This document shows positions 1 through 64,000 of a stretch of 64,000 nucleotides of DNA, piece after piece. The stretch comes from Bacillota bacterium. Lineage in GTDB: Bacteria > Bacillota > Dehalobacteriia > UBA4068 > UBA4997. The stretch is from positions 1-64,000 of the forward strand of contig JAETNY010000008.1 of NCBI GenBank assembly GCA_021771915.1, read 5' to 3'. The notes under the pieces are model-generated. The model worked only from the letters and a program-made list of their open reading frames with translations. It did not search any database and was not told the origin of the DNA. The number at the start of each line of letters is the position of its first letter. The first letter of the stretch is position 1. Made by a program: the position numbers and the translations under genes.

Positions 1-55
1 AACTGAAAACAATAATTTGACTGGCTAACAAAAATGTATTTGGCTATATACAAAA

Positions 56-90
56 AGGCCGATGAAAAAAAATCTATCATCGGTCTGTTT
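56..90 (+). terminator. Rho-independent terminator of an upstream gene
   Basis: A 10-bp stem (AGGCCGATGA pairing with TCATCGGTCT, one G-U pair) has an A-rich loop and is followed by a short T run. It probably ends a transcript entering from the left edge. Confidence 0.6.
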
Positions 91-516
91 CGTTATGGAT
101 ATTTTTTTGTTTATAAGTATCCAAAAAAATTTTTAGAAATATACCATAAAAGCGCTTGACTTTTATTAGCAGGTTTGCTGGGTTTGTGAAAAGCCTTTAG
201 GTTATAGTTTAGCTGGTCAGCAGCGATAAATTATAATTAAGTTAGATAAAATAAATGTATTTTAAAGTACAAGTTGAATTAAAGAATTTCAGAAATGATT
301 TATCAGTAAAATAATGTTGTAGGGGATAAAATAGTCATAGATTTTTATTCTATTGATATTAAATCAATTAACCGGTGGATATTTTATTGGGAGTATTTTG
401 TATTAAAATAACATTGAGGGTGTAGATAATAAAAAGAAGGCGATTTTATTGCATAAAAACGTATTTTAATGTATAATACAAAGTACAATAAGTTTGAAAT
501 TTGGGGAGGCATAACA
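91..516. other. AT-rich intergenic region upstream of hsdM
   Basis: No gene-like reading frame is visible here. The stretch is very AT-rich and must hold the hsdM promoter. TTGACT-like and TATATT-like boxes occur, but none stands out enough to name. A strong ribosome binding site (GGGGAGG at about 503-509) marks the start of hsdM. Confidence 0.5.
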
Positions 517-2019
517 ATGGCGGAAACAAACAGTAGTAATATTGGCTTTGAAAAGCAGATTTGGGAGGCGGCCTGCGTGTTGCGAGGTAACATGGACGCT
601 TCGGAATATAAATCTGTGGTGTTGGGGCTGATTTTCTTAAAATACATTTCAGATAGATTTGAGGCGAAATATCAGGAGTTGGTTGCGGAGGGCGACGGAT
701 TTGAGGAGGATATTGACGAGTATGTTGCGGAAAATATCTTTTTTGTGCCGGAGAATGCCCGTTGGGCGGTGATTTCGGCAACAGCGCACACGCCGGAGAT
801 TGGCGCCGTGATTGATGAGGCTATGCGCAGTATTGAAAAAGAAAATAAGCTACTAAAGGATATTTTGCCGAAAAATTTTGCTCGGCCTGAGCTGGACAAG
901 CGGCGTTTGGGCGAGGTGGTTGACCTTTTCACCAATATACAAATGATTGAGCATGGCAGCAGCAAGGATATTTTGGGGCGTACTTATGAGTATTGCCTTT
1001 CCAAATTTGCGGAACAGGAGGGCAAGTTGGCTGGGGAGTTTTACACTCCGGCTTGCGTGGTGCGCACGCTGGTTGAGGTTTTGCAGCCTTATAACGGCAG
1101 GGTTTATGATCCTTGCTGCGGCAGCGGCGGTATGTTTGTGCAGTCGGCTAAGTTTGTGGAGAACCACGGCGGCAATATCAACAAAATTTCGGTGTTTGGG
1201 CAGGATTCTAACCCTACCACTTGGAAAATGGCGCAGATGAATTTGGCTATTCGGGGTATTGAGGCGGATTTGGGCAAATTTAATGCGGATACTTTTTTCA
1301 ATGATTGTCATCCGCAGTTGAAAGCTGATTTTATTATGGCTAATCCGCCGTTTAATCTTTCCGGCTGGGGTGTGGACAAACTGCTTGACGATAAGCGTTG
1401 GCAGTATGGCACGCCGCCGGTGGGCAACGCTAACTTTGCATGGCTTCAGCATATGATTTGGCATTTGGCGCCGAATGGCCGTATTGGTATGGTTTTGGCT
1501 AACGGTTCGCTTTCCTCGCAGACCGGCGGCGAAGGCGAAATCCGCAAGAATATTATTAATGCCGATTTGGTGGATTGCATTATCGCTATGCCTACCCAGC
1601 TGTTTTATACAACGCAAATTCCCGTTTCGCTTTGGTTTTTGGCAAAGAATAAAAAGCAAAAGGGCAAAACGCTGTTTATTGACGCACGCAAAATGGGAAC
1701 TATGGTAACGCGCAAGCTGCGAGAGTTGACCGACGAGGATATTGCCAAAATTGCCGATACTTATAATGCTTTTACGGCTGGGACTTTGGCTGATGTGAAA
1801 GGTTTTTGCGCTGTGGCTAAAACAGAGGATATTGCCAAGCAGGATTATATCCTAACGCCTGGGCGTTATGTGGGTATCGAGGAGCAAGAGGATGACGGCG
1901 AACCTTTTGCAGAGAAGATGAGCCGCTTGACTGGTGAACTTGCGGAGCTTTTTGCTAAATCTCACGAGTTGGAAGTGGAGATAAAAAAGCAGTTGGGAGC
2001 GATTGGCTATGAAATTTGA
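517..2019 (+). CDS. hsdM: Type I restriction-modification system, DNA methyltransferase subunit
   Basis: This 500-residue HsdM subunit would transfer methyl groups from S-adenosylmethionine to adenine in the sequence chosen by HsdS. An N-terminal helical HsdM_N region (about residues 10-150) precedes the N6-adenine methylase domain. The domain entry GEFYTP, the SAM-binding DPCCGSGG and the catalytic NPPF tetrapeptide (in MANPPFNLSGW) are all visible. I chose the ATG at 517 because GGGGAGG lies 7 bases upstream; an in-frame ATG at 469 has no ribosome binding site. The gene opens a co-directional hsd operon and its end overlaps the next start. No damage is visible, so methylation may persist although hsdR is interrupted. 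Confidence 0.95.
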   Translation: MAETNSSNIGFEKQIWEAACVLRGNMDASEYKSVVLGLIFLKYISDRFEAKYQELVAEGDGFEEDIDEYVAENIFFVPENARWAVISATAHTPEIGAVIDEAMRSIEKENKLLKDILPKNFARPELDKRRLGEVVDLFTNIQMIEHGSSKDILGRTYEYCLSKFAEQEGKLAGEFYTPACVVRTLVEVLQPYNGRVYDPCCGSGGMFVQSAKFVENHGGNINKISVFGQDSNPTTWKMAQMNLAIRGIEADLGKFNADTFFNDCHPQLKADFIMANPPFNLSGWGVDKLLDDKRWQYGTPPVGNANFAWLQHMIWHLAPNGRIGMVLANGSLSSQTGGEGEIRKNIINADLVDCIIAMPTQLFYTTQIPVSLWFLAKNKKQKGKTLFIDARKMGTMVTRKLRELTDEDIAKIADTYNAFTAGTLADVKGFCAVAKTEDIAKQDYILTPGRYVGIEEQEDDGEPFAEKMSRLTGELAELFAKSHELEVEIKKQLGAIGYEI

Positions 2020-2299
2020 TTTGCCAGAGTGGGTTTTGCAGGATATTGTCAAAGCCGCCAAGAAATATGATATTGAAAAGGTGATACTTTTTGGCTCGCG
2101 CGCCAGAGGGGACAACCGGGAGCGCAGCGATATTGATTTGGCGGTGAGCGGCGGTAATATTACGGAATTTACGTTTGGCATTGAGGACGAGGTTTGGACG
2201 CTGCTTATGTTTGACGTGGTTAATTTGGACAGGCCGGTGCAACCGGAGCTGCTGGCGGAGATTGACAGGGACGGGGTGGTTCTCTATGAAAAAGTTTGA
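2009..2299 (+). CDS. MNT-type nucleotidyltransferase (HEPN/MNT antitoxin-like)
   Basis: A 96-residue minimal nucleotidyltransferase. The signature GSRARGD is followed by a D-x-D pair (Asp41, Asp43) and a later Asp in LMFDVV (Asp69), the usual metal-binding set. MNT proteins of this size pair with HEPN proteins as toxin-antitoxin modules in which the MNT AMPylates the HEPN RNase. The ATG at 2009 overlaps the hsdM stop by 11 bases, indicating translational coupling. The next gene, overlapping by 14 bases, is the expected HEPN partner. Confidence 0.85.
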   Translation: MKFDLPEWVLQDIVKAAKKYDIEKVILFGSRARGDNRERSDIDLAVSGGNITEFTFGIEDEVWTLLMFDVVNLDRPVQPELLAEIDRDGVVLYEKV

Positions 2300-2690
2300 G
2301 AATTTTAAAAAAAATTTAGGTGTTTTGAAAGATATTGATTTTAAACAGGCAAGTAATGTAGTTTATCGAGCTGGAATTGTTGCTCAGTTTAATTTAACAT
2401 TTGAGTTGGCTTGGAAAGCATTACAGGCTGTGCTTTATGCTCATTCGGTGGCGGAAGCGGAAACGGGTTCGCCTAGAGAGATAATTAAACTGGGTTATAA
2501 GGTTGGTTTTATTAGCGACGCAGAAATTTGGTTAGATATGCTTAAAAGTAGAAATCGCTCAGTTCATATTGAAGATGAAATAAACGAGTTAATATTGTTT
2601 ATTCGTGATAAATTCATTTTTGCTTTTGCAGAACTTGAAAACACATTACAAAAGAAAATTGAAGAAGCAGAAAAAAAGTCTTGGGATTAA
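2286..2690 (+). CDS. HEPN-like nucleotidyltransferase substrate-binding protein (HI0074 family)
   Basis: A 134-residue all-helical protein of the HI0074/NTase_sub_bind type. It carries an R-x4-H motif (Arg89 to His94 in RNRSVH), the catalytic signature of HEPN ribonucleases. It starts inside the 3' end of the MNT gene, so the two are almost certainly co-translated. By family knowledge it is a candidate toxin or effector neutralised by the MNT enzyme. Placement between hsdM and hsdS suggests it guards or supplements the restriction system. The gene appears intact and ends in a charged Lys/Glu-rich helix. Confidence 0.8.
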   Translation: MKKFENFKKNLGVLKDIDFKQASNVVYRAGIVAQFNLTFELAWKALQAVLYAHSVAEAETGSPREIIKLGYKVGFISDAEIWLDMLKSRNRSVHIEDEINELILFIRDKFIFAFAELENTLQKKIEEAEKKSWD

Positions 2691-2706
2691 TGGCGAGGTT
2701 TAGTTT

Positions 2707-3855
2707 ATGAATTGCGATTTGGGTAAAATATGTAATTATGCAAAGGATAAAATTGCTGTTTCTGACTTGAATTTAGATACATATATTTCAACTGAAAATA
2801 TGTTACCCAATAAACAGGGAATTACTAGGTCTTCTGCATTACCTAAAACTAAACAAACACAGGCTTTTTTTAAAGGTGATGTTTTAATTTCAAATATTAG
2901 ACCTTATTTTAAGAAAATTTGGTTAGCAAATTTTGATGGTGGTTGTTCAAATGATGTATTGGTGTTGCGTGCTAATCAAGATATAGACAATAGATTTCTG
3001 TTTTATGTTTTATCTAATGACAGTTTTTTTGATTATGCTACTGCTACAGCAAAAGGTACAAAAATGCCACGTGGCGATAAAACAGCAATATTTAAATATC
3101 AAGTTCCTGTTTTAGATTTGAATAAGCAAAAACGCATTGCGGCAATACTTTCTGCACTTGATGATAAAATCGAAATTAACAGAAAAATAAACGAGAATTT
3201 GGAGCAGCAGGCGCAAGCATTATATCAGCAAATTTTTGTTGAAACTCAAAATGAGCAACGATATGTTTGCCGGGCTGATGATTGTTTTGATATTTCTATA
3301 GGAAAAACACCACCTCGTAAAGAATCGCAATGGTTTTCTACAAATTCCAGTGATTACGTCTGGGTATCAATTTCTGATATGGGTAATTGTGGGCTTTATA
3401 TTGCGGACAGTTCAGAATATTTAACAAAAGAAGCAGTTGATAAATTTAATATTAAACTTGTTCCAGATAATACGGTTATTTTAAGTTTCAAACTAACAGT
3501 TGGAAGAGTTGCGATAACTGATGGTGAAATGGTAACTAACGAAGCTATTGCACATTTCAAAACTGATAAAAAGAACATAAATGAATATCTTTATTGTTAT
3601 TTAAGAAATTTTAATTTTCAAACTATGGGTAGTACTTCATCAATAGCAACAGCCGTTAATTCTAAAATTGTCAAAGGTATGCCATTTACTGTTCCTGCTG
3701 ATAAGGAATTAGCAATATTTCACAGTTTTGCTACTCCATTATTTGCGCTAATTAAATACAATCTGCAAGAAAATGTGAAACTATTTAGATTGCGTGATAT
3801 GCTTTTGCCAAAATTGATGTCAGGTGAGCTGGATGTTTCGGATATTGACCTCTAA
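2707..3855 (+). CDS. hsdS: Type I restriction-modification system, specificity subunit
   Basis: HsdS, 382 residues, chooses the bipartite DNA target for the methylase and nuclease. Two target-recognition domains are each followed by a conserved coiled-coil spacer. The first is KQKRIAAILSALDDKIEINRK, near residues 139-160, then a helix rich in Glu and Gln. The second lies near the C-terminus, ending in RDMLLPKLMSGELDV. The length is normal. The ATG at 2707 is 17 bases after the HEPN stop. The recognition domains are more AT-rich than hsdM, as expected of shuffled specificity domains. Confidence 0.93.
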   Translation: MNCDLGKICNYAKDKIAVSDLNLDTYISTENMLPNKQGITRSSALPKTKQTQAFFKGDVLISNIRPYFKKIWLANFDGGCSNDVLVLRANQDIDNRFLFYVLSNDSFFDYATATAKGTKMPRGDKTAIFKYQVPVLDLNKQKRIAAILSALDDKIEINRKINENLEQQAQALYQQIFVETQNEQRYVCRADDCFDISIGKTPPRKESQWFSTNSSDYVWVSISDMGNCGLYIADSSEYLTKEAVDKFNIKLVPDNTVILSFKLTVGRVAITDGEMVTNEAIAHFKTDKKNINEYLYCYLRNFNFQTMGSTSSIATAVNSKIVKGMPFTVPADKELAIFHSFATPLFALIKYNLQENVKLFRLRDMLLPKLMSGELDVSDIDL

Positions 3856-3890
3856 GCTGCTAAATTATCGTTTATGGAAGGGGTGATATA

Positions 3891-4508
3891 TTGTTGTCTT
3901 GGCTGAATGAAAATAATGGAGCATTAATGGTTGTGATTACAGCTATATATGTTGTTGCCACGATATTAATTTGTTATTTTAATGGGAAGAGTGCTAGTGC
4001 AGCGCAAAAACAGATTATAGAAGCAAACAGACAGCAGCAACAAAATGCAAACATACAATTATATACTTTGCGTAGACAAGTATTAAATATATTTATAAAT
4101 GAAAAATATGATGAAATATTTTGGGATGTTTCTTTTCTTTTTAATGAAGAAATATTTGAAAAATTTAAATATTTGTGTGAAATAAAACGTGAATGGACTC
4201 AAGTATCTAACAAAATAAATTCATATAAAAAAATATTAGCGGAAAAATCAGAGTCTTCTTATATAGAGCTGGAAAATCTTATTTTGAATACGAAAAATCC
4301 TTGCACTATAGAAAGTGATTGGGAGGAACTTTATAAATTTTGTGATAACTATATATTTGAACAACAAGTAGGAAATAAAATTGAAATATACAATTATAGA
4401 GAATTAGATATGGAACTTCGTAAATTGGTTAAAGAGGGTCCTAACTTGCATATAGAATTAGCATTAGAAATGCAGGATTTTATAAAGAAAAGTATAGAAA
4501 TGCCATAA
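3891..4508 (+). CDS. Membrane-anchored coiled-coil protein in the hsd operon
   Basis: I do not recognise the family with confidence. The 205-residue product has one N-terminal membrane segment (about residues 12-34) followed by a Gln-rich, charged helical cytoplasmic part. This layout is common in phage-defence proteins and other proteins encoded within restriction operons. The start is TTG at 3891, preceded by GGAAGGGGTGAT. It is co-directional between hsdS and a second MNT gene, so it is probably co-transcribed with the restriction genes. Very low GC sets it apart from hsdM and hsdR. Confidence 0.6.
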   Translation: MLSWLNENNGALMVVITAIYVVATILICYFNGKSASAAQKQIIEANRQQQQNANIQLYTLRRQVLNIFINEKYDEIFWDVSFLFNEEIFEKFKYLCEIKREWTQVSNKINSYKKILAEKSESSYIELENLILNTKNPCTIESDWEELYKFCDNYIFEQQVGNKIEIYNYRELDMELRKLVKEGPNLHIELALEMQDFIKKSIEMP

Positions 4509-4532
4509 TCAGCAAGAAAGGACGTTAAAAGA

Positions 4533-4835
4533 ATGAACAACGGCATATTTACTATTCAGCATATAAAAACTTTGGTTAAACCAATCGCTCAAAAATATAA
4601 GGTTAAGGAAATATATTTGTTCGGCTCTTATGCAAGAGGAGAAGCTGATGAAAACAGTGATTTGGATTTTCTGGTGTTCGGTGGTGAAAACTTTAAACTT
4701 ACCAGAATTTTTGCGCTTGCCGAGGACTTGCGAGAGGTTTTGAAAAAGAATGTTGACGTGTTTGAAATAAACGAAATCAACCGGGACAGCGATTTTTACC
4801 ACACAATTATGAAAGAAAGGCTGCTTGTGGCATGA
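4533..4835 (+). CDS. Second MNT-type nucleotidyltransferase
   Basis: A 100-residue minimal nucleotidyltransferase with GSYARGE and a D-x-D pair (Asp43, Asp45), plus a downstream Asp in NVDVFE. It is clearly a paralogue of the MNT encoded at 2009-2299. No HEPN protein follows; the next gene is hsdR, about 100 bases on. It is therefore an orphan antitoxin-like enzyme, or its partner is the unrecognised membrane protein just upstream. The start ATG lies downstream of AAGAAAGGACG. Confidence 0.85.
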   Translation: MNNGIFTIQHIKTLVKPIAQKYKVKEIYLFGSYARGEADENSDLDFLVFGGENFKLTRIFALAEDLREVLKKNVDVFEINEINRDSDFYHTIMKERLLVA

Positions 4836-4932
4836 AACATTCTGATGAACAACGTATTAATTATACTTGAAATTGAAGTTTAAATTTTCATATAGAAAAT
4901 GAAGATAATTAGCTTAAAAGGAGCCATAAACC

Positions 4933-7900
4933 ATGCCTTACACCGAAGCCAACTATGAAAACGCCATAATCAGCCTGTTTAGAGATGATTTGGGCTGCAC
5001 CTACATATACGGCCCAGATATTGAGCGAGATTATCACAGCCCATTATATGAAGATGTGCTGTGGTCTGCTTTGCAGCGTATCAACAGTGGGCTGCCGGTG
5101 GAGGCAATTCAGGAGGCTGTATATAAGCTAAAAAATTTTGAAACCGGCACGCTGCTGCAAAAAAACATGACCTTTATGGATTATCTGCAAAACGGCGTTG
5201 AAGTGAAAATCTTTGTGCAGGGCGAGGAACGCAATGAGCGAGTTTATCTGGTGGATTACGCCAACCCAGCGAACAACGATTTTACAGTGGTTAATCAATG
5301 GACGGTGGTTGAGAACTCGGAGAAACGGGCGGATTTGGTGCTGTTTGTGAATGGTTTGCCGCTGGTGGTGGTGGAGTTGAAGTCGCCATCTAGGGAGGAA
5401 ACCAACGCCTCCGCCGCTTACCGTCAGCTGCGCAATTATATGTATGAGATACCATCGCTTTTTATCTATAATGCGGTTTGCGTGATGAGTGATTTGACAA
5501 CTTCCAAGGCCGGTACGATTACTTCCGGCGAGGATCGTTTTATGGAATGGAAAACGACGGACGGCAGTTATGAAAACACGGCCTATGCACAATTTGACAC
5601 ATTTTTTGAGGGGCTGTTTGAGAAACGGCGATTTTTGGATATAATCAAAAATTTTGTTTGCTTTAATGTGGACGGCGAAAATACTTTCAAAATTTTGGCT
5701 GGTTATCATCAATATTTTGCGGTGAAAAAGGCGGTGGACTCCACGCTTAATGCGGCGGTTGCGGACGGTAAGGGCGGTGTGTTCTGGCATACGTAGGGCA
5801 GCGGCAAATCGCTTTCCATGGTGTTTTATGCCCACGCTTTACAGGCGGCTATGGAAAGTCCAACCATTGTGGTTATTACCGACCGTAACGATTTGGACGA
5901 CCAACTATACGGTCAGTTTGCCCGGTGCAAGGATTTTTTGCGCCAAACGCCGCAGCAGGCCAAAAGCCGCCAGCATTTGCAGGAGTTGTTAGGCAACCGT
6001 CAGGCTAATGGCATAATCTTTACCACCATGCAGAAATTTGTGGAGAGTCAGGACGCGTTGTCGCTGCGCCGAAATATTGTAGTTATGGCGGACGAGGCGC
6101 ACCGTGGGCAATACGGTTTAAGCGAAAAGGTTGTGGTGAAGCAGGGGAAGAACGGTGAGCTGGAGGCGCACACGGTTATAGGTACGGCGCGGATTATTCG
6201 GGATAGCCTGCCCAATGCTACATATATAGGTTTTACCGGTACGCCGATTTCGGCCAAAGACCGCAGCACGCGCGAGGTTTTTGGTGATTACATAGATATT
6301 TACGATATGACTCAGGCTGTGGAGGACGGCGCGACGCGGCCGGTTTATTATGAAAGCCGGGTAATTCATTTGAAGTTGGACGAGCCCGTTTTGCAGCTTA
6401 TTGATGCGGAATATGATTTGTTGGCGCAAAATGCTGACCCTTATGTGGTAGAAAAAAGCAAGCAAAAGCTGGGACAAATGGAGGCCATTCTGGGCGCGGA
6501 TAACACCGTTGCATCTTTGGTGGACGATATACTGAATCATTATGAAAATTATCGGGCCAATCTGCTGACGGGCAAGGCGATGATTGTGGCTTATTCCCGG
6601 TTTATTGCGATGAAGATTTACCGGCGTATTTTGGAGCTGCGGCCAGACTGGCAGGAAAAGGTTGGCGTAGTGATGACCCAAGGCAATAACGACCCGGAGG
6701 ATTGGCGGCAGATTATCGGCAACAAGGCCCATAAGGAGGATTTAGCGCGCCGGTTCAAGGATAACAATTCGCCGTTGAAGATTGCGATTGTGGTGGATAT
6801 GTGGCTGACCGGTTTTGACGTTCCGTCGCTGGCGACAATGTATGTGTATAAGCTCATGAGTGGGCATAATTTGATGCAGGCGATTGCGCGAGTCAACCGG
6901 GTTTTTGGTGATAAAGAGGGCGGCTTGGTGGTGGATTACGTGGGTATTGCCCAAGCGCTCAAGCAGGCTATGAATGATTACACCAATCGGGATAAGACAA
7001 ATTACGGCGATACAGACATCAGCAAGACGGCGTATGCTAAATTTCAGGAGAAGCTGTCTGTCTGCCGGGATTTGCTGCATGGCTTTGATTATGCAGCTTT
7101 TATTGGCGGTTCGGATTTGGAGCGAGCCAAAACAATCAGCGGCGGCGTGAATTTTATGTTGGGACGGCGAGTTGTGGAGCGAGATTTGCCGGATAAGGAA
7201 CAAACCCATAATATCTACATAAAAGAAGCCTTGCTGCTACGGCAGACGTTGTCTTTGTGCAGCAGTTTGGTAGATGAAAGCAGGCGTTTGGAGTGCGCCT
7301 ATTTTGAGGCTGTGCGGACAATGCTGGTTCGACTAACCAACGCTGGCAATGGGCGAAAATTTACCCTGCCAGAGATTAACGAGCGGATAAATGAGCTGCT
7401 GCGCCAGAGCATTAAAAGCGAGGGTGTAATCAATCTGTTTTCTGACGTGGGCATGGAGTTTTCGTTATTTGATCCGAAGTTTTTGGAAGAAGTGGCCAAC
7501 ATGAAAGAGAAAAATCTGGCTGTTGAACTGCTAAGAAGACTGATTGCCGAGCAGGTGTCTATATATCGGCGGACGAATGTAGTTAAATCGGAGAAGTTCA
7601 GCGAGATTATCCAAAGCGTTATGAATCGCTATCTGAACGGTATGTTGACTAATGAGGAGGTTATTCAGGAGCTGCTGAAATTGGCTAAGGATATTGCCGC
7701 GGCCAATGCGGAGGGCGAGGCTCTGGGGCTTAATGCAGAGGAGTCGGCTTTTTATGACGCTTTAACGAAACCGCAGGCTATCAAGGATTTTTACCAGCAT
7801 GAGGAATTGATTGCCATTACTCGGGAATTAACGGATATGCTGCGACAGAACCGTACTATTGACTGGCAGCGGAAAGAAAGCGCCCGGGCTGGTATGCGTC

Positions 7901-8013
7901 GGCTGGTTAAGCGACTGCTGAAGAAGCATAAATATCCGCCGGAGGGTATGGAGGACGCTGTGCAAACAGTGATGAGCCAATGCGAGATGTGGACGGATAA
8001 TTTGGATATGTAG
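4933..8013 (+). pseudogene. hsdR: Type I restriction subunit HsdR, interrupted by an amber codon in Walker A
   Basis: The frame runs for 1026 codons and reads as a full HsdR: N-terminal PD-(D/E)XK nuclease (RADLVLFV and VELKSP), helicase motifs DEAH and GFTGTP, then motif VI-like [11 protein letters not shown] single TAG at 5794-5796 sits where the family has Gln in HTQGSGKS. One C-to-T change from CAG explains it. The frame is otherwise open from 4933 to 8013. Downstream, ATG 5818 could restart, giving 731 residues without nuclease or P-loop. Without suppression, the restriction activity should be dead while HsdM and HsdS remain, leaving a methylation-only system. A sequencing error remains possible. 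Confidence 0.9.
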
Positions 8014-8106
8014 ATATCTTTACCAAAATTAGCAAAAAAAGAGCTGTGGGAAGTGTTTTGCGACTTTTGAGAGCTTATTAAATCTATCCCAATATAATTA
8101 CCAAAG

Positions 8107-8142
8107 GAAAATACGCTCGATTTTGGTCGGGTGTATTTTTTG
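8107..8142 (+). terminator. Terminator after hsdR
   Basis: An inverted repeat (AAAATACGCTCGA with TCGGGTGTATTTT, 6-base loop) runs into a T tract about 95 bases after the hsdR stop. Confidence 0.7.
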
Positions 8143-8200
8143 TCGCTCCACTGAGTACCAGCTATGACGCAAATAGATACCGTCTATATTGTATAAGGTG

Positions 8201-8327
8201 TTTGTAGAAAAAGTAAATGCTGTTTTGAGCTTTTAGGCATTACCCTACACGCATCTCAAAAAATGAGCTTTTAGAGCGTCTGAAAGCATTATGTGGTGCG
8301 GCTTTGAAAAGCAGCTTTGTCTACAAA
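8201..8327. other. Intergenic structured segment at the conjugation-block junction
   Basis: The 465 bases between hsdR and virB6 hold no gene. A 13-base inverted repeat (8201-8213 with 8315-8327, 12 of 13 matching) encloses about 100 bases. The interior contains the direct repeat GAGCTTTTAG. It could be an element end, a non-coding RNA or a protein-binding region. It lies just left of the point (about 8395) where virB6 has lost its 5' part. Confidence 0.35.
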
Positions 8328-8478
8328 AGGCTTACATACAGGGGAGATTGAAAAAGTTTGTTGTAAATCTTAAAAATACCCTTGACAATACTCGTCTGAA
8401 ATAGAAAGCGCCGTAATATTTAAGTGGATATTTAAAACAGCCTGCGCAATTCTCATTGTATCGCATACCTGGGATATT

Positions 8479-8991
8479 GTGATGGGCGTTTTCGATTTAG
8501 CCCAGCAGGTGGTAAATCAGGCGGCTGGAGTAATAATTGGCGATACGGCCATTGATATAACGGAGGTAATGGAAAATCTGGAAGAAAGGCTCAACTCAAT
8601 GGATTTGGGGCCGCTTATCGGATTGTGGTTTCAAAGCCTGTTTGTGGGCTTGACAATGTGGGCGTTGGTGATCTGTATCTTTATTATCGTGTATGGCCGG
8701 ATGATTGAAATCTACCTTATGGCTTCAATGGCTCCGGTGCCTATGGCGGCAATGCTGGGCAAAGAGTTCGGAAATATGGGACAAAATTACCTGCGCTCCC
8801 TGTTTGCGTTGGGTTTCCAAGCCTTTTTAATAATGGTTTGCGTGGCTATTTATGCGGTGCTGGTGCAGCACATTGTATTGAGTGATAACATTTCAACGGC
8901 TATTTGGACGTGTATGGGCTATACGGTGCTGCTGTGCTTTACTCTATTTAAGACGGGCAGTTTAAGTAAAGCGATATTTGGAGCGCATTAG
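8479..8991 (+). CDS. VirB6/TrbL-like conjugation channel protein (CD1112 family), 5'-truncated
   Basis: A polytopic membrane protein of the Tn1549/CTn conjugation machinery. At least four hydrophobic segments are visible, including FVGLTMWALVICIFIIVYG, and the C-terminus KTGSLSKAIFGAH is typical of the family. Recognisable homology begins before the GTG at 8479: the same frame is open from 8386 and matches the family from about 8395 (FKWIFKTACAILIV). The N-terminal third is absent, and a stop lies at 8383-8385. The gene was therefore cut by a deletion or recombination at the left edge of the block. Whether the 170-residue product is made or works is doubtful. Confidence 0.85.
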   Translation: MMGVFDLAQQVVNQAAGVIIGDTAIDITEVMENLEERLNSMDLGPLIGLWFQSLFVGLTMWALVICIFIIVYGRMIEIYLMASMAPVPMAAMLGKEFGNMGQNYLRSLFALGFQAFLIMVCVAIYAVLVQHIVLSDNISTAIWTCMGYTVLLCFTLFKTGSLSKAIFGAH

Positions 8992-9019
8992 AGAAAGAAA
9001 TGGAGGTAATAAAAAGAAC

Positions 9020-9937
9020 TTGCGAATTGGTTTATGTGATGTGGACGGTCATAACTGGCCGAATTTATGTTTAATGAAAATATCTGCCTGGCATAAAAAG
9101 AAAGGAGATAATGTTGACTGGTGGCAGCCGGGCGGCAGATATGATGTGGTATATAAGAGCCGGGTGTTTACGGATATGTACTCAAAGGATAACATTGAGG
9201 TAAATAATGCGGCTAAAATAATTTGCGGCGGCACCGGTTATGGGCTGCAAAACTGGCTCAAATATGAAGTTGAGCATATCTGCCCGGATTACAGCATTTA
9301 TCCGCAGTTTAGCGGAGTTGCCTATGGTTTTCTGACAAGGGGCTGCTCCAGAGGCTGCGGTTTTTGCATAGTGTCCGGCAAGGAGGGACGGCAAAGCCGC
9401 AAGGTAGCTAATTTATCCGAGTTCTGGCAAGGTCAGAAAGAAATTAAGCTGCTGGACGCTAACTTGCTGGCCTGTTCGGAGCATATGGAATTGCTGGATC
9501 AGCTGGCCGAGAGCGGCGCTTGGGTGGATTTCACACAGGGTTTGGATATTCGCTTAATTATGCCGAAAAATGTAGAGTTGCTTAATAAGATAAAATGTAA
9601 AATGCTGCATTTTGCCTGGGACAATCCTAAAGAGGATTTGACTGTTTACTTTAAGCGGTTCAAAGAATTAAGCCGAATTAAGGATAAGCGACGGTTGTCC
9701 GTATATGTGCTGACAAACTACAACAGCACATTAGAAGATGACTTGTACCGAATTGAAACATTAAAAAAGTTAGGCTATTCGCCTTATGTGATGATATACA
9801 ACAAGCCGGAGGCTCCGCCTGTTATTCGCCAGTTACAACGCTGGGTAAATAACAAGCGGATTTTTAATGTGGTAGAAAGTTTCAAGGATTATAGAACCAA
9901 CTACCGAAGCAAAAAAAGGGAGGTTGATGTTATATAG
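9020..9937 (+). CDS. Radical SAM protein, cargo inside the conjugation block
   Basis: A protein of about 305 residues with a CSRGCGFC motif, the Cx3Cx2C cluster that binds the 4Fe-4S centre of radical SAM enzymes. Upstream is a conserved block with DGHNWPNL and GGTGYG. Substrate unknown. Similar radical SAM proteins occur in Firmicute conjugative elements and phages. I place the start at TTG 9020, downstream of GGAGG at 9002-9006. The open frame begins at 8978 but that part overlaps virB6 and looks non-coding. It sits between virB6 and prgI, normally neighbouring genes, so it is probably inserted cargo. Confidence 0.75.
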   Translation: MRIGLCDVDGHNWPNLCLMKISAWHKKKGDNVDWWQPGGRYDVVYKSRVFTDMYSKDNIEVNNAAKIICGGTGYGLQNWLKYEVEHICPDYSIYPQFSGVAYGFLTRGCSRGCGFCIVSGKEGRQSRKVANLSEFWQGQKEIKLLDANLLACSEHMELLDQLAESGAWVDFTQGLDIRLIMPKNVELLNKIKCKMLHFAWDNPKEDLTVYFKRFKELSRIKDKRRLSVYVLTNYNSTLEDDLYRIETLKKLGYSPYVMIYNKPEAPPVIRQLQRWVNNKRIFNVVESFKDYRTNYRSKKREVDVI

Positions 9938-9974
9938 ATTATGAAGCTAAAAAACCCCGAAGGGAGGAAAAAAA

Positions 9975-10472
9975 TTGGCGTATGTAAGCGTACCTGCGGA
10001 TTTGGGCAGGGTGCGGAGTAAAATAATGTTTGGGCTGACTTTGCGGCAGTTGGTGTGCTTCGGCAGCGGAGCGGCTATCGGACTGCCCCTGTATTTTGGC
10101 CTTAAAGCCGGGCTGAATTGCAGCTCTAGCTTAGCGGCGATGGCGATGGTAATGACAATGCTCCCCTTTTTCCTGCTGGCAATCTATGAGAAGAACGGTC
10201 AGCCTTTGGAAAAGGCGGCGACCAACATTATCCGGGTTATCTTTATCCGGCCAAAAAAGCGGCCATACAAGATAGATAACTTCTATTCGCTGTTGGGCCG
10301 ACAGAATACGTTAGAAAGGGAGGTGGCGCATATTGTGGCAAACAGCCAGAAAAATCGGGAGCTGCTTTTGCCGCCTGTTTGGGACGGCAGGCAGGCCAAA
10401 AGGTGCGGAGTCGGCGACAAGGACGGCAAAAAGCGACGCAAAAAAGCCAAAAAAGCTGTCAAGTGCAGATAA
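9975..10472 (+). CDS. PrgI-family conjugation membrane protein (CD1111 type)
   Basis: A small inner-membrane protein of Gram-positive type IV secretion, encoded just upstream of VirB4 in Tn1549-like elements. The N-terminus MAYVSVPADLGRVRSK and two membrane segments (about residues 24-42 and 50-72) followed by GQPLEKA and RPKKRPYK are typical. The start is TTG 9975 after AGGGAGG. At 165 residues it is longer than usual; the Lys/Arg-rich tail after about residue 130 overlaps the start of VirB4. Confidence 0.88.
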   Translation: MAYVSVPADLGRVRSKIMFGLTLRQLVCFGSGAAIGLPLYFGLKAGLNCSSSLAAMAMVMTMLPFFLLAIYEKNGQPLEKAATNIIRVIFIRPKKRPYKIDNFYSLLGRQNTLEREVAHIVANSQKNRELLLPPVWDGRQAKRCGVGDKDGKKRRKKAKKAVKCR

Positions 10473-12816
10473 AAAACGGATTGAAGCGGCCATTCAAAAA
10501 GCCAGACGGAATAACGGCAAAGAAATATCCGCCCAGCAAAGTATCCCCTATGAGCGAATTTGGCCGGAGGGTATCTGTCGGGTTAAAGATAATTTCTACA
10601 CCAAAACAATTTTGTTTCAGGATATTAACTACCAGCTTTGCCAGCAGGAGGATAAACAGGCGATTATCGGCGGCTGGTGCGACTTTCTGAATTACTTCGA
10701 CAACTCCGTCAAAGTGCAGATTGGCTTTCTGAACCTGCCCCTGTCGGGCGGCGTTCATCGGCAGATAAGGCTGCAAGCGCAGGAGCCGGAATATGAAGAA
10801 GTTTGCAATGAGTATTCCGAGGTGCTGCAAAAACAGCAGGCCAAAGGCAACAACGGACTTAATAAGAGCAAATTCATCACCTTTGGCATTGAGGCGGAAA
10901 ATCTGAAAGAAGCCAAACCCAGGCTGGAGCGGCTGGAGCTGGATATTCTGAACAACTTCCGCCATTTGAGGGTTGCGGCGCAGGCACTTTCCGGCAAGGA
11001 GCGGCTGGAGCAGCTGTTCAATATCTTTCATCAGAGCGAGCAGGCGGAGTTTAGCTTTAACTGGGATTGGCTGCCGGCCAGCGGTCTGTCCAGCAAGGAT
11101 TTTATCGCTCCCTCCTCTTTTGAGTTTAGCGGCAGCCAGTGGTTTAGACAGGGCAATCTTTTTGGTGCGGTTTCCTTTGTGCAGATAATCGCCCCAGAGT
11201 TAAACGACCGTATGCTGGCCGACTTCTTGGATTTGGACAGCAGCCAGCTGGTGAGCCTGCACATTCAGCCTATCGACCAGACGGCGGCCATCAAGCAGGT
11301 TAAGCGCAAGATAACCGACTTAGACCGGAAGAAGATTGAGGAACAGAAACGGGCGGTATGCTCCGGCTACGATATGGATATTATACCATCAGACTTAGCC
11401 GCCTACGGATTGGAGGCCAAAAAGCTGCTGGAGGATTTGCAAAGCCGCAACGAGCGAATGTTTATGGTAACATTTTTAATCGTCAACATAGCGGACACTA
11501 AAAGGCAGCTGGATAATAACATATTCCAGGCGGCGGGTGTGGCGCAGAAGCATAACTGCCGTCTGGTGCGACTGGACTGGCAGCAGGAACAGGGCTTTAT
11601 GAGCTGCCTACCGCTGGGCTGCAACCAGATTGAGATTGAGCGAGGTTTAACCACCGGCAGTACCGCTATTCTGGTGCCTTTTACCACGCAGGAGTTATAT
11701 CAGGAGAAGCCGGAGGCATTGTATTATGGGCTGAATGCTTTAAGCAACAATTTAATTATGGCAGACAGAAAGCAGCTTAAAAACCCCAACGGTCTAATCC
11801 TTGGTACTCCCGGCAGCGGTAAAAGTTTTGCCGCCAAACGGGAAATATTGAATGTGTTTTTGGCAACTTCAGACGATATATTGATATGTGATCCAGAAGC
11901 AGAATATTATCCACTGGTGGAGCGTTTGGGCGGTCAGGTGGTGAAAATATCCCCAGTAAGCAGGCAGTATGTAAATCCGCTGGACTTAAATTTGAATTAT
12001 TCCGATGATGAAAATCCTCTTTCCCTGAAAGTGGATTTTATTTTATCCTTTTGCGATGTGATTATTGGCAGTAAAGATGGCCTGCAACCTGTGGAAAAGA
12101 CGGTTATCGACCGCTGCGTCAGGGCGGTTTACCGGGACTTTCTGGCGGAGCCAACGCCGGAGAAAATGCCAATACTGCAAGACCTCTACAATGAATTGCT
12201 GAAACAGCCGGAGCCGGAGGCCAGACGAATAGCGGCGGCATTGGAATTGTATGTCAGCGGCAGTTTGAATGTGTTTAATCACCAAACGAATGTTGACATT
12301 AACAAACGCATTGTCTGCTATGATATCAAGGAGCTGGGCAAGCAGTTAAAGCAGCTGGGTATGCTGGTTATCCAAGACCAGGTTTGGAACCGGGTTACGG
12401 TCAACCGGGCGGCAGGCCGGGCTACCCGCTATTATGTGGACGAATTTCATTTGCTGTTAAAGGGTGAATTGGCCGCCTGGAGTGTGGAGATTTGGAAGCG
12501 GTTCCGCAAATGGGGCGGTATTCCGTCAGGTATCACCCAGAACTCGAAGGATTTGCTTGCCAGCCCGGAGATTAGCAATATTCTGGAGAACAGCGACTTT
12601 ATCCTGATGCTCAATCAGGCCAGAGGGGACAGGGATATTCTGGCGAAGCAGCTTAATATCTCTCCCCACCAGCTGTCTTATGTAACCCAGAGTGGAGCCG
12701 GTGATGGACTGCTTTTTTACGGTAATGTAATCCTGCCATTTATCGACCACTTTCCGCAGGACAACAGTCTGTATCGGTTACTAACGACAAAGTTGTCTGA
12801 AATGCAAGAACAGTAA
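10333..12816 (+). CDS. VirB4-like conjugative transfer ATPase (CD1110 family)
   Basis: This ATPase energises DNA transfer and channel assembly of the type IV secretion system. Family landmarks are IPYERIWPEGICRV near the N-terminus, PSDLAAYG mid-protein, Walker A GTPGSGKS, Walker B-like DILICDPEAEY, and WKRFRKWGGIPSGITQN near the C-terminus. The only usable start in the frame is TTG 10333, with GGGAGG 9 bases upstream. It overlaps prgI by 140 bases. The first 45 residues are Ala/Lys-rich and unlike the family, so the true start could be near 10470 by a codon I cannot identify. The gene otherwise looks intact. Confidence 0.93.
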   Translation: MWQTARKIGSCFCRLFGTAGRPKGAESATRTAKSDAKKPKKLSSADKKRIEAAIQKARRNNGKEISAQQSIPYERIWPEGICRVKDNFYTKTILFQDINYQLCQQEDKQAIIGGWCDFLNYFDNSVKVQIGFLNLPLSGGVHRQIRLQAQEPEYEEVCNEYSEVLQKQQAKGNNGLNKSKFITFGIEAENLKEAKPRLERLELDILNNFRHLRVAAQALSGKERLEQLFNIFHQSEQAEFSFNWDWLPASGLSSKDFIAPSSFEFSGSQWFRQGNLFGAVSFVQIIAPELNDRMLADFLDLDSSQLVSLHIQPIDQTAAIKQVKRKITDLDRKKIEEQKRAVCSGYDMDIIPSDLAAYGLEAKKLLEDLQSRNERMFMVTFLIVNIADTKRQLDNNIFQAAGVAQKHNCRLVRLDWQQEQGFMSCLPLGCNQIEIERGLTTGSTAILVPFTTQELYQEKPEALYYGLNALSNNLIMADRKQLKNPNGLILGTPGSGKSFAAKREILNVFLATSDDILICDPEAEYYPLVERLGGQVVKISPVSRQYVNPLDLNLNYSDDENPLSLKVDFILSFCDVIIGSKDGLQPVEKTVIDRCVRAVYRDFLAEPTPEKMPILQDLYNELLKQPEPEARRIAAALELYVSGSLNVFNHQTNVDINKRIVCYDIKELGKQLKQLGMLVIQDQVWNRVTVNRAAGRATRYYVDEFHLLLKGELAAWSVEIWKRFRKWGGIPSGITQNSKDLLASPEISNILENSDFILMLNQARGDRDILAKQLNISPHQLSYVTQSGAGDGLLFYGNVILPFIDHFPQDNSLYRLLTTKLSEMQEQ

Positions 12817-12911
12817 AATGGAGGAAAAAATTGCACTAACTGTTGCTAAAAATTAAATTGTTAATATTGGCAAAAAAAGATAGAAAACAAACATAGCGGA
12901 GGGAAAAAAAT

Positions 12912-13061
12912 ATGGAAAAACAACTTAAATATCTGTTGCTTTTGGCAGCAAAACTCACAGATATTACCGAGGGGCTGGTTGAGGTTTGCAGTCAGCTGGC
13001 CGACGAAATGTCTGGCGAGGCTGAAGATTATGAGCAGCCGGAGAATAACAGCTTTGACTAA
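12912..13061 (+). CDS. Small acidic conjugation-block protein
   Basis: A 49-residue frame starts at ATG 12912 behind GCGGAGGG. It encodes a Leu-rich helix and then an acidic, Glu/Asp-rich tail. No family recognised. It lies between virB4 and the NlpC/P60 gene and overlaps the latter by 32 bases, as is common for small accessory genes of these elements. Support is the ribosome binding site and context only. Confidence 0.5.
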   Translation: MEKQLKYLLLLAAKLTDITEGLVEVCSQLADEMSGEAEDYEQPENNSFD

Positions 13062-14301
13062 TATTTTCTTTGACGATGAGTACGAGAGCGAGGAGGGACG
13101 CAGTGAATATGCAGCGGCTAAATCTGGGACAGATTTGGCATATCGACGGCAAATAAGAAAGCGGCAGGCACAAAAGAAAGGTATTCAGAAGAAATATGCC
13201 GCTAAACTGCGCCAGCAAAAAACTTTGGCAGTGCAGAAAACAGCGGAGAGCCAAAGCAAAAGATTGTCTGTTCTGCGCCAAAAGGGAAAACGCAGCCTAA
13301 TGTTGGCGCTGGCAGCATTGCTGTTGGCCGGTTTTTGCCTTAACTGTATAAACGGCTGCACAATGCTGCTGCAAGGAGGACTATCCGCTTTGAGCGGCTC
13401 CACCTACCCCAGCCGGGACGAAGATATGCTAAGAGCCGAGGCCGTCTATGCAGAAAGTGAAAATGAACTGCAAAGCTATCTGGATAATTACAAAATAACC
13501 CATAATTACGATGAGTATCACTTTGAATTGGACGAAATCGGCCACGACCCTTATGTGTTAATCTCGCTGCTGACTGCTTATCAGGGCGGCAGCTGGCGAT
13601 TTGCCGATGTGGAAGAACTAATCGAGAATTTGTTCGACCGGCAGTATCTGCTGGTGGAAAGCGTGGAAATGGAAATCCGCACTGACGCTGAGGGCAATAA
13701 TTACCCCTGGTATGTGTGCAATGTGGAACTGCATAATCGGGATTTGGCGCAGCAGACGGCCATTTTGCCGCAGGACAGGCTGGAACTGTACGCTCTGTAT
13801 ATGCGCACTTTGGGCAATAGGCCGGATTTATTCGATAGAGCCGAATACCCTAACGCTTCGGTTATCGAGCCGCCGTTAATTTATGAAATACCGCCGGAGG
13901 CTATGACCGACGAGGTATTTGCAGCAATGATTGCCGAGGCCGAAAAATATCTGGGCTATCCTTATGTTTGGGGCGGCAGCAATCCGTCAACTTCATTTGA
14001 TTGCTCCGGCTTTGTCTGCTGGGTGGTCAATCATACCGACGGTTTGGCTAATGTTGGACGGACAACGGCTAATGGACTTAGAAGTTTAACAACGGCTGTT
14101 TCTCCTAACAATGCCCGGCCGGGGGATTTGGTTTTTTTCAAGGATACTTACGCCAATGCGCCTGATGGAGCCAGCCACGTCGGCATTTATGTGGGAAATG
14201 GTATGATGATCCACTGCGGCTCGCCAATCAGTTACGCAGATATTACAGACAGATATTGGCAAAATCACCTGCTGGGGTTTGGCAGGTTACCACGAAATTA
14301 A
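13030..14301 (+). CDS. NlpC/P60 peptidoglycan hydrolase of the conjugation system (CD1108 type)
   Basis: This hydrolase should open the cell wall for the transfer channel. It has a basic cytoplasmic N-terminus, one membrane segment (about residues 90-115), a middle domain typical of CD1108-like proteins, and a C-terminal NlpC/P60 domain. In the latter YPYVWGG, the catalytic Cys in DCSGFVCW, and His residues in SHVGIYVG and MIHCG are present. The start is set at ATG 13030, overlapping the previous small gene; TTG 13054 is an alternative. A DUF4315 gene follows after 16 bases. Confidence 0.9.
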   Translation: MSSRRITALTNIFFDDEYESEEGRSEYAAAKSGTDLAYRRQIRKRQAQKKGIQKKYAAKLRQQKTLAVQKTAESQSKRLSVLRQKGKRSLMLALAALLLAGFCLNCINGCTMLLQGGLSALSGSTYPSRDEDMLRAEAVYAESENELQSYLDNYKITHNYDEYHFELDEIGHDPYVLISLLTAYQGGSWRFADVEELIENLFDRQYLLVESVEMEIRTDAEGNNYPWYVCNVELHNRDLAQQTAILPQDRLELYALYMRTLGNRPDLFDRAEYPNASVIEPPLIYEIPPEAMTDEVFAAMIAEAEKYLGYPYVWGGSNPSTSFDCSGFVCWVVNHTDGLANVGRTTANGLRSLTTAVSPNNARPGDLVFFKDTYANAPDGASHVGIYVGNGMMIHCGSPISYADITDRYWQNHLLGFGRLPRN

Positions 14302-14317
14302 AAAAACTGGAGGTTAT

Positions 14318-14617
14318 ATGAACGCAAATAAAAAGAAAATAGATAAATTGAATTTTGAGTATGCCAAAAATGATGAGAAGATTGCCCGGCTGATGGAGCG
14401 GCAGCGAGAAATTGAAAAGCAGCGCACTGAACTGGAAAATCTGGACATTGTGGGAATGGTTCGGGAGCTGGGTTTGAGTTTTGAGGAGTTATCCGAACTC
14501 ATCAACGGCGAAAAGGCGGCGGCAAAACTTAAAGACGAGGTTTCGGCAGCCTATGAAACCGCTGTGGAGGAATATGCCGCCGATGATTTAGCCGAGGGAG
14601 GCGTTTGGAATGGTTAA
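14318..14617 (+). CDS. DUF4315 family protein
   Basis: A 99-residue charged coiled-coil protein. The pattern [19 protein letters not shown] followed by [13 protein letters not shown] is characteristic of DUF4315 proteins, which always sit in Tn1549-like conjugation operons; their biochemical role is unknown. The start ATG 14318 lies behind TGGAGG. The 3' end overlaps the DUF4366 gene by 8 bases, showing operon coupling. Confidence 0.88.
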
Positions 14618-15335
14618 AGCCAGGCGCATTTCCGCCCTGCTGCTTATACTGCTGCTTTGTTTTAGCCTTAACTGCTGCACAAAACCAGCTTATGCTTTGG
14701 TTACAGAAGAAACGCCGGAGCAAACCGAGTTAAACGCAGTGCAGGACTGGAGCAGTCCCAACACCCTAACCCCGGAGGGCAATTTGACGCTGATTGACGA
14801 TGTTCAGCCGTTCAATTCTTCGGAAAAAGAGTTTCTGACCGTACAAACCAAAAGCGGCAATTACTTCTACATCATCATTGAACTGGATAAGGACGGCAAG
14901 CAGAATGTGCATTTCTTAAATCAGGTAGACGAGGCAGATTTGCTGGCGCTGCTGGAAGATGAGCCGAAAGCGGAAAAGCCGCCCGTCTGCATTTGCAAAG
15001 GTCAGGATAAATGCTTTGTCGGTTCCGTCAATACCGCCTGCGAGGTCTGCGCCGTCAGTATGCAGGATTGTCTGGGCAAAGAAATTGCCCAGGCGGAGCC
15101 GGAACAGGATAGCCAGCCTAAGCCAATGGCGGCTTTAGGCGTACTGTTGGCGTTGCTTATAATCTTTGGCGCAGGCGGTTTCTATCTCTTTAAGAGTATT
15201 GCGGCCAGAAATGCCAACAAGCAGCCTGCCCCGGATTTTGATGACGACGATGACGATTATCTGGAAGATAATGAGGAGGTGGAAATTGAAACAGAAGAGG
15301 AATTTGACAACGAGGAGGCGGTAGAAGAAACTTAA
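14610..15335 (+). CDS. DUF4366 family membrane-anchored protein (CD1107 type)
   Basis: A 241-residue exported protein with a signal peptide (residues 1-29, ending AYA), an extracellular part with a Cys-rich patch ([17 protein letters not shown]), a C-terminal membrane helix (about residues 172-194) and an Asp/Glu-rich cytoplasmic tail. This matches DUF4366 proteins, which follow DUF4315 in Tn1549-like elements. It presumably acts at the cell surface during conjugation; the mechanism is not known. Confidence 0.87.
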
Positions 15336-15409
15336 AAATTAATCTTATATAGGAAACAGAATATTAGCTTTAAGAAAATTCAATTTAGAAAGAGAGATGA
15401 TTGATTTAT

Positions 15410-15568
15410 ATGGAAATGAAAATCAGAAGTAAGAAACTGCTGTCGTTTATCCTGATGTTTGCGGTATTGTTTGGCCAGTTTATGCCCTTTATGCCGCAGA
15501 ATGTGGCCTACGCTGCCCAGCAGAATAGCTATCACGATCCGGCCGAGCATTGGAGTGCTATGCTATAA
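15410..15568 (+). pseudogene. Remnant of a large surface protein of the conjugative element
   Basis: A 52-codon frame encodes a signal peptide (KKLLSFILMFAVLFG, ending VAYA) and then the start of a mature protein with YHDPAEHW. In relatives this motif opens a very large cell-surface protein in the same position. Here the frame stops four codons after the motif. The body of the gene, and the topoisomerase and other genes that usually follow, are missing. I read this as a deletion joint near 15555. Confidence 0.65.
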
Positions 15569-15644
15569 AGGGTGTTTGTAATGAACGCCTTAATAAAATT
15601 AGCGGCAGCTTGTTTGTGATGCAGCAAGGAATAAAAGGTAGTAT

Positions 15645-15821
15645 GTAGCGAAATGCTACGCACTGTTATATGGTATAGAGAAAGGATAGCTATGCTATAT
15701 ATAGGTGTACGCTAAAACAGCGTACCCCCCCTGTATATGATATATGATAAGAAAATAATACCATATATAGGTGTGCCCTGAAACGGGGTATACCTCTGGC
15801 AGTAGGCGGTAAATCACCGCC
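15645..15821. repeat. Cluster of five short hairpins upstream of tnpW
   Basis: The roughly 440 bases between the surface-protein remnant and tnpW hold no gene but carry a run of hairpins with A-rich loops: 15645-15659, 15686-15698, 15707-15725, 15770-15793 and 15805-15821. The third and fourth are diverged copies, each preceded by ATATATAGGTGT. Later, near 15920, is a run of nine C residues. The region could be an origin of transfer, a recombinase-binding site or a structured RNA. Confidence 0.45.
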
Positions 15822-16011
15822 CACCTATCGGTTATCCAAGGGAGCGCAGAATTGGCGAGGGCTTAAAAAATATTTGAGAAAATCTGAAAAATTTTTTCAA
15901 AAACAGTTCCCTTTTACCCCCCCCCGTTTTCTATCCTATTAGTAGAGGGATAATCTTTATCAAAATTATATAATAGCTGCACTGAAGGTGCAAGCCAAAG
16001 GAGGGATTTTT

Positions 16012-18041
<2,030 letters not shown>

Positions 18042-18049
18042 ATATGTGC

Positions 18050-18080
18050 AACAAGGGGCGTTTAGCGTCCCCTTTGTTTT
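18050..18080 (+). terminator. Terminator or attenuator between recombinase and mobC
   Basis: AACAAGGGGCG and GCGTCCCCTTTGTT form a stem with a TTTA loop and end in TTTT. It separates the recombinase from mobC and makes an ATG start for mobC at 18044, upstream of the hairpin, unlikely. Confidence 0.6.
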
Positions 18081-18094
18081 GCGAGGAGGTTTTT

Positions 18095-18436
18095 ATTAAA
18101 GATACTAAAGAGAAAAAGACAGCAATTTATTTTAAGCTAACGGAGCAGGAACGGCGGCTTATAGAGCAGAAAATGGCGTTAGTCGGGGTTCACAATATGA
18201 GCGCCTATATCCGCAAGATGTGCATTGACGGTTACACTGTAAATCTGCAAATCCCGGAATTGAAAGAGTGCAGCAGGTATTTGCAGTCGGCTTCTAACAA
18301 TGTCAATCAGATTGCGAAAAGGCTTAATGCCGGCGGCAGATATTATGCCGGAGAGTTGGCAGAGGTTGAGAAATGTTTGCTGGAAAATAAAAAGCTGTTT
18401 GGTTCTATTGTTGAACAACTTTCAAAAATAAAATAA
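18095..18436 (+). CDS. mobC: MobC relaxosome protein with probable ATT start
   Basis: About 113 residues, of the MobC mobilisation family that helps the relaxase nick oriT. The ribbon-helix-helix-like N-terminus KKTAIYFKLTEQERRLIE, the middle MSAYIRKMCIDGY and the SASNNVNQIAKRLN motif are typical. The frame is open further upstream (TTG 18038, ATG 18044), but those codons lie in or before a hairpin. A strong GAGGAGG at 18083-18089 points instead to ATT 18095, exactly where relatives have ATG. The relaxase follows after 12 bases. Confidence 0.8.
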   Translation: MKDTKEKKTAIYFKLTEQERRLIEQKMALVGVHNMSAYIRKMCIDGYTVNLQIPELKECSRYLQSASNNVNQIAKRLNAGGRYYAGELAEVEKCLLENKKLFGSIVEQLSKIK

Positions 18437-18448
18437 GGCGGTGGTCAT

Positions 18449-19854
18449 ATAGCAACAACACGCTTAATGCCGCTGCATACCGGCAAGGGGCGAACGGTCG
18501 CCAGGGCTTTAGGCCGGATAACCGCCTATGTGGAAAACCCGGAGAAAACAGACGGCGGCGAATTGATTTCAGCTTATGCCTGCAATGCGGATATAGCGGA
18601 TAAGGAATTTCTTTTTGCCCAGCGGCAATATGAAAACATAACCGGGCGCAAGCAAAAAAGAACAACGTCATCGCCTATCATCTGCGGCAATCCTTTAAGC
18701 CGGGCGAGGTTACAGCGGAGTGGGCCAACAAAATCGGTTATGAGTTGGCTATGCGTCTGACTAAGGTGCAAAATCCTTTCATTGTCTGCACTCATATAGA
18801 TAAGGCGCATATTCACAGCCATATTGTCTTTTCAGCAGTCAATCTGGATTGCAGCAGGAAGTTTAGAAACTTCTGGCGCTCTTCATTTGCCATTCGCAGG
18901 ATTTCGGATATATTGTGTCTGGAGAATGGTCTTTCGGTGATTGCGGAGCCGCAGGCCAGCCGGGGCAGTTATGCTGATTGGCTGGAGGATAAAGGTGAAC
19001 AAAAACCACCCACAGTGCGCAGGCAGTTGGAGCAGATTATTGATGAAGTAATCGGGAAAAGCCAAAACTACAATGATTTTTTGACAAACCTGCAAACTGC
19101 CGGCATTGAGATTAAGCAGGGCAAAAATCCGGCTTTGAAGCTGCCGGGGACAAAGCGGTTTGTACGCTTAAAATCTTTGGGCGATGCGTATTCGGAGGCG
19201 GCAATCAAGGCCAGATTGTTGGGCAAAAAACAGCAGCGATTGGCGGAGAATAAGCCTAACCTGCTGATAGATATTCAGACTAAAATGCAGCAGACAAATT
19301 CACCGGGCTATGAGCGTTGGGCTAAGAAATTTAACCTCGAGGAAATGGCTAAAACGGTGATGTATTTACAGGAAAATGACCTGCTGGATTATGCGGTTCT
19401 GCAAGATGCCTGCGCCGACGCCAGCGAGAAATATAACGCAGCGGCAGCTAAAACCAAAGCCAACAGTGAGCGAATGAAAGAAATATCCGAGCTGCAAAAG
19501 CATATCGGAGCCTACCGCAAAAACCGGGATATTTATGCCGAGTACCGCAAGCTGCCGGCAAAGAAGCAGGCGGCATTTTATGAGAAATATCGCCATCAGA
19601 TTGTGCTGTGTGAAGCTGCCAAAAAGTTTTTTGACGAGCTGGGTTTGCATAAGCTGCTTGGCATACAAATGCTGAAGCAGGAGTATGCGGAGTTGCAGGC
19701 GGAGAATAAAAAGCTCTACCCGGAGCAGAAACAGTAGCGAACGAAAATGCTTGAGCTGCTGATTGCCCAGAGGGCAAGAAGCAATGTTGAGCGGATTTTG
19801 GGACTGCAAGATGTTGAGCCGGAGCGAGAAAAGCAGCGCCAACAGGAGCGTTAA
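18449..19854 (+). pseudogene. Relaxase (MobA/Nic type), broken by a frameshift and an amber codon
   Basis: This relaxase would nick oriT and pilot the strand. The N-terminus reads from ATA 18449 (normally ATG; the following ATTRLMPLHTGKGR fits the family). The frame must move back by one at the A6 run 18654-18659 to continue as NVIAYHLRQSFKPGE and then the metal-binding HIDKAHIHSH. The second frame ends at TAG 19735-19737, but homologous C-terminal sequence (LLIAQRARSNVERILG) continues in frame to TAA 19854. Three defects together (start, -1 indel, stop) argue for a decayed gene, though slippage on the A run cannot be excluded. Confidence 0.85.
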
Positions 19855-20258
19855 GGCAGACACAGTAGGTGGCTTAAATTCGGACGCTTTAGCGTCTGAT
19901 TAGCAGGGATTGGGGGATTGCAAATTCCTAACTAGCGGCCTTGGTATATACCGAGGCATTGCTTGCCCTGTTAGTGAAAGGATGTAAAAATAATAGATTA
20001 TATAAAAGTTTGTAATAAAAATTTTAGAATACACAATGACAATTTTAATTGTAAGTTACAGTTGTTGTTGTGTATTTTTTTATGTTTATTTGGAAAAAAA
20101 CAGAAAAAAGATGTTACATTCTGTAGATAATTTTACATTTAATATCAGGGATAGTAAAAGGTTTTTGATTGTTATAAAAATCAGCATATAGCCATTTATG
20201 TCTGGAATGTAACAAAATAATTATTGGTTTGATGACTGATTTTTCTTAAAATTTAAGG
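19855..20258. other. Intergenic region between the mobilisation and hydrolase modules
   Basis: No gene is visible. Base composition drops sharply to AT-rich after about 19990, marking the boundary between the mobilisation module and the AT-rich cargo. A small hairpin (GACGCTTTAGCGTC, about 19888-19901) and a strong terminator at 20028-20081 are present. Confidence 0.5.
20028..20081 (+). terminator. Terminator before the sigma/holin cassette
   Basis: AATACACAATGACAA pairs with TTGTTGTTGTGTATT and is followed by TTTTTT. It insulates the cassette from upstream transcription. Confidence 0.7.
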
Positions 20259-20286
20259 TTTACAAAATTCATAAAAACTGCTCTTT
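20259..20286 (+). promoter_or_regulatory. TcdR-type promoter of the sigma factor gene (probable autoregulation)
   Basis: TTTACA at 20259-20264 and CTCTTT at 20281-20286 are separated by 16 bases. As I recall the literature, promoters read by the TcdR/BotR/UviA sigma group have TTTACA and a CTCTTT-like -10 box. The same pair precedes the three hydrolase genes, so the factor probably activates its own gene. Confidence 0.75.
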
Positions 20287-20308
20287 CCAATATAAAGGAG
20301 GGAGCAAT

Positions 20309-20821
20309 ATGTTGATTGCACAAATTAAGCAAGCTTCCCTTGGTAATCAGCAAGAAATGTTAAACCTAATTAAAAAATTTGAGCCATTACTGAAAAAGTA
20401 TGCTAGAAAATTATATTATCCTGATGCTTATTGTGATTTGCGTTTATTTTTTATTGATTTAATTCATTATTTAGCTGATAACAAATTAAAGTATCCTTGC
20501 GACGCTTATATTGTTTCATATATTAATAAGGCTGTTGAACATTCTTATTATAAACTTTTGTTAAGAAAACATATTTCATTAGACGATTTGCCATTTGCCA
20601 GTTTAAGTGATGAAGAGGCTTATTTAGTTGAAAGCAAGTTAAGTGTCGATGATACATATGATAAGCTGTTGTTTGATGAATTGAAATTGATATTAACTGA
20701 TAAGGAGTATAAAGTTATTAAGAAACTATTTCTTGAAAATTGGCAAGTTCTTGATATTGCCAAGCATTATGGCGTATCAAGACAAAGCATAAATCAGACT
20801 AAACAACGGGCTTTAAAGTAA
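20309..20821 (+). CDS. TcdR/BotR/UviA-type (group V) RNA polymerase sigma factor
   Basis: A 170-residue sigma factor resembling the toxin and bacteriocin regulators of clostridia. Region 2 reads KKFEPLLKKYARKLYY, then DLRLFFIDLIHYL and CDAYIVSYINKAV, closely matching the TcdR layout. Region 4 contains the helix-turn-helix VLDIAKHYGVSRQSINQTKQ. The C-terminus stops soon after the second helix, a little shorter than TcdR. ATG 20309 is preceded by AAAGGAGGG. A holin gene follows, as in toxin loci where sigma factor and TcdE/UviB-type holin lie together. It probably recognises the TTTACA-N15/16-CTCTTT promoters nearby. Confidence 0.88.
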   Translation: MLIAQIKQASLGNQQEMLNLIKKFEPLLKKYARKLYYPDAYCDLRLFFIDLIHYLADNKLKYPCDAYIVSYINKAVEHSYYKLLLRKHISLDDLPFASLSDEEAYLVESKLSVDDTYDKLLFDELKLILTDKEYKVIKKLFLENWQVLDIAKHYGVSRQSINQTKQRALK

Positions 20822-20986
20822 GATAAAAAAGTGGTACATTGAAGAAAAAGAAAAATCTCATAATTATTAAATAACGAGCGACTTGGCTTGGGTATCTTTT
20901 ATTTTATGGGTGGGCAATTTGGGTGAGCAGTCGTTCTGTTAGCAGAGTGGTTGCTGTTTTTATTTTTAGGAAAAGAGGTGATTTTG

Positions 20987-21382
20987 ATGAGTGATTTGGA
21001 GTCTTTATACCTTGTTAAATCAATGTATGATATACAAAACAACTTTCAGAATATTAGTCTGCTTTTTTATGCACTATTGATTTTTATGGTTTTGGATTAT
21101 ATAACCGGGGTTTTGGTAGCCACTGTACATAAAAAGATTGATAGCAAAATTGGTTTTGTTGGTATATTGAAAAAGTTTTTTATTCTCTTGATTTTTGTTA
21201 TGGGTTTGACTATCGATACATTGATTATTGGGCAGGGGCAAATGGTAACTTTGGTTATAGTATCTTTTTATATAGCCAATGAAGGGTTTAGTATATTGGA
21301 AAATGCAGAGAAACTAAATATTCCCTTGCCGCAAAAGTTACTTGAAATATTGGAACAAATAAAAAATCAAAAAAAATCTTAA
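20987..21382 (+). CDS. TcdE/UviB-type holin
   Basis: A 131-residue membrane protein of the toxin-secretion/phage-lysis holin family. Three hydrophobic segments are visible (about residues 20-37, 57-76 and 81-97), with the family signatures LDYITGVL, KIDSKIGFVGILKK and FYIANEGFSILENA. In C. difficile and C. perfringens such holins let signal-less toxins leave the cell. The chosen ATG 20987 follows GAGGTG; an upstream in-frame start at 20951 lacks one. It follows the sigma factor by 165 bases and precedes three hydrolase genes that lack signal peptides, so export of these is the likely job. Confidence 0.88.
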   Translation: MSDLESLYLVKSMYDIQNNFQNISLLFYALLIFMVLDYITGVLVATVHKKIDSKIGFVGILKKFFILLIFVMGLTIDTLIIGQGQMVTLVIVSFYIANEGFSILENAEKLNIPLPQKLLEILEQIKNQKKS

Positions 21383-21398
21383 ACTTTTAAAAAGCGTG

Positions 21399-21477
21399 TT
21401 TACAATTTTGAAAAAAATTGCTCTTTAATAGATAGACTTGCAAGTTGAATAAAAACAAAATCTATTTATTAAAGGAG
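21399..21477 (+). promoter_or_regulatory. TcdR-type promoter and hairpin leader of the C39-like hydrolase gene
   Basis: TTTACA (21399-21404), 16 bases, CTCTTT (21421-21426). Downstream, AATAGATAG (21427-21435) can pair with CTATTTATT (21462-21470), placing the ribosome binding site AAAGGAG (21471-21477) at the foot of the stem. The arrangement recurs, almost unchanged, at 27629 and 30044. Confidence 0.75.
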
Positions 21478-21487
21478 AGATGAGATT

Positions 21488-22408
21488 ATGGCAACAATGA
21501 AACCGAGTAGTACAGATTATAAGGTTTATCAAGGACCAGGTACAAACTTTGCAATTGTTGGCACTGTTAGTGGCAATGAGGATGTAACATTTATGTGGAA
21601 AGAAGGTTCTTGGATATATATTGAATACACTGTTGGTAATACAGGTTTTAAAAAATGTGGTTATGTTCAGTTAACTCAAATTAATGGTGTGGGTAATGTA
21701 ACATTTACTCCAACTATGTCTAATAGATATGTTGGTAGAGGGTGTATTCCTTTCTTTGGTCCTGGAAATAGGGGTTATAGCCATACTGATGCAATACCGC
21801 AAAAGGCTGTTGTTCAGTATACAGGAAAAAAGATTGGTAATTATGCATTTGTTCAATATAGCAGTAATCGTCGTTTTTGGATTTTTGATAATAATCTTAG
21901 TACAACAATGCCCACTACTGGCGGTTATTATACATTGCCAAATTTTTCATATAACTTTATTCAAGGTTCTAACGAGGACTGGAATAAGTTGAATCCAAAA
22001 TTTACTAGTAGTGGATGTGCGGTATGCTGCGCTGCTGATGTGGTGTCGTTTGCGGAGGGTAAATCTCTTGGCCCTGAAGCAATGTATGAAAGAAAAGTAT
22101 TTACATCAACAAGCATTGAATGTAATTGGCCTAATGCTTCTACGTTTCTTGATTGGACAGCTACTCAATATATACCACAATCACAGTATTTGGAACAAAT
22201 TAAATATCATATAAATAGTGGTTTTCCAGTTGTTATCAAACTAAAAAATAATCAACATTGGGTTGTTGCTTATGGATATAGTGAAGGAGCTTCTTCTGCT
22301 GAATATGTATATGTTAAGGACCCTATTAGTTCTAATAAGACAACTCTTAAAGATTCTTTAAGTACGCATTCTTATGATGCTTTAAAATTTGTGTATTTCA
22401 AGAAATAG
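21488..22408 (+). CDS. SH3-like repeats plus C39-like cysteine peptidase, no signal peptide
   Basis: A 306-residue protein. Two SH3b-like repeats (about residues 9-65 and 78-138) should bind cell wall. The C-terminal papain-like/C39-type domain has a candidate nucleophile Cys177 in SSGCAVCCAADVV, His257 in QHWVVAYGY and an Asp in VKDP. There is no N-terminal signal peptide or membrane segment, so export would need another route; the holin just upstream is the obvious one. It has the TcdR-type promoter and leader and is convergent with a lipoprotein gene across a shared terminator. Probable substrate: peptidoglycan cross-links, or a leader peptide. Confidence 0.8.
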   Translation: MATMKPSSTDYKVYQGPGTNFAIVGTVSGNEDVTFMWKEGSWIYIEYTVGNTGFKKCGYVQLTQINGVGNVTFTPTMSNRYVGRGCIPFFGPGNRGYSHTDAIPQKAVVQYTGKKIGNYAFVQYSSNRRFWIFDNNLSTTMPTTGGYYTLPNFSYNFIQGSNEDWNKLNPKFTSSGCAVCCAADVVSFAEGKSLGPEAMYERKVFTSTSIECNWPNASTFLDWTATQYIPQSQYLEQIKYHINSGFPVVIKLKNNQHWVVAYGYSEGASSAEYVYVKDPISSNKTTLKDSLSTHSYDALKFVYFKK

Positions 22409-22410
22409 TA

Positions 22411-22454
22411 AAATAAAATATCTTCCGGTTAAAGCCGGAAGATATTTTATTTTA
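22411..22454. terminator. Bidirectional terminator between hydrolase 1 and lipoprotein A
   Basis: A long inverted repeat centred on CTTCCGG/CCGGAAG, flanked by A-rich and T-rich arms (AATAAAATAT and ATATTTTATT), can stop transcription from both directions. It overlaps the end of the minus-strand gene. Confidence 0.85.
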
Positions 22455-23664
22455 CTTGCCAGCTAAGCTTTGAAGCGGAAATTTCGTAGGATTTATCACA
22501 TAGCCATTTGTCGTCAATTAGCTGTAAGCGTAGTGGATAATAACCATAATTAAAATGTGGATATTCTGCGCCCATTATAACAATAATTTGTTTTTCGCTG
22601 TTTTTCCAAATAAAGTAATCATCTGGCTGCCAGTTTAGCATTGTAATTGGCATACAGGCAATATTTAGTTTATATGCTAACCCCTCTGGCTGGTCAATAT
22701 AAGTCGGATAATCTTGTATAAAAAGATTATTAATGTAAAATTGGGCTAATTCATTAACAAACGCTTCATTATAGCATTGTTTAATAGCTTCGGTAGTTGT
22801 AAATTCTCGAATTAAATCGGCATAATCTTCGTCAGGTTGTTTTGTATTAATTATACCATAATAAATATCATAGTTATATTCCGGCGCATAAGTCGACACA
22901 TTAGAAAAAATTTTTCTTTCTGAATTTGGTATTATGTGAAAATTATCAGCTACATAAAGTTGATTTGCTTTGTTAGCTTTTGTTAGAGTATCTTCTAAAA
23001 TATTTTTTAATTCTGTTGGATTATAATAATAATCTTTTGGTTCTTGCTCTTGGGGGCTGAAACTTTCATCAAGTAACCATTGGTCATTTATTTTGGTTAA
23101 TGTTAATGGTAAGGTTGTTTCAATGCCGGTTAACATAAAATTACCTTTAAGCATAACTTGAAGTTTATCTTGTTTATTTATAATGATTTCTATTGGCTGA
23201 TGTTCCCATTTTATTAATGAGATTGGATAAGTCGCTAAATATCTGCATTGTAAAAGCTGATTATCATGAAATACATATTTGTTGCCATTAGATGTAAATA
23301 TATCCATTAAATATTGTTCAGCTAGAGGTGGAATAAATGTTTTTCTTATATATGTTTTTATATCATCAGTATTGTTAAATGTTTTTATTAGTTTCCAAAT
23401 ATCACCATTTGTGGGTAATGGTAATTGCTCTGATTCTACGATATAGCCATAAGATAGGTTTGATTCCTGTGTTAGAATATCATCATTTGTAGTTGAAAAT
23501 TGTCCTAGGTATATGAGATTTGCCATTTCTCCCTTGGTTAGTGTGTCATTAACAATTTGATAAACCTCATTTTGTGTGTAAAAATTATGTTTATTATCGT
23601 TACAACCAGATGAAAATAAAAATAAAATTAAAGTTACTAATAAAAAAATGTACAACTTTTTCAT
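22447..23664 (-). CDS. Lipoprotein A, candidate immunity protein for hydrolase 1
   Basis: A 405-residue lipoprotein: a hydrophobic signal ends in FSSGC, the lipobox Cys being about residue 20. The body has two related halves, each opening with a similar stretch (YTQNEVYQIVNDTLTK and YNPTELKNILEDTLTK), so an internal duplication is likely. No known family recognised. The N-terminal half resembles lipoprotein B. The start ATG 23664 follows GAGGTACGTGATT on the minus strand. It is convergent with the C39-like hydrolase, the same geometry as two other hydrolase/lipoprotein pairs. A surface lipoprotein that blocks or titrates the enzyme is an inference. Confidence 0.75.
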   Translation of the reverse strand: MKKLYIFLLVTLILFLFSSGCNDNKHNFYTQNEVYQIVNDTLTKGEMANLIYLGQFSTTNDDILTQESNLSYGYIVESEQLPLPTNGDIWKLIKTFNNTDDIKTYIRKTFIPPLAEQYLMDIFTSNGNKYVFHDNQLLQCRYLATYPISLIKWEHQPIEIIINKQDKLQVMLKGNFMLTGIETTLPLTLTKINDQWLLDESFSPQEQEPKDYYYNPTELKNILEDTLTKANKANQLYVADNFHIIPNSERKIFSNVSTYAPEYNYDIYYGIINTKQPDEDYADLIREFTTTEAIKQCYNEAFVNELAQFYINNLFIQDYPTYIDQPEGLAYKLNIACMPITMLNWQPDDYFIWKNSEKQIIVIMGAEYPHFNYGYYPLRLQLIDDKWLCDKSYEISASKLSWQVK

Positions 23665-23824
23665 AATCACGTACCTCGAAAAATATAAAATTAGAATCTT
23701 TATTCCAGTTGTTATCAGTATTGAGGGCATTTTTTCACTGTGACTAGTTATTATGACTAACAGATATTGTACCAGTTTTTTATCGCTTTCCAAATAATCC
23801 CCTTGACAAACGAAAACAATACGG

Positions 23825-24061
23825 TTATGCTCCTGAATTTTCGCTGTAAAATAACTGGTCATCTGGTGCTAATAACTGTTCATTTTTATTTTTGGTTAAG
23901 CCATAAAGACATACACTGTCAATGCTTGATGACCAAACAATTTTTTTCATGTCATTGTTGAAAGTTCTGTTGGCAGTATTGATTGTGGCAGTTATTGAAA
24001 GGTAAATAAAATTATTAGGACCGAAAATATATTCATTGTTGTGTTCTTCTTTAGTTGTCAA
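23825..24061 (-). CDS. Possible small frame between lipoproteins A and B
   Basis: A 78-residue frame overlaps the end of lipoprotein B by 11 bases, starting at TTG. It has no ribosome binding site and no signal peptide. It may be the displaced C-terminal end of a related lipoprotein or not a gene at all. The 386-base gap between lipoproteins A and B holds nothing else recognisable. Confidence 0.2.
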   Translation of the reverse strand: MTTKEEHNNEYIFGPNNFIYLSITATINTANRTFNNDMKKIVWSSSIDSVCLYGLTKNKNEQLLAPDDQLFYSENSGA

Positions 24062-25268
24062 TAGATTGAAATTCTAATTGTTTCAATTTATCATCAACAA
24101 ATGTTAGATTGATAACTTTATCGCCGGCCACATAAACCAACGTATTGTTATCAATCAGGGCGTAATCGGCTGTATGCTCATAAACGCCATAAATTATTGG
24201 CAGGCCATACGCAGGATTAATATTATCATAGGGCTTGCAATGATGAAACTTTTTTATAACACTTTCCATAGAATTGCCCAGGCGTATATTGCGAATTTCA
24301 GGCCAAAAATCGTTGGTTTGGGTTGTAATATTATTAACAGTATAATAACCGCTATTGTTCCAGTTTATCCAAGTTATAGAAAAATCAGCATAGTTATAAG
24401 TAGTGAAATCTGTGTTAGTTAAATATTCGCCTTTTTCTATATTTAATGGCTGACCATAAATTTCAATAAATTCTGCAGGTGTGATTTGGCCGTCAAAGGG
24501 AAATGTAATATCATCCATTGAAAAAGGCAAAATAGCTGGTACTGTGTCGAGCTTGCCTTGTGCAGCGTAGGATTCGTCGGTTAGCCATTTGTTGTTTACC
24601 TTGTATATATTTAACGGACGGTAGGTAGCGTTTTGGTTTTTCATAATTAGCACAATTTTATCTTGTGTGTTTAACCACACCTTGTAATCATCAAGCTGCC
24701 AAGAGCTTTGGCAAAGCTGTTCCCAGTTTTTATTGGTAAAATCTGCATAGTAATATTCAGCTGCTTCAACAATAAAGGCATCTCTAAACCATTCTCTGCT
24801 TGTATCATCATGGACAGGATATGCGTTTTTAACTTTTTCTACACGATGTAATATATCCTCAACAATATTTTGTACTTCTTTCTGTGTATAATATAAGTCG
24901 TATTCTTGCTGTTCCTGAGGATAGAAGCTTTTATTGGTTACCCACTGACCGTTTTTATAATTTAATGATAATGACAGATTGGCTATGGTGCCTGTTAAAA
25001 TAAATTCTCCTTGCAATATAACTTCCAACTTTGCCGGTTCATTTGTTATAATTTCCAAAGGTTGGTGCTGCCATTTTATTAAAGATGCGTTTAATACATT
25101 TTTATCCATAGTTTCTAAAACTTTTTGATTTGTTAATTCGGCTTGTGTTAGGGTTTTATCAATAATTTGATAAACTTCATCTGGAGTATAAGCCTTGGGG
25201 GGGGTATTTTTACAGCCAGTTATAAATATAGTTAATATTACTAATATAAAAATATAAATTTTTTTCAT
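24051..25268 (-). CDS. Lipoprotein B, paralogue of lipoprotein A
   Basis: A 405-residue lipoprotein with signal IFILVILTIFITGC. After the lipobox it shares with lipoprotein A the opening YTPDEVYQIIDKTLTQAEL, the phrase SLIKWQHQPLEI and the later YYTQKEVQNIVEDIL repeat. The C-terminal 170 residues differ and resemble a beta-rich domain. No function known. It is third in a likely minus-strand transcript from 27592 (29 bases after gene C). The start context CCTCT...ATG (GAGAGGTATAGTATTATG on the minus strand) is nearly identical to those of the other lipoprotein genes, evidence of cassette duplication. Confidence 0.75.
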   Translation of the reverse strand: MKKIYIFILVILTIFITGCKNTPPKAYTPDEVYQIIDKTLTQAELTNQKVLETMDKNVLNASLIKWQHQPLEIITNEPAKLEVILQGEFILTGTIANLSLSLNYKNGQWVTNKSFYPQEQQEYDLYYTQKEVQNIVEDILHRVEKVKNAYPVHDDTSREWFRDAFIVEAAEYYYADFTNKNWEQLCQSSWQLDDYKVWLNTQDKIVLIMKNQNATYRPLNIYKVNNKWLTDESYAAQGKLDTVPAILPFSMDDITFPFDGQITPAEFIEIYGQPLNIEKGEYLTNTDFTTYNYADFSITWINWNNSGYYTVNNITTQTNDFWPEIRNIRLGNSMESVIKKFHHCKPYDNINPAYGLPIIYGVYEHTADYALIDNNTLVYVAGDKVINLTFVDDKLKQLEFQSIDN

Positions 25269-25297
25269 AATACTATACCTCTCAATAAACAGATTAT

Positions 25298-26329
25298 TTA
25301 TTTTGTTACATTGCTGCTATTTGGTAAATCACTTTCCTTTATAATTTCCGGCACAAAATATTCATTTTGTGCCATTTCCAAATTAATACGCAGAAATTGC
25401 TTTGTATTATTGTGGTATTCTGTTATATAAACATAATTGTCATATATGAAAGCGTCAAAACTATGATATGGCGGTACATCATAAATTATTTTGACATCAC
25501 CATCCGCATAAAAGGCGGTCAGCATTTCGGCGTTGGGCATTGGTGGATCATAATATCGAAACGTACACCCCAGCTTTTTTGCCATAGTTTCTGTTTCATC
25601 AGGAAACATACCGTCAAAATTATGCCAGGCTGTTGATTCATTAATAGCAGCATAATTGCGGTAATAATTACCTGTTTCGTCAACTGAAATAATGGCGCTT
25701 TGGCCAACATCTAAAAGCTTGCGATTATTTTCCAATAACATTTGCTTAAGATAAGTTTGGCTTAACAATTCGTTAAACTGCCTGCGGTTAGAAAAGTTCT
25801 GCTCTTGATTACAAACTATGATAAAGCTTTGCCCTAGCTTGCTTTGCCAAATAATCTTTTTGCCAAGTGCCTCGCCAATGGAGCGCAGCGGCAAATACAG
25901 CGTATCGTTGTGCACTAAAGGAGCTGTATCAATATTTAGTTGCTCGTTGTTGACTAACATAACACTGCTGGACGGTTTGATTATGGTTTTATGATTGTTT
26001 AATGTGATGATTGCTTGTTGTTCGTTGCTATTCCATGCTACATTGGCGCCGCAGGCTTCACCAATTAATCGCAGTGGCAGCATTGTACGGCCATTTTCCA
26101 TTAATATAGGCAGGTTAGTAGCTTGGCGCTGACCGTTAATATAATATGCAGTTTCGTTATCCGACTGCTCTGTGAATATGGATTCGTTATAAACAGAGTC
26201 ATCATAAAATTTGGTTGATATACAAATAAAAAAGTTTGGCTGTTCTGTGATTTGCGCAAAAGCTGTGTTTGGCAGAAATACCCAGATGGATAATAATATT
26301 GAAAAAAATATTTGTTTATATGATTTCAT
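25298..26329 (-). CDS. Secreted protein with copper-amine-oxidase N-like domains (C)
   Basis: A 343-residue exported protein. A signal peptide (IFFSILLSIWVFLPNTAFA) precedes a copper-amine-oxidase N-terminal-like domain of the kind common in surface proteins of Bacillota (GRTMLPLRLIGEACGANVAW, then TLYLPLRSIGEALGKKIIW). The C-terminal half (about 180 residues) is of unknown type. These domains usually act as extracellular binding or scaffold modules, not oxidases. A GGAGG-type ribosome binding site precedes the ATG. It lies between paralogues D and B. Confidence 0.8.
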   Translation of the reverse strand: MKSYKQIFFSILLSIWVFLPNTAFAQITEQPNFFICISTKFYDDSVYNESIFTEQSDNETAYYINGQRQATNLPILMENGRTMLPLRLIGEACGANVAWNSNEQQAIITLNNHKTIIKPSSSVMLVNNEQLNIDTAPLVHNDTLYLPLRSIGEALGKKIIWQSKLGQSFIIVCNQEQNFSNRRQFNELLSQTYLKQMLLENNRKLLDVGQSAIISVDETGNYYRNYAAINESTAWHNFDGMFPDETETMAKKLGCTFRYYDPPMPNAEMLTAFYADGDVKIIYDVPPYHSFDAFIYDNYVYITEYHNNTKQFLRINLEMAQNEYFVPEIIKESDLPNSSNVTK

Positions 26330-26374
26330 AAAAAACCTCCAAAAAGTCCTAAAAATGTATCACAGGCTTTGTGA

Positions 26375-27592
26375 TTATTCTGGTAAAGAAAAAGTGTATT
26401 GCATATAACTGGCCTGCTTTTGTTGTTCAGTTGTTTCCATACGACGGTCATAACCGAAAATAGTTACTTTGTTGTTTTCAATTTGCCATTGCTGGAAAGT
26501 GCCAGCTACATCGAAACCATAAAAATAACCCGGTGTGCCCAGCTGATGTTTCGTTCCTGTGGCAAAATCATAATAAGTCAGATTAGTTTTGTTATAATCC
26601 CAAACGTCTTCATTGTCAAAATGATGTAATGTCAGAACACCATTTGTCAGGACTTGTATTGCGGCAAAATTAATTTCTTCTGTTAAAAAGCGCCAGTGCG
26701 CCTGGCGAATATTCTTATTGTCCAGGTAATACAAAGTAGTGCAGCCTCGTAAATCCCAACCATTGCTTTCATTGCGGCGCATCAGCCAGCCATTGGGCGT
26801 TTCCTGCCAAAAACAAACGCCGTTAGTAAACGTGCTGCTTTTATCTATTATGTCGGGAATATTTGGGTTTATTATTGGAGAGCCGCCATTATTTAAAAGC
26901 TGCGGTTCAAAATCAGCATAATATAAATCCTGCAAAAACAGTTGATTGTCATTAAGAAAAATAGTGATGTATTTATTGGCAAAAATAATGTTTTTTTCAT
27001 TATATAATAAGGAAAGACAGCAATCGTAAAAATGGTCGATACCGGAGGTGTTTGCTTCGGTAGGAAAATCGCTGTTTTTATCATACATAAATATCAAATT
27101 ATGTGGTAGTTTGTATGGTTCAGAATAGTAGGTTTGAAAATTCTCCAGCCAATCTACCTGCTTATTAAGTGTTTCACCAACAGCGCGCAGGGGTATCCAA
27201 ACAGTGCCGTTTTCTTCATAAGGTGCGGCAGCCATTTTTTTTGTTTGACCATTCAATAATATATCGGCACTGCCGATTTGCATTTGTATTTTTTGTCTAT
27301 TTTGTTCCAAAAAGATACTGCCTTGAGTATAATTTACCTGCCAACCCAAGTTTTCAGATATAAAGCGTAAAGGCAGCCAAACCATGCCATTACGCATTTT
27401 TACATTTGCTCCTGTTTTTAATTGTCCGTCAACAATGGCCTTATTGCTATCGGTTGATAAAATCAGACTGTTAGCATAGTTTTCTGCTGGTATGGCCGGA
27501 AAAATTGCTGTTATATTATCAGCGGCAAAAGCCATTTTATATGACAACAAACAGAATAAAGAAATTGCAACCAATAAGAAAAATCTTTTCAT
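26375..27592 (-). CDS. Secreted protein with copper-amine-oxidase N-like domains (D)
   Basis: A 405-residue exported protein related to C: signal peptide (FFLLVAISLFCLLSYKMAFA), then MVWLPLRFISENLGWQV and GTVWIPLRAVGETLNKQVDW repeats, then a long C-terminal domain rich in aromatic residues that may be a beta propeller. It is first in the minus-strand series D-C-B-A. Its start is only 37 bases from the TTTACA box of the M23 hydrolase promoter on the other strand, so the two genes are divergent and share a regulatory region. Confidence 0.8.
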   Translation of the reverse strand: MKRFFLLVAISLFCLLSYKMAFAADNITAIFPAIPAENYANSLILSTDSNKAIVDGQLKTGANVKMRNGMVWLPLRFISENLGWQVNYTQGSIFLEQNRQKIQMQIGSADILLNGQTKKMAAAPYEENGTVWIPLRAVGETLNKQVDWLENFQTYYSEPYKLPHNLIFMYDKNSDFPTEANTSGIDHFYDCCLSLLYNEKNIIFANKYITIFLNDNQLFLQDLYYADFEPQLLNNGGSPIINPNIPDIIDKSSTFTNGVCFWQETPNGWLMRRNESNGWDLRGCTTLYYLDNKNIRQAHWRFLTEEINFAAIQVLTNGVLTLHHFDNEDVWDYNKTNLTYYDFATGTKHQLGTPGYFYGFDVAGTFQQWQIENNKVTIFGYDRRMETTEQQKQASYMQYTFSLPE

Positions 27593-27628
27593 AAATACTA
27601 TACCTCACAAAAAAAATTTAAAAGTATG

Positions 27629-27702
27629 TTTACAAATTTGAAAAAATTACTCTTTAGTAGATAGACTTGCAGGTCAAATAAAAAATCTATTTATTAAAGG
27701 AG
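27629..27702 (+). promoter_or_regulatory. TcdR-type promoter and hairpin leader of the M23 hydrolase gene
   Basis: TTTACA (27629-27634), 15 bases, CTCTTT (27650-27655). AGTAGATAG (27656-27664) can pair with CTATTTATT (27687-27695), followed directly by AAAGGAG. It is nearly identical to the leaders at 21399 and 30044. Confidence 0.75.
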
Positions 27703-27712
27703 AAATGAAATT

Positions 27713-28750
27713 ATGTCTAAAATTACTGGAAATGCAACTGTATATTATGGTCCCAATCCGTCTACTTACAATTCAAATGGCTCGGTATTAAAATCAGGTG
27801 ATATTGTTACAGCGCTTTGGAAAGAAAATAATTATGTTCATATTGAATATACTTCTGGCAGTAAAAAAAAGCGTGGTTTTGTTGAGGCTGGGGTGATTAC
27901 TGTGCAAGAAAGCATTGCTGGTATTACTAATGCAAGAGCCGTTCGCTATGTAGGTATTGCCGGTAGCTCATATGATGGTCCTGGCACTAATTACATGGAG
28001 AACAAGCCTTTGCCGAAAGGTAAAAAGGTTTGGTTTGTCGGCCAAAAGCCAAATGGCTATGCTTGTATTGAGTATTCTATTGGTGCTAATGATGATAAAA
28101 ATAAAATCAGAGTTTATATGCTTGCCAGTAAATTGTCTGATAGCTTTAACATCGGTGGACAAACTTTTAAACAGGGTGATAAATTGCCGTCCGGTTATCC
28201 TTATGCAGGTAGAACCGTTAATCAGGGTTTTAATGATGAAAAAACAAGTTTAAGAGGTCATTTGGGTTATGATATAAGTGGTAAACAAGGTGATACTATT
28301 GTTGCTATTGAGGATGGTACTGTTGTAAGTACGACTCAGTCATTAAGTTCTACAACTTATAATGGACGTGTCGTTACTTTACAGCATAGTAAAAATGGCA
28401 AGACGTTTTATTCTTCTTATTGTCATTTGTCGGCTGTTTCCGTAAGTGTTGGCGATACGGTTAAAAAGAATGGCAAAATAGGTGAGATGGGCGGTTCTGG
28501 TGAAAATGGGGAAAATACTTTTGGGGTTCATCTGCATTTGGCTGTATATACAGGTCAAAAGTCTTCTTCTCCTAATGGCTATTGTGCTGCTATACCTCAT
28601 AAAAAAAGATTTGAAGAAGTTGCTGCCAACTATGCTAATCCATATTATTATGGTTCTAACACAACAAACTATCCTCGTTGTGGTGGCGTTAAATTTTATG
28701 ATCCTTATGCTGCAATAACAAGTGGTTATAGCGTATTTGACAAATGTTAA
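27713..28750 (+). CDS. SH3-like repeats plus M23 (LytM-type) endopeptidase, no signal peptide
   Basis: A 345-residue zinc metallopeptidase. Two SH3b-like repeats (about residues 5-62 and 75-140) come first. The M23 domain holds the zinc ligands His183 and Asp187 in GHLGYD, the catalytic His238 in CHLS, and His273/His275 in VHLHL. M23 enzymes cut peptidoglycan cross-bridges. The protein has no signal peptide. It shares its domain plan, promoter and leader with the C39-like protein at 21488, showing gain of different catalytic domains on one template. It is convergent with lipoprotein E. Confidence 0.85.
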   Translation: MSKITGNATVYYGPNPSTYNSNGSVLKSGDIVTALWKENNYVHIEYTSGSKKKRGFVEAGVITVQESIAGITNARAVRYVGIAGSSYDGPGTNYMENKPLPKGKKVWFVGQKPNGYACIEYSIGANDDKNKIRVYMLASKLSDSFNIGGQTFKQGDKLPSGYPYAGRTVNQGFNDEKTSLRGHLGYDISGKQGDTIVAIEDGTVVSTTQSLSSTTYNGRVVTLQHSKNGKTFYSSYCHLSAVSVSVGDTVKKNGKIGEMGGSGENGENTFGVHLHLAVYTGQKSSSPNGYCAAIPHKKRFEEVAANYANPYYYGSNTTNYPRCGGVKFYDPYAAITSGYSVFDKC

Positions 28751-28761
28751 AATGATTGCTA

Positions 28762-28788
28762 AGAGAGGGTATAACGCCATCTCTTTTT
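28762..28788. terminator. Terminator between hydrolase 2 and lipoprotein E
   Basis: An imperfect inverted repeat (AGAGAGGGT with GCCATCTCT) followed by TTTTT lies between the two convergent stops. Confidence 0.5.
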
Positions 28789-30007
28789 ATTGAATTTTGG
28801 CTGTAAGTCCGACTATAAATTGAACGCTATCACTGTTTTCCTGCCAAGTAAACAGAACCTGACCGTCTTCGGTAATAGATAATAAATTCAGGTTACAGGT
28901 ATAAGGAAACTCTAAAACCGTTCGCGGAGTCATTGTGGCAAAATCAACAACTATAATTCGTGAGCGTTCATTATATTCATTTAAAATAGGATTATCATAG
29001 TGCGTATCCCCACCGGGCAAGGGATTAGGCTCGGCAATTACATATGCTAAATACTCAGCATTGTAAACAGGGGCAGGCGTATCAGGTGAAACATTTAAAT
29101 CGTCAGGCAAGGTTTTATACTCTCCCTCAGTTTTATTGAGCAAATCCACCTGCCTAACATATATATTCCCATAACCATAGCCAATGTTTTCCTGAAAACA
29201 GGGAAATATTGTGTTGTTTTGTTTTTCCCAGACATTATACCAAAAATCACTCAAACTGCCGGCTTCGGTTTGCCAAATTTGCTCGCTGGCTAAATTTATC
29301 ACCCAAATTTCATAAGGGCTAGACGCATTACAAAGAAAATATATTTCTTCATCACCCGGCAGAAAATTCAAACATTTCGGTCCCAAATTAGGGTCGGCGT
29401 AATATTCATCATACCAATAAGGTGTGTTTTTAGTATTAAACAGCAGGTGATTTTCATTATTTGTTAGATTATAATAATTTAAGCCTGTAATCGGATTGTC
29501 ATAAACAATCTTCTGTAAATCCTCTGAAACAGTGTATTGAATCCAGTTATCAGGATATTCGTAGTTATTCATACCGTCAAACATTGGCTTTGGCAAAGCT
29601 GTTTTATCTGAAATAATTTGCAAATCAAAATTGACAGCGTAAAATTCCTGCTGATTGCCGATAATTATTTTATCATTACACACTCTGATTATTCTACTGT
29701 TGCCTAAATAAAGCCTTTGAGTTATTTGGTTGGATGATAAATCGTATAGCCATAGCATATTGTCATGACTATTGTCATAATAAAAGCTCCAAATTATTAT
29801 ATGGTTATTATCAATTTGGTTAGCGTGTAAAGAATAATAGTTTTGCAAATCTCCTGTTGCCCAATCTATTGTGGTAAAGCTGCCGACAAAAAGATTGTCG
29901 TCAATGGCAAGATTATCTTGCGGCGGTTCATCTTTGGAAACGATTGCGGTCGTACAGCCAGATAAAATTAACAATAGCATTAGGGAAAATATTAATAATC
30001 TTTTCAT
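28787..30007 (-). CDS. Lipoprotein E, beta-propeller-like, candidate immunity protein
   Basis: A 406-residue lipoprotein with lipobox LILSGC near residue 19. The mature part has repeated short blade-like segments (MLWLYDLSSNQITQRLYLG, YEIWVINLASEQIWQTEAG, SRIIVVDFATMTPRTVLEF) suggestive of a TolB-like beta propeller. No known family assigned. The start is ATG 30007 with GAGGT upstream. The gene is convergent with the M23 hydrolase and divergent from the CHAP hydrolase promoter 37 bases away, repeating the spacing seen at 27592/27629. Confidence 0.75.
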   Translation of the reverse strand: MKRLLIFSLMLLLILSGCTTAIVSKDEPPQDNLAIDDNLFVGSFTTIDWATGDLQNYYSLHANQIDNNHIIIWSFYYDNSHDNMLWLYDLSSNQITQRLYLGNSRIIRVCNDKIIIGNQQEFYAVNFDLQIISDKTALPKPMFDGMNNYEYPDNWIQYTVSEDLQKIVYDNPITGLNYYNLTNNENHLLFNTKNTPYWYDEYYADPNLGPKCLNFLPGDEEIYFLCNASSPYEIWVINLASEQIWQTEAGSLSDFWYNVWEKQNNTIFPCFQENIGYGYGNIYVRQVDLLNKTEGEYKTLPDDLNVSPDTPAPVYNAEYLAYVIAEPNPLPGGDTHYDNPILNEYNERSRIIVVDFATMTPRTVLEFPYTCNLNLLSITEDGQVLFTWQENSDSVQFIVGLTAKIQ

Positions 30008-30043
30008 AATACTATACCTCACAAAAAAAAATTAAAAAGTATG

Positions 30044-30118
30044 TTTACAATTTTGAAAAAAATTGCTCTTTAATAGATAGACTTGCAAGTTGAATAAAAA
30101 CTCTATTTATTAAAGGAG
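30044..30118 (+). promoter_or_regulatory. TcdR-type promoter and hairpin leader of the CHAP hydrolase gene
   Basis: TTTACA (30044-30049), 16 bases, CTCTTT (30066-30071). AATAGATAG (30072-30080) can pair with CTATTTATT (30103-30111), adjacent to AAAGGAG. It is almost base-for-base the same as the leader at 21399. Confidence 0.78.
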
Positions 30119-30128
30119 AGATGAAATT

Positions 30129-30698
30129 ATGGCACTTCACACTGGACAGTCTACATCTTTTGAGGATTCAATTTATTTTTCTGAGAACAATCCGTTTTAT
30201 AGAGGCGCATTGGTTGGTCAATGTACATGGTATTGTTGGTCTAAGGCTCACGCAAAGGCAACTGCATATCCTAGTAGAGGCATTAATGTGGAAAATATTC
30301 CCACAAGCGGTGCCGGACGTTGGATTGCGGATGCTAAAAATAAATATGAAATAGGTGATGATCCCAAACAGGATAGTATTGCTGTATGGATAAAGAAAGG
30401 TGGTACTGGTCATGTTGCCTATGTTGAAGATTATGATGAAAATACCAAAGAGGTATGTTTTTCCGAAGCTAATATGTATACTGGTGGCAACTCAAGTTGG
30501 GAAATTTATGTGGCAAAACAATATAGGGATTCAATAGCTACTAATGTTGCTAAGAATACCAGCAAGGTAAGTGTTTATAGTACTGCACCTGATGGAAAAG
30601 AAGGTAATGATGGGCTGTTTAAAAATAAAAAATTAGACGAATTTAAATCCAGAATTGGAATTAGTTGTCAATTTATTTATTTGACCCAACCTAAATAA
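30129..30698 (+). CDS. CHAP-domain amidase/endopeptidase, no signal peptide
   Basis: A 189-residue CHAP-domain peptidoglycan hydrolase. The catalytic Cys32 is in GQCTWYCW, His95 in GHVAYVEDY, and the third residue is probably Glu113 or Asn115 in SEANM. CHAP enzymes cleave N-acetylmuramoyl-L-alanine or peptide cross-bridges. Unlike its two neighbours it has no SH3 repeats. There is no signal peptide. It has the same promoter and leader as the other two and is convergent with lipoprotein F. It is the third hydrolase class in this module. Confidence 0.85.
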   Translation: MALHTGQSTSFEDSIYFSENNPFYRGALVGQCTWYCWSKAHAKATAYPSRGINVENIPTSGAGRWIADAKNKYEIGDDPKQDSIAVWIKKGGTGHVAYVEDYDENTKEVCFSEANMYTGGNSSWEIYVAKQYRDSIATNVAKNTSKVSVYSTAPDGKEGNDGLFKNKKLDEFKSRIGISCQFIYLTQPK

Positions 30699-30712
30699 GA
30701 ATAGTGTTTTTT

Positions 30713-30748
30713 AGTAATACTCCTTATTTTTAGGGAGTATTACTTTTA
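30713..30748. terminator. Bidirectional terminator between hydrolase 3 and lipoprotein F
   Basis: A perfect 11-bp stem (AGTAATACTCC with GGAGTATTACT) with a 10-base loop is flanked by T runs. It overlaps the end of the minus-strand lipoprotein gene. Confidence 0.85.
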
Positions 30749-31317
30749 TTTCGTTTATAGCTAGTAAATTTAGCATTTCCATTAACAATTTGGGCTGTAA
30801 TGTAGATATTGGAACTATAAGCATCTAAAGCATAATCTTCACAATATTCTAATAAAATTATTTTAATGTTTTGGGTATCAATAATTTCTGCATTTATGAA
30901 AGCATAAGATGTGCAACCTGTGCCCATGCCAATAGCTTGGGCTGTAATTATCTGGTTAGTAGTATCATATTCTCCTTCAAATTTATTTTCAAACCACTCA
31001 ATGGGCAGATTATAATCATCTATGTAGCTATTGAGAATTTCGTAAATATCTGCTATTGGAATATAGAATGTTTGTTCTGTTTCGTCAAACCAACTATCTC
31101 TTTCATGAAACATAGCAAAAGTATAAAGATTTTTTTCCGGTATGTCTTTTGTATCATTAAAATCACAATAAAATAAAGCTGCCTCAGAAAAATAATCTAC
31201 TATATCCTGCTCTGAATGGTTAGCAAGATATATTTCAGCCTCAGTTTGCTCATTTGTCTGACAAGATGTTAGGGTTATTAACAAAAGAATTAAAGATATT
31301 ATACAAAGTCTTTTCAT
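30730..31317 (-). CDS. Lipoprotein F, candidate immunity protein for the CHAP enzyme
   Basis: A 195-residue lipoprotein: signal LILLLITLTSC, then an acidic mature domain of unknown family (about 175 residues). No sequence kinship to lipoproteins A, B or E was seen, so the geometry rather than the sequence is conserved. It is convergent with the CHAP gene. The minus-strand start ATG 31317 follows AAGGAATGATTTT. Confidence 0.72.
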   Translation of the reverse strand: MKRLCIISLILLLITLTSCQTNEQTEAEIYLANHSEQDIVDYFSEAALFYCDFNDTKDIPEKNLYTFAMFHERDSWFDETEQTFYIPIADIYEILNSYIDDYNLPIEWFENKFEGEYDTTNQIITAQAIGMGTGCTSYAFINAEIIDTQNIKIILLEYCEDYALDAYSSNIYITAQIVNGNAKFTSYKRNKSNTP

Positions 31318-31373
31318 AAAATCATTCCTTGCAACATTTTTGATTAGGGGGTAAAGGTGTTGATTAAATAAGG

Positions 31374-31398
31374 TTTACATTCATATTTTCTGCTCTTT
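31374..31398 (+). promoter_or_regulatory. Degenerate TcdR-type promoter without a gene
   Basis: TTTACA (31374-31379) and CTCTTT (31393-31398) occur just behind the start of lipoprotein F, where another hydrolase cassette would begin. Spacing is only 13 bases and no hydrolase follows. The 320-base gap 31318-31637 holds nothing else except AT-rich dyads near the next gene (TTATAA repeats about 31530-31550). Confidence 0.4.
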
Positions 31399-31637
31399 CT
31401 GTTTTTTCTATTGATCACTTCCTGTAAATCAGTATTGTATTTCACATAAATATGTAATGAAAAGCCTGAAAGGTAACGCATAAAAACAAAATATTTTAAT
31501 TAAACTGATATTTATTATAGCACTATTATTTTATAAGTTCAAGTTATAAAATTTAGTTGTTTGACGGCGTTCAAATTATAATTTTAACAAGTATATAATA
31601 TATATATAATCAATATTAAATTTTGTGTGGTGATATT

Positions 31638-32033
31638 ATGCCTAAAAAGGAAGTACCGCCTTTTATACAAAAGCTTAGACAGGTCTTTTCTCATAATCTG
31701 GAAGTTTGTAGAAAAAACAAGGGGTATACACAGGATAAAATTTCAGAACTTGTTGGTATTAGTCAGGCTTTTTATTCACAAGTTGAACGTGGCAATAATC
31801 TGGTTGGCTTGCCAGTATTAATGAAATTGGCTAATATTCTTGACGTTAGCGCAAACGCTTTACTTTATGAGCATAAAGAAGCATTAATGAATGAGGATAA
31901 AATCGATTTAAGTGATATTATTATGATGCTATCTGACAGAACGGAAGATGAAATTGCTTTGGTGAAACGAGTAGTTCGCTTTGTTTTGACTGAAATTGAT
32001 AATCAAAAGATAATAGAAAAAGTAGAGTTGTGA
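31638..32033 (+). CDS. XRE-family transcriptional regulator
   Basis: A 131-residue regulator with a Cro/C1-type helix-turn-helix (about residues 15-70, YTQDKISELVGISQAFYSQ) and a short C-terminal helical part. It is directly upstream of a sigma factor gene, the same order as the XRE/sigma pair at 35.9-36.8 kb. It probably controls that sigma gene or itself through the AT-rich dyads upstream. The start ATG 31638 is preceded by GGTGAT. Confidence 0.88.
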   Translation: MPKKEVPPFIQKLRQVFSHNLEVCRKNKGYTQDKISELVGISQAFYSQVERGNNLVGLPVLMKLANILDVSANALLYEHKEALMNEDKIDLSDIIMMLSDRTEDEIALVKRVVRFVLTEIDNQKIIEKVEL

Positions 32034-32044
32034 GATAAAAAGAT

Positions 32045-32521
32045 ATGGATGATAAAAGGAAAAATAATATCAAGAATAACGATGAAAGGCAATCTATTGA
32101 TGAAGAATTGACTTTTGATTCCTTGTATGGTGAATTATTTGGGAAATTTGTCTGGTATATTAAGCAAATCGTTAATGATAAAAAAATTGCAGAAGATATT
32201 GTGCAAGAATGTTTCATAATCGCTTATAAAAAACAAAACGTTTTGTTGTCCAGTCCCAATCCTCGTGGCTGGCTATTTTGGGTTTTAAAAAATACTTTGA
32301 GAAACGATTTAAGGATTAGAAAAGCAATATCCAGAGATTTGATTCTGGTGCCATATGATGGTTGGTTAAATAATCTACCTGATGAAAAGGCCGTAGAAGA
32401 ATATATAGATTTCTTATATAATGATTTATTACAATATGAAGAATACAAATTGTTGAAAAGGTTTGCAGCGGGTAAAGTTCCACAACAGGAATTAGCTGAA
32501 GAAAAAGGTATATTGCACTAG
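32045..32521 (+). pseudogene. Sigma-70-family factor truncated by an IS element
   Basis: The frame carries region 2 (FVWYIKQIVNDKKIAEDIVQE and the RGWLFWVLKNTLRN segment) like the intact sigma factor at 36304. It ends abruptly in region 4, at QQELAEEKGI, where the IS element begins (32514). The DNA-recognition helix is missing and no continuation appears right of the element, so the 3' end was deleted. Residual protein would bind core polymerase at best. Confidence 0.8.
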
Positions 32522-33169
32522 TAAACAAAAATTGGACAATAGATAAAAATATATACAATATCAGATAAAATATATTTCAGCTAAGAATTAGTATACAATT
32601 CTCGGTATTGCTTAGGAGTTAGATAGTTTAATGAATAAGCAGGCCTTTCTTCATAAGCTTACAAAGCAGAGGAATAGGAAAATCTCCAGAAAGTTCCATA
32701 ATTATTTCATATTCTCTTTCTCTAAAGGTGCGAATACCTTTCGGGCGCCATTTCCTTTCACCTCGTAGCCTTTTTTTAATCTGGCTTCATTGATACGAGA
32801 AATTATGAGTTCCTTAATAAACTCTTCTTTGGACATAGATTGAAATTGCTCTAATTTTGTATAGGAGTCAAGAGGCTCAATTCTGGCAGATTCCTTTGCT
32901 GGAAGCAGATTATTATCTCTGTACATACGCATATAATCTCTGGCTGTATTTACAGTTATGCCATATTGCTCGGCAGCCTCCTGTTTGGAAAATTCATTGT
33001 TGTATATTCTACCTCCGATGTGTAATCTTTCTTGCTTGGTGTATTTCATTATGCCCTCCTGTCTATTGTTTGTTTGAAATTGTTTTAATTTAATTGTTGT
33101 TGTTTCAATTATATTATATATGCGGTTGATTTTCCCCTCCTTTGTGTCCAATTTTTGTTTGGCAGTACA
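32514..33169 (-). mobile_element. Internally deleted IS3-family element
   Basis: The ends share a perfect 16-bp inverted repeat (AAACAAAAATTGGACA at 32523-32538; its complement at 33145-33160) and finish in TG...CA. On the minus strand orfA is complete. orfB keeps only its first few codons (MELSGDFPIPLLCKLM) and, out of frame, its end (YSLNYLTPKQYRELY). The DDE catalytic core, roughly 0.8 kb, is lost. No target duplication is seen, and the flanks are unrelated gene fragments, so the element probably mediated a deletion. Confidence 0.85.
32702..33049 (-). CDS. IS3-family transposase OrfA
   Basis: A 115-residue helix-turn-helix protein (EAAEQYGITVNTARDYMRMY) with a C-terminal coiled coil, typical of IS3-family OrfA. 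Normally the ribosome frameshifts near its end into orfB to make the active transposase. Since orfB is deleted, this product can only bind the element ends. The start ATG 33049 follows GGAGGGCATA on the minus strand. Confidence 0.8.
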   Translation of the reverse strand: MKYTKQERLHIGGRIYNNEFSKQEAAEQYGITVNTARDYMRMYRDNNLLPAKESARIEPLDSYTKLEQFQSMSKEEFIKELIISRINEARLKKGYEVKGNGARKVFAPLEKENMK

Positions 33170-33594
33170 ACACAAGGCGTTACCAGTTGGGGGGGGAGCG
33201 TCTGGGAGAATATAAGCGGCACGATTATGTAACCGGCAAATATGAGGTTGGAGTCTTGCCGGAAGGCGTACCGGAGGAAATGGCGGAATTGTTGGCTGAA
33301 TTGCAGGAGGTTAAGTCAAAAAACGCTTTGACGGCAGCGGCCTTTTTTCACGCCAAGTTTGAGAATATTCATCCTTTTGCCGATGGTAATGGTCGCACTG
33401 GGCGCTTGGCAATGAACTATTTTCTGGTTCTGCACAATCACCCACCGATTATTATCCACGAGGAGGATAGAAAGAAATATTATGCGGCTTTGGAGGCTTG
33501 GGACGAAGAATTACAGTTGGAGCCGTTAAAGAGTTTTTTGCGAGAACAGACTGCCAAAACCTGGGCTAAGCAAATTCAAAGATATAAAATATAG
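33170..33594 (+). pseudogene. Fic-family AMP-transferase, N-terminal part missing
   Basis: The C-terminal 140 residues of a Fic protein, with the active-site motif HPFADGNGRTGR intact and the following NHPPIIIHEED region. Family members of this type are about 250 residues, with substrate-binding and ATP-clamping parts before RHDYVTG. Here the sequence starts right at the IS end with RRYQLGGERLGEYK. A G8 run occurs near 33189. An internal start could yield a protein with the catalytic loop, but regulation and binding would be lost. Confidence 0.75.
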
Positions 33595-33603
33595 AGTAAT
33601 TAT

Positions 33604-33645
33604 AAAGTGGTTTTCTTTTTTAGAGAGCCACTTTAATTTTTATGG
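33604..33645 (+). terminator. Terminator after the Fic fragment
   Basis: AAAGTGG pairs with CCACTTT around a T-rich loop and is followed by AATTTTTA. Confidence 0.55.
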
Positions 33646-33663
33646 TGGGGTGGTGATGAGTAT

Positions 33664-34782
33664 ACGGCAACAACAAGATTTATTCCGCTGCATACGGGCA
33701 AAGGCCGCAAAGCAGGCAAAGCTATAGCAGCTATTATTGATTATGTGGAGAACCCGGAAAAGACGGATAACGGCAATTTCATCAGCAGCTATGGTGCGAC
33801 AGCAGACTTGCTGATGCCGAATTTGCCCTGGCTCAAAGGATTTACCAAACCAAAAGAGGCAGGGAGCTAAAGGGAAATGATGTTATAGCCTGCCAAATCA
33901 AGCAGTCTTTTAAGCCGAGGGAGATAACCCCAAAGGAGGCTAACAGGCTAGGTTATGGGCTGGGTCTATATCGAAAATGGCTATTCGGTTATTGAGGAGC
34001 CGAAACGCCGCCGGGGTTTAAGCTATAACCGCTGGCAGGAGCAGCAGGGAATTGAAAACAAATCCTTGCACAGAGATGTGCTGCGGCAGTCCATAGATAA
34101 GGCGTTAGCTCAAAAGCCAACGGATTTTGAAGCATTGCTTAAACTGCTGCAAGTTGATAATATTGAGGTGGATAAGCGTAGCAAAAGCTGGCGCTTAAAA
34201 GCGGCAGACAGGAAACAGTTTACCAGACTAGGCAGTTTGGGCGAGGGCTATTCCAAAGCTGAATTGAAGATAGCTTTGACCTCTGCCAAAGCGCCTAAAG
34301 CAAAGGAAAAAATAAATCTACTGATAGATATTCAGCAGAAACTGGTCGAAGGTAAAGGCGGCGGCTATTCCCGTTGGGCAAGTGTGTTTAATCTAAAGCA
34401 GATGGCAAAAACCTATAACTATCTAAATGAAAATAACCTGTTTAGTTATGAGGAATTGGCTGTCAAAACTGCGGCAGCCAGCGAGCGTTTCAATGAGTTG
34501 TCAGGGCGAATCAAGACGGCGGAAAAGCGTATGGCGGAGATTGCCGTTCTGAAAACGCATATTATAAATTACGCCAAAACAAGAGAGTTTTATGTAGCAT
34601 ACAGGAAAGCTGGCTATTCCAAAAAGTTTGCTGCCGAATATTCCCGGCTGCTGACTGCAAAGAAAGCAGCTTATGGAGAATACCGGCAGGTCAGGGAAGA
34701 AATGAAAGAGCTTTTAACGGTTAAGGCCAATGTGGATAGTTTGCTGGAGATGGACGCAAACAAAGAAAAGGCAAATCAATGA
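33664..34782 (+). pseudogene. Second relaxase, frameshifted and lacking its catalytic core
   Basis: A relaxase copy with ACG in the start position (ACG followed by ATTRFIPLHTGKGR). A one-base deletion near 33800 shifts the frame before ADAEFALAQRIY. The second segment runs to GNDVIACQIKQSFKPRE and then breaks near 33955. The metal-binding HIDKAHIHSH region, roughly 70 residues, is gone. The rest (ENGYSVIEEPKRRRG to the C-terminus) is intact. It cannot nick DNA. It differs clearly in sequence from the relaxase at 18.4 kb, so it comes from a second element. Confidence 0.85.
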
Positions 34783-35105
34783 GAGCCGGAGTTATTAGCG
34801 AAGCAATACCTGTTTCTGGTCTGGCGCAAGCCGGACATAAGCGTTTCAGACAACGGCTGAAATGCGTAGCTAAGTGAACACTTAATGATTGCCAAGTCCG
34901 CAGGACGCTGGCAAAATTTAGTGTGAACTTATCCATATGAACTTGTCCATATGGAGTCCTTTTTGGGCATTAAAGGGGGGGGCGGGGGGCGCTGCCCCTG
35001 ATAAGAAAAAATGACTGATTGCAAGTTGCTGCAATCAGTCATTTTTGTGTTTGGGTACCCAAACACATTGCTTGTTAATCTTTTGTTAAAGGTTTTTCAG
35101 GGCGT
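34783..35105. other. Intergenic region with a strong terminator
   Basis: No gene. It contains a short direct repeat (TTATCCATATGAAC and TTGTCCATATGG, 34927-34952), a G/C-rich patch (34972-34998) and the terminator at 35010-35048. Confidence 0.5.
35010..35048. terminator. Perfect 14-bp terminator hairpin
   Basis: AATGACTGATTGCA (35010-35023) pairs exactly with 35030-35043, loop AGTTGC, followed by TTTTGTG. Confidence 0.85.
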
Positions 35106-35109
35106 AAAG

Positions 35110-35813
35110 CTAGTTAAGGTGTTTGAGTTTAGGAAGATACTGACTGCGTTCCTCCTGTGGAATATTGAGAGCGTCCATTGCCTGTTCAGCAGTCCAACTA
35201 ACTTTATACATCAAGCTTGGAATGTTAGCCAGTGTTGCTTGAAATGTTGCCTCGGTTCTGCCATCGGTAGACTCCTTTATCATATTCTCTGTCATCCTAA
35301 AATTAAATTCTTCTTGTAATATATGTTTCTTTTCCTCAACAGTTCTTTTTGAAAGCAACACTTCCAGCATTTTTAATAAACCATCATATCTTGGGCTATC
35401 AGGCTTGCCTAAACCAATCATCACTATTGAAAGTAAATCATAGTTAGCTTTTTTTATTCAACATCGCCTACAAGCTGTTCTTCAGCAATGAAGAAACGAT
35501 TGATTGTATTTTCATATTTTTTCGGTGGGTTGGCTGCTATCCAAATGGAGTAAATCTTATTTAGCCTGCCATATTCAGATGGCTTAAAATCCTGTTCACG
35601 TTGAGCAGATATAAGACGGCAGGCATAATAAACAGCACGTTTAGTTAGTTGGTAGCCGACGTCCCATTTGTTTTGTGATTCAATATTGATAATTAAACGA
35701 TTATGTTTCTTTTGATTTGGAATGCCAGTCCAAAAGTGAATATCATAGGTTACTCTCTTTTCTTTTAATGTTATTTCTTTTTTTATTTTATAACAAAAAA
35801 TAAAAATTTGCAA
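35110..35813 (-). pseudogene. PD-(D/E)XK nuclease-family (Rpn-like) transposase, frameshifted and truncated
   Basis: Two minus-strand frames join into one family member. The first part has VTYDIHFWTG, RLIINIESQNKWDVGYQLTKR and FFIAEEQLVGDV; the second has LLSIVMIGLGKPDSPRYDGLLKMLEVLL and an EEFNFRMTE end. The break is near 35424-35460, in an A-rich run. The usual N-terminal 80-100 residues are missing at about 35770. These proteins promote recombination in Bacillota and are often multicopy. This copy is dead. Confidence 0.75.
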
Positions 35814-35865
35814 ATTTATGTTATAAAAGTTATGCCAGTTAGTGCCTGTTGCAATATCGTTTTAT

Positions 35866-35886
35866 ATGTTATGCTTTTTATAACAT
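35866..35886. promoter_or_regulatory. Palindromic operator candidate upstream of XRE
   Basis: ATGTTAT and ATAACAT are separated by 7 bases; a related half-site (ATGTTATAAAAG) lies at about 35818. Position 20-40 bases before the XRE gene suggests autorepression. Confidence 0.45.
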
Positions 35887-35905
35887 TACCAACAGGAGAT
35901 TGACA

Positions 35906-36208
35906 ATGAAATATAAATTAGATGATGATACCAAACAGATATTGATTAAACAGTTAAAATTTTATCGTGAAAAAAGAAATTTTTCACAGGATTTTATGGC
36001 AGAACACATTGGTATTACGCAACCTCTTTATAACAAAATAGAAAATGGTTCAAGAGAAATGACGGTTAATACGCTGGTGAAAGTAGCAGAAATTCTTGGC
36101 ATAAGCATGGATAGTTTATTTGCTGTTGATGAGGATAAAAATGTGATAATGAATAATATTATAGCATTGCTAAAAGGAAAAAGTCAAAGTGATTTAGAAA
36201 TAGTATAA
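35906..36208 (+). CDS. XRE-family transcriptional regulator of the lanthipeptide module
   Basis: A 100-residue Cro/C1-type regulator; the helix-turn-helix spans about residues 15-70 (FSQDFMAEHIGITQPLYNKIE). ATG 35906 follows AGGAGATTGACA. A sigma factor gene follows after 95 bases. The XRE-sigma order repeats the broken pair at 31.6-32.5 kb. It may set the on/off state of the module. Confidence 0.88.
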   Translation: MKYKLDDDTKQILIKQLKFYREKRNFSQDFMAEHIGITQPLYNKIENGSREMTVNTLVKVAEILGISMDSLFAVDEDKNVIMNNIIALLKGKSQSDLEIV

Positions 36209-36235
36209 GATATAATGAGAACTTTGTTAGAATCT

Positions 36236-36264
36236 TTGGAAAAGTCAAGAGAGAGTGCTATAAT
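36236..36264 (+). promoter_or_regulatory. Housekeeping-type promoter of the sigma factor gene
   Basis: TTGGAA (36236-36241) and TATAAT (36259-36264) are separated by 17 bases, 40 bases before the sigma start. It suggests basal expression by the main sigma factor. Confidence 0.6.
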
Positions 36265-36303
36265 CAATGTATAGAAGAATATTCTATGTGATGGGAGAAG
36301 ATT

Positions 36304-36846
36304 ATGGATAAATATCAATCAGAGGAACAAAATTTGGGGAAAGATTTAACAGAAAATGAGATACAGCTTATTGATGAACTGTACACTGAAATGTATGACA
36401 AATTATTGAGTTTGGCAAAAAAAAGGACTCTCAATACAGATTTAGCAAAAGAAATTGTGCAGGAAACTTTTCGTATTGCTTGTGTTAATATTGAGAAATT
36501 GAAGAATAGTAAAAATCGTCAAGGCTGGCTGGTGATTACGCTAAAAAATGTTACAAACAATGTTTTACACGGTAAATCACGACTTTCAAGTTTATTTTTT
36601 CGGGTATCAGATATTGAAGAAATTGCCGAAGAAGTCCAATTTAATATAGAAGAAAATCTGCCAGATATTTTATATTCTGATATATCTGGAACAGAGGCTT
36701 ATAATTTAATTAAAAAAATTGTTTTTGAACAATATACCACTGTTGAGTTGGCAAAAGAATATGGTGTATCGACTGATGTTATCCGGCAGAGAATACATCG
36801 AGCCAGGCTGAAATTGCAAGATAAGATAAATAACAAAAAAAATTAA
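36304..36846 (+). CDS. Sigma-70-family (ECF-like) sigma factor
   Basis: A 180-residue alternative sigma factor. Region 2 covers about residues 27-95 (DLAKEIVQETFRIACVNIEKL, RQGWLVITLKNVTNN) and region 4 about 130-175 (YTTVELAKEYGVSTDVIRQ). The next gene encodes a membrane protein with a cytoplasmic N-terminus, a normal anti-sigma arrangement. Two copies of a long conserved promoter element, before the membrane-protein gene and before the lanthipeptide precursor, are its likely targets. It is preceded by GGGAGAAGATT. Confidence 0.88.
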   Translation: MDKYQSEEQNLGKDLTENEIQLIDELYTEMYDKLLSLAKKRTLNTDLAKEIVQETFRIACVNIEKLKNSKNRQGWLVITLKNVTNNVLHGKSRLSSLFFRVSDIEEIAEEVQFNIEENLPDILYSDISGTEAYNLIKKIVFEQYTTVELAKEYGVSTDVIRQRIHRARLKLQDKINNKKN

Positions 36847-36853
36847 AAAATGA

Positions 36854-36891
36854 TGTCACAAAACGCATTTGTTAAGACATATATAATATAG
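36854..36891 (+). promoter_or_regulatory. Module-specific promoter, copy 1
   Basis: TGTCACAAAA...GTTAAGACAT...ATAATATAG shares about 32 of 38 positions with 38311-38348. It precedes the DUF4367 gene. By position it is the probable target of the adjacent sigma factor. Confidence 0.65.
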
Positions 36892-36903
36892 GGAGGTGTT
36901 TTT

Positions 36904-37776
36904 ATGAGCAAAGTCGATAAATCAGGGCAGCCAAATTATCATAGATTCGACTTAATGAGTAACGAGGAACTGGAAATTCTTCTGCAAGCATTTTTTGCTG
37001 CCTCGGATGACGAGCAGATGGATTATGATGCTGTAATATATATTTCAGAATTATTGGATAAACGTGAAGGCACTAATGATGAAACTTCACAGGAAGATGT
37101 TGAACTTGCTAAAGCGGAATTTTTTAAGCACTATTATCCGCTTAAAGATGAAAAAACATTATATGATTTTGATGACGATGAACAAAAAAACAAAAATATA
37201 AAAGAAAAAGTTAGTCTGGTACCTTTCCACAAAAGGTTGTGGCGCAGATTTGCAAGTTTTGCAGCAGTTTTAGTATTGTTTTTGTTTGTTGGTACAGTTA
37301 CAGCATACGCTTTAGGCTATAATCCAGTTCAGTATATTGGCAGATGGAATGATGAGCAATTTTGGCTTGAACGTGTATCAATTACACAAGAACTGGCTGA
37401 TGAGGTTGCTGAATATAGTAATATAGCTTGTGTGCCTAAATGGTTGCCAAGTGATTATAAATTTAATGGTTTGGAAATTTCTGAACATAATTTATATATA
37501 TATATTGTTTCTGATTTTTATAAAGAAACAAATAGTAATAATAATGAATTATCTATAGATTATAGGATATATTCTAATCCTGATCAAATGGCCTTGTATG
37601 AGAAGGATAGTGAAAAAGTTACTGAATATATATATGGCGGTATTACGCATTATATTATGAGTAACTTGGATAATATGGTTATTGTTTGGTATAATGGCAA
37701 TATTGAGGGTTCAATTAAAGGCTCGATTTCTTTAGAGGAAGCTAAAAAAATAATCAATTCAATTTACGGAGAGTGA
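36904..37776 (+). CDS. DUF4367-like membrane protein, probable anti-sigma factor
   Basis: A 290-residue protein: a cytoplasmic acidic N-terminus of about 110 residues, one membrane helix (FASFAAVLVLFLFVGTVTAY, about residues 117-136), then an extracellular DUF4367-type domain (YSNIACVPKWLPSDYKF, and the closing ISLEEAKKIINSIYG). Proteins of this build encoded after a sigma gene usually hold the sigma factor at the membrane until a signal arrives. It has its own module promoter and overlaps the 3' neighbour's spacer closely. Sigma binding is inferred from context. Confidence 0.78.
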   Translation: MSKVDKSGQPNYHRFDLMSNEELEILLQAFFAASDDEQMDYDAVIYISELLDKREGTNDETSQEDVELAKAEFFKHYYPLKDEKTLYDFDDDEQKNKNIKEKVSLVPFHKRLWRRFASFAAVLVLFLFVGTVTAYALGYNPVQYIGRWNDEQFWLERVSITQELADEVAEYSNIACVPKWLPSDYKFNGLEISEHNLYIYIVSDFYKETNSNNNELSIDYRIYSNPDQMALYEKDSEKVTEYIYGGITHYIMSNLDNMVIVWYNGNIEGSIKGSISLEEAKKIINSIYGE

Positions 37777-37781
37777 GTTCT

Positions 37782-38195
37782 ATGCGAAAAAAATTAATTG
37801 CTTTGCTGATGATGTTTACTATTATTTTCAGTATGACGGCTGTTGCCAATGCAGCCTTATTTTCAAGTGAATATATTAGTAATTGTTATGCTGCTACAAA
37901 AGTTAGTTCTAATGGGCGTGTTACAGTAAGTTTTGATATAAATGCTACTGATCAGATGGATGTTTTAGGAGCGAAAACCATTATCATCCAAGAACAAGCG
38001 CCGGGTTCAAGCAGTTGGACTTCTATTGCAACATTGAGCAGTGATGATTTTACTAATATGTTGGCATATAATAAAAGGGATTATGGTTCTAATGTATATT
38101 ATAATGGTGGCAAATCTGGTTATTCCTATCGGGCTAAGGTTTATTTTTATGCTGAAAAAGGCGGATATGATACCAAAGAATTTATTACTTATTAA
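37782..38195 (+). CDS. Small secreted protein of unknown function
   Basis: A 137-residue exported protein with signal peptide ending AVANA and a beta-rich mature part (about 113 residues) containing VTVSFDINATDQMDVLGAK. It resembles small DUF6147-type secreted proteins, but I am unsure. ATG 37782 was chosen because the preceding in-frame GTG (37773) overlaps the upstream stop; GGAGAGTGAG lies just before. It may sense or protect from the lanthipeptide, which is speculation. Confidence 0.65.
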   Translation: MRKKLIALLMMFTIIFSMTAVANAALFSSEYISNCYAATKVSSNGRVTVSFDINATDQMDVLGAKTIIIQEQAPGSSSWTSIATLSSDDFTNMLAYNKRDYGSNVYYNGGKSGYSYRAKVYFYAEKGGYDTKEFITY

Positions 38196-38310
38196 TTTAA
38201 GGTTAGAGTTTTAAAATTAGAACAAATTACTAATGCACTTTACAGATACAAATCTGTGAAGTGCATTTCTTATAAAAAAATATATAAATAAAAAAAATAA
38301 ATAAATTAAA

Positions 38311-38348
38311 TGTCACAAAATGCACTTCTCAAGACATATATATTATAG
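38311..38348 (+). promoter_or_regulatory. Module-specific promoter, copy 2, upstream of the lanthipeptide precursor
   Basis: The same 38-bp element as at 36854, with TGTCACAAAA and AAGACATATATA both conserved. Transcription from here would give a leader of about 240 bases before the precursor gene. Confidence 0.65.
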
Positions 38349-38596
38349 AGGGGTAAAAATTACCAATGTAATATCAAAGCAAGATTGCTTGTAAGTAATT
38401 TTTATCAATCTATTAATTTGATACATTTGTGAGCTATAAAATGTTTTCAAGACCAAACTGAATAATGTTACATATAACATTAAGGTAAAAACCTAAGATG
38501 TCCAATGTAGCAAATAATTGTTGCAAAAGTTTGTGTTGGTCGGTGCGAGGGCGCATTTTGCAAATTGGAGCAGCAGGCATAAGGAGGTGAAAAATA
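38349..38596 (+). other. Long leader of the lanthipeptide precursor mRNA
   Basis: No convincing gene. It holds a possible hairpin (GTAAAAATTAC near 38352 with GTAATTTTTAT near 38393) and one arm of a 19-base inverted repeat (38423-38441). The ribosome binding site AAGGAGGTG of the precursor ends it. Confidence 0.45.
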
Positions 38597-38806
38597 ATGG
38601 CAATCTACGAAGATTTTGATTTGGATGTACAGTCCGGAATTAAAAACGATAATGATATGCGTTATGCAACAGAGTATTGTTTGACAAAATATTGCACAGT
38701 GGCAGATACTTGTAAGTGCAGTCTTGATTCTTGTGCAGGTACTTGTCCCAGATAAATATTTAAAATAATTGAAAAAATTTATTAAACTTTTATAGCTCAC
38801 ATTTGT
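38423..38806. repeat. Inverted repeat bracketing the precursor gene
   Basis: The arm 38423-38441 and the complement of 38788-38806 match at 17 of 19 positions, sharing GTGAGCTATAAAA. The right arm is also part of a leader sequence repeated before the second permease gene (about 40090). Confidence 0.5.
38597..38755 (+). CDS. Class I lanthipeptide precursor peptide
   Basis: A 52-residue peptide with an acidic leader carrying the FDLD box (EDFDLDVQ) that class I dehydratases bind, and a C-terminal core with six Cys (residues 28, 33, 39, 41, 46, 50) and seven nearby Thr/Ser. Up to six (methyl)lanthionine rings are possible. The core ends CAGTCPR. The start has an excellent AAGGAGGTG. LanB, LanC and LanT genes lie 6-13 kb downstream. 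I do not recognise the core as nisin-, epidermin- or Pep5-like. The leader cleavage site is not obvious, and no LanP protease was seen in the cluster. Confidence 0.85.
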   Translation: MAIYEDFDLDVQSGIKNDNDMRYATEYCLTKYCTVADTCKCSLDSCAGTCPR

Positions 38807-38849
38807 ATATATTTTTTACAAGGTTTTTGGGAGGGGGGGGGAAGATGAA

Positions 38850-40067
38850 ATGCATTTAAAACGAACATTTGATATTGCAATATTAAACCTGCGCAGTGAT
38901 AAAACATATTTTTGGCAAACAATGCTGGGCATTACTTTAGGTGCAATGACATTGATGATAGTTTTAATAATTTCTCAGGGTGTTTTATACATGACAAAAT
39001 TGACAGCTGGGGAATTTAATCCTAATGTTTTACGTTTAATTTTACAAACCAAACTTGAAGATTCATATAAGCTTAAAATAGATGATTTACAGCAAATGGT
39101 TTCCGATAAATCATATTTATTTACAAGCATTAGCCCTGCAATTCTCATAACGGAAGGTTTGAAATATGAAAATAAATTATTAGATGGTGAATTTGCCGTT
39201 TATGGTGTGAGTGAATCTTTTAATCAGATAATGACTACAATTAATATTGCACAAGGGCGCTGGTTGTTACCTATGGATGTTGTCCGCGAACAAAAAGTCT
39301 GTATTATAGGCAATAGATTGGCTGTAGAAATTCTTGGTGAAGATGCGATTGGTAAAAGTATAAAAATCCAAGGCGATAATTATACCGTGGTAGGTATTTT
39401 ACAAAATGTTAATAGTGATTTACAGGGTGTTAATGATTTTATATTCATACCTTATACTAATGCCCGAAAGTTATCAATATATAGAACTTCGTCAGTATAT
39501 GAGCAGAACAGTGTTGGTTTTGATGTTGTTTTTTTCACTGTAACTGAAACTGCGGATATGCAGGAAGCATATTCAGCTATTCGTGAGGTTTGCCAAGAAA
39601 ACATGGAACAGAATGCAATAGCAGGAATTATGAATTATGACGGTATTGTTGATGAAATACATAAAGCATTATCGCCAATAATCGTAATGCTTGGATTTGT
39701 TTCCATTATAATTATATTAACAGGCGGAACCGGTATTATGAATGTAATGCTGTTAGCGGTTAGTAAACGTACACCGGAAATTGGTGTGCGCAAGGCATTT
39801 GGGGCAACATATAAGGATATTGTTTGGCATTTTATTGGTGAAGCGGCTTGTATAAGTGTTGTTGGCGGTTTGCTGGGTGTGATATTGGGATTGCCTTTGG
39901 GGTGGGTGGCCTGCAAAATTATTCATGTTGTTTTCAGTTTTGCTTTTGTGCCTGCTTCTGCTATTGTGTCTTTTGCTATCGCGGTTGGTTTAGGAATTTT
40001 TTTTGGTGTTAAACCGGCCAGGCAGGCGGCTAAAATGGAAATTGTTGACGCAATCAATAGTGATTGA
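38850..40067 (+). CDS. FtsX/MacB-like ABC transporter permease 1
   Basis: A 405-residue permease: an N-terminal membrane helix (about residues 22-45), an extracellular MacB periplasmic-core-like domain, then three helices with GGTGIMNVMLLAVSKRTPEIGVRKAFGA, the FtsX signature, and the end PARQAAKMEIVDAINSD. It has no ATPase domain; that is supplied by the gene at 42906. It probably serves producer self-protection or export together with the next four genes. A G9 run precedes the start. Confidence 0.9.
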   Translation: MHLKRTFDIAILNLRSDKTYFWQTMLGITLGAMTLMIVLIISQGVLYMTKLTAGEFNPNVLRLILQTKLEDSYKLKIDDLQQMVSDKSYLFTSISPAILITEGLKYENKLLDGEFAVYGVSESFNQIMTTINIAQGRWLLPMDVVREQKVCIIGNRLAVEILGEDAIGKSIKIQGDNYTVVGILQNVNSDLQGVNDFIFIPYTNARKLSIYRTSSVYEQNSVGFDVVFFTVTETADMQEAYSAIREVCQENMEQNAIAGIMNYDGIVDEIHKALSPIIVMLGFVSIIIILTGGTGIMNVMLLAVSKRTPEIGVRKAFGATYKDIVWHFIGEAACISVVGGLLGVILGLPLGWVACKIIHVVFSFAFVPASAIVSFAIAVGLGIFFGVKPARQAAKMEIVDAINSD

Positions 40068-40143
40068 CAGTGATTAAAGAATGAGAAAAATAGCTTACAC
40101 TTGTATATATTTTTTAATAAGGTGTGTTTTCTTTGGAGGAATA

Positions 40144-41409
40144 ATGAATATTAAACAAAGTTTTTACACGGTAATCAGAAATTTGTTTGTAAACAAAATA
40201 CGTTTTTTGCAGACAATATTTACTATGATGATTGGCGTGGCAATGATATTTGTAACCTGCAATACATGCCGATTGCTTTTCGGTTTAGTGGAAGATACCA
40301 TTATTCCTGAAAGTTACAGTGTAATGAATATGTATGTTGATACTAAGGTTGATTATAAACGACCGATAACTATTAATGATATGGAAAAAATCGCTGCCAA
40401 ATATTCAGATTATATTGTTGCAGTTTCTCCTTTTGTATTTGACCATACCTTAAGCGGTAACGTCTGGTATGGCAATAAGCATTTTAAAGATGTATGTTTT
40501 ATCGGAGTGAATGAAAATTATCTAAATGTTATGCCTGATGAGGAGTTGGTCGATGGACGTTTTTTTGAGTATATGGATTGTGCTCGGGAAAGAAATGTAT
40601 GTGTGGTGAGTAGTGATATTGCCAATGAGTTGATGGACGGCGATGCATTGGGACAAACCTTGAAAATCTGGGGCATTAATTGTACGGTTATTGGTATAAA
40701 GCAAAAAACTGGATTAATTTTTGATGACCAAATATTGTTACCATATAACAATGCACAAAAAATAACTGGTGAAAGGATAGAGAAAGGTTATAGTGGTGAT
40801 TATTTTTCAAATCGTTTTGTACTTTTGGCTAACGGTGTGGAGAATATTGGTAATGCTCGCCGAGTCGTTGAGCAAGAGGTATCGGAGTGGATGGGGGAAG
40901 AAGTTAATGCAGACAGGTGGTTTCTGACCTGTGCCAGTAATCTGTTTCTTTATAATCTAAGTAAAGAAAGCGTCTATACAGTAGGCTTTGAGTTGATGTT
41001 CATGGCTGCAATTATTTTAGTGCTTGGAGGTGTGAGTATTATGAACATTATGCTGGCCAGTGTGCGGAAGCGTACCAAAGAAATTGGTATCCGAAAGACT
41101 TTTGGTGCAACTAATAAAGATATTCAACGACAATTTATGCTGGAGGCGGTTATAACTAGTCTAATTGGTGGATTGATTGGTGTGGTTTTTGGGATTATAT
41201 TAAACTTTTTTCTTCCTGTGTTTATTACCAGTATTCCTGTTGGCAACACTGGCGGCTCATATTATACGGCGGATTTGGATATCAGCATTACGTCTTGGCC
41301 TATATTGCTTGCTTTAGGAGTTTCAGTTAGTGTAGGCATTATATTTGGTACTTATCCGGCAAAACAGGCGGCTAAAATGGAAATCGTAGATGCGATAAAC
41401 AGTGATTAA
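40144..41409 (+). CDS. FtsX/MacB-like ABC transporter permease 2
   Basis: A 421-residue paralogue of permease 1 with the same plan. The motif GVSIMNIMLASVRKRTKEIG is present and the C-terminus is nearly identical (AKQAAKMEIVDAINSD). The start was chosen at ATG 40144 behind TTGGAGG. The 35 bases upstream of the ribosome binding site resemble the leader of permease 1, so the two arose by tandem duplication including control sequence. Confidence 0.9.
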   Translation: MNIKQSFYTVIRNLFVNKIRFLQTIFTMMIGVAMIFVTCNTCRLLFGLVEDTIIPESYSVMNMYVDTKVDYKRPITINDMEKIAAKYSDYIVAVSPFVFDHTLSGNVWYGNKHFKDVCFIGVNENYLNVMPDEELVDGRFFEYMDCARERNVCVVSSDIANELMDGDALGQTLKIWGINCTVIGIKQKTGLIFDDQILLPYNNAQKITGERIEKGYSGDYFSNRFVLLANGVENIGNARRVVEQEVSEWMGEEVNADRWFLTCASNLFLYNLSKESVYTVGFELMFMAAIILVLGGVSIMNIMLASVRKRTKEIGIRKTFGATNKDIQRQFMLEAVITSLIGGLIGVVFGIILNFFLPVFITSIPVGNTGGSYYTADLDISITSWPILLALGVSVSVGIIFGTYPAKQAAKMEIVDAINSD

Positions 41410-41426
41410 AGAATGGAACAAAGAAA

Positions 41427-42893
41427 ATGTTAAAAAATAAGAAACTGATTATTACTATCTTGCTGTTAATAATATTTACTGCTGTCTTGTGGTGGTTTAT
41501 CGGTCAGCGAGATAATTCAGAAAATGCTGAAACTTCAGCCTATCGCTATCAGCTGGTGGAGTGCAGCAGCATAATATCTACCCTGGAGGGTGTTGGCACT
41601 GTGCAGCCGGTAAATTCATATACTGTTAAAGCATTAGTAACCGGCGAGGTTTTGAGCGCTCCTTTCAAAGAGGGCGATATGATTGATGCTGGTCAGTTGC
41701 TTTATCAGATTGACGCAGGCCGGGCGCAAAACAGCTACAATCTGGCTCAACTTAACTTGCAAGAAGCTGAGTCCGAAATAGCTGATTTAAGCGTTACTGC
41801 TCCGGCAAACGGCCAAGTGGTAACAATCCATTGTGAGGTTGGCGACAGCGTAAATGTTGGCAGTCAGCTTGTTTATTTACGGGACCGAGAAACAATGCTG
41901 CTGGAAGCACCTTTCAAAGCTGATGAAGCCAAACAGCTGCAAGTTGGTCAAACAGCCGAAGTTATAATGGAAAGCAGCGGTCAACATATTGCCGGTGTAA
42001 TTAAGGAAATATCCAGCGTGGAACAAGTGAGCGCTGGCGGTGTGCTGACGTATAAAGTTACTATTGAAATGGAAAATCCCGGCAGTTTGCAGGAGGGAGA
42101 TTGGGCGGCAGTAGAGGCTGGCGGTTTTGTTAGCGTGCGCAGCGGCCTTTTGGAGTATAACTGGAGCGAGCAGGTTTTAGCCAAAGCCGCCGGTGATGTG
42201 GCAGAAATTCTGGTGGCCGAGGGCGACAATGTAAAACAGGGGCAGGCGTTGCTGCGTCTTTCAGATGAAAATATTCAGAACGATTTGCGCCGGGCACAGA
42301 TTGAACTAGATAACGCCAAGGCTGCGCTGGCGGATTATACTATCACTTCTCCTATTGCCGGAACGGTGATTGAAAAGAAGTTTAATCAGGGCGATACTAT
42401 CGACAGTAACAACAATGCCAGTGAAATGGCGGTTATTTACGATATGAGCAAGCTGGAATTTGTGATGAATGTGGACGAGCTGGATATCGGTCTTATTAAA
42501 GTTGGCCAGCCGGTGCAGGTGGTGGCGGACGCTCTGGGTGGGCAAGAATTTACAGGTTATGTTAGTAAAATCAGCATTAAAGGCAACAGCAGCAACGGCG
42601 TAACCACTTACCCGATAACAGTTACTTTAGATGAGTTTGGCGCTTTGCTGCCGGGTATGAATATAAACGCCGAGGTGGTTTTGCAGCAGGCGGAAGACGT
42701 GCTGGTTGTGCCGATGAACGCAATCAGCCGAGGGCAGATGCTGCTAGTTGAGGGTACAGACGGCGAGCCCAGCGACTTGCCTGGTTACAGCTGGCGGCAG
42801 GTAGAATTAGGTATGAACGACGATTACTATGTGGAAGTTCTCTCCGGGGTGCAGGAGGGAGAAAGAATTGCCATACCAACGAACAGTAATTAA
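41427..42893 (+). CDS. HlyD/MacA-like membrane-fusion protein
   Basis: A 488-residue anchored extracellular adaptor: N-terminal membrane helix (about residues 7-24), two biotinyl-lipoyl-like hairpins (near VNSYTVKALVTGEVLSAPFK and ITSPIAGTVIEKKFNQGD) and beta-barrel segments. It looks like two lipoyl/barrel units fused, longer than typical MacA. It would link the permeases to extracellular substrate or cell envelope. GC is clearly higher than in the two preceding permeases, suggesting a different origin. Confidence 0.88.
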   Translation: MLKNKKLIITILLLIIFTAVLWWFIGQRDNSENAETSAYRYQLVECSSIISTLEGVGTVQPVNSYTVKALVTGEVLSAPFKEGDMIDAGQLLYQIDAGRAQNSYNLAQLNLQEAESEIADLSVTAPANGQVVTIHCEVGDSVNVGSQLVYLRDRETMLLEAPFKADEAKQLQVGQTAEVIMESSGQHIAGVIKEISSVEQVSAGGVLTYKVTIEMENPGSLQEGDWAAVEAGGFVSVRSGLLEYNWSEQVLAKAAGDVAEILVAEGDNVKQGQALLRLSDENIQNDLRRAQIELDNAKAALADYTITSPIAGTVIEKKFNQGDTIDSNNNASEMAVIYDMSKLEFVMNVDELDIGLIKVGQPVQVVADALGGQEFTGYVSKISIKGNSSNGVTTYPITVTLDEFGALLPGMNINAEVVLQQAEDVLVVPMNAISRGQMLLVEGTDGEPSDLPGYSWRQVELGMNDDYYVEVLSGVQEGERIAIPTNSN

Positions 42894-42905
42894 AAGGAGA
42901 GCAAA

Positions 42906-43628
42906 ATGAACGCCGATGTTTTAATCAATTTGCAGAATATTTATAAAATTTACAAAACCGGAGAAACGGAAGTTCACGCTTTGGACGGTGTTACGCTGGA
43001 GATTAGCCGGGGCGAGTTTGTAGCCATTGTGGGAGCCAGCGGCAGCGGCAAAACCACTTGTATGAACATAATCGGTTGCCTTGACGTACCCACATCTGGC
43101 AATTATCATTTGGCCGGGGAGGACGTTTTGGCAATGAACGATAACGCCAAGGCCAAGCTGCGCAACAAAATGTTGGGCTTTATCTTCCAACAGTATAATT
43201 TGATACCCAAGCTGAACTTATGTGAAAACGTGGAGTTGGCAATGTTATATGCCGGTATGTCTGCCGGGGAGCGGCATAAGCGTTCTTTACAACTTTTGGA
43301 AAATGTGGGACTGGCGGATAAAGCAAATAATGTGCCTAATCAGCTTTCCGGTGGGCAGCAGCAAAGGGTGGCGATTGCCAGAGCTTTGGCCGGGGAACCG
43401 GCGGTTATTCTGGCGGACGAGCCCACCGGCGCTTTGGATAGCCAGACCGGTCGGGAGGTGCTGGATATTTTACGGCAACTTAATCATGAGGGGCGGACAG
43501 TTGTGCTGATTACCCACGATAATTCTATTGCCCGGCAGGCGCAGCGGATTGTACGGCTGGAAGACGGCAAAATTATCTATGACGGCTCGGCTGACGGTGA
43601 AGCCGCCATTGTGTCAGCAGTTCAATAA
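42906..43628 (+). CDS. ABC transporter ATPase (MacB/LolD type)
   Basis: A 240-residue ATPase with Walker [11 protein letters not shown]-loop [10 protein letters not shown], signature [15 protein letters not shown] and Walker [12 protein letters not shown]. It should power the three permeases of this cluster. AAAAGGAG precedes ATG 42906. The stop overlaps the next permease start by one base. Confidence 0.95.
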
Positions 43629-44809
43629 TGGCTATTCGTCAAGCCTTTGTAATGGCTTTGAAAAGCCTGCTGGCTCGCAAGGTACGCTCTCTGCTGACTA
43701 TGCTGGGCATTATTATCGGCGTGGCGGCGGTTATTGCTATTATAACGATTGGTCGGGGTACTATGGCTAAGGTTGAGGCTCAGTTTGACAATATGGGAGC
43801 TAATATGATTAGCGTCAGCATATATAACCGGGACAGTACCAGGCAAATTGATGTTGAAGATATGTATGAGTTGGTGAGCAATAACCCCGACCTGCTTTGC
43901 GATTTAAGTCCGATTGTAACAATGGGGGGCGGCATTAAATATGGTAATGCCAGATATAGCCGAACAACAATTTATGGTGTTAGCGAGGCTTATCCTAAAA
44001 CCCAGCTGTTGGAATTGACCGAGGGCAGTTTTCTGCAATATATGGACGTGGAACGTCAGGCTAACGTTTGCATTGTGGGCAGTTTTATTGCAAACGAGAT
44101 TATGGGTGGCGCTGCCTTGGGCAATACGCTTAAAATCAGAGGACAGAATTATACGGTAATAGGAGTGCTGGCCGCAATAGATGATTTGAACACTGGCGAG
44201 GGCGGCCCTGATGATGTGATTTATATTCCTTACTCCAATATTTTGAAGCTGGGCGAAACACCGTTTGTGGGAAGTTATACCCTTAATTCGCTTACTCTTG
44301 AATGTTCGGAGGCGGCAGTGGCGGCCATTGAGCAGCGTTTGCTGGCGTGTTACGAAAAGGACGATTATTTCAATATAACCAGCCAAAAAGAACGAATGGA
44401 AATGATGTTATCAATGCAAGATAATATGCTTTCTGTTTTGAAGATGATAGCCGGTATTGCGCTGCTGGTGGGCGGCGTAGGCATTATGAATATTATGTCT
44501 ATTTCGGTATCGGAGCGCACTAAAGAGATTGGCGTACGGAAATCCTTTGGAGCCAGACGGCGAGATATTCGCCTGCAATTTATTGTTGAGGCGAGCAGCA
44601 CCAGCGCTGTTGGCGGTTTGCTGGGGGTTGCGGTTGGTGTGCTTGTAAGCTTTATTGCCTGTCGGGTTATGGAGCTGACGTTTAAGTTGGCAGCGGATTC
44701 GATTTTGCTATCCTTTGGCGTTTCGGTTGGCATAGGAATTGTGTTTGGCTTTCTGCCAGCCACTAAAGCAGCCAGATTGGAGCCGATTGACGCTTTAAGA
44801 TATGATTAA
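43628..44809 (+). CDS. FtsX/MacB-like ABC transporter permease 3
   Basis: A 393-residue permease with the same architecture as permeases 1 and 2. N-terminal ARKVRSLLTMLGIIIGVAAV and GGVGIMNIMSISVSERTKEIG are typical. It is translationally coupled to the ATPase and has similar GC, so ATPase, permease 3 and the membrane-fusion protein look like the ancestral set to which permeases 1 and 2 were added. Confidence 0.92.
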   Translation: MAIRQAFVMALKSLLARKVRSLLTMLGIIIGVAAVIAIITIGRGTMAKVEAQFDNMGANMISVSIYNRDSTRQIDVEDMYELVSNNPDLLCDLSPIVTMGGGIKYGNARYSRTTIYGVSEAYPKTQLLELTEGSFLQYMDVERQANVCIVGSFIANEIMGGAALGNTLKIRGQNYTVIGVLAAIDDLNTGEGGPDDVIYIPYSNILKLGETPFVGSYTLNSLTLECSEAAVAAIEQRLLACYEKDDYFNITSQKERMEMMLSMQDNMLSVLKMIAGIALLVGGVGIMNIMSISVSERTKEIGVRKSFGARRRDIRLQFIVEASSTSAVGGLLGVAVGVLVSFIACRVMELTFKLAADSILLSFGVSVGIGIVFGFLPATKAARLEPIDALRYD

Positions 44810-44824
44810 AAAAGGTGATTGATT

Positions 44825-47800
44825 ATGAAGTATAAGGCAGCGGAACATATGCTAATGCGTTGTCCAACCAGAAGTTTGAATGAGTTTTATGATTTTGCCA
44901 AGTTGTCAGATGATGAAATTATGGCTTTCTGCCGGCAGGATAAGCTATTTGCGGAGGCAGTGGCTATTGCTTCACAGGATTTATATAAAATGTATGCAGA
45001 TAATTCCGGCAAAACAACAACCAGAATGTTGGAGTCCGTTAAAAAATATTATGACCGTATGACTGCCCGGCCAACTCCTTATGGACTGTTTGCCGGTGTA
45101 ACTACCGCCCAATTTAGTGATGATGGCACAAATATTTGCTTGGCGAGACAAGAAAAATATCATAAAATCTGCCGAGTTGATAATGAGTGGTATTTTAAGC
45201 TGGTCAAAAAGATTGAGGAAACACCTGGCTTGCTGTTTAATTTGCAGGTCATTTTTAATAAGCATTGCTATAAAGTGTATGGCCGCTTAAAGAATGGCTA
45301 TTGTTCTAATTTGCGCAAGGAAAATGTTAATCACGCCGAGGATTTGCATATCAGATACACCAAACAGGTACAATATGTGCAGGAGTTTGCCAGCGATTTT
45401 GTGCCTTTTAAGGATTTGCGAGATTTTTTAATAAACAAAAATCCCAATGTGCCACCGGAGATTATTGATAAGTTCTTAAAAGAATTGTTGCTAAATGAGT
45501 ATTTATATACAAATATCTGCGTTTTGTCCAATGAAGAAGATTCTCTGCACAGGCTGCTCCAAGAAAATGATTTTCATAATTTATCTGGTGATGAAGCAAT
45601 CTTTATCCAAAAGCTTCAGGAAATAGACAGGCTGAGGGAGAAATATGCACAACTGCCCTTTGGTCAGGGCGAGGAAATTTTAGCCCAGTTATCTGGACTT
45701 ATGGAGCAAGTGGTTAAGGCCAAAAATTATATCTATACAATTTTGCAGCTAAATGCGATAAGTAACAAATTGGACAGCAAAATAAAAGATGATTTGGAGG
45801 CTTTTTCGGAATTTATGCAGGCTGTTGCCACGCCGGATAATGAAGGTGAGCAGTTGCTGGCCTTTAAAGAGGCTTTCCGGGAAAAATATGGCTCTGACGC
45901 AATGGTTTCTCTGCTGGAGGTTATTGACGCAGATAAAGGCATTGGCCTGCCTTATAGCGGTTATATTGCTGAAGTAAACGCTGCCAAATATGCAAGGAGA
46001 AACTCCAAAAAGTTAGACGCTATCAAGATGATGTTGGAAAATAAAATGTTGACAGCGTTAAGGCAAGGCCAATCTGTGGTGGAAATAACCGATAAAGATA
46101 TAGAACATATAAAAACCATTGATAGTGAAGTAATTAACAAATTAGGTTATGTCAGTTCATTTAGTTTGAATGTATTGCTAACCCAAAATGGAGCAAATTA
46201 TGAAATTCATATTGGGCCAAATGTTGGCTCTACGCAGGCTGGCAACGGTATAAGCCGCTTTGACGCTGCCCTGAATAATGAATTTTCGCAGGAAATGGAC
46301 GCAATATATGCTAAAGAAAAGGCTTTGCATAGGGAGGATTATGTTATTGCCGATGTTTACGAGGTATCGCACTATTTAAGAAATACCAATTTATACAGCT
46401 ATAAACGTCAGTATGATTATAATCTTTATTTAGGTATAACCGAGTTTGAGCATAACACATCTCTTAATCTCAACGATTTCTATTTAGGTTATGATGGTCA
46501 GAAAGACCGAATGTTTATTTGGAGCAAGTCCTTAAATAAACGAGTTAAGTTTATGACTAACAGTATGTATAATGCGCAATCCAGCAATCCGATTATTCGC
46601 TTTTTGCGCAATATTTCTGCCAGTTATGAACTCCCAATGATAGACAATATGTTTGTTTTTCAAAATCTTAAATTTGCATATTGGCCAAAGATCAAATATG
46701 GCAATATTGTATTGGCTAATGAAAAATGGCGCTTAACCCCGGAACAATTTGCTGGCTGTTCTGAGAAAGATTTTGCAGCGACCATGCAAAAATATTTTCA
46801 AATATGGCAGTTACCTGAATATGTATATTTTACTCGCAATGATAATCGTTTGATTTTAAATCTGAAAGATGAATTCACGGCTAAACTGTTATATCGGGCC
46901 CTGGTTAAGCAAAAGCAGCAGGTTGTTCTCGAACGTATGGAGTATGAAAATATTAGCAGTTCTGTGGCAGTGGATAAACAAGGGATGTTTTATGCGGCGG
47001 AGTTTAGCGTACCAATGTTTAGTCAGGAATTAGCAGAAAAACAGCCAGTTGCCAATGTAAAGGATATAACACCATATACCAAGCCAAATCTTATAGACAA
47101 CTTTTACCTACCCCAAAGAGTTCTATATCCTGGTGATGATGGTTGGTTGTATTTTAAAATATATCTAAATCCCATACAGGCCAATCCCTTTTTGGCGCAG
47201 TATTTAGAGCCGTTTCTGACTGATATGTTTGAGTGGGAAATAATTAAAAGCTTTTTCTTTATCAAGTATACTGACCCTAAATATCATATCAGGTTAAGGT
47301 TGCAACTTACTGAGCAAGACAAGTTGGGTGTTGCTTTGCAAAAATTCCGGGAATGGTTTAGGCTATTGCAGGAAAATCTGATAGGCTATGAATACGCTAT
47401 TGCTCAATATGAGAGAGAAATCGAAAGATATGGCGGTTCAGCCTTAATACCATATGCTGAGGATTACTTTTGTCAGGACAGCCGGTTGATTATTGCTTTA
47501 TTGCAAGAGATAAGCAAGGACGCTGAAGAAATTGAGCGAGAGAAAATCGGTATATTTGTGATACATAATCTGGTGGACTGTTTTTGCGGTAGTTTGCAGA
47601 CAGACAGTGATTTTCTGGTTAAATATACCGATAATATTGAGTATAAAGATTTATTCAGAAAAAATAAAAAGGACTATCTGGCAGTTATTGAAGATGATTA
47701 CATCAACAATTTTTCAGAAAAAACACAAAAAATAATTTCAGACAGAGAAGCGGCTATAAAGCAATATGTGAAGCATATCAAACAGACAGAACACGAAAAA

Positions 47801-47977
47801 CAACTTTCTACAAGTCTGGATAATATTTTACTAACCTTAATCCATATGTTTTGTAACCGCTATAACGGTAATCGGGAATGGGAGCGCAAGGTTTTGTTTT
47901 TAACCAGGCATACCGTTTTTACCAAAAACAATATAATGCTGCACAACAAGAATAATAAAAGAGGTGAGCTTAAATGA
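44825..47977 (+). CDS. lanB: Lantibiotic dehydratase LanB
   Basis: A class I dehydratase of about 1050 residues, normal full length. The N-terminal glutamylation domain has RPTPYGLFAGV near residue 80 and continues to about residue 750; the C-terminal SpaB_C elimination domain contains SFFFIKYTDPKYHIRLRL (about residues 800-1030). It uses glutamyl-tRNA to dehydrate Ser/Thr of the precursor. AAAGGTGATT precedes; I prefer ATG 44825 to TTG 44819. The stop overlaps the lanC start by 4 bases. Confidence 0.95.
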   Translation: MKYKAAEHMLMRCPTRSLNEFYDFAKLSDDEIMAFCRQDKLFAEAVAIASQDLYKMYADNSGKTTTRMLESVKKYYDRMTARPTPYGLFAGVTTAQFSDDGTNICLARQEKYHKICRVDNEWYFKLVKKIEETPGLLFNLQVIFNKHCYKVYGRLKNGYCSNLRKENVNHAEDLHIRYTKQVQYVQEFASDFVPFKDLRDFLINKNPNVPPEIIDKFLKELLLNEYLYTNICVLSNEEDSLHRLLQENDFHNLSGDEAIFIQKLQEIDRLREKYAQLPFGQGEEILAQLSGLMEQVVKAKNYIYTILQLNAISNKLDSKIKDDLEAFSEFMQAVATPDNEGEQLLAFKEAFREKYGSDAMVSLLEVIDADKGIGLPYSGYIAEVNAAKYARRNSKKLDAIKMMLENKMLTALRQGQSVVEITDKDIEHIKTIDSEVINKLGYVSSFSLNVLLTQNGANYEIHIGPNVGSTQAGNGISRFDAALNNEFSQEMDAIYAKEKALHREDYVIADVYEVSHYLRNTNLYSYKRQYDYNLYLGITEFEHNTSLNLNDFYLGYDGQKDRMFIWSKSLNKRVKFMTNSMYNAQSSNPIIRFLRNISASYELPMIDNMFVFQNLKFAYWPKIKYGNIVLANEKWRLTPEQFAGCSEKDFAATMQKYFQIWQLPEYVYFTRNDNRLILNLKDEFTAKLLYRALVKQKQQVVLERMEYENISSSVAVDKQGMFYAAEFSVPMFSQELAEKQPVANVKDITPYTKPNLIDNFYLPQRVLYPGDDGWLYFKIYLNPIQANPFLAQYLEPFLTDMFEWEIIKSFFFIKYTDPKYHIRLRLQLTEQDKLGVALQKFREWFRLLQENLIGYEYAIAQYEREIERYGGSALIPYAEDYFCQDSRLIIALLQEISKDAEEIEREKIGIFVIHNLVDCFCGSLQTDSDFLVKYTDNIEYKDLFRKNKKDYLAVIEDDYINNFSEKTQKIISDREAAIKQYVKHIKQTEHEKQLSTSLDNILLTLIHMFCNRYNGNREWERKVLFLTRHTVFTKNNIMLHNKNNKRGELK

Positions 47978-49323
47978 TGCTGGATACGGCAAAATTCAAT
48001 AAAAATATAATTCTTTTAGATGAGGAGAAAAAACAAAAAATCATAGCTATTTTAGAAGAATATTATGAGCGGATTGATAAACTATTACAGGATTTACAGG
48101 CAAATGAAAAAAATATGCAAAAACCTGATAGAGATTATATAGATGGTCATTTACTGGCTTCCTATTTGCTGGCTATTGGCGAGGGATATGATTTTCTGAT
48201 AGATAAAGAGCATTGGCTGGCAAATGCCTATAACATTTTGTTGTACTTTAAACAACATATAGAAAAATATTATCATTGGGCTTTATTCCATAGCTTAAGT
48301 GATTTTGCTTTTGCGATTTTAAGTATACGAGTTAAATCCGGGGAATTTGAAAAATTCCTAAAATCGTTAAACAAAGCTATATGTGATATTGTATTTGAAA
48401 AGCTTATTCAATTTGAAAACGAAAGCACTTTTGTTCATCACTATGATGTAATTGCAGGCATGACCGGTGTGGGCAGGTATTTATTATTATACATTGAGAA
48501 TTTTAAGACTAAAGAAGATTGTTTGCATGAAAAAAACACATTAGCGTACATCTTAAAATATCTTACCAAATTATCAGCAGATGTTGATATTGATGGTAAA
48601 GAAATAATTGGATTTTATGTTTCCAAGAATAATCTCTGGCCAGTAGAACGCAGAACTCAGTACACACATGGTACCTTAGATTTCGGTGTAGCGCATGGTA
48701 TAGCTGGTCCATTGGCGCTTATGACATATACAGCCGAGAAAAATATTATCATAGATGGACAAATGGAAGCAATAAATAAAATAATCGATGTCTATGATGA
48801 ACATACAGTGATAGAAGATGATATTATTTACTGGCCAATGATTTTATCAGCGGAGCGGTATAAACAACATGGAGTTGCAGATGTCGGCAGTCGTATGAGC
48901 TGGTGTTATGGCTCAATAGGTATTTCCTGCATACTATATAAGGTTAATAAATATCTTGGTACAAATTCAGCTAAATATTTGCATAATTTGAAACAGATTG
49001 CACAGGCTCCATGGGAGATTTACAATTTGCTTTCGCCGATTATCTGTCATGGTTTCGCTGGTACTATGGCAATGTTCAATCAGATATATAGGGAAACTCT
49101 TGATGAAGATTTATTACCCGGCTTGTATATGTGCCTGGATGAAATTTTAAGATTGTATAACTCGGATTTTCCTTATGGTTTTAAGAACATTGATTATGGC
49201 CCGAAAGATTTACCGGACGAAGATGATGATACCTATTTGAACGGTGCAACAGGAGTTATCATAGCTTTGTTATCTTTATTTAATCCTAATTCACTGCACG
49301 AAAAGCATTTGCTAATCAGCTAA
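47974..49323 (+). CDS. lanC: Lanthionine synthetase cyclase LanC
   Basis: A 449-residue zinc cyclase that adds Cys thiols to the dehydrated residues. The family GxxHGxxG motif occurs as GVAHGIAG (about residue 240). The zinc ligands lie in SWCYGS and ICHGFAG. The N-terminal 120 residues are less conserved. ATG 47974 follows GAGGTGAGC and overlaps the lanB stop, so the two enzymes are coupled. Confidence 0.94.
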   Translation: MMLDTAKFNKNIILLDEEKKQKIIAILEEYYERIDKLLQDLQANEKNMQKPDRDYIDGHLLASYLLAIGEGYDFLIDKEHWLANAYNILLYFKQHIEKYYHWALFHSLSDFAFAILSIRVKSGEFEKFLKSLNKAICDIVFEKLIQFENESTFVHHYDVIAGMTGVGRYLLLYIENFKTKEDCLHEKNTLAYILKYLTKLSADVDIDGKEIIGFYVSKNNLWPVERRTQYTHGTLDFGVAHGIAGPLALMTYTAEKNIIIDGQMEAINKIIDVYDEHTVIEDDIIYWPMILSAERYKQHGVADVGSRMSWCYGSIGISCILYKVNKYLGTNSAKYLHNLKQIAQAPWEIYNLLSPIICHGFAGTMAMFNQIYRETLDEDLLPGLYMCLDEILRLYNSDFPYGFKNIDYGPKDLPDEDDDTYLNGATGVIIALLSLFNPNSLHEKHLLIS

Positions 49324-49338
49324 TTCTGGTGCCTGATT

Positions 49339-51123
49339 ATGAAAGATAAAAAAAATATAGAGGAAAAGAAAAATATCAATGGCATTTTAGCGGTTTTTTT
49401 CAAATGTTTGCGACTGATATTTGCTTACAGTAAGCCCTATGTTATTCTGACAATAACAGTTAATATTCTGTTGGGAATTTTGCCAGCAGTGTCTTTAGTG
49501 GTTTTACAGGACATCTTAAATCAAGTACAGCTTAATATCAATGATATGCACAAGCTTATCATAATGATAATAGTTTACATTTCGATTGATGTTTTTACCA
49601 CCCTAATAAGCGCTGTTTATAATTATTATACCAGTAAAGTAAGCCTGAATCTGGACTTAAAGCTGCGTCTGAGCGTTCTGGAAAAAGCCTTAGCATTAAA
49701 AATGGAGGATTTTGAGAATACCGAAACCTTTAATATGATTAACCGGGCTTCCAATGAGGGAAACAGCAAGATTATTACCTTTTTTAGCTCCATAGTCAGT
49801 ACGGCGCAGGCGGTGTTATCTATTTTCTCACTGCTGCTGATTCTTGTAACCTTTAATATTTGGATTGCAGCACCAGTGATTTTTGTGCCTATCATTCAAT
49901 ATATCTATTCGGTATATATCAGCAAGGTACAATATGATATACAAAAAGCCAGAACCACCAAAGAGCGTAAATCCTGGTATATTTCTTACCTAATTACCCA
50001 AGGGGTAGCCATAAAAGAGTTTATCATCTTTCATCTGAAAGATTTTATGCTGAACAGGTTTAAGCAGTTAAACAAAGGGTTTATTCAACAGGATTTACAG
50101 ATTAGTAAACGTTCAACTATCGCCTATTTTCTGTTGGACTTTTTGGATTATATAATTTCTGGTTTTATCTTCTTTTATATTGTTTTGTGCGGTGTAAAGC
50201 AGCTTATTCTGGTTGGTGATGTGATTACCTACACTCGCAGTGTGTTTAATGTTCGGGCTAAAATTAAATCAATATTCAGCGTATTTTCTACTATAGCTAA
50301 AAATGCCTTATTTGCTGGTATGTACTTTGATTTTATGGAACTGCCGGTAGAAAATCAGGAAGATGCCGGCAAAATCAAACTTGAATCAATAGATGAAATA
50401 GAAGTGCGGAACTTAGCCTATAAATATCCGAACAGTTCTAAATATTCTCTAAAAGATGTTAATTTCAGATTATATAAGGGCAATATTATGGCTATTTTGG
50501 GCAATAACGGTTCCGGCAAATCAACTTTAATTAAACTGTTGTTGGGCTTTTATGATAATTATGAGGGTGAAATTCTTTTTAACGGTATTGAATTAAGAAA
50601 CGTTGACAGAACCTCGTTTTATGCTTTAATTAGCGTGTTATTTCAGGATTTCACCAAATATGAAAGCACTGCAAGGGAAAATGTGGCCTATGGCGATATT
50701 GCCAATTTGAATAATGACGCTAAAATTATGCAGGCGCTAACAACAGTTAATTTCCCGTTTGGCTTAATAGATGAAAAAAAATTGGAAACCCAGCTGGGCT
50801 TCTGGTTTGACGATGGCAAGCAGCTTTCAATGGGCGAATGGCAAAAGATTGCGATTGCCCGAACGATAATGAAAAATGGAGATTTTTATATCTTTGACGA
50901 GCCTGACGCTGCTTTGGATTTAAACGCACAAAATGATATTGTGAAAATATATAACAAGTTGGCGCAAGATAAGATTTGTTTGATGATTTCTCATAAGATA
51001 CAGCAGATAAGTAATTTAGCTAATGAGATTATCGTTTTGGATAAAGGTCAGGTTGTTGAACAGGGCAGCTATGCCGAATTGAAAGCTAATCCACAATCTT
51101 ATCTCAACAAGATCATTAAATAG
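49339..51123 (+). CDS. lanT: Lantibiotic ABC exporter LanT (NisT-like)
   Basis: A 594-residue half-transporter with an N-terminal six-helix membrane domain (about residues 25-320) and an ATPase domain: Walker A GNNGSGKST, signature-like LSMGEWQKIAIAR, Walker B FYIFDEPDAALD. It lacks an N-terminal C39 peptidase domain, so it does not cut the leader itself. Leader removal must be done by another protease. It follows lanC by 15 bases. Confidence 0.93.
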   Translation: MKDKKNIEEKKNINGILAVFFKCLRLIFAYSKPYVILTITVNILLGILPAVSLVVLQDILNQVQLNINDMHKLIIMIIVYISIDVFTTLISAVYNYYTSKVSLNLDLKLRLSVLEKALALKMEDFENTETFNMINRASNEGNSKIITFFSSIVSTAQAVLSIFSLLLILVTFNIWIAAPVIFVPIIQYIYSVYISKVQYDIQKARTTKERKSWYISYLITQGVAIKEFIIFHLKDFMLNRFKQLNKGFIQQDLQISKRSTIAYFLLDFLDYIISGFIFFYIVLCGVKQLILVGDVITYTRSVFNVRAKIKSIFSVFSTIAKNALFAGMYFDFMELPVENQEDAGKIKLESIDEIEVRNLAYKYPNSSKYSLKDVNFRLYKGNIMAILGNNGSGKSTLIKLLLGFYDNYEGEILFNGIELRNVDRTSFYALISVLFQDFTKYESTARENVAYGDIANLNNDAKIMQALTTVNFPFGLIDEKKLETQLGFWFDDGKQLSMGEWQKIAIARTIMKNGDFYIFDEPDAALDLNAQNDIVKIYNKLAQDKICLMISHKIQQISNLANEIIVLDKGQVVEQGSYAELKANPQSYLNKIIK

Positions 51124-51137
51124 AATGGAGCATAATT

Positions 51138-51320
51138 ATGACTAATGAAGAAAGAATTACTAAACAATTTGTGTGTTGTCCAAATTGCGGAGCATTGACA
51201 ACGATAGGCATATACAAAGATACGGTTTTGATAAACTATCCGCTTTGTTGTCCTGAATGCCAAAAGGAAACTTTAATCAATATAATAAGACTACAAATGA
51301 CTAAAATCGAAGATGAATAA
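51138..51320 (+). CDS. Cysteine-rich KTR-type zinc-ribbon protein 1
   Basis: A 60-residue zinc-ribbon-like protein: CCPNCGA near the N-terminus and CCPEC plus KETLINI in the second half. This is the pattern of cysteine-rich KTR proteins found in Tn916-like and other conjugative elements; role unknown. It follows lanT by 14 bases with GGAG upstream. Confidence 0.8.
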   Translation: MTNEERITKQFVCCPNCGALTTIGIYKDTVLINYPLCCPECQKETLINIIRLQMTKIEDE

Positions 51321-51341
51321 ATTTTTTCAGAAAGGAAAAAA

Positions 51342-51617
51342 ATGATAAAACCTATACCATTGCAAGAAAGTAATAAAATTAAAAACCTGCACTGGCTATG
51401 CTGCCCAAACTGCGGCGCTAAAACCAATATTGGGATTTATCCACAAACTACGCTGGTGTTCTTCCCTTTTTACTGTCCAGAATGCAAAACGGAAACACTA
51501 ATAAGCGGTACAAATTGCTTTATGATGCATAGCGAAGATGTACATAGCGCCTATATGAAAACCAGAAAATCAGTTGAAGATATAAGCCAAGAACCTAAAT
51601 CCAGCAACACTGATTGA
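51342..51617 (+). CDS. Cysteine-rich KTR-type zinc-ribbon protein 2
   Basis: A 91-residue paralogue of the preceding gene: CCPNCGAKTNIGIYPQTTL then YCPECKTETLI, with a longer polar tail. Two adjacent KTR copies suggest tandem duplication, or one belonging to the element backbone and one to the cargo. AAAGGAAAAAA precedes the ATG. Confidence 0.8.
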   Translation: MIKPIPLQESNKIKNLHWLCCPNCGAKTNIGIYPQTTLVFFPFYCPECKTETLISGTNCFMMHSEDVHSAYMKTRKSVEDISQEPKSSNTD

Positions 51618-51625
51618 GGTAATTT

Positions 51626-51979
51626 TTATTTTTGGAGATAATATTCTTTTTGCTGCCTCAAAGCCTGCAAAACAGCCTCAATAATCGGCTTTAAAGCGTT
51701 GACTTCTTCTTGGCTGCAATCTTCAATTAAAAAAAGTAATTTTTGAAATGCCGGGTTTTCACCGGGCATTTCTGGGTTAAAAATTTCTCTTGCGTCTATT
51801 TTTAATACATTTATCAGTGAAAATAGAACTTCCAATTTGGGATTGCCCCTATATTTTTCAATATTTATTATAGTGCGCACATCAACATTGGCTTTGGCTG
51901 CTAACTGGGCTTGAGTTAATCCCTGCTCAATTCTGGCCTTTTTTAGAGTTTGGCCTAGTAGTTCTGCATAGTATTTCAT
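51626..51979 (-). CDS. XRE-family transcriptional regulator
   Basis: A 117-residue Cro/C1-type repressor (LTQAQLAAKANVDVRTIINIE in the helix-turn-helix) with a C-terminal helical part. It is divergent from the sigma-like gene at 52262. Typical of the regulatory end of Tn916/Tn1549-type elements, where it controls excision or transfer. GGGGTGAATT precedes the minus-strand ATG. Two direct repeats just upstream (52001 and 52031) are likely operators. Confidence 0.88.
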   Translation of the reverse strand: MKYYAELLGQTLKKARIEQGLTQAQLAAKANVDVRTIINIEKYRGNPKLEVLFSLINVLKIDAREIFNPEMPGENPAFQKLLFLIEDCSQEEVNALKPIIEAVLQALRQQKEYYLQK

Positions 51980-52000
51980 TACAATTCACCCCATATATAG

Positions 52001-52046
52001 TCTACAATACACTTTTGTTCAATCCAATTCTCTACGATACACTTTT
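52001..52046. promoter_or_regulatory. Paired direct repeats, operator candidates for XRE
   Basis: TCTACAATACACTTTT (52001-52016) and TCTACGATACACTTTT (52031-52046) differ at one base and start exactly 30 bases apart, three helical turns, on the same face of the DNA. They lie 22 bases before the XRE gene. The rest of the 280-base divergent region holds no gene. Confidence 0.6.
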
Positions 52047-52261
52047 TATATGTATTTTATTTCATATTAATGATTGGAGAGATGTAATGTGTGTAATATT
52101 GTTAAAGATTCATTGGGGAATTTCGATACAGTTCAATAAGTCGTTATGCCTGTATTAGTGTATTATGGTTCATCTTACAACTGAATATTTTTGGCTGTCG
52201 TTCGCCTCCTTATTTTTAAGGTTTCTAAATTATAGAAATTTTGAGATTAAGGAGATTTTTT

Positions 52262-52729
52262 ATGTATAACAAAAAGAGCGATTATGCTTTGAATAAAAAA
52301 GATAAAAAAGCTATTGTAAGCAGAAATGCGGCTGGTGAATATATCAAGCTGACTAAAGATGAATTTGCCAGCGAGGAGGAATTTGCCTATTGGAAAGAAT
52401 GGTCGGACAATGATTACCGACGGGAATATAATTCCGAGCAAAGTTACAAACGCTTAAAAAAGAAGCTGCAAAAGCAGGCGGAAAATGAAGCGGCTTCTTT
52501 ATCTATTGAGCAACTTTTGTTAAATGATTTGGCCGATGAAGATAATAAGGCATTGGTTAAAAAAATTAAATCTGTTTTGACTGAAACGCAGTTTCGACGT
52601 TTATGGATGTATTACGTTAAGGGAAAAACCGAGCAAGAAATAGCATTTGAAGAAGGAACTTCACAACAATCTATTTCGATATGCCTTCTCAAAGCATTAA
52701 AAAAAATTCAAAAAAATTTTAAGAAATAG
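52262..52729 (+). CDS. Sigma-70 region-4-like regulatory protein of the element
   Basis: A 155-residue protein. The N-terminal half has KKAIVSRNAAGEYIKLTKDEF and EEFAYWKEWSDNDYRREYN, often seen in conjugative-element sigma-like proteins; the C-terminal half has a sigma region-4 helix-turn-helix (KTEQEIAFEEGTSQQSISI). Likely a regulator of element excision or transfer genes. ATG 52262 follows AAGGAG. Confidence 0.8.
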   Translation: MYNKKSDYALNKKDKKAIVSRNAAGEYIKLTKDEFASEEEFAYWKEWSDNDYRREYNSEQSYKRLKKKLQKQAENEAASLSIEQLLLNDLADEDNKALVKKIKSVLTETQFRRLWMYYVKGKTEQEIAFEEGTSQQSISICLLKALKKIQKNFKK

Positions 52730-52836
52730 ATAAATTGGCTTGTAAAATAGGTAGAAACAGATGCTATTTATAGAGGGATAAATTTTCTGATAAAAAATTC
52801 TTGTGTAATAAAACAGTTCTTTGACAGTTTCATAAC

Positions 52837-53181
52837 TTATATTGCAGGCACAAAATCTGCACCTGAGCGAAGCATAGTGCGTCGCCAAGACTTCTAATAT
52901 TAGGACGAGCGATAAGCGTAAACTATGAAAATCAGTTTGGCAAACTGACCGCCAGAACGGTGCGGTGTTCAATAGGATTCCATTAGCCTATGGCTAATGG
53001 ATCGACACCCACTAAACTCTGCCATCGTCCAGCTACGCTGGCCTTGGCAGTCGTTAAGTGGTCGAACGATAATGATACTTGCTCACGCCTACCCACAGAC
53101 TTGCGATAGAACCCTGCACTGTTCGATAATAACGACAGTGCGGAGTTATGACAGCCTCGCCATGGGCGGCCTGCAATATAA
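52837..53181. ncRNA. Candidate 345-nt structured RNA
   Basis: The 480 bases between the sigma-like gene and tnpW lack a gene. A perfect 13-bp terminal stem (52837-52849 with 53169-53181) encloses several internal hairpins: CAGTTTG/CAAACTG (52933-52947), CCATTAGCC/GGCTAATGG (52980-53000), CTGCCA/TGGCAG containing CCAGC/GCTGG (53019-53050), outer CCACT/AGTGG, and GCACTGT/ACAGTGC near 53115-53142. This density indicates a folded RNA or single-stranded DNA structure. Strand is not established; the plus strand is more likely, as neighbouring genes run that way. Confidence 0.5.
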
Positions 53182-53215
53182 GCCCCTTTTATCTTAACAA
53201 ATTGGAGTGATAACA

Positions 53216-53368
53216 TTGGAAAACAAACAGCAGACTTCATACAAGGAAGTCAAAATCGGCGGAACACTGTATAGAGTTACCAGCGTTTTCACCGGTGAAA
53301 AGGATTTGGCTAAAACTCTGGAGCAGCTGGCTATCCGCAAGGTTATGGCCGAAAAAAATACTTTGTAA
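53216..53368 (+). CDS. tnpW: TnpW-family transposon protein
   Basis: A 50-residue protein with the TnpW pattern (KIGGTLYRVTSVFTGEK, then LEQLAIRKVMAE). It starts at TTG 53216 after GGAGTGATAACA. Like the tnpW at 16012 it precedes a large serine recombinase, here by 155 bases. It probably acts with the recombinases in excision or integration. Confidence 0.75.
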   Translation: MENKQQTSYKEVKIGGTLYRVTSVFTGEKDLAKTLEQLAIRKVMAEKNTL

Positions 53369-53522
53369 CTATATGAAAAAAATATCAGTTTCAGTTGGCG
53401 ACAAGTTTGCACTTATTTGGTGTTTAGCGTATAATTAAACCATTCAAATACAAAAGCAATATTTGAATGGGAGCCATCTTGCCGCACAGCGTATGAATAG
53501 ATTGGTCTGGGAGGTTAAAAAA

Positions 53523-55190
53523 ATGACTGAGGAAAAAACATACAATGTCGGCATTTACTGCCGCCTGAGCAACGATGATGAGCGCAGCGGCGAATCTGTA
53601 AGTATTGAAAATCAAAAGCTGCTCTTGCAGCAATATGTCAGAAGTCAGGGCTGGAATGAAATTGACGTATATATCGACGACGGTTATTCCGGCGCCAACT
53701 TCAACCGTCCCGGCGTGAAACGCCTGATTGAGGACGCTAAAGCCAAACGGATAAATGTAATTCTGGTTAAGGATTTATCCCGTTTTGGCCGCAACTATAT
53801 TGAGTTCGGTCAATATACGGATTACCTTTTCCCCTCTATCGGCTGCCGCTTCATTGCCTTAAACAACGGCATTGATATCCTTAACAACGACAGCAGCAAT
53901 GACGTAATGTGCTTTTTGAACCTGTTTAATGAGTTTTACAGCCGGGATACCAGCAAAAAGGTTAAGGCGGTAAAGCGAGCCTGTGCGGAAAACGGTATGT
54001 TTATGGGAACCTACCCTCCCTACGGTTATCTGCGTAGCCCGGAGGACAAGCACCGCTTTGTGATTGATGAGGAAACCGCCCCGGTGGTGCGCCGGATATT
54101 TGAGTTAAGAGCTGCCGGGCAAAGTTATGCCGGCATAGCGGGCATTTTGAACGTCGAGAATATCCTGCCGCCGGGCGCTTTGTATTACCAGCGTTTGGGC
54201 AAGGAGGATAAGCGCCGGGTAAATCATCTCTGGGTGAATAACACCATTAAAGCCATATTGGAAAATGAAGCCTATATCGGCAATATGGTGCAGGGGCAGC
54301 ACGGTACGCTGTCCTACAAAATGCGGCGGCAGGTGGACAAGCCAGCAGAGGACTGGATAAGGGTTGAGGGCACACATCAGCCTATTATCAGCAAAGAGCT
54401 TTGGGAAACGGTTTCAGCGGTGAATCAAAAGAAAGTCCGTAAAACCAGCAACACCAAAGGCGGCAACAACCTGTTTTGCGGTTTGGTTTACTGCGCTGAC
54501 TGCGGTTTCAAAATGGTTTACCGGGTGGATAATCACAAATACAAGGACGGCAGCCAAAAGGCTTTGAAATACCTGTTATGCGGTTCCTATGCCAGAAGCG
54601 GCAACAGCGCCTGCACCCGGCACAGCATTAAAGAAGATGTGCTTTATGAGTTGGTGCTGGCCGATATTCGGGAGAAAGCGCAGTATGCGGAGTACGATTA
54701 CAACGGTCTGCTGGACAGACTGGTTTATCTCAAAGAGAGCGAACAGCGAGGCTTTATTGCTTCAGCGGAGCAGGAATTGAAAGCGGTTACTAACCGGCTG
54801 GCCGAGTTGGAAAAGCTGACACAGAATTTATATGAGGATAAATGCAACGGCGACGTGCCGCAGGGCGTGTTTCAAATGCTGATGCAGAAGTATGAAACGG
54901 AGCGTTCCTCTAAAATGGCGTTGCTGCCGGAATTGCAGGCCAGGGTTAAGGCCAGACAGGGAGTTAGGCAGGAGGTTGATTGCTGGCTGGGGCTTATCCG
55001 CCAATATACGGAGTTAAAGCCGCTTGACGAGAGCATTTTGTTTGAGCTGGTTGACCGCATTGAGGTTGGCGAGCTGGAGCAAACGCCGGTTGGCCCTATG
55101 CGGAACGTTAAGATAGTGTACCGTTATGTGGGCAATGTAGACGAATGCCTGTTTGCGGACGAGGGCGTGGCTTATGCAACAGTTGTATAG
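53523..55190 (+). CDS. Large serine recombinase 1 of a tandem pair
   Basis: A 555-residue recombinase: catalytic domain GIYCRLSNDDE, SIENQKLLLQQY, DDGYSGANFNRPG; recombinase domain; zinc ribbon CADCGFKM with a later Cys pair; coiled coil and C-terminal helix. ATG 53523 has GGGAGGTT upstream. The last 17 bases overlap the next recombinase gene, so both are made together, a layout comparable to paired Ccr recombinases. Confidence 0.93.
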   Translation: MTEEKTYNVGIYCRLSNDDERSGESVSIENQKLLLQQYVRSQGWNEIDVYIDDGYSGANFNRPGVKRLIEDAKAKRINVILVKDLSRFGRNYIEFGQYTDYLFPSIGCRFIALNNGIDILNNDSSNDVMCFLNLFNEFYSRDTSKKVKAVKRACAENGMFMGTYPPYGYLRSPEDKHRFVIDEETAPVVRRIFELRAAGQSYAGIAGILNVENILPPGALYYQRLGKEDKRRVNHLWVNNTIKAILENEAYIGNMVQGQHGTLSYKMRRQVDKPAEDWIRVEGTHQPIISKELWETVSAVNQKKVRKTSNTKGGNNLFCGLVYCADCGFKMVYRVDNHKYKDGSQKALKYLLCGSYARSGNSACTRHSIKEDVLYELVLADIREKAQYAEYDYNGLLDRLVYLKESEQRGFIASAEQELKAVTNRLAELEKLTQNLYEDKCNGDVPQGVFQMLMQKYETERSSKMALLPELQARVKARQGVRQEVDCWLGLIRQYTELKPLDESILFELVDRIEVGELEQTPVGPMRNVKIVYRYVGNVDECLFADEGVAYATVV

Positions 55191-56748
55191 AGTTGGCGCA
55201 TACTGCCGCCTGAGTATGGACGATTTTACCGCCAAAGGCATAAATGAATTTAATGCTTCGGTCAGCATTGAAAACCAAAAGGAACTGTTAAGCAAATATA
55301 TTGCTATGAACGGCTGGCTGGAGAGCAAATTCTATTGTGATGACGGTTGGAGCGGCGGCAATTTTCAAAGGCCAGCTTTTCAGCAAATGCTGGCCGACGC
55401 CCAGGCTGGAGTTATCAACCTAATACTGGTTAAGGATTTATCCCGTTTAGGCCGGGATTATGTTGAGGTTGGCCGCTACACTGACGAGATATTTCCCTCT
55501 TTGGGCTGCCGCTTTATATCGGTACTGGATTCGCTGGACAGCGCCAATGAGGATAGCAGTATGCTACATTTCCGCAGCCTGATGAACGATTATCACTTAA
55601 AGGATTTAAGCAATAAGATGAAGTCGGTGCTTAAGGCCAGAAAACGTAGCGGCCAATATATCTCCAGCACTACCCCTTATGGTTACCGGAAAAGTGATGA
55701 TGACAGCCACAGGCTGGTGCCGGACGAACAAACCGCACCGATTGTGCAGCGGATATTTACCCTGCGCCAATCTGGTATGGCTTATGCTAAGATTGCCGCA
55801 TTGCTTAACAATGAGCATATCCCCTCGGCTAAAGGCGGTCTATGGAAGTATGCGATTGTCCGCAAGATACTCAATAATGAGGTTTATATTGGTAATCTGC
55901 TTATGAATTACACAGGCAGCCGGACGTATAAGGATAAGACGAAAATCCATAAGCCGCCGGAGGAATGGATCAGAGTAGATGACGCTCACGAACCGCTTAT
56001 CTCGCCGGAGGTTTGGCAGAACGTTCAGGAGATAAACAAACATCTCTCTATCTGCTATTCGCCAAAAAAAATGCCAGCGAAAAATTTATTTTCTGGCAAG
56101 CTGATATGTGCGGATTGTGGAGCTAAAATGGTATCCAACAGCAAACTGCATTATACAAAAGCCGGTGATGAACGGCGGACGGTGTTTTATAGCTGCGGTA
56201 CTTTTACAGCCAGCGGCCATAGTGTTTGCTCCCGGCATACGATTGATGAAAATCGCCTAAAGTTTTTGGTGGCCAATGAAATACGGCGGCAGGCTGAAAA
56301 GCTGCAAATAGATAGAGAAGCGGTCATAGCGGAGATTGCTAACTATGATAAAGAGAGATTGGAGGGATTAAGACAGGAAATTGAGCACACCAGCCGGCAT
56401 TTGCAGGAATTGACAGAGCGCAGTGCGAAACTCTATGAAGATAAGGTCAGCGGCGCACTTGATAGAAAAGCTTTTGTGCTGCTTATGCGGCAGAATGAGC
56501 AAGAGCGCTCCCGAAATTTGGAGCGGCTGCAAAATCTGAAAGCTGATTTGGCAGCTTTGGAGCAATCTGCTGCGGTGGCCAAACAGTGGGCGGCTGGCGT
56601 TAGCAAATACCTGAACTTGCAGGATATTGACCGAGCTGTTATTGATGAACTTATAGATTACATTAAGATTGGCGAGAGAACCAAAATTGACGGTAAGCTG
56701 GTACAGGATATTAAAGTGATTTACAGGTTTGTCGGTTCGGTTGATTGA
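55174..56748 (+). CDS. Large serine recombinase 2 of a tandem pair
   Basis: A 524-residue recombinase related to the preceding one: GAYCRLSMDDF, SIENQKELLSKY, DDGWSGGNFQRP, zinc ribbon CADCGAKM, coiled coil. The start ATG 55174 lies inside the end of gene 1. The coding end is only about 55 bases from the flagellin remnant, so this is the right edge of an integrated element. Confidence 0.92.
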   Translation: MQQLYRVGAYCRLSMDDFTAKGINEFNASVSIENQKELLSKYIAMNGWLESKFYCDDGWSGGNFQRPAFQQMLADAQAGVINLILVKDLSRLGRDYVEVGRYTDEIFPSLGCRFISVLDSLDSANEDSSMLHFRSLMNDYHLKDLSNKMKSVLKARKRSGQYISSTTPYGYRKSDDDSHRLVPDEQTAPIVQRIFTLRQSGMAYAKIAALLNNEHIPSAKGGLWKYAIVRKILNNEVYIGNLLMNYTGSRTYKDKTKIHKPPEEWIRVDDAHEPLISPEVWQNVQEINKHLSICYSPKKMPAKNLFSGKLICADCGAKMVSNSKLHYTKAGDERRTVFYSCGTFTASGHSVCSRHTIDENRLKFLVANEIRRQAEKLQIDREAVIAEIANYDKERLEGLRQEIEHTSRHLQELTERSAKLYEDKVSGALDRKAFVLLMRQNEQERSRNLERLQNLKADLAALEQSAAVAKQWAAGVSKYLNLQDIDRAVIDELIDYIKIGERTKIDGKLVQDIKVIYRFVGSVD

Positions 56749-56801
56749 AACAATACTTGAATGTAAAAACTCCTTTTTATTTAACAAAAAAGCGTCGCAA
56801 T

Positions 56802-56879
56802 GTGAGAATGTTCAACAACATTCTGGTACAGTCTGCACAGGCTATGCTGGCGCAGGGCGTTCTGCAACTGTTACAATAA
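56802..56879 (+). pseudogene. 3' end of a flagellin gene
   Basis: The frame NNILVQSAQAMLAQGVLQLLQ ending in TAA matches the conserved flagellin C-terminus, minus about five residues between MLAQ and QGV. No flagellin start is seen anywhere in the window. The element therefore replaced or split a flagellin gene, or this is a relic at the insertion point. Confidence 0.7.
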
Positions 56880-56910
56880 GCTGACGGCATAATGAAATGA
56901 GGTTTGAATT

Positions 56911-57083
56911 ATGGATATGATGAACAGTATCGCCTCCGTCGCAATGCAAATGAGTGCAGCTCAGCTTGAGCAGCAATACTCAATTTCTATGCAGAAAAAG
57001 CAATGGACGTTGAGGAGCTGGCCTTGCAGGAGTTGCAGGAAATGCTGCCGCCAAGTCCATACGGGTTTGATGTAATGGCATAA
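56911..57083 (+). pseudogene. yjfB-like putative motility protein, frameshifted
   Basis: ATG 56911 opens SIASVAMQMSAAQLEQQYS typical of YjfB. The natural continuation (KAMDVEELALQELQEMLPP, to PYGFDVMA) is in another frame, reached if one A is restored to the A5 run near 56985. YjfB genes often lie next to flagellin genes, which fits the fragment upstream. Confidence 0.7.
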
Positions 57084-57095
57084 AAAATGTAATAT

Positions 57096-57128
57096 AAAAC
57101 GGTCAACTGATTATTGGTTGGCCGTTTT
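57096..57128 (+). terminator. Terminator after the flagellin/yjfB remnant
   Basis: AAAACGGTCAAC pairs with GTTGGCCGTTTT around a 9-base loop. Confidence 0.75.
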
Positions 57129-57153
57129 GCTATCTAAAAAGGAGGATTTATTT

Positions 57154-57435
57154 ATAAAATTTATAAATCAGAAATTTGCAAAACAGCGTCAGAAATTGCA
57201 GCAGGAGTATGAAAAAAATGAGCTGGAAATTCAGCAACTGCGCAATCGGCAGAAAGTGTTATTAAATCAAAAACGAGCGGAGGAAAGAAAAATCAGAACG
57301 CACAGATTAATTGAACAAGGTGCTGTTTTGGAAAGTCTGCTGCCTAAAGTTAAGGAGATAACAGCCGAGGAATTAAAAGCCTTTCAAAATATGGCTTGCA
57401 GAGATTGGCCGAGAGCGTATAGAAAAAACTATTGA
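57154..57435 (+). CDS. DUF3847 family protein with probable ATA start
   Basis: A 93-residue Lys/Gln-rich coiled-coil protein with THRLIEQGAVLESLLP, the DUF3847 signature of Tn1549-like elements. The frame is open from GTG 57118, which lies within the terminator stem. The ribosome binding site AGGAGG at 57140-57145 puts the start at ATA 57154. The C-terminal part is replaced after about residue 80 by sequence joining a DinD remnant. Confidence 0.65.
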   Translation: MKFINQKFAKQRQKLQQEYEKNELEIQQLRNRQKVLLNQKRAEERKIRTHRLIEQGAVLESLLPKVKEITAEELKAFQNMACRDWPRAYRKNY

Positions 57436-57945
57436 CCCAGAGCTTTCCATTGACAGGGGGTTGGAAACCTATGCCAGAAAAGGCTATTCAAGAGAATGGA
57501 TCAATCAATGCCTGCAGGCTATTTAGGCCAGAAAAGAACTCACGGATGAATGGCAGGATAGCGGCGTTACCAAAGGTGTGGAATATGCTATTTTCACTGA
57601 TGAAATTACAAGGGCGTGGTCGGGAATGAACACTCGCCAATATAAAAATTCAAAGGTTTAACCAAAGAAAATTTGCGAGATAATATGAGTACCGCCGAGA
57701 TTGTGTTCAATATGTTAGCGGAAGTCAGCACAACGGAATTATCAAAAGCCGAACAGCCTAATACATTTGAGGGTAATCGTAGCGTTGCTCAACGGGGCGG
57801 CGAGGTTGCAGGTATAACGAGAAAGGCATTGGAGGATAGAACCGGTAAGCCAATCCTTACTTCGCAAAATGCTGCACAACTCAATGCAGTTGTAACCAAT
57901 ATCATTGAAGATGTTGTTTATGATGACGATAACAAAAATAATTAA
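57433..57945 (+). pseudogene. DinD/BRO-like damage-inducible protein, broken
   Basis: The C-terminal half of a DinD-type protein: LSIDRGLETYARKGYSREW, then RKELTDEWQDSGVTKGVEY, AWSGMN, and in a second frame LTKENLRDNMSTAEIVF to the end. A TAG interrupts where relatives have Glu (near 57520), and one G is missing near 57654 (frame change). The N-terminal Bro domain is absent. Clearly dead. Confidence 0.7.
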
Positions 57946-57967
57946 AAGATGAGAGTAATCGAAGAGG

Positions 57968-58258
57968 TTACTGCTCGTAAATGGTGTACTCAATGGCGGT
58001 CATTTTGCCTTTTCCGTCCCGTTCCTGCCTGCGTGTGATGTACACGGCTTTTTCCAGTTCCCATACGGCGGTACGGATTGCGTCAATGCTTTCTTTGTTG
58101 ATACTGGATAAGCCCTTTAGGGTGTAGTCCCAATTTTCCGGCAGGGACAACATTTGAAAAAGAAGCCCTTTAGCCTTTAGGGGCAAGTCGGGGTTGCGTA
58201 GGTGGTGGTTTGACATAATCGTGTAGTCCCTGTTTTTCTCCACCCGGAATACTGCCAC
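57968..58258 (-). CDS. Helix-turn-helix protein of conjugative elements, 3'-truncated
   Basis: A 96-residue protein with MSNHHLRNPDLPLKAKGLL, MLSLPENWDYTLKGLS and AIRTAVWELEKAVYITRRQ, the N-terminal winged helix of replication-initiator or regulator proteins common in Tn1549-type elements (usually over 250 residues). It stops after EYTIYEQ, where relatives continue. GTG 58258 (AAAGGAGCTGATAAC upstream on the minus strand) is the preferred start. Confidence 0.75.
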   Translation of the reverse strand: MAVFRVEKNRDYTIMSNHHLRNPDLPLKAKGLLFQMLSLPENWDYTLKGLSSINKESIDAIRTAVWELEKAVYITRRQERDGKGKMTAIEYTIYEQ

Positions 58259-58350
58259 GTTATCAGCTCCTTTCATCTGAATTTTGGGTAAAAAAAATAG
58301 ACGCTCATATTTGAACGCCTATTAGCAAAAGTATTTAATTACAGATTAGT

Positions 58351-59376
58351 TCATTTCTCTAAGTCAATTAACAACTTGTCAAATTTTGTATATAAATAAT
58401 CAGCGGGAATACCCTCACTCATTTTTATATCAATCATTTTAAGGAGGTCGGAATTGTTAATGCTTAAAATCAATTTACCGTTTTCACGGAGAGTACCTTT
58501 GATTGCTTTATCTGCATTTGGGGAAGTTCCTTTGCAAGAAACAATAATTGCGACACCTCTTAATGCTTTTAGGTAAAGGTATTTATCGGTAGTGTATATT
58601 TCTTTTTGAGTTATTTCTTCTGTATAATTCTTAAATTCAAAAATAATGTACCTTGAATTGAAACATTGTAATATGGTAGACCATAAGCCGCTTATTTCGC
58701 CGTCTTTTATTTTACATATTAGGTCAAATCTGTATAAGTCAGCATTGGAAGTTTGCTGTCTGTGCCATAAAGCAAGTTCATTGTCAAACAGATAATTTAA
58801 TGTTTCATAGCAAAGATTTTCATATTCTGTATTGCCGTTTGAGTTTACCCAATTTGTTATGCGTTCTTTTAGCAGAGTGCCTTGTCTAGTAGGTTGCAAA
58901 GTTGGCTTTTCTTGTAAATTAAATAACTGCACGTTAGGGTTTTCTGGTAAAAGGTCATTGACAGAAAAATCAAGTATAGATAACATTGCGCTTTTAAGTG
59001 GTTCATTGCCTTGAACAAGAAATAAAAGGTTTTCTATATCAAGAATGATGATGTTACCAATATTTTCTATTTTCATGCGTATATCAGTTTTTAATTTAGT
59101 TCCAACAACCAGAACAGCAACGCTTGGAGCTTCCTGCGTATCTAAAATGACTTTTAGACGGCAGGCTGCGTTATATAAAGTAGATGTAGGAACGTAATTC
59201 TTCCGTGAATATTTGACTTCGATTAAGTATCTTGTATTATCTTTTGTGGCTAATATGTCATATCCGCCGTCATGGGATTGTTCGGTCAAAGTAGTATTAA
59301 AGCCATATATGGAAAAAATGTCTGCTATAATTTTTTCAAATTGAAATCCAATAGCATTTAAAGAAGCAGTAAACAT
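58351..59376 (-). CDS. Mrr-like protein with two PD-(D/E)XK nuclease domains
   Basis: A 341-residue protein. The N-terminal domain (about residues 5-115) has the Mrr pattern: GFQFEKIIADIF, HDGGYDIL and LIEVKYSRK, giving D...E-x-K. The C-terminal domain has YRFDLICKIKD and YIIFEFKNYTEEI, a second D...E-x-K set. A linker of about 90 residues lies between. Probably a DNA-degrading or modification-dependent defence nuclease. AAGGAGGTATTTTC precedes the minus-strand ATG. No methylase lies near. It appears intact among decayed genes. Confidence 0.75.
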   Translation of the reverse strand: MFTASLNAIGFQFEKIIADIFSIYGFNTTLTEQSHDGGYDILATKDNTRYLIEVKYSRKNYVPTSTLYNAACRLKVILDTQEAPSVAVLVVGTKLKTDIRMKIENIGNIIILDIENLLFLVQGNEPLKSAMLSILDFSVNDLLPENPNVQLFNLQEKPTLQPTRQGTLLKERITNWVNSNGNTEYENLCYETLNYLFDNELALWHRQQTSNADLYRFDLICKIKDGEISGLWSTILQCFNSRYIIFEFKNYTEEITQKEIYTTDKYLYLKALRGVAIIVSCKGTSPNADKAIKGTLRENGKLILSINNSDLLKMIDIKMSEGIPADYLYTKFDKLLIDLEK

Positions 59377-59719
59377 GAAAATACCTCCTTGTACTTTTGG
59401 AATAATTATAGCATTACTTTGATGAAATAGCAACTTTTCCCAACACGGTTTTTTGTCTATAAAAAGTAAGATATTGAGGTTAAGAGGGTAATTTGTTCAA
59501 ACGGCAAGTGATGTACTCCATTGCATTTTTATTGCATTATTTTTCTTTTTTATAGTGGTTTATAGGCTCTAATCTTTTTTGAAAATGCCTTAAAATCAAC
59601 GATTTTTGCTGATAACCGTTACTGTCGGTCTGGAGTTCGAATAACGGATAAAATACCGGAAATGCTGATAAAATGGGCGTTTCCGGGATTGCTTTATGCC
59701 TGTTTGCTCTAAAATGGCT
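59377..59719. other. Intergenic region, possible old element end
   Basis: No gene. GTCTGGAGTTCGAATAACGG at about 59628-59647 resembles a tRNA or tmRNA T-arm but does not fold as one. It might be an old attachment site. Confidence 0.3.
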
Positions 59720-60270
59720 CTAATTGTTTTTGTAAGCGTTATTCTCCGAGTAATAGCGGAACGCTTTTACGATATAATCAGAAGCCCTCTCTCCATATTT
59801 GCTATCAGTTACGCTTTTGATATAATCGCTTGAATATGCGTTGATAAGCATATTGATATAGAGCTTATCGAGGGACACGCTGGTGCTGTTTTTCTGTATA
59901 AGCTGCAATAGTTCATCTGCAATGGACTGAATTTTGGAGGAAAAAACATCTTCTGACAAATCGGAGGTTAGTCTGCCATACAGAATATCAGATTGCTTTC
60001 CAATTTCTTTCACTTCTTCTGTTAATTGTGTTTCCATGAGTTCAGAGGAATGCTCTAAGTTATGTTTCATGGCTTCGGTGTATTTTTTAATACTGCCGAA
60101 TTGTTGAATAGCAAGTTTAGCTACCTCTGCTTCATCATCTTTGATTTTCTGAATAAACATATCAAAATTTTCAATACTTCCCCAGTGCTTGATAACATCA
60201 TCAGTGCGGCTATTTTAAAATCCTATAATGCGGTAATGTAATCAGACAGGTCAAATTCCTTAAAACTCAT
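59720..60270 (-). pseudogene. TipAS-like element protein, broken by a stop and a frameshift
   Basis: The original start ATG 60270 follows AAAGGAGAACAATGT and reads MSFKEFDLSDYITAL, then TAG where Glu is expected. After a missing A in the next A run, homology continues as SRTDDVIKHWGSIENFD and the intact frame FIQKIKDDEAEVAKLA to KYGERASDYIVKAFRYYS. The C-terminal part resembles TipAS drug-binding domains. An internal ATG (60160) could give a 146-residue protein. Confidence 0.6.
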
Positions 60271-60723
60271 ACATTGTTCTCCTTTCTCTAAGCGTCTAAG
60301 AAGCTGTATAAGTCTGTTTGTTCGATTGCGTTTCAATTGAAGATATTGAAAAAAGACTCAATCGAAATTTTGCATTTGGGTGGTGCAAAATTGATGAAGT
60401 CTATATTTTGTGGGAAAAGGGGTTGCACGAGCAGTTTTAGTACAGCAAATATATTTTTAGAATTGTTTGTGGGGATATGCTTTAATTTGATACTCATGTG
60501 GAAACAATATGCGCATTAAGCCGCATAAAATAAGGATTGATAAAGATTTATTAGCTATAAAATGAGTATTGTGTCATCTATTTGCCACTGTATTATGAAT
60601 AAGATAGTGGGGTAAACTCGCAGAACTTTATAATCTACCTCAAATTTAAATCAAAAAACTACTATGTATAAGCCGTTACGCATATTTTAGTATGGTAATA
60701 AACAGGGCAATAGGGGGCCTGTC
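60271..60723. other. Intergenic boundary between accessory DNA and chromosome
   Basis: No supported gene. A 60-codon open frame at 60337-60519 has no ribosome binding site. GC and codon use rise again to the right of about 60720. Confidence 0.4.
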
Positions 60724-61152
60724 ATGCTAAATACTATTTGCAGTTCTTGGCGGCATTGGCCGCGCTGGCTATTGGGCGGCTTACTTTATGGTTTTTTGGA
60801 AATTGCTTATCGTGGTTATACCCATTGGACAATGATGTTGCTGGCTGCGCTGCTATGTGTGCCATTAGATATAGCTAATGAGCATATGCCATGGCATTTG
60901 CCGTTAGTTTGTCAGGGGGTGTTAGGTGGGCTGGTTATCACCGCTGCGGAATTGGTAGCCGGGCTGTTGCTTAACTGCTGGTTGGGGCTGGGTATTTGGG
61001 ATTATTCTGGTATTTGGGGCAATCTTTGGGGTCAGATATGTCCGCAGTTTGCTCTGCTTTGGTGTATTTTGGCGGTGCCTGCTATAATTATCTTTGATTG
61101 GTGGGATTATTTATTTGGTTGTGGTGATTGGCCGCACTATCAGATAATTTGA
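60724..61152 (+). CDS. CmpB-type putative ABC transporter permease
   Basis: A 142-residue protein with four hydrophobic segments and the family end WDYSGIWGNLWGQICPQFALLW, matching the ABC_trans_CmpB/putative permease family of Bacillota (usually longer). No partner genes are seen. ATG 60724 has GGGGGCCTGTC before it, a weak ribosome binding site. Confidence 0.75.
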   Translation: MLNTICSSWRHWPRWLLGGLLYGFLEIAYRGYTHWTMMLLAALLCVPLDIANEHMPWHLPLVCQGVLGGLVITAAELVAGLLLNCWLGLGIWDYSGIWGNLWGQICPQFALLWCILAVPAIIIFDWWDYLFGCGDWPHYQII

Positions 61153-61182
61153 ATATGTTGCTTTATTTGATTTGCTGTCGGA

Positions 61183-61644
61183 TTATTCCGGTTTGGCATG
61201 GATATTGTTCATTTTTTGCTTGATATTACGGTATTGTTCAGGTATTTCGTCAATCGATAATGCCTGAACTTTTTCGTCTGTATGGTCCTTTACGGCCTGC
61301 GAATAATACCAGCACTTAAATTCCAGCAATTCCAACGCCTCCTGCATTTCCATTATCTGTTGTTTAATGGCTGTTCGCCTTGCCTGAAAGAGTTCCAGCC
61401 GCTCTGACAATGAGTTGTTGCCCTGATTAACCATATTGGTATAAGCTTTGATATCCTTTATTGATAAGCCGGATTTTTTCAGACATTCAATAACCTTTAG
61501 CCATTCATAATCCTTATCAGTAAACATGCGGATACCGTTATTGGAGCGCTCTACAAAAGGAAGCAACCCCTCTTTATCATAATAGCGCAGGGTTGAAGCA
61601 GAGATACCCAAAATTTTGGCGATTTCACCAACTGTGTATAGCAT
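61183..61644 (-). CDS. MerR-family transcriptional regulator
   Basis: A 153-residue regulator: the N-terminal winged helix YTVGEIAKILGISASTLRYYDKEGLLP, then a long dimer coiled coil, then a short effector part with one Cys. It is divergent from the flavodoxin gene, whose promoter has the over-long 19-bp spacer on which MerR proteins act. GGAGATTT precedes the minus-strand ATG 61644. It probably responds to redox or electrophile stress. Confidence 0.93.
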   Translation of the reverse strand: MLYTVGEIAKILGISASTLRYYDKEGLLPFVERSNNGIRMFTDKDYEWLKVIECLKKSGLSIKDIKAYTNMVNQGNNSLSERLELFQARRTAIKQQIMEMQEALELLEFKCWYYSQAVKDHTDEKVQALSIDEIPEQYRNIKQKMNNIHAKPE

Positions 61645-61689
61645 AATAAATCTCCTGAAAAAATTTTTAGAAAATATTGTCAATATCTA

Positions 61690-61720
61690 TTGACTTGAAG
61701 TGTGGTTTAAGTGTTATAAT
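61690..61720 (+). promoter_or_regulatory. MerR-type promoter with 19-bp spacer
   Basis: TTGACT (61690-61695) and TATAAT (61715-61720) are 19 bases apart. The spacer region holds the dyad ACTTGAA/TTTAAGT. It drives the flavodoxin gene rightward. Confidence 0.8.
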
Positions 61721-61789
61721 TAACTTAAATTTATTATATATACTTTGATATTGAAAGTCAATTAGGATTTTTTAGGGAGGTCTTTTCTG

Positions 61790-62266
61790 ATGAGCAGAGT
61801 ATTAGTAGCATATTTCAGCGCCAGCGGCGTAACGGCTGGGCTGGCGGCAAGGCTGGCTAAGGAAATTGGGGCGGATTTGTTTGCGATTGAGCCGGCAGAA
61901 CCGTATAGCGAAGCTGACCTTGATTGGCATAACCAGAACAGTCGGAGTTCGGTGGAAATGAAGGATACCAACTCCCGGCCGGCAATTAGCAGCAAAATTG
62001 CGGATATGGGGCTGTATGATGTTGTTTTTGTTGGTTTTCCTATCTGGTGGTATCGGGAACCATCTATTATTGATACATTTATGGAGTCTTATGATTTCAG
62101 CGGTAAGACGGTGGTACCTTTTGCTACGTCTGGCGGCAGTGCGATGGGCAGTTCTGAGTCTAACATGCAGAATTTAGCGCCGGACGCCAGGGTGACAGGC
62201 GCCAAGCGTCTGGCGGCTAATACTGACGGCCAAACGCTGGCGGCCTGGGCGGCGGAATGGTTATGA
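61790..62266 (+). CDS. Flavodoxin-like NAD(P)H-dependent oxidoreductase
   Basis: A 158-residue flavodoxin-fold protein: FMN phosphate loop YFSASGVTAGLA, then VFVGFPIWWYREP and FATSGGSAMGSS, typical of the Flavodoxin_4 family. It carries FMN and passes electrons to quinones or similar acceptors. GGGAGG precedes ATG 61790. First gene of the MerR-controlled set with the S component and the aldo/keto reductase. Confidence 0.92.
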   Translation: MSRVLVAYFSASGVTAGLAARLAKEIGADLFAIEPAEPYSEADLDWHNQNSRSSVEMKDTNSRPAISSKIADMGLYDVVFVGFPIWWYREPSIIDTFMESYDFSGKTVVPFATSGGSAMGSSESNMQNLAPDARVTGAKRLAANTDGQTLAAWAAEWL

Positions 62267-62298
62267 TACGGATAATTTGTGGTTAGGGGCTGAGTATA

Positions 62299-62868
62299 TT
62301 GAATAAATCGACTAAAATGCTTTGTTATGCAGCCATGTTTCTGGCTTTAGGACTGATTTTGCCCTTTTTTACCGGACAGGTTCCACAAATTGGCAATATG
62401 CTGCTGCCGATGCATATTCCGGTTTTTCTTTGTGGCTTAATCTGTGGCTGGCAGTATGGTCTGGCGGTAGGTTTGATATTGCCGCTGCTGCGTTATATGC
62501 TTTTTGGCATGCCGCCGCCGTTTCCGGTTGGTTTTGCCATGACGTTTGAGTTGGCGGCTTATGGCGCTGTGGCCGGCTGGATTTATAGTCACTCCCGGTG
62601 GCAGTGTGTGATATCACTGTATCGTGCAATTATTGCCGCTATGCTGATTGGACGTGCGGTATGGGGTCTGGTGGAGGTTATTTTGCTGGGTTTCGGTTCT
62701 TCTGGCTTCACCTGGCAGATGTTTATGGCTGGGGCATTGTTAAACGCTATTCCGGGTATCATTTTGCAGTTGATATTATTGCCTGGCATTATGTTGGCGC
62801 TGCATCGTACCGGCTTGGTGCCGTTTAAGAAAGACGGCCAGCCGGTGTTGGTAAAATCCGGGAATTGA
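62299..62868 (+). CDS. ECF-transporter substrate-binding (S) component
   Basis: A 189-residue membrane protein with about six hydrophobic segments, of the ECF S-component/DUF3816 type; GFAMTFELAAYGAVAGWIY is a typical stretch. It would bind a vitamin or metabolite and use a shared energising module encoded elsewhere. The start is TTG 62299. Substrate cannot be read from sequence. Confidence 0.8.
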   Translation: MNKSTKMLCYAAMFLALGLILPFFTGQVPQIGNMLLPMHIPVFLCGLICGWQYGLAVGLILPLLRYMLFGMPPPFPVGFAMTFELAAYGAVAGWIYSHSRWQCVISLYRAIIAAMLIGRAVWGLVEVILLGFGSSGFTWQMFMAGALLNAIPGIILQLILLPGIMLALHRTGLVPFKKDGQPVLVKSGN

Positions 62869-62890
62869 CTTGAAAAAGTGAGGGTTGGTC

Positions 62891-64000
62891 ATGGGTATTT
62901 TGGGAGATAACATAAAAAAGTTGGGTTTTGGCTTGATGCGTCTGCCACAAACCAACGGTGTAATTGATATTGAGCAGGTTAAACAGATGGTGGATTTGTA
63001 TATGCAGGCCGGTTTTACATATTTTGATACGGCCTGGGCTTATGCCGGCTCTGAAGACGCTATCCGGCAGGCGCTGGTTGCGCGTTATCCCAGGGAAAGT
63101 TTTCAGCTGGCCACTAAAAACGCTGCCTGGATAGACTGCAAAACAGCCGAGGAAGCTTATGCTCAGTTTGATATTTCTTTGCGCCAAACGGGCGCCGGTT
63201 ATTTTGATTTTTATTTGCTGCATAATCTGGGCGAGGGACGCACGAAATATTTTGACGATTATGATATGTGGAACTGGGTACAGGAACAGAAAGCGGCCGG
63301 TTTGATTAAGCATGTGGGCTTTTCTTTCCATTCTACGCCCGAGGAGTTGGAGAAACTTTTGCAGGCGCACCCGGAAATGGAGTTTGTGCAGCTGCAAATT
63401 AACTATGCTGATTGGGAAAATCCGGCAGTACAGTCGCGGCGCTGTTATGAGGTGGCAAGGGCTCACAACAAACCGATTATTATTATGGAGCCGGTTAAAG
63501 GCGGTATGTTGGCCACGCCGCCGCAGTCGGTTGTGGATATTTTGCAGGCGGCGGAGCCGCAAACCAGCCCGGCTGCCTGGGCAATTCGCTTTGCGGCTGA
63601 TTTGGACGGAGTTATTACCGTGCTGTCTGGTATGAGCAATCTGGCGCAAATGCAGGATAATCTGGCTTGTATGCGAGATTTTCATGGTTTGACGGCCGAC
63701 CAGCGGCAGGTTTTGCAAAAAGCGCAGGAGGTATTGAGTCATATTCCGCTTATTCCTTGCACCAGCTGCAACTATTGCGCCAAGGTTTGTCCTATGCAGA
63801 TTGGTATTTCCGGTTCTTTTACAGCGATGAATTATCTTACGCTTTATGGTAATAAGGAGATGGCGCGCAGCCAAGAGGGTTGGCTGGTGGGGCGGCATGG
63901 TTTTAAGCCGGCTAATGAATGTATTAAATGTGGCAGATGTGAAGAGGCTTGTCCCCAGCATATTGCTATTCGGGATAATCTGGCAAAAGTGAGCAGTGAG
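62891..64000 (+). CDS. Aldo/keto reductase with 4Fe-4S ferredoxin domain (runs off window)
   Basis: At least 370 residues, no stop before the window end. The aldo/keto reductase barrel opens KKLGFGLMRLP, with FDTAWAYAGSED (catalytic Tyr), AWIDCKT, DFYLLHNL and PVKGGML. Two cluster motifs follow, CTSCNYCAKVCP and CIKCGRCEEACP. Such proteins reduce carbonyl compounds with electrons from ferredoxin or NAD(P)H in anaerobes. ATG 62891 lies 22 bases after the S-component stop. It belongs to the same transcript. Confidence 0.93.
   Translation, partial: MGILGDNIKKLGFGLMRLPQTNGVIDIEQVKQMVDLYMQAGFTYFDTAWAYAGSEDAIRQALVARYPRESFQLATKNAAWIDCKTAEEAYAQFDISLRQTGAGYFDFYLLHNLGEGRTKYFDDYDMWNWVQEQKAAGLIKHVGFSFHSTPEELEKLLQAHPEMEFVQLQINYADWENPAVQSRRCYEVARAHNKPIIIMEPVKGGMLATPPQSVVDILQAAEPQTSPAAWAIRFAADLDGVITVLSGMSNLAQMQDNLACMRDFHGLTADQRQVLQKAQEVLSHIPLIPCTSCNYCAKVCPMQIGISGSFTAMNYLTLYGNKEMARSQEGWLVGRHGFKPANECIKCGRCEEACPQHIAIRDNLAKVSSE

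What the first reader, a model, noticed from the sequence alone, without database searches (positions are those of the whole stretch)
22447..31317. Convergent hydrolase/lipoprotein pairing suggests matched immunity genes
Each hydrolase gene ends tail-to-tail with a lipoprotein gene (A, E, F) across a terminator, and the next cassette starts 37 bases behind the lipoprotein start with nearly the same sequence. The lipoproteins are unrelated to each other, as are the catalytic domains, while the geometry is fixed. That is what swapping of effector-immunity units would leave.
Basis: inference. Interest (0 to 1): 0.72.

Follow-up and report, generated by a model that had tools for sequence, protein, structure and literature searches.

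The report
Swappable wall-enzyme and lipoprotein weapon cassettes
A mobile element in a gut bacterium of the Peptococcaceae carries a set of cell-wall-cutting enzymes, probably released through a phage-type membrane pore to kill competitors, and each enzyme gene sits tail-to-tail with a membrane-anchored protein that probably protects the producer; enzyme-protector units have been swapped, lost and collected between related strains.

Summary
The geometry is real: three leaderless peptidoglycan hydrolases (C39-like, M23, CHAP) each run tail-to-tail into an unrelated lipoprotein gene (A, E, F), with 38/36/31-nt gaps. They follow a TcdR/UviA-type sigma factor (SRQ motif) and a TcdE-type holin, and all have TTTACA-N15/16-CTCTTT promoters. 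The module lies beside a serine recombinase and a relaxase.

In related strains the same lipoprotein type sits beside the same hydrolase type: M23a/E twice in different slots, M23b/B twice in different slots, CHAP/F four times with matched divergence (68/70, 57/51, 62/49, 99/99 % identity). All 8 intact hydrolases have an intact lipoprotein; the reverse fails (B orphaned here, A and C alone in another species, dN/dS 0.16-0.2). Lipoprotein A is predicted to fold like IseA, a known inhibitor of papain-fold wall endopeptidases, and it faces a papain-fold hydrolase. Six similar convergent pairs were picked by eye in distant Clostridia; a strict test on distant loci alone was not significant.

Best reading: a holin-released, cassette-based bacteriolysin system with matched lipoprotein immunity; a new variant of the UviA/UviB-Bcn5 kind. 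Immunity is inferred. Solo chromosomal homologues of A, E and F, and hitch-hiking between promoter repeats, keep rivals alive.

The parts
20259..20286 (+). TcdR-type promoter of the sigma gene, TTTACA-N16-CTCTTT (autoregulation inferred)
   Evidence: 3 exact and 2 one-mismatch matches in the window; shuffles mean 0.77, none of 100 reaches 5; also present before sigma in L024, L046, L047
20309..20821 (+). Sigma factor of the TcdR/BotR/UviA type, SRQ motif in region 4.2
   Evidence: Pfam Sigma70_r4; NCBIfam BotR weak, E 7e-4; SRQ visible, marker described in PMC4031146
20951..21382 (+). Holin, TIGR01593 'toxin secretion/phage lysis holin' (start probably 20987)
   Evidence: E 9.1e-23; Pfam Phage_holin_4_1 E 2.7e-32
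21387..21487 (+). Cassette 1 promoter/leader (-35 at 21399)
21488..22408 (+). Leaderless effector: N-terminal SH3 + Peptidase_C39_2
   Evidence: no signal peptide in the sequence
22409..22455 (.). Bidirectional terminator hairpin between C39 and A
   Evidence: MFE -24.1
22447..23664 (-). Lipoprotein A: two IseA-like domains; candidate immunity to the C39 effector
   Evidence: lipobox SSGC; AlphaFold2 model pLDDT 79.6, Foldseek best hits IseA and IseA complexes; Pfam Endopep_inhib subthreshold
23740..24036 (-). Fragments of an E2-type (E-like) gene, a decayed former array member
   Evidence: three pieces, 58-68% identity to E2 of L046
24051..25268 (-). Lipoprotein B, A-like at its N-terminus; orphan here, partner of an M23b hydrolase in L046 and L023
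25298..26329 (-). C, secreted protein with Cu_amine_oxidN1 domain, no hydrolase partner seen
26375..27592 (-). D, secreted protein with Cu_amine_oxidN1 domain, 27% identical to C
27613..27712 (+). Cassette 2 promoter/leader (TTTACA-N15-CTCTTT, -35 at 27629)
27713..28750 (+). Leaderless effector: SH3 region + Peptidase_M23 (type M23a)
   Evidence: E 9e-20
28787..30007 (-). Lipoprotein E, candidate immunity to M23a
   Evidence: lipobox LSGC; E-like lipoprotein beside M23a again in L047
30028..30128 (+). Cassette 3 promoter/leader (-35 at 30044)
30129..30698 (+). Leaderless effector: CHAP domain
   Evidence: E 6.7e-12
30713..30744 (+). Terminator hairpin between CHAP and F
30730..31317 (-). Lipoprotein F, candidate immunity to CHAP
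   Evidence: lipobox LTSC; paired with CHAP in all four loci; model pLDDT 78 without significant PDB match
31374..31504 (+). Relic of a further cassette start (TTTACA-N13-CTCTTT and the leader repeat D5)
16203..19737 (+). Mobilisation block: large serine recombinase, NikA/MobC, relaxase (frameshifted here)
   Evidence: homologous to L024 with an intact relaxase

Best explanation
This is a mobile, cassette-based antibacterial module. A TcdR/UviA-type sigma factor switches on itself and each effector gene from TTTACA-CTCTTT promoters. Effectors are signal-less peptidoglycan hydrolases, two with N-terminal SH3 wall-binding regions, that leave the cell through (or by lysis with) the TcdE-type holin and digest the walls of neighbours lacking protection. 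The lipoprotein converging on each effector is exported separately and held on the outer face of the producer's membrane, where it inhibits its own effector (A by an IseA-like plug on a papain-fold active site). Promoter/leader repeats at unit boundaries let effector-immunity units be exchanged by homologous recombination; hydrolases decay first and their immunity genes stay as orphans (B, probably C and D, G005's A). Shown: gene content, promoter motifs, pairing in relatives, unit movement, orphan retention, IseA-like predicted fold. Inferred: sigma control, holin release, killing, specific inhibition, lipoprotein expression independent of the sigma factor.
For: Sigma, holin and effector promoters; SRQ and TTTACA markers from PMC4031146. 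Pairing: window C39/A, M23a/E, CHAP/F; L046 M23b/B, CHAP/F; L047 M23a/E, CHAP/F; G008/L023 M23b remnant/B, CHAP/F. M23a/E is in slot 2 here and slot 1 in L047; M23b/B is in slot 1 in L046 and next to CHAP in L023. CHAP and F co-diverge (68/70, 57/51, 62/49, 99/99 % id) while sigma stays 92-97% (dS about 0.12-0.36 versus about 1 for CHAP). Asymmetry: 8 of 8 intact hydrolases have an intact lipoprotein; in G008 M23b is deleted to an 80-aa remnant while B is intact; window B is under constraint without M23b (dN/dS 0.18) and so is G005's lone A (0.16). IseA: Foldseek E 5.5e-5, 6.4e-5 and 5.1e-4 to IseA, IseA-CwlO and IseA-LytE; IseA blocks LytE's active site (PMC13204101). Distant pairs: M23+SH3, CHAP, C39, phage-lysozyme domains each facing an unrelated lipoprotein in Syntrophomonas, Lutispora and C. 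manihotivorum.
Against: No functional data. C39/A seen once. Solo A-like (G007 x2), F-like (G007 x2) and E-like (G002) chromosomal genes without hydrolases. Convergent genes between repeats would travel together without functional coupling. B (partly IseA-like) pairs with an M23 metallopeptidase, so the IseA logic does not transfer simply. In distant loci alone, promoter-linked genes are not significantly enriched for convergent lipoproteins by a strict automatic test (2/7 versus 14/81, p = 0.6); 11/16 versus 14/81 (p = 9e-5) holds only with the related loci included, which are not independent.
Confidence: 0.68

Rival explanations
1. Unmatched envelope guards: the lipoproteins are general inhibitors or wall-stress proteins recruited from the host genus' repertoire that dampen autolysis while the holin is open, with no specific partner. 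They sit in the array because all genes between promoter repeats are carried along.
For: Solo chromosomal homologues of A, E and F and many Cu_amine_oxidN1 relatives in the genus; IseA itself is a general autolysin inhibitor of B. subtilis (PMC13204101); runs of several secreted proteins (A-B-C-D) without hydrolases.
Against: The hydrolase-to-lipoprotein type match in every related unit, movement as pairs, and co-divergence of CHAP and F.
Confidence: 0.17
2. Prophage or phage-derived lysis cassette remnant: holin plus endolysins, with the lipoproteins as unrelated lysogenic-conversion genes.
For: Holin family shared with phages; the hydrolase domains occur in endolysins.
Against: No phage structural genes recognised among the ORFs around the module; several hydrolases each with its own sigma-type promoter; neighbours are a recombinase and a relaxase; same layout in distant genera next to the same sigma type.
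Confidence: 0.05
3. Mobilisation aid: the hydrolases open walls for transfer of the mobile element and the lipoproteins act as exclusion or self-protection factors.
For: Serine recombinase, NikA/MobC and relaxase directly upstream.
Against: The sigma-holin-effector arrangement recurs in loci without these mobilisation genes nearby; hydrolases lack signal peptides and differ between otherwise closely related elements; no conjugation pilus genes recognised in the ORFs listed.
Confidence: 0.06

Closest known systems
UviA/UviB-Bcn5 bacteriocin system of Clostridium perfringens plasmid pIP404 and relatives
   Same: TcdR-group sigma factor, holin, signal-less effector with SH3b and a peptidoglycan-active domain, mobile replicon (PMC9527704); effectors with SH3 + M14, as in Bcn5, occur in the relatives L051 and L055
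   Different: Holin is of the TcdE/TIGR01593 type, not BhlA/UviB; several interchangeable effectors (C39, M23, CHAP), each with its own promoter and a convergent lipoprotein; the paper on Bcn5 does not mention immunity (0 occurrences)
TcdR/TcdE toxin secretion modules of pathogenic clostridia (PaLoc type)
   Same: Sigma factor group, TTTACA -35 box, holin family, signal-less cargo
   Different: Cargo here is wall hydrolases with putative immunity genes, not host-directed toxins
Bacteriolysins (lysostaphin, zoocin A)
   Same: Secreted M23 hydrolase with a wall-binding domain, used against competitors
   Different: Those are Sec-secreted and, from general knowledge, their immunity works by cell-wall modification; here putative immunity is a lipoprotein inhibitor and the SH3 region is N-terminal
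IseA (YoeB), DL-endopeptidase inhibitor of Bacillus subtilis
   Same: Predicted fold of lipoprotein A; inhibitor of a papain-fold wall endopeptidase (PMC13204101)
   Different: A is a lipoprotein with two such domains, on a mobile element, facing a C39-like enzyme; sequence match subthreshold (E 0.027, best member 0.004)
T6SS peptidoglycan-degrading effector/immunity pairs and orphan immunity arrays
   Same: Polymorphic wall-degrading effectors with adjacent envelope immunity proteins; retained orphan immunity genes (compare PMC12247911, PMC8189183, listed)
   Different: No injection machine; Gram-positive lineage; lipoprotein partners; convergent gene order

Membership tests
TcdR-related (group 5) sigma factors | Sigma-70 region 4 with SRQ motif in region 4.2 | tested here: met
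   VSRQSINQTKQRAL; marker from PMC4031146; Pfam Sigma70_r4
TcdR-related (group 5) sigma factors | TTTACA -35 elements at own and target promoters | tested here: met
   (all three cassettes and the sigma gene itself)
TcdR-related (group 5) sigma factors | Directs RNA polymerase to those promoters; interchangeable with TcdR or UviA | not testable with these tools
   needs a transcription assay
TcdE-type holin | Match to TIGR01593 above cut-off | tested here: met
   80.6 bits vs cut-off 40.2
Bcn5 family bacteriocins | M14 carboxypeptidase-like domain with SH3b | tested here: not met
   window effectors carry C39, M23 or CHAP; M14 + SH3 found only in relatives L051 and L055
Bcn5/UviAB system | BhlA-family holin UviB | tested here: not met
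   holin is Phage_holin_4_1/TIGR01593
IseA/Endopep_inhib (PF16800) | Sequence match above the gathering score | tested here: not met
   14.9 bits vs 29.9
IseA fold | Structural similarity to IseA | tested here: met
   top hits IseA, prob 1.00, TMt 0.49-0.53 for one domain
IseA function | Inhibits a wall endopeptidase | not testable with these tools
   needs an enzyme assay with the C39 effector
Effector-immunity pairs | Immunity gene adjacent to and co-inherited with its effector | tested here: met
   M23a/E x2, M23b/B x2, CHAP/F x4; C39/A only once
Effector-immunity pairs | Effector not found without immunity; immunity can be orphaned | tested here: met
   8/8 intact hydrolases paired in four loci of close relatives; orphan A, B, C
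Effector-immunity pairs | Specific binding and protection | not testable with these tools
   bench assay needed

The most novel reading that the evidence does not exclude
TcdR-type sigma plus holin modules are, across Clostridia, primarily a polymorphic antibacterial secretion system: wall-degrading effectors in promoter-bounded cassettes, each neutralised by its own membrane-anchored lipoprotein of unrelated fold (IseA-like, leucine-rich repeat, propeller), exchanged as units by repeat recombination. The holin-secreted clostridial toxins would then be a derived use of an interbacterial weapon.
Probability: 0.35. Interest if true: 0.82.

Novelty: new variant of a known kind. Interest (0 to 1): 0.62.

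Why it matters
How producers of holin-released bacteriocins avoid killing themselves is not addressed in the paper on holin-released Bcn5 read here. This locus offers testable candidates: for C39/A a specific mechanism (an IseA-fold inhibitor) and for M23a/M23b a built-in specificity test. If right, it defines a cassette weapon in gut Peptococcaceae, links it to other Clostridia, and gives a search rule (SRQ sigma, TTTACA-CTCTTT, signal-less hydrolase, convergent lipoprotein) for new wall-degrading antibacterials and their inhibitors.

Tried and rejected
Viral contigs (IMG/VR) with the CHAP and C39 proteins: no relatives. PDB sequence search with the A family and the E family: chance hits only. 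Fold search for F: nothing significant, weak NTF2-like/VirB8-like. Sigma search in the class (43 genomes) found only one further genome; the rest came from the phylum sample and the named genome scan. A strict automatic enrichment test of promoter plus convergent lipoprotein in distant loci alone was not significant. Annotated plasmid relatives of the sigma factor added no usable pair; the hits on Paraclostridium sordellii plasmids were not opened because those are virulence plasmids. Considered and dropped: phage remnant, conjugative wall-opening enzymes, chance repeat. The lipoproteins' own promoter could not be identified by consensus scan.

Full report
OBSERVATION. ORF calling and sequence reading confirm three + strand hydrolase genes that converge on minus-strand lipoprotein genes: C39-like 21488-22408 on A (22447-23664), M23 27713-28750 on E (28787-30007) and CHAP 30129-30698 on F (30730-31317). 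The gaps are 38, 36 and 31 nt and hold hairpins. The hydrolase starts share a promoter/leader of about 100 nt, 85-90% identical, and these are the only three copies in the genome. The -35 box lies 37 nt behind the start of D and of E. Behind A come fragments of another array gene (23740-24036) and then B, C and D; behind F lies a degenerate promoter relic.

CONTEXT. Upstream are a sigma factor (20309-20821) and a holin matching TIGR01593 'toxin secretion/phage lysis holin'. The repeated promoter reads TTTACA-N16-CTCTTT, also in front of the sigma gene; five matches with at most one mismatch were found in the window against 0.77 expected, and no shuffle reached five. The cassette 2 copy has N15. 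The sigma factor carries the SRQ motif reported as unique to the TcdR group, whose -35 element is TTTACA (PMC4031146); SRQ is seen. The CTCTTT -10 element is recalled from general knowledge of TcdR promoters and was not found in the papers read. The hydrolases have no signal peptide and the lipoproteins do (sequence). Upstream again lie a serine recombinase, NikA/MobC and a relaxase. Relatives named are MAGs labelled uncultured Peptococcaceae (L048 = G008) and uncultured Eubacteriales iMGMC-47 (L046, L047).

PAIRING TEST. L046 has sigma-holin-M23b><B, E2, C, CHAP><F; L047 has sigma-holin-M23a><E, C, CHAP><F; G008/L023 has M23b remnant><B and CHAP><F. M23a and M23b are different enzymes (37% id). 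Hydrolase type predicts lipoprotein type in every unit. M23a/E is in slot 2 here and slot 1 in L047; M23b/B is in slot 1 in L046 and beside CHAP in L023. CHAP and F diverge together (68/70, 57/51, 62/49, 99/99 % identity) while sigma is 92-97% identical; dS is about 0.12-0.36 for sigma and about 1 for CHAP, so the alleles at the end of the array have a different history from the flanks. All eight intact hydrolases have an intact lipoprotein; lipoproteins often lack a hydrolase. In G008 the M23b gene is cut down to an 80-aa remnant while B is intact. In the window B stands alone and is under purifying selection (dN/dS 0.18), and G005 carries A (96% id, dN/dS 0.16) and C beside a transposase fragment with no hydrolase.

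IMMUNITY MECHANISM. An AlphaFold2 model of A (pLDDT 79.6) finds IseA first in the PDB (E 5.5e-5), with the IseA-CwlO and IseA-LytE complexes. IseA inhibits DL-endopeptidases and blocks the active site of LytE (PMC13204101). A appears to have two such domains (repeated secondary-structure pattern) and faces a C39-like, papain-fold enzyme. Pfam gave the same family below its cut-off.

OUTSIDE THE GENUS. Sigma relatives in other Clostridia sit with holins, TTTACA promoters and signal-less effectors. By eye, six effectors face convergent lipoproteins: M23+SH3 (L051), CHAP (L054), C39 facing a leucine-rich-repeat lipoprotein (L052), a phage-lysozyme domain (L069), and two effectors without Pfam hits (L049 facing a BNR-repeat lipoprotein, L075); Bcn5-like SH3+M14 proteins (L055) and a similar SH3-repeat protein (L044) have a same-strand lipoprotein next to them. 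These were picked by eye. Automatic counts are significant only with the related loci included (p 9e-5, not independent) and not in distant loci alone (p 0.6).

WEAKNESSES. A-, E- and F-like genes exist alone on chromosomes of G007 and G002; these may be resident resistance genes, the source of the immunity genes, or a sign that the families do something else. Genes between promoter repeats would be co-inherited without functional coupling; the retention of lipoproteins after hydrolase loss argues against that being the whole story. C39/A is one instance. B pairs with an M23 enzyme although its N-terminal part resembles A. L046 and L047 come from one MAG and L023/L046 share near-identical CHAP/F alleles, so the four loci are not four independent samples.

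KNOWN OR NEW. It works like the UviA/UviB-Bcn5 bacteriocins and TcdR/TcdE modules (PMC9527704; PMC4885068) but is not a Bcn5 system (no M14 in the window's effectors, a different holin family). Multiple swappable hydrolase cassettes with convergent lipoproteins were not found described in the papers searched. New variant of a known kind.

Noticed in passing
36304-38195 in the window; L023:1036-2964; L050:14567-16418; L044:12732-14586; L053:11151-12471: A triad of ECF-like sigma factor, DUF4367-type membrane protein and (in most copies) a small secreted protein recurs next to the TcdR-type locus in distant genera; it may be an upstream sensor or a second module.
   Followed up: no
18467-19737: The relaxase gene is split by a frameshift in the window but intact (459 aa) in L024, so this copy may be unable to mobilise itself, or it is a sequencing error.
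   Followed up: partly
31374-31504: Degenerate cassette promoter and leader behind F with no gene attached, probably the scar of a lost cassette.
   Followed up: partly
L026:10915-13506: Lipoprotein gene A and the C gene stand alone beside a transposase fragment in G005: an apparent immunity-only island.
   Followed up: partly
L025, L091, L092 (G007): G007 lacks the sigma factor and the CHAP and C39 effectors but carries two A-like and two F-like genes, a possible resistant non-producer.
   Followed up: partly
33142-34782: Fic-domain gene and a second relaxase-like C-terminal fragment to the right of the module, suggesting nested or decayed mobile elements.
   Followed up: no
L023/L024, L046/L047: Assembly contigs of relatives break at or near the repeated promoters, so short-read assemblies probably under-report these cassettes.
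   Followed up: no

What the first reader, a model, noticed from the sequence alone, without database searches (positions are those of the whole stretch)
36854..38348. Sigma/DUF4367 circuit with a shared 38-bp promoter upstream of the lanthipeptide precursor
The elements at 36854-36891 and 38311-38348 match at about 32 of 38 positions, including TGTCACAAAA and AAGACATATATA. They precede the putative anti-sigma gene and the precursor. Lanthipeptide control by an ECF-like sigma and membrane anti-sigma factor, in place of a LanRK two-component system, is unusual, though known in a few actinomycete clusters.
Basis: partly seen in the sequence, partly recalled or inferred. Interest (0 to 1): 0.68.

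Follow-up and report, generated by a model that had tools for sequence, protein, structure and literature searches.

The report
Private sigma switch controls lanthipeptide genes
A gut bacterium appears to switch on an antibiotic-like peptide with its own dedicated sigma factor and matching promoter, one of many such look-alike but separately addressed switches, several of them side by side in the same genome.

Summary
The elements at 36854-36891 and 38311-38348 match at 33 of 38 positions, identically over the -35 (10 nt) and -10 (8 nt) cores, and occur exactly twice in the 2.3-Mb genome (next best: 3 mismatches, as in the reversed control). The neighbours are an ECF-type sigma, a membrane DUF4367 protein, a small secreted protein and a class I lanthipeptide cluster.

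This is not a single case. The genome has 8 sigma/DUF4367 pairs; 7 carry an element of the same layout between sigma and DUF4367, each with its own -35/-10 letters. Over 15 modules from this and related genomes, 11 repeat their own version before downstream, mostly secreted, cargo; two such cargoes here are lanthipeptide clusters. Sigma region 2 diverges with the -10 and region 4 with the -35, not the reverse, as expected if each sigma reads its own element. A genome of another family shows the same layout.

Best explanation: a self-limiting cassette in which the sigma drives its own anti-sigma gene and local cargo, not itself. No transcript evidence exists; DUF4367 binding the sigma, the signal and the role of the small protein are inferred. 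New variant of a known kind (ECF and sigma-I circuits).

The parts
35906..36208 (+). XRE-type helix-turn-helix regulator ahead of the sigma gene
   Evidence: PF01381 53 bits; an XRE gene precedes sigma in the C18, C21, C13 and C31b modules of the same genome
36236..36264 (+). possible vegetative promoter (TTGGAA-17-TATAAT) of the sigma gene
   Evidence: consensus match only; 70 such matches in the region against 58.2 in shuffles, so weak
36304..36846 (+). ECF-type sigma factor (regions 2 and 4 only)
   Evidence: PF04542 and PF04545 above cut-off; TIGR02937 43.5 bits against 42.9; family profile matches solved ECF sigma factors, best SigL
36854..36891 (+). element D: predicted cognate sigma promoter of the DUF4367 gene; predicted start of transcription near 36888-36891 (inferred)
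   Evidence: GTCAC-N15-AGACA has the spacing of the MibX consensus GAACC-N15-GCTAC (PMC4973701, passages)
36904..37776 (+). membrane protein with cytoplasmic helical N-terminus, one membrane helix and extracytoplasmic DUF4367 domain: predicted anti-sigma factor
   Evidence: PF14285; model with helix 108-136; C-terminal part matches RseB, Z 9.4, rmsd 3.0, 93 residues
37782..38195 (+). small secreted protein (137 aa, signal peptide judged by eye), weakly lactococcin-972-like; same operon as DUF4367 by position
   Evidence: TIGR01653 20 bits, below cut-off 32.1; family alignment A1 of 10
38311..38348 (+). element T: predicted cognate sigma promoter of the lanthipeptide operon; predicted start near 38345-38348 (inferred)
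   Evidence: top-scoring site of the window for a matrix made from 15 other modules
38349..38596 (+). 5' leader of the precursor mRNA, with an A+U-rich 5'-terminal stem conserved in the C18 cluster
   Evidence: alignment, folds; only one sub-threshold Rfam hit, and not in this stretch
38597..38755 (+). class I lanthipeptide precursor (52 aa, leader MAIYEDFDLDV)
   Evidence: ORF; leader conserved and core different in the C18 cluster; no family hit
38850..44809 (+). MacB/FtsX permeases (38850-40067, 40081-41409, 43628-44809), HlyD-type protein (41427-42893) and ABC ATPase (42906-43628)
   Evidence: the ATPase named from its sequence only
44819..47977 (+). LanB dehydratase
   Evidence: PF04738 383.5 bits, PF14028 171.3 bits
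47974..49323 (+). LanC cyclase
   Evidence: PF05147 139 bits
49339..51123 (+). ABC exporter (LanT-like)
   Evidence: MsbA-type ABC exporter hits, below equivalog cut-offs
31443..31478 (-). orphan target element of a decayed second module, ahead of the lipoprotein gene 30730-31317 (-)
   Evidence: third-best site of the window; same site ahead of the orthologous lipoprotein in L071, where sigma is intact
32045..32521 (+). truncated sigma (region 2 only) of the decayed second module, with XRE gene 31638-32033
   Evidence: only PF04542 found; intact orthologue L071 4447-4995, followed by DUF4367

Best explanation
The locus is a self-contained ECF sigma/anti-sigma cassette that controls a class I lanthipeptide operon. 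The sigma (36304-36846) is made from an ordinary promoter in the XRE-sigma region and is held by the DUF4367 membrane protein. An unknown envelope or extracellular signal, sensed by the RseB-like DUF4367 domain, frees it. The free sigma reads GTCAC-N15-AGACA with the AAAA that follows GTCAC, at two places only: ahead of its own anti-sigma gene (with the small secreted protein), giving negative feedback, and ahead of the lanthipeptide precursor and the genes behind it. Each related module has its own -35/-10 letters, so co-resident cassettes should not cross-activate. Shown by computation: the pair of elements, their uniqueness, the family rule, and the sigma-domain/element co-divergence. Inferred: transcription from the elements, sequestration by DUF4367, the signal, and read-through of the lan operon.
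For: Uniqueness in the genome; the C21, C18 and C13 elements likewise occur at 0 mismatches only at their own loci (3, 2 and 3 copies), next hits at 3 mismatches or none. Leave-out matrix ranks the two sites 1 and 2 of 127,930. Best-site scan over 2.3 kb downstream (865 bp for L051): in 11 of 15 modules the own element scores at least as high in its own locus as in any other (10 strictly, 1 tie). Core identity within modules 16.8 of 18 against 10.5 between modules, spacer 5.5 of 10 against 4.9 (11 modules). Region 2 follows -10 (partial r 0.53, 0 of 20,000 permutations) and region 4 follows -35 (partial r 0.57, p 0.0001), crossed partials -0.08 and 0.03, 13 modules. DUF4367 proteins are sigma-linked elsewhere: 24 of 29 loci have a sigma gene directly 5'.
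Against: No transcription start, no expression data. 4 of 15 modules show no local second copy (C31a, L066, L069, L051; L051's contig ends after 865 bp). One sigma/DUF4367 pair of this genome (C42) has an 8-bp gap and no element. The DUF4367 N-terminal part found no anti-sigma fold (inconclusive), and its divergence does not track sigma region 2 (r 0.23, p 0.13) or region 4 (r 0.09, p 0.34). C3's -10 AGACA is not the classical CGT.
Confidence: 0.82

Rival explanations
1. The elements are operators for another DNA-binding protein, such as the XRE regulator next to the sigma gene, and the sigma acts elsewhere.
For: An XRE gene accompanies the sigma in five modules of this genome (C3; C18, C21, C13, C31b), and every element contains a TATA stretch that could serve a vegetative promoter.
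Against: Chromosomal modules C16 and C31a have the element but no XRE gene beside sigma. The -10 block tracks sigma region 2 and the -35 block region 4. Fixed 10-10 spacing in 16 of 16 elements aligned by hand equals the MibX spacing.
Confidence: 0.08
2. The two copies are alike because of a recent duplication or gene conversion and carry no regulatory meaning.
For: In C3 the similarity runs over 63 nt at 76%.
Against: Cores are identical while spacers differ. In the C3/C18 comparison all 11 module-wise differences fall in the cores, and both position-wise ones fall in the spacer. The rule repeats in 11 of 15 modules with different letters.
Confidence: 0.03
3. The elements are vegetative (sigma-A) promoters, with TATAAT in the TATATATAATAG part, and the upstream block is an activator site.
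For: TATA at positions 28-31 is invariant in all 16 aligned elements, while the sigma-specific block varies.
Against: No TTGACA-like block at 16-18 nt upstream of that TATAAT (read); the variable blocks covary with the two DNA-reading domains of the sigma.
Confidence: 0.05
4. The sigma drives the element, but DUF4367 is not its inhibitor; it is an envelope sensor or immunity protein that merely shares the regulon.
For: The N-terminal region has no recognised anti-sigma fold and no co-divergence with sigma.
Against: Sigma-DUF4367 adjacency in 24 of 29 loci across the phylum, 22 of the 24 overlapping or within 2 bp; membrane topology of an anti-sigma factor and an RseB-like outer domain.
Confidence: 0.12

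Closest known systems
MibX/MibW of the microbisporicin cluster (Microbispora corallina; PMC4973701, passages)
   Same: Pathway-specific ECF sigma and anti-sigma in a class I lanthipeptide cluster; promoter GAACC-N15-GCTAC has the same 5-N15-5 spacing.
   Different: There mibX is itself under the element, mibXW are co-transcribed, and the precursor operon lacks the element and needs MibR. Here the element lies between sigma and anti-sigma, and directly ahead of the precursor; the anti-sigma is of the DUF4367 type.
Sigma-I/RsgI paralogues of cellulolytic clostridia (PMC6056542, passages)
   Same: Many paralogous sigma/anti-sigma pairs in one genome, each with its own promoter letters and its own secreted output.
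   Different: Another sigma family with A-tract and CGAA promoter motifs and usually autoregulated; regulons of cellulosome genes. Here the specificity lies in both -35 and -10, targets are mostly local, and sigma is not under the element.
RseA/RseB and MucA/MucB control of sigma-E/AlgU (function recalled)
   Same: The DUF4367 domain model resembles the C-terminal domain of RseB and MucB.
   Different: Sensor fold fused to the predicted anti-sigma in one protein; the match is structural and modest (Z 9.4, 16% identity).
Lactococcin 972 family
   Same: One of 10 members of the small secreted family hits TIGR01653.
   Different: 20 bits against a cut-off of 32.1; Pfam gives no match for the window member.

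Membership tests
ECF sigma factor | regions 2 and 4 only, joined by a short linker (the feature kept in the current definition; PMC8103513 passage) | tested here: met
   only PF04542 (26-85) and PF04545 (141-172) pass cut-off, 180 aa in all; top PDB matches are ECF sigma factors
ECF sigma factor | gene next to a cognate anti-sigma gene | tested here: inconclusive
   adjacent DUF4367 membrane protein gene; inhibition itself untested
ECF sigma factor | positive autoregulation (older defining feature, no longer required) | tested here: not met
   no sense copy scoring above 14 of 18 upstream of the own element in 15 of 15 modules, 0.57-1.9 kb searched
ECF sigma factor | AAC in -35 and CGT in -10 (older feature, no longer required) | tested here: not met
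   C3 has GTCAC and AGACA; other modules vary (e.g. C31b ACGTCA)
Transmembrane anti-sigma factor | cytoplasmic domain, one membrane helix, outer sensor domain | tested here: met
   predicted model, mean pLDDT 73.7: helices 13-76, helix 108-136, beta-rich domain to 273; sidedness inferred
Transmembrane anti-sigma factor | known anti-sigma domain fold at the N-terminus | tested here: inconclusive
   no such fold among the Foldseek and VIA-align matches
Transmembrane anti-sigma factor | binds and inhibits the cognate sigma | not testable with these tools
   needs two-hybrid or pull-down
Sigma-I/RsgI | A-tract in -35 and CGAA in -10 | tested here: not met
   CGAA in none of the 16 aligned elements' -10 blocks; C3 has AAAA but AGACA
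Sigma-I/RsgI | RsgI-type anti-sigma domain | tested here: not met
   only DUF4367 found by Pfam
Class I lanthipeptide cluster | LanB with N- and C-terminal parts, and LanC | tested here: met
   PF04738, PF14028, PF05147
Class I lanthipeptide cluster | precursor with FxLD-type leader and Cys/Ser/Thr core | tested here: met
   MAIYEDFDLDV... with 6 Cys, read from the ORF; motif recalled
Lactococcin 972 bacteriocin | score above the TIGR01653 cut-off | tested here: not met
   20 bits against 32.1; 1 of 10 members at E 0.1

The most novel reading that the evidence does not exclude
Mobile elements in these gut Peptococcaceae carry an addressable control cassette (XRE - sigma - own promoter - DUF4367 anti-sigma - small secreted protein - same promoter - cargo) whose -35/-10 code has been driven apart between cassettes, so that several can live in one cell without cross-talk and any secreted cargo, lanthipeptides included, can be plugged in behind the element. 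In the boldest form the small secreted protein, encoded directly behind DUF4367 in the element-borne cassettes, is the ligand of its outer domain, making each cassette a private self-sensing circuit.
Probability: 0.4. Interest if true: 0.78.

Novelty: new variant of a known kind. Interest (0 to 1): 0.6.

Why it matters
It gives a natural set of at least 11 sigma-promoter pairs, six with local pairing in one genome (one of these with a broken sigma), in which the target promoter can be read off the DNA because it is repeated inside the module. That makes the ECF promoter code (region 2/-10, region 4/-35) testable on natural orthogonal pairs and supplies parts for orthogonal switches. It assigns a likely role to DUF4367, for which the held library has no paper. 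It predicts how to switch on two lanthipeptide clusters of an uncultured gut lineage, by expressing their sigma, and it would extend ECF control of lanthipeptides, described in actinomycetes, to Clostridia, with the element directly at the precursor.

Tried and rejected
A loose promoter pattern gave only chance numbers of matches. A first genome pattern with the wrong spacing found nothing. Rfam gave one sub-threshold hit and nothing in the leader. A shared RNA structure in the leaders of six secreted-cargo genes was tested and not found (12 pairs, -0.48 kcal/mol). The A+U-rich stem at the 5' end of the two lanthipeptide leaders is real in sequence but rests on two sequences. The DUF4367 N-terminal domain modelled alone (pLDDT 69.9) gave no match with Z of 5 or more; no known anti-sigma domain was among the rows, which excludes nothing. 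Co-divergence of sigma with the DUF4367 N-terminus, expected of a cognate pair, was not seen. The C-terminal part of DUF4367 correlates with the promoter spacer (r 0.46, p 0.0016), for which I have no explanation. No relative of the small secreted protein in viral contigs and none of DUF4367 in plasmids. Lactococcin 972 membership was considered and dropped. Sigma-I membership was considered and dropped.

Selection effects: the targets T were chosen as best matches to D in the same locus, so that call's contrast is inflated; one search repeats the test without choosing, on equal stretches of all loci (L051 only 865 bp). Elements were aligned by hand. One search used 11 modules with sigma proteins in alignment A3, with one promoter (C31a) taken from its orthologue; one search repeated it with 13 and 14 modules. 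Left out there: C31b (broken sigma), L069 (partial sigma), G007:C4 (broken sigma), C42 (no element). In one search the crossed raw correlations are not zero (region 2 with -35: r 0.23, p 0.04; region 4 with -10: r 0.30, p 0.02); they vanish only as partial correlations. The 29 loci are the best-scoring DUF4367 matches that were turned into loci, L003 of this genome dropped, not a random sample; the 5 misses are L120 (sigma overlapping by about 98 bp, outside my limit), L137 (DUF frame at a contig edge) and three with no sigma found.

Full report
1. Observation. The core pattern occurs twice in the window against none in 100 shuffles. In the whole genome it occurs exactly twice; everything else needs 3 mismatches, no more often than the reversed control (4 places against 7). 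The surrounding proteins are a two-domain sigma, a DUF4367 protein, a small secreted protein, and LanB and LanC; transport proteins follow. The precursor ORF 38597-38755 has no family hit, but its leader MA[I/M]YEDFDLDV is conserved, with a different core, in a second cluster of the same genome.

2. The same layout elsewhere. The genome has 7 DUF4367 genes by Pfam and 8 by a profile of alignment A2, each with a sigma gene directly ahead (in two frames in C31b). Between sigma and DUF4367, 7 of the 8 carry an element of the same form: a 10-nt -35 block, 10 free nt, an 8-nt -10 block, then TATA. C42 does not (8-bp gap). Six of the seven (C3, C18, C21, C13, C31b, C16) repeat their own version 1.1-1.5 kb downstream, C21 and C13 twice. 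A genome scan for relatives of the small protein gave 13 loci, recorded as uncultured Peptococcaceae, Eubacteriales, Lachnospiraceae or Bacillota, one named Candidatus Avidehalobacter gallistercoris; that contig has the length of a contig of G003, a genome of the window's own genus, so the genus is probably Candidatus Avidehalobacter (inference). With the related genomes this makes 15 modules with an element, and a sixteenth, decayed, in G007:C4.

3. Each module has its own letters. The similarity between the element before DUF4367 and its own repeat is 16.8 of 18 core positions, against 10.5 between modules; in the spacer it is 5.5 against 4.9 of 10 (11 modules). Because repeats were picked by similarity, I repeated the test without picking: for every element, the best site in equal stretches of all 15 loci. 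The own locus is strictly best in 10 of 15, ties in 1 and is not best in 4. Against Markov-shuffled stretches, 0 of 400 reach the own score in 10 of these 11 modules and 1 of 400 in L071. Whole-genome searches with the C21, C18 and C13 elements find 3, 2 and 3 exact places, all in their own module; further hits need 3 mismatches (one, none and one). In the C3/C18 comparison, where the leaders downstream are clearly related, 11 of 11 module-wise differences lie in the -35 and -10 blocks, and 2 of 2 position-wise ones in the spacer: the spacer remembers ancestry and the blocks follow the sigma.

4. The sigma reads the element. Region 2 of a sigma reads the -10 and region 4 the -35 (established knowledge; the two can be shuffled with their boxes, PMC8103513 passage). 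Over 13 modules, region-2 distance follows the -10 distance when region 4 is held constant (r 0.53, 0 of 20,000 permutations), region-4 distance follows the -35 when region 2 is held constant (r 0.57, p 0.0001), and the crossed partial correlations are near zero (-0.08, 0.03). Four choices of domain limits gave the same picture with 11 modules. Spacers follow neither domain in these 13. With G219 added the result stays. These modules share ancestry, so the p-values are rough; the crossed comparisons are the better control. A matrix from 15 other modules puts the two C3 sites at ranks 1 and 2 of 127,930 positions in the window. Rank 3 is a site ahead of a lipoprotein gene beside a truncated sigma; in L071, where that sigma is intact, the same site is present.

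5. The feedback sign. In none of the 15 modules is there a sense copy scoring above 14 of 18 upstream of the element, where a sigma-gene promoter would lie. So the sigma does not appear to drive itself; the first target is the DUF4367 gene. Elsewhere in the phylum, DUF4367 genes mostly overlap or abut the sigma gene (22 of the 24 sigma-linked loci among 29 examined, gap of 2 bp or less), leaving no room for a promoter. One of the two exceptions, L127 in G219 (another family), shows the same layout: XRE, sigma, element, DUF4367, and a second element with 3 mismatches to the pattern, with 2 places in that 2.0-Mb genome and 0 in the reversed control. The split arrangement is therefore not confined to this genus.

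6. DUF4367 as anti-sigma. Adjacency and topology point that way, and the outer domain resembles RseB and MucB (Z 9.4 for 93 residues, rmsd 3.0, 16% identity; BT_1490 follows at 8.4 and PsbP-like chains at 7.9, so the lead is modest). Not supporting: the N-terminal part shows no known anti-sigma fold and no co-divergence with sigma. Binding remains unproved.

7. Cargo. Behind the repeated element lie lanthipeptide clusters (C3, C18), a BNR/YCF48-like lipoprotein with a glycoside-hydrolase-like protein (C21), signal-peptide proteins without family (C13, L064, L065, L068), a cysteine-protease-like protein (L063), a cupin and collagen-like protein (C16), and a small protein with a region-4-like helix-turn-helix (C31b, L071) (signal peptides and the collagen-like repeat judged by eye). 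Several modules lie beside relaxase-like or recombinase genes (relaxases recognised by eye). The chromosomal C31a module has no local repeat, but its element recurs once in trans at 0 mismatches to a combined pattern, ahead of a MacB/FtsX permease, HlyD-type protein and ATPase operon (names from sequence likeness).

8. What is known. The microbisporicin sigma MibX has the consensus GAACC-N15-GCTAC, spaced as here, but the precursor operon lacks it and mibX is under its own control (PMC4973701, passages). Paralogous sigma-I factors with private promoters are known in cellulolytic clostridia (PMC6056542, passages). No paper in the held library contains DUF4367. Searches for lantibiotic with ECF sigma and anti-sigma, for lanthipeptide with sigma factor and Firmicutes, and for ECF sigma with bacteriocin and integrative elements listed no paper that, by title and abstract opening, describes this arrangement (listings only; 12 of 44 shown). 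The library misses most subscription journals.

Noticed in passing
window 31443-31478 (-), 30730-31317 (-), 32045-32521 (+): Remnant of a second module: truncated sigma and XRE gene with an orphan target element ahead of a lipoprotein gene; DUF4367 not found there.
   Followed up: yes
L043 808-11698 (same genome, contig C18): A second class I lanthipeptide cluster with the same cassette, same leader and 5' leader RNA but a different core peptide and different promoter letters.
   Followed up: partly
L116 1741-5372 (G000:C16:81740-85371): A trans copy of the C31a element directly ahead of a MacB/FtsX-HlyD-ATPase operon related to the transporter genes of the lanthipeptide clusters.
   Followed up: partly
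window 52241-52729 (+): Small protein with a sigma region-4-like helix-turn-helix (PF08281 20 bits, below cut-off); homologues are the direct cargo of modules C31b and L071 and may be a further layer of control.
   Followed up: partly
window 38349-38420 and the L043 leader: 5'-terminal 12-13-bp A+U-rich stem (GGTAAAAATTAC/GTAATTTTTATC) in both lanthipeptide leaders; secreted-cargo leaders start alike (GGGTAAAAATTACC) but show no shared fold.
   Followed up: partly
window 20309-20821 and 20951-21382 (+): A sigma-region-4 protein followed by a small membrane ORF that looks like a UviA/UviB (holin) pair; recognised by eye for the second.
   Followed up: no
window 33142-33594 (+), 30129-30695 (+), 58351-59433 (-): Fic-domain ORF, CHAP-domain ORF and Mrr-type restriction endonuclease ORF flanking the cluster.
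   Followed up: no
L148 2929-5847 (G219:C36): Same XRE-sigma-element-DUF4367-element layout in another family, without the small secreted protein; the cargo gene is cut by the contig end.
   Followed up: partly
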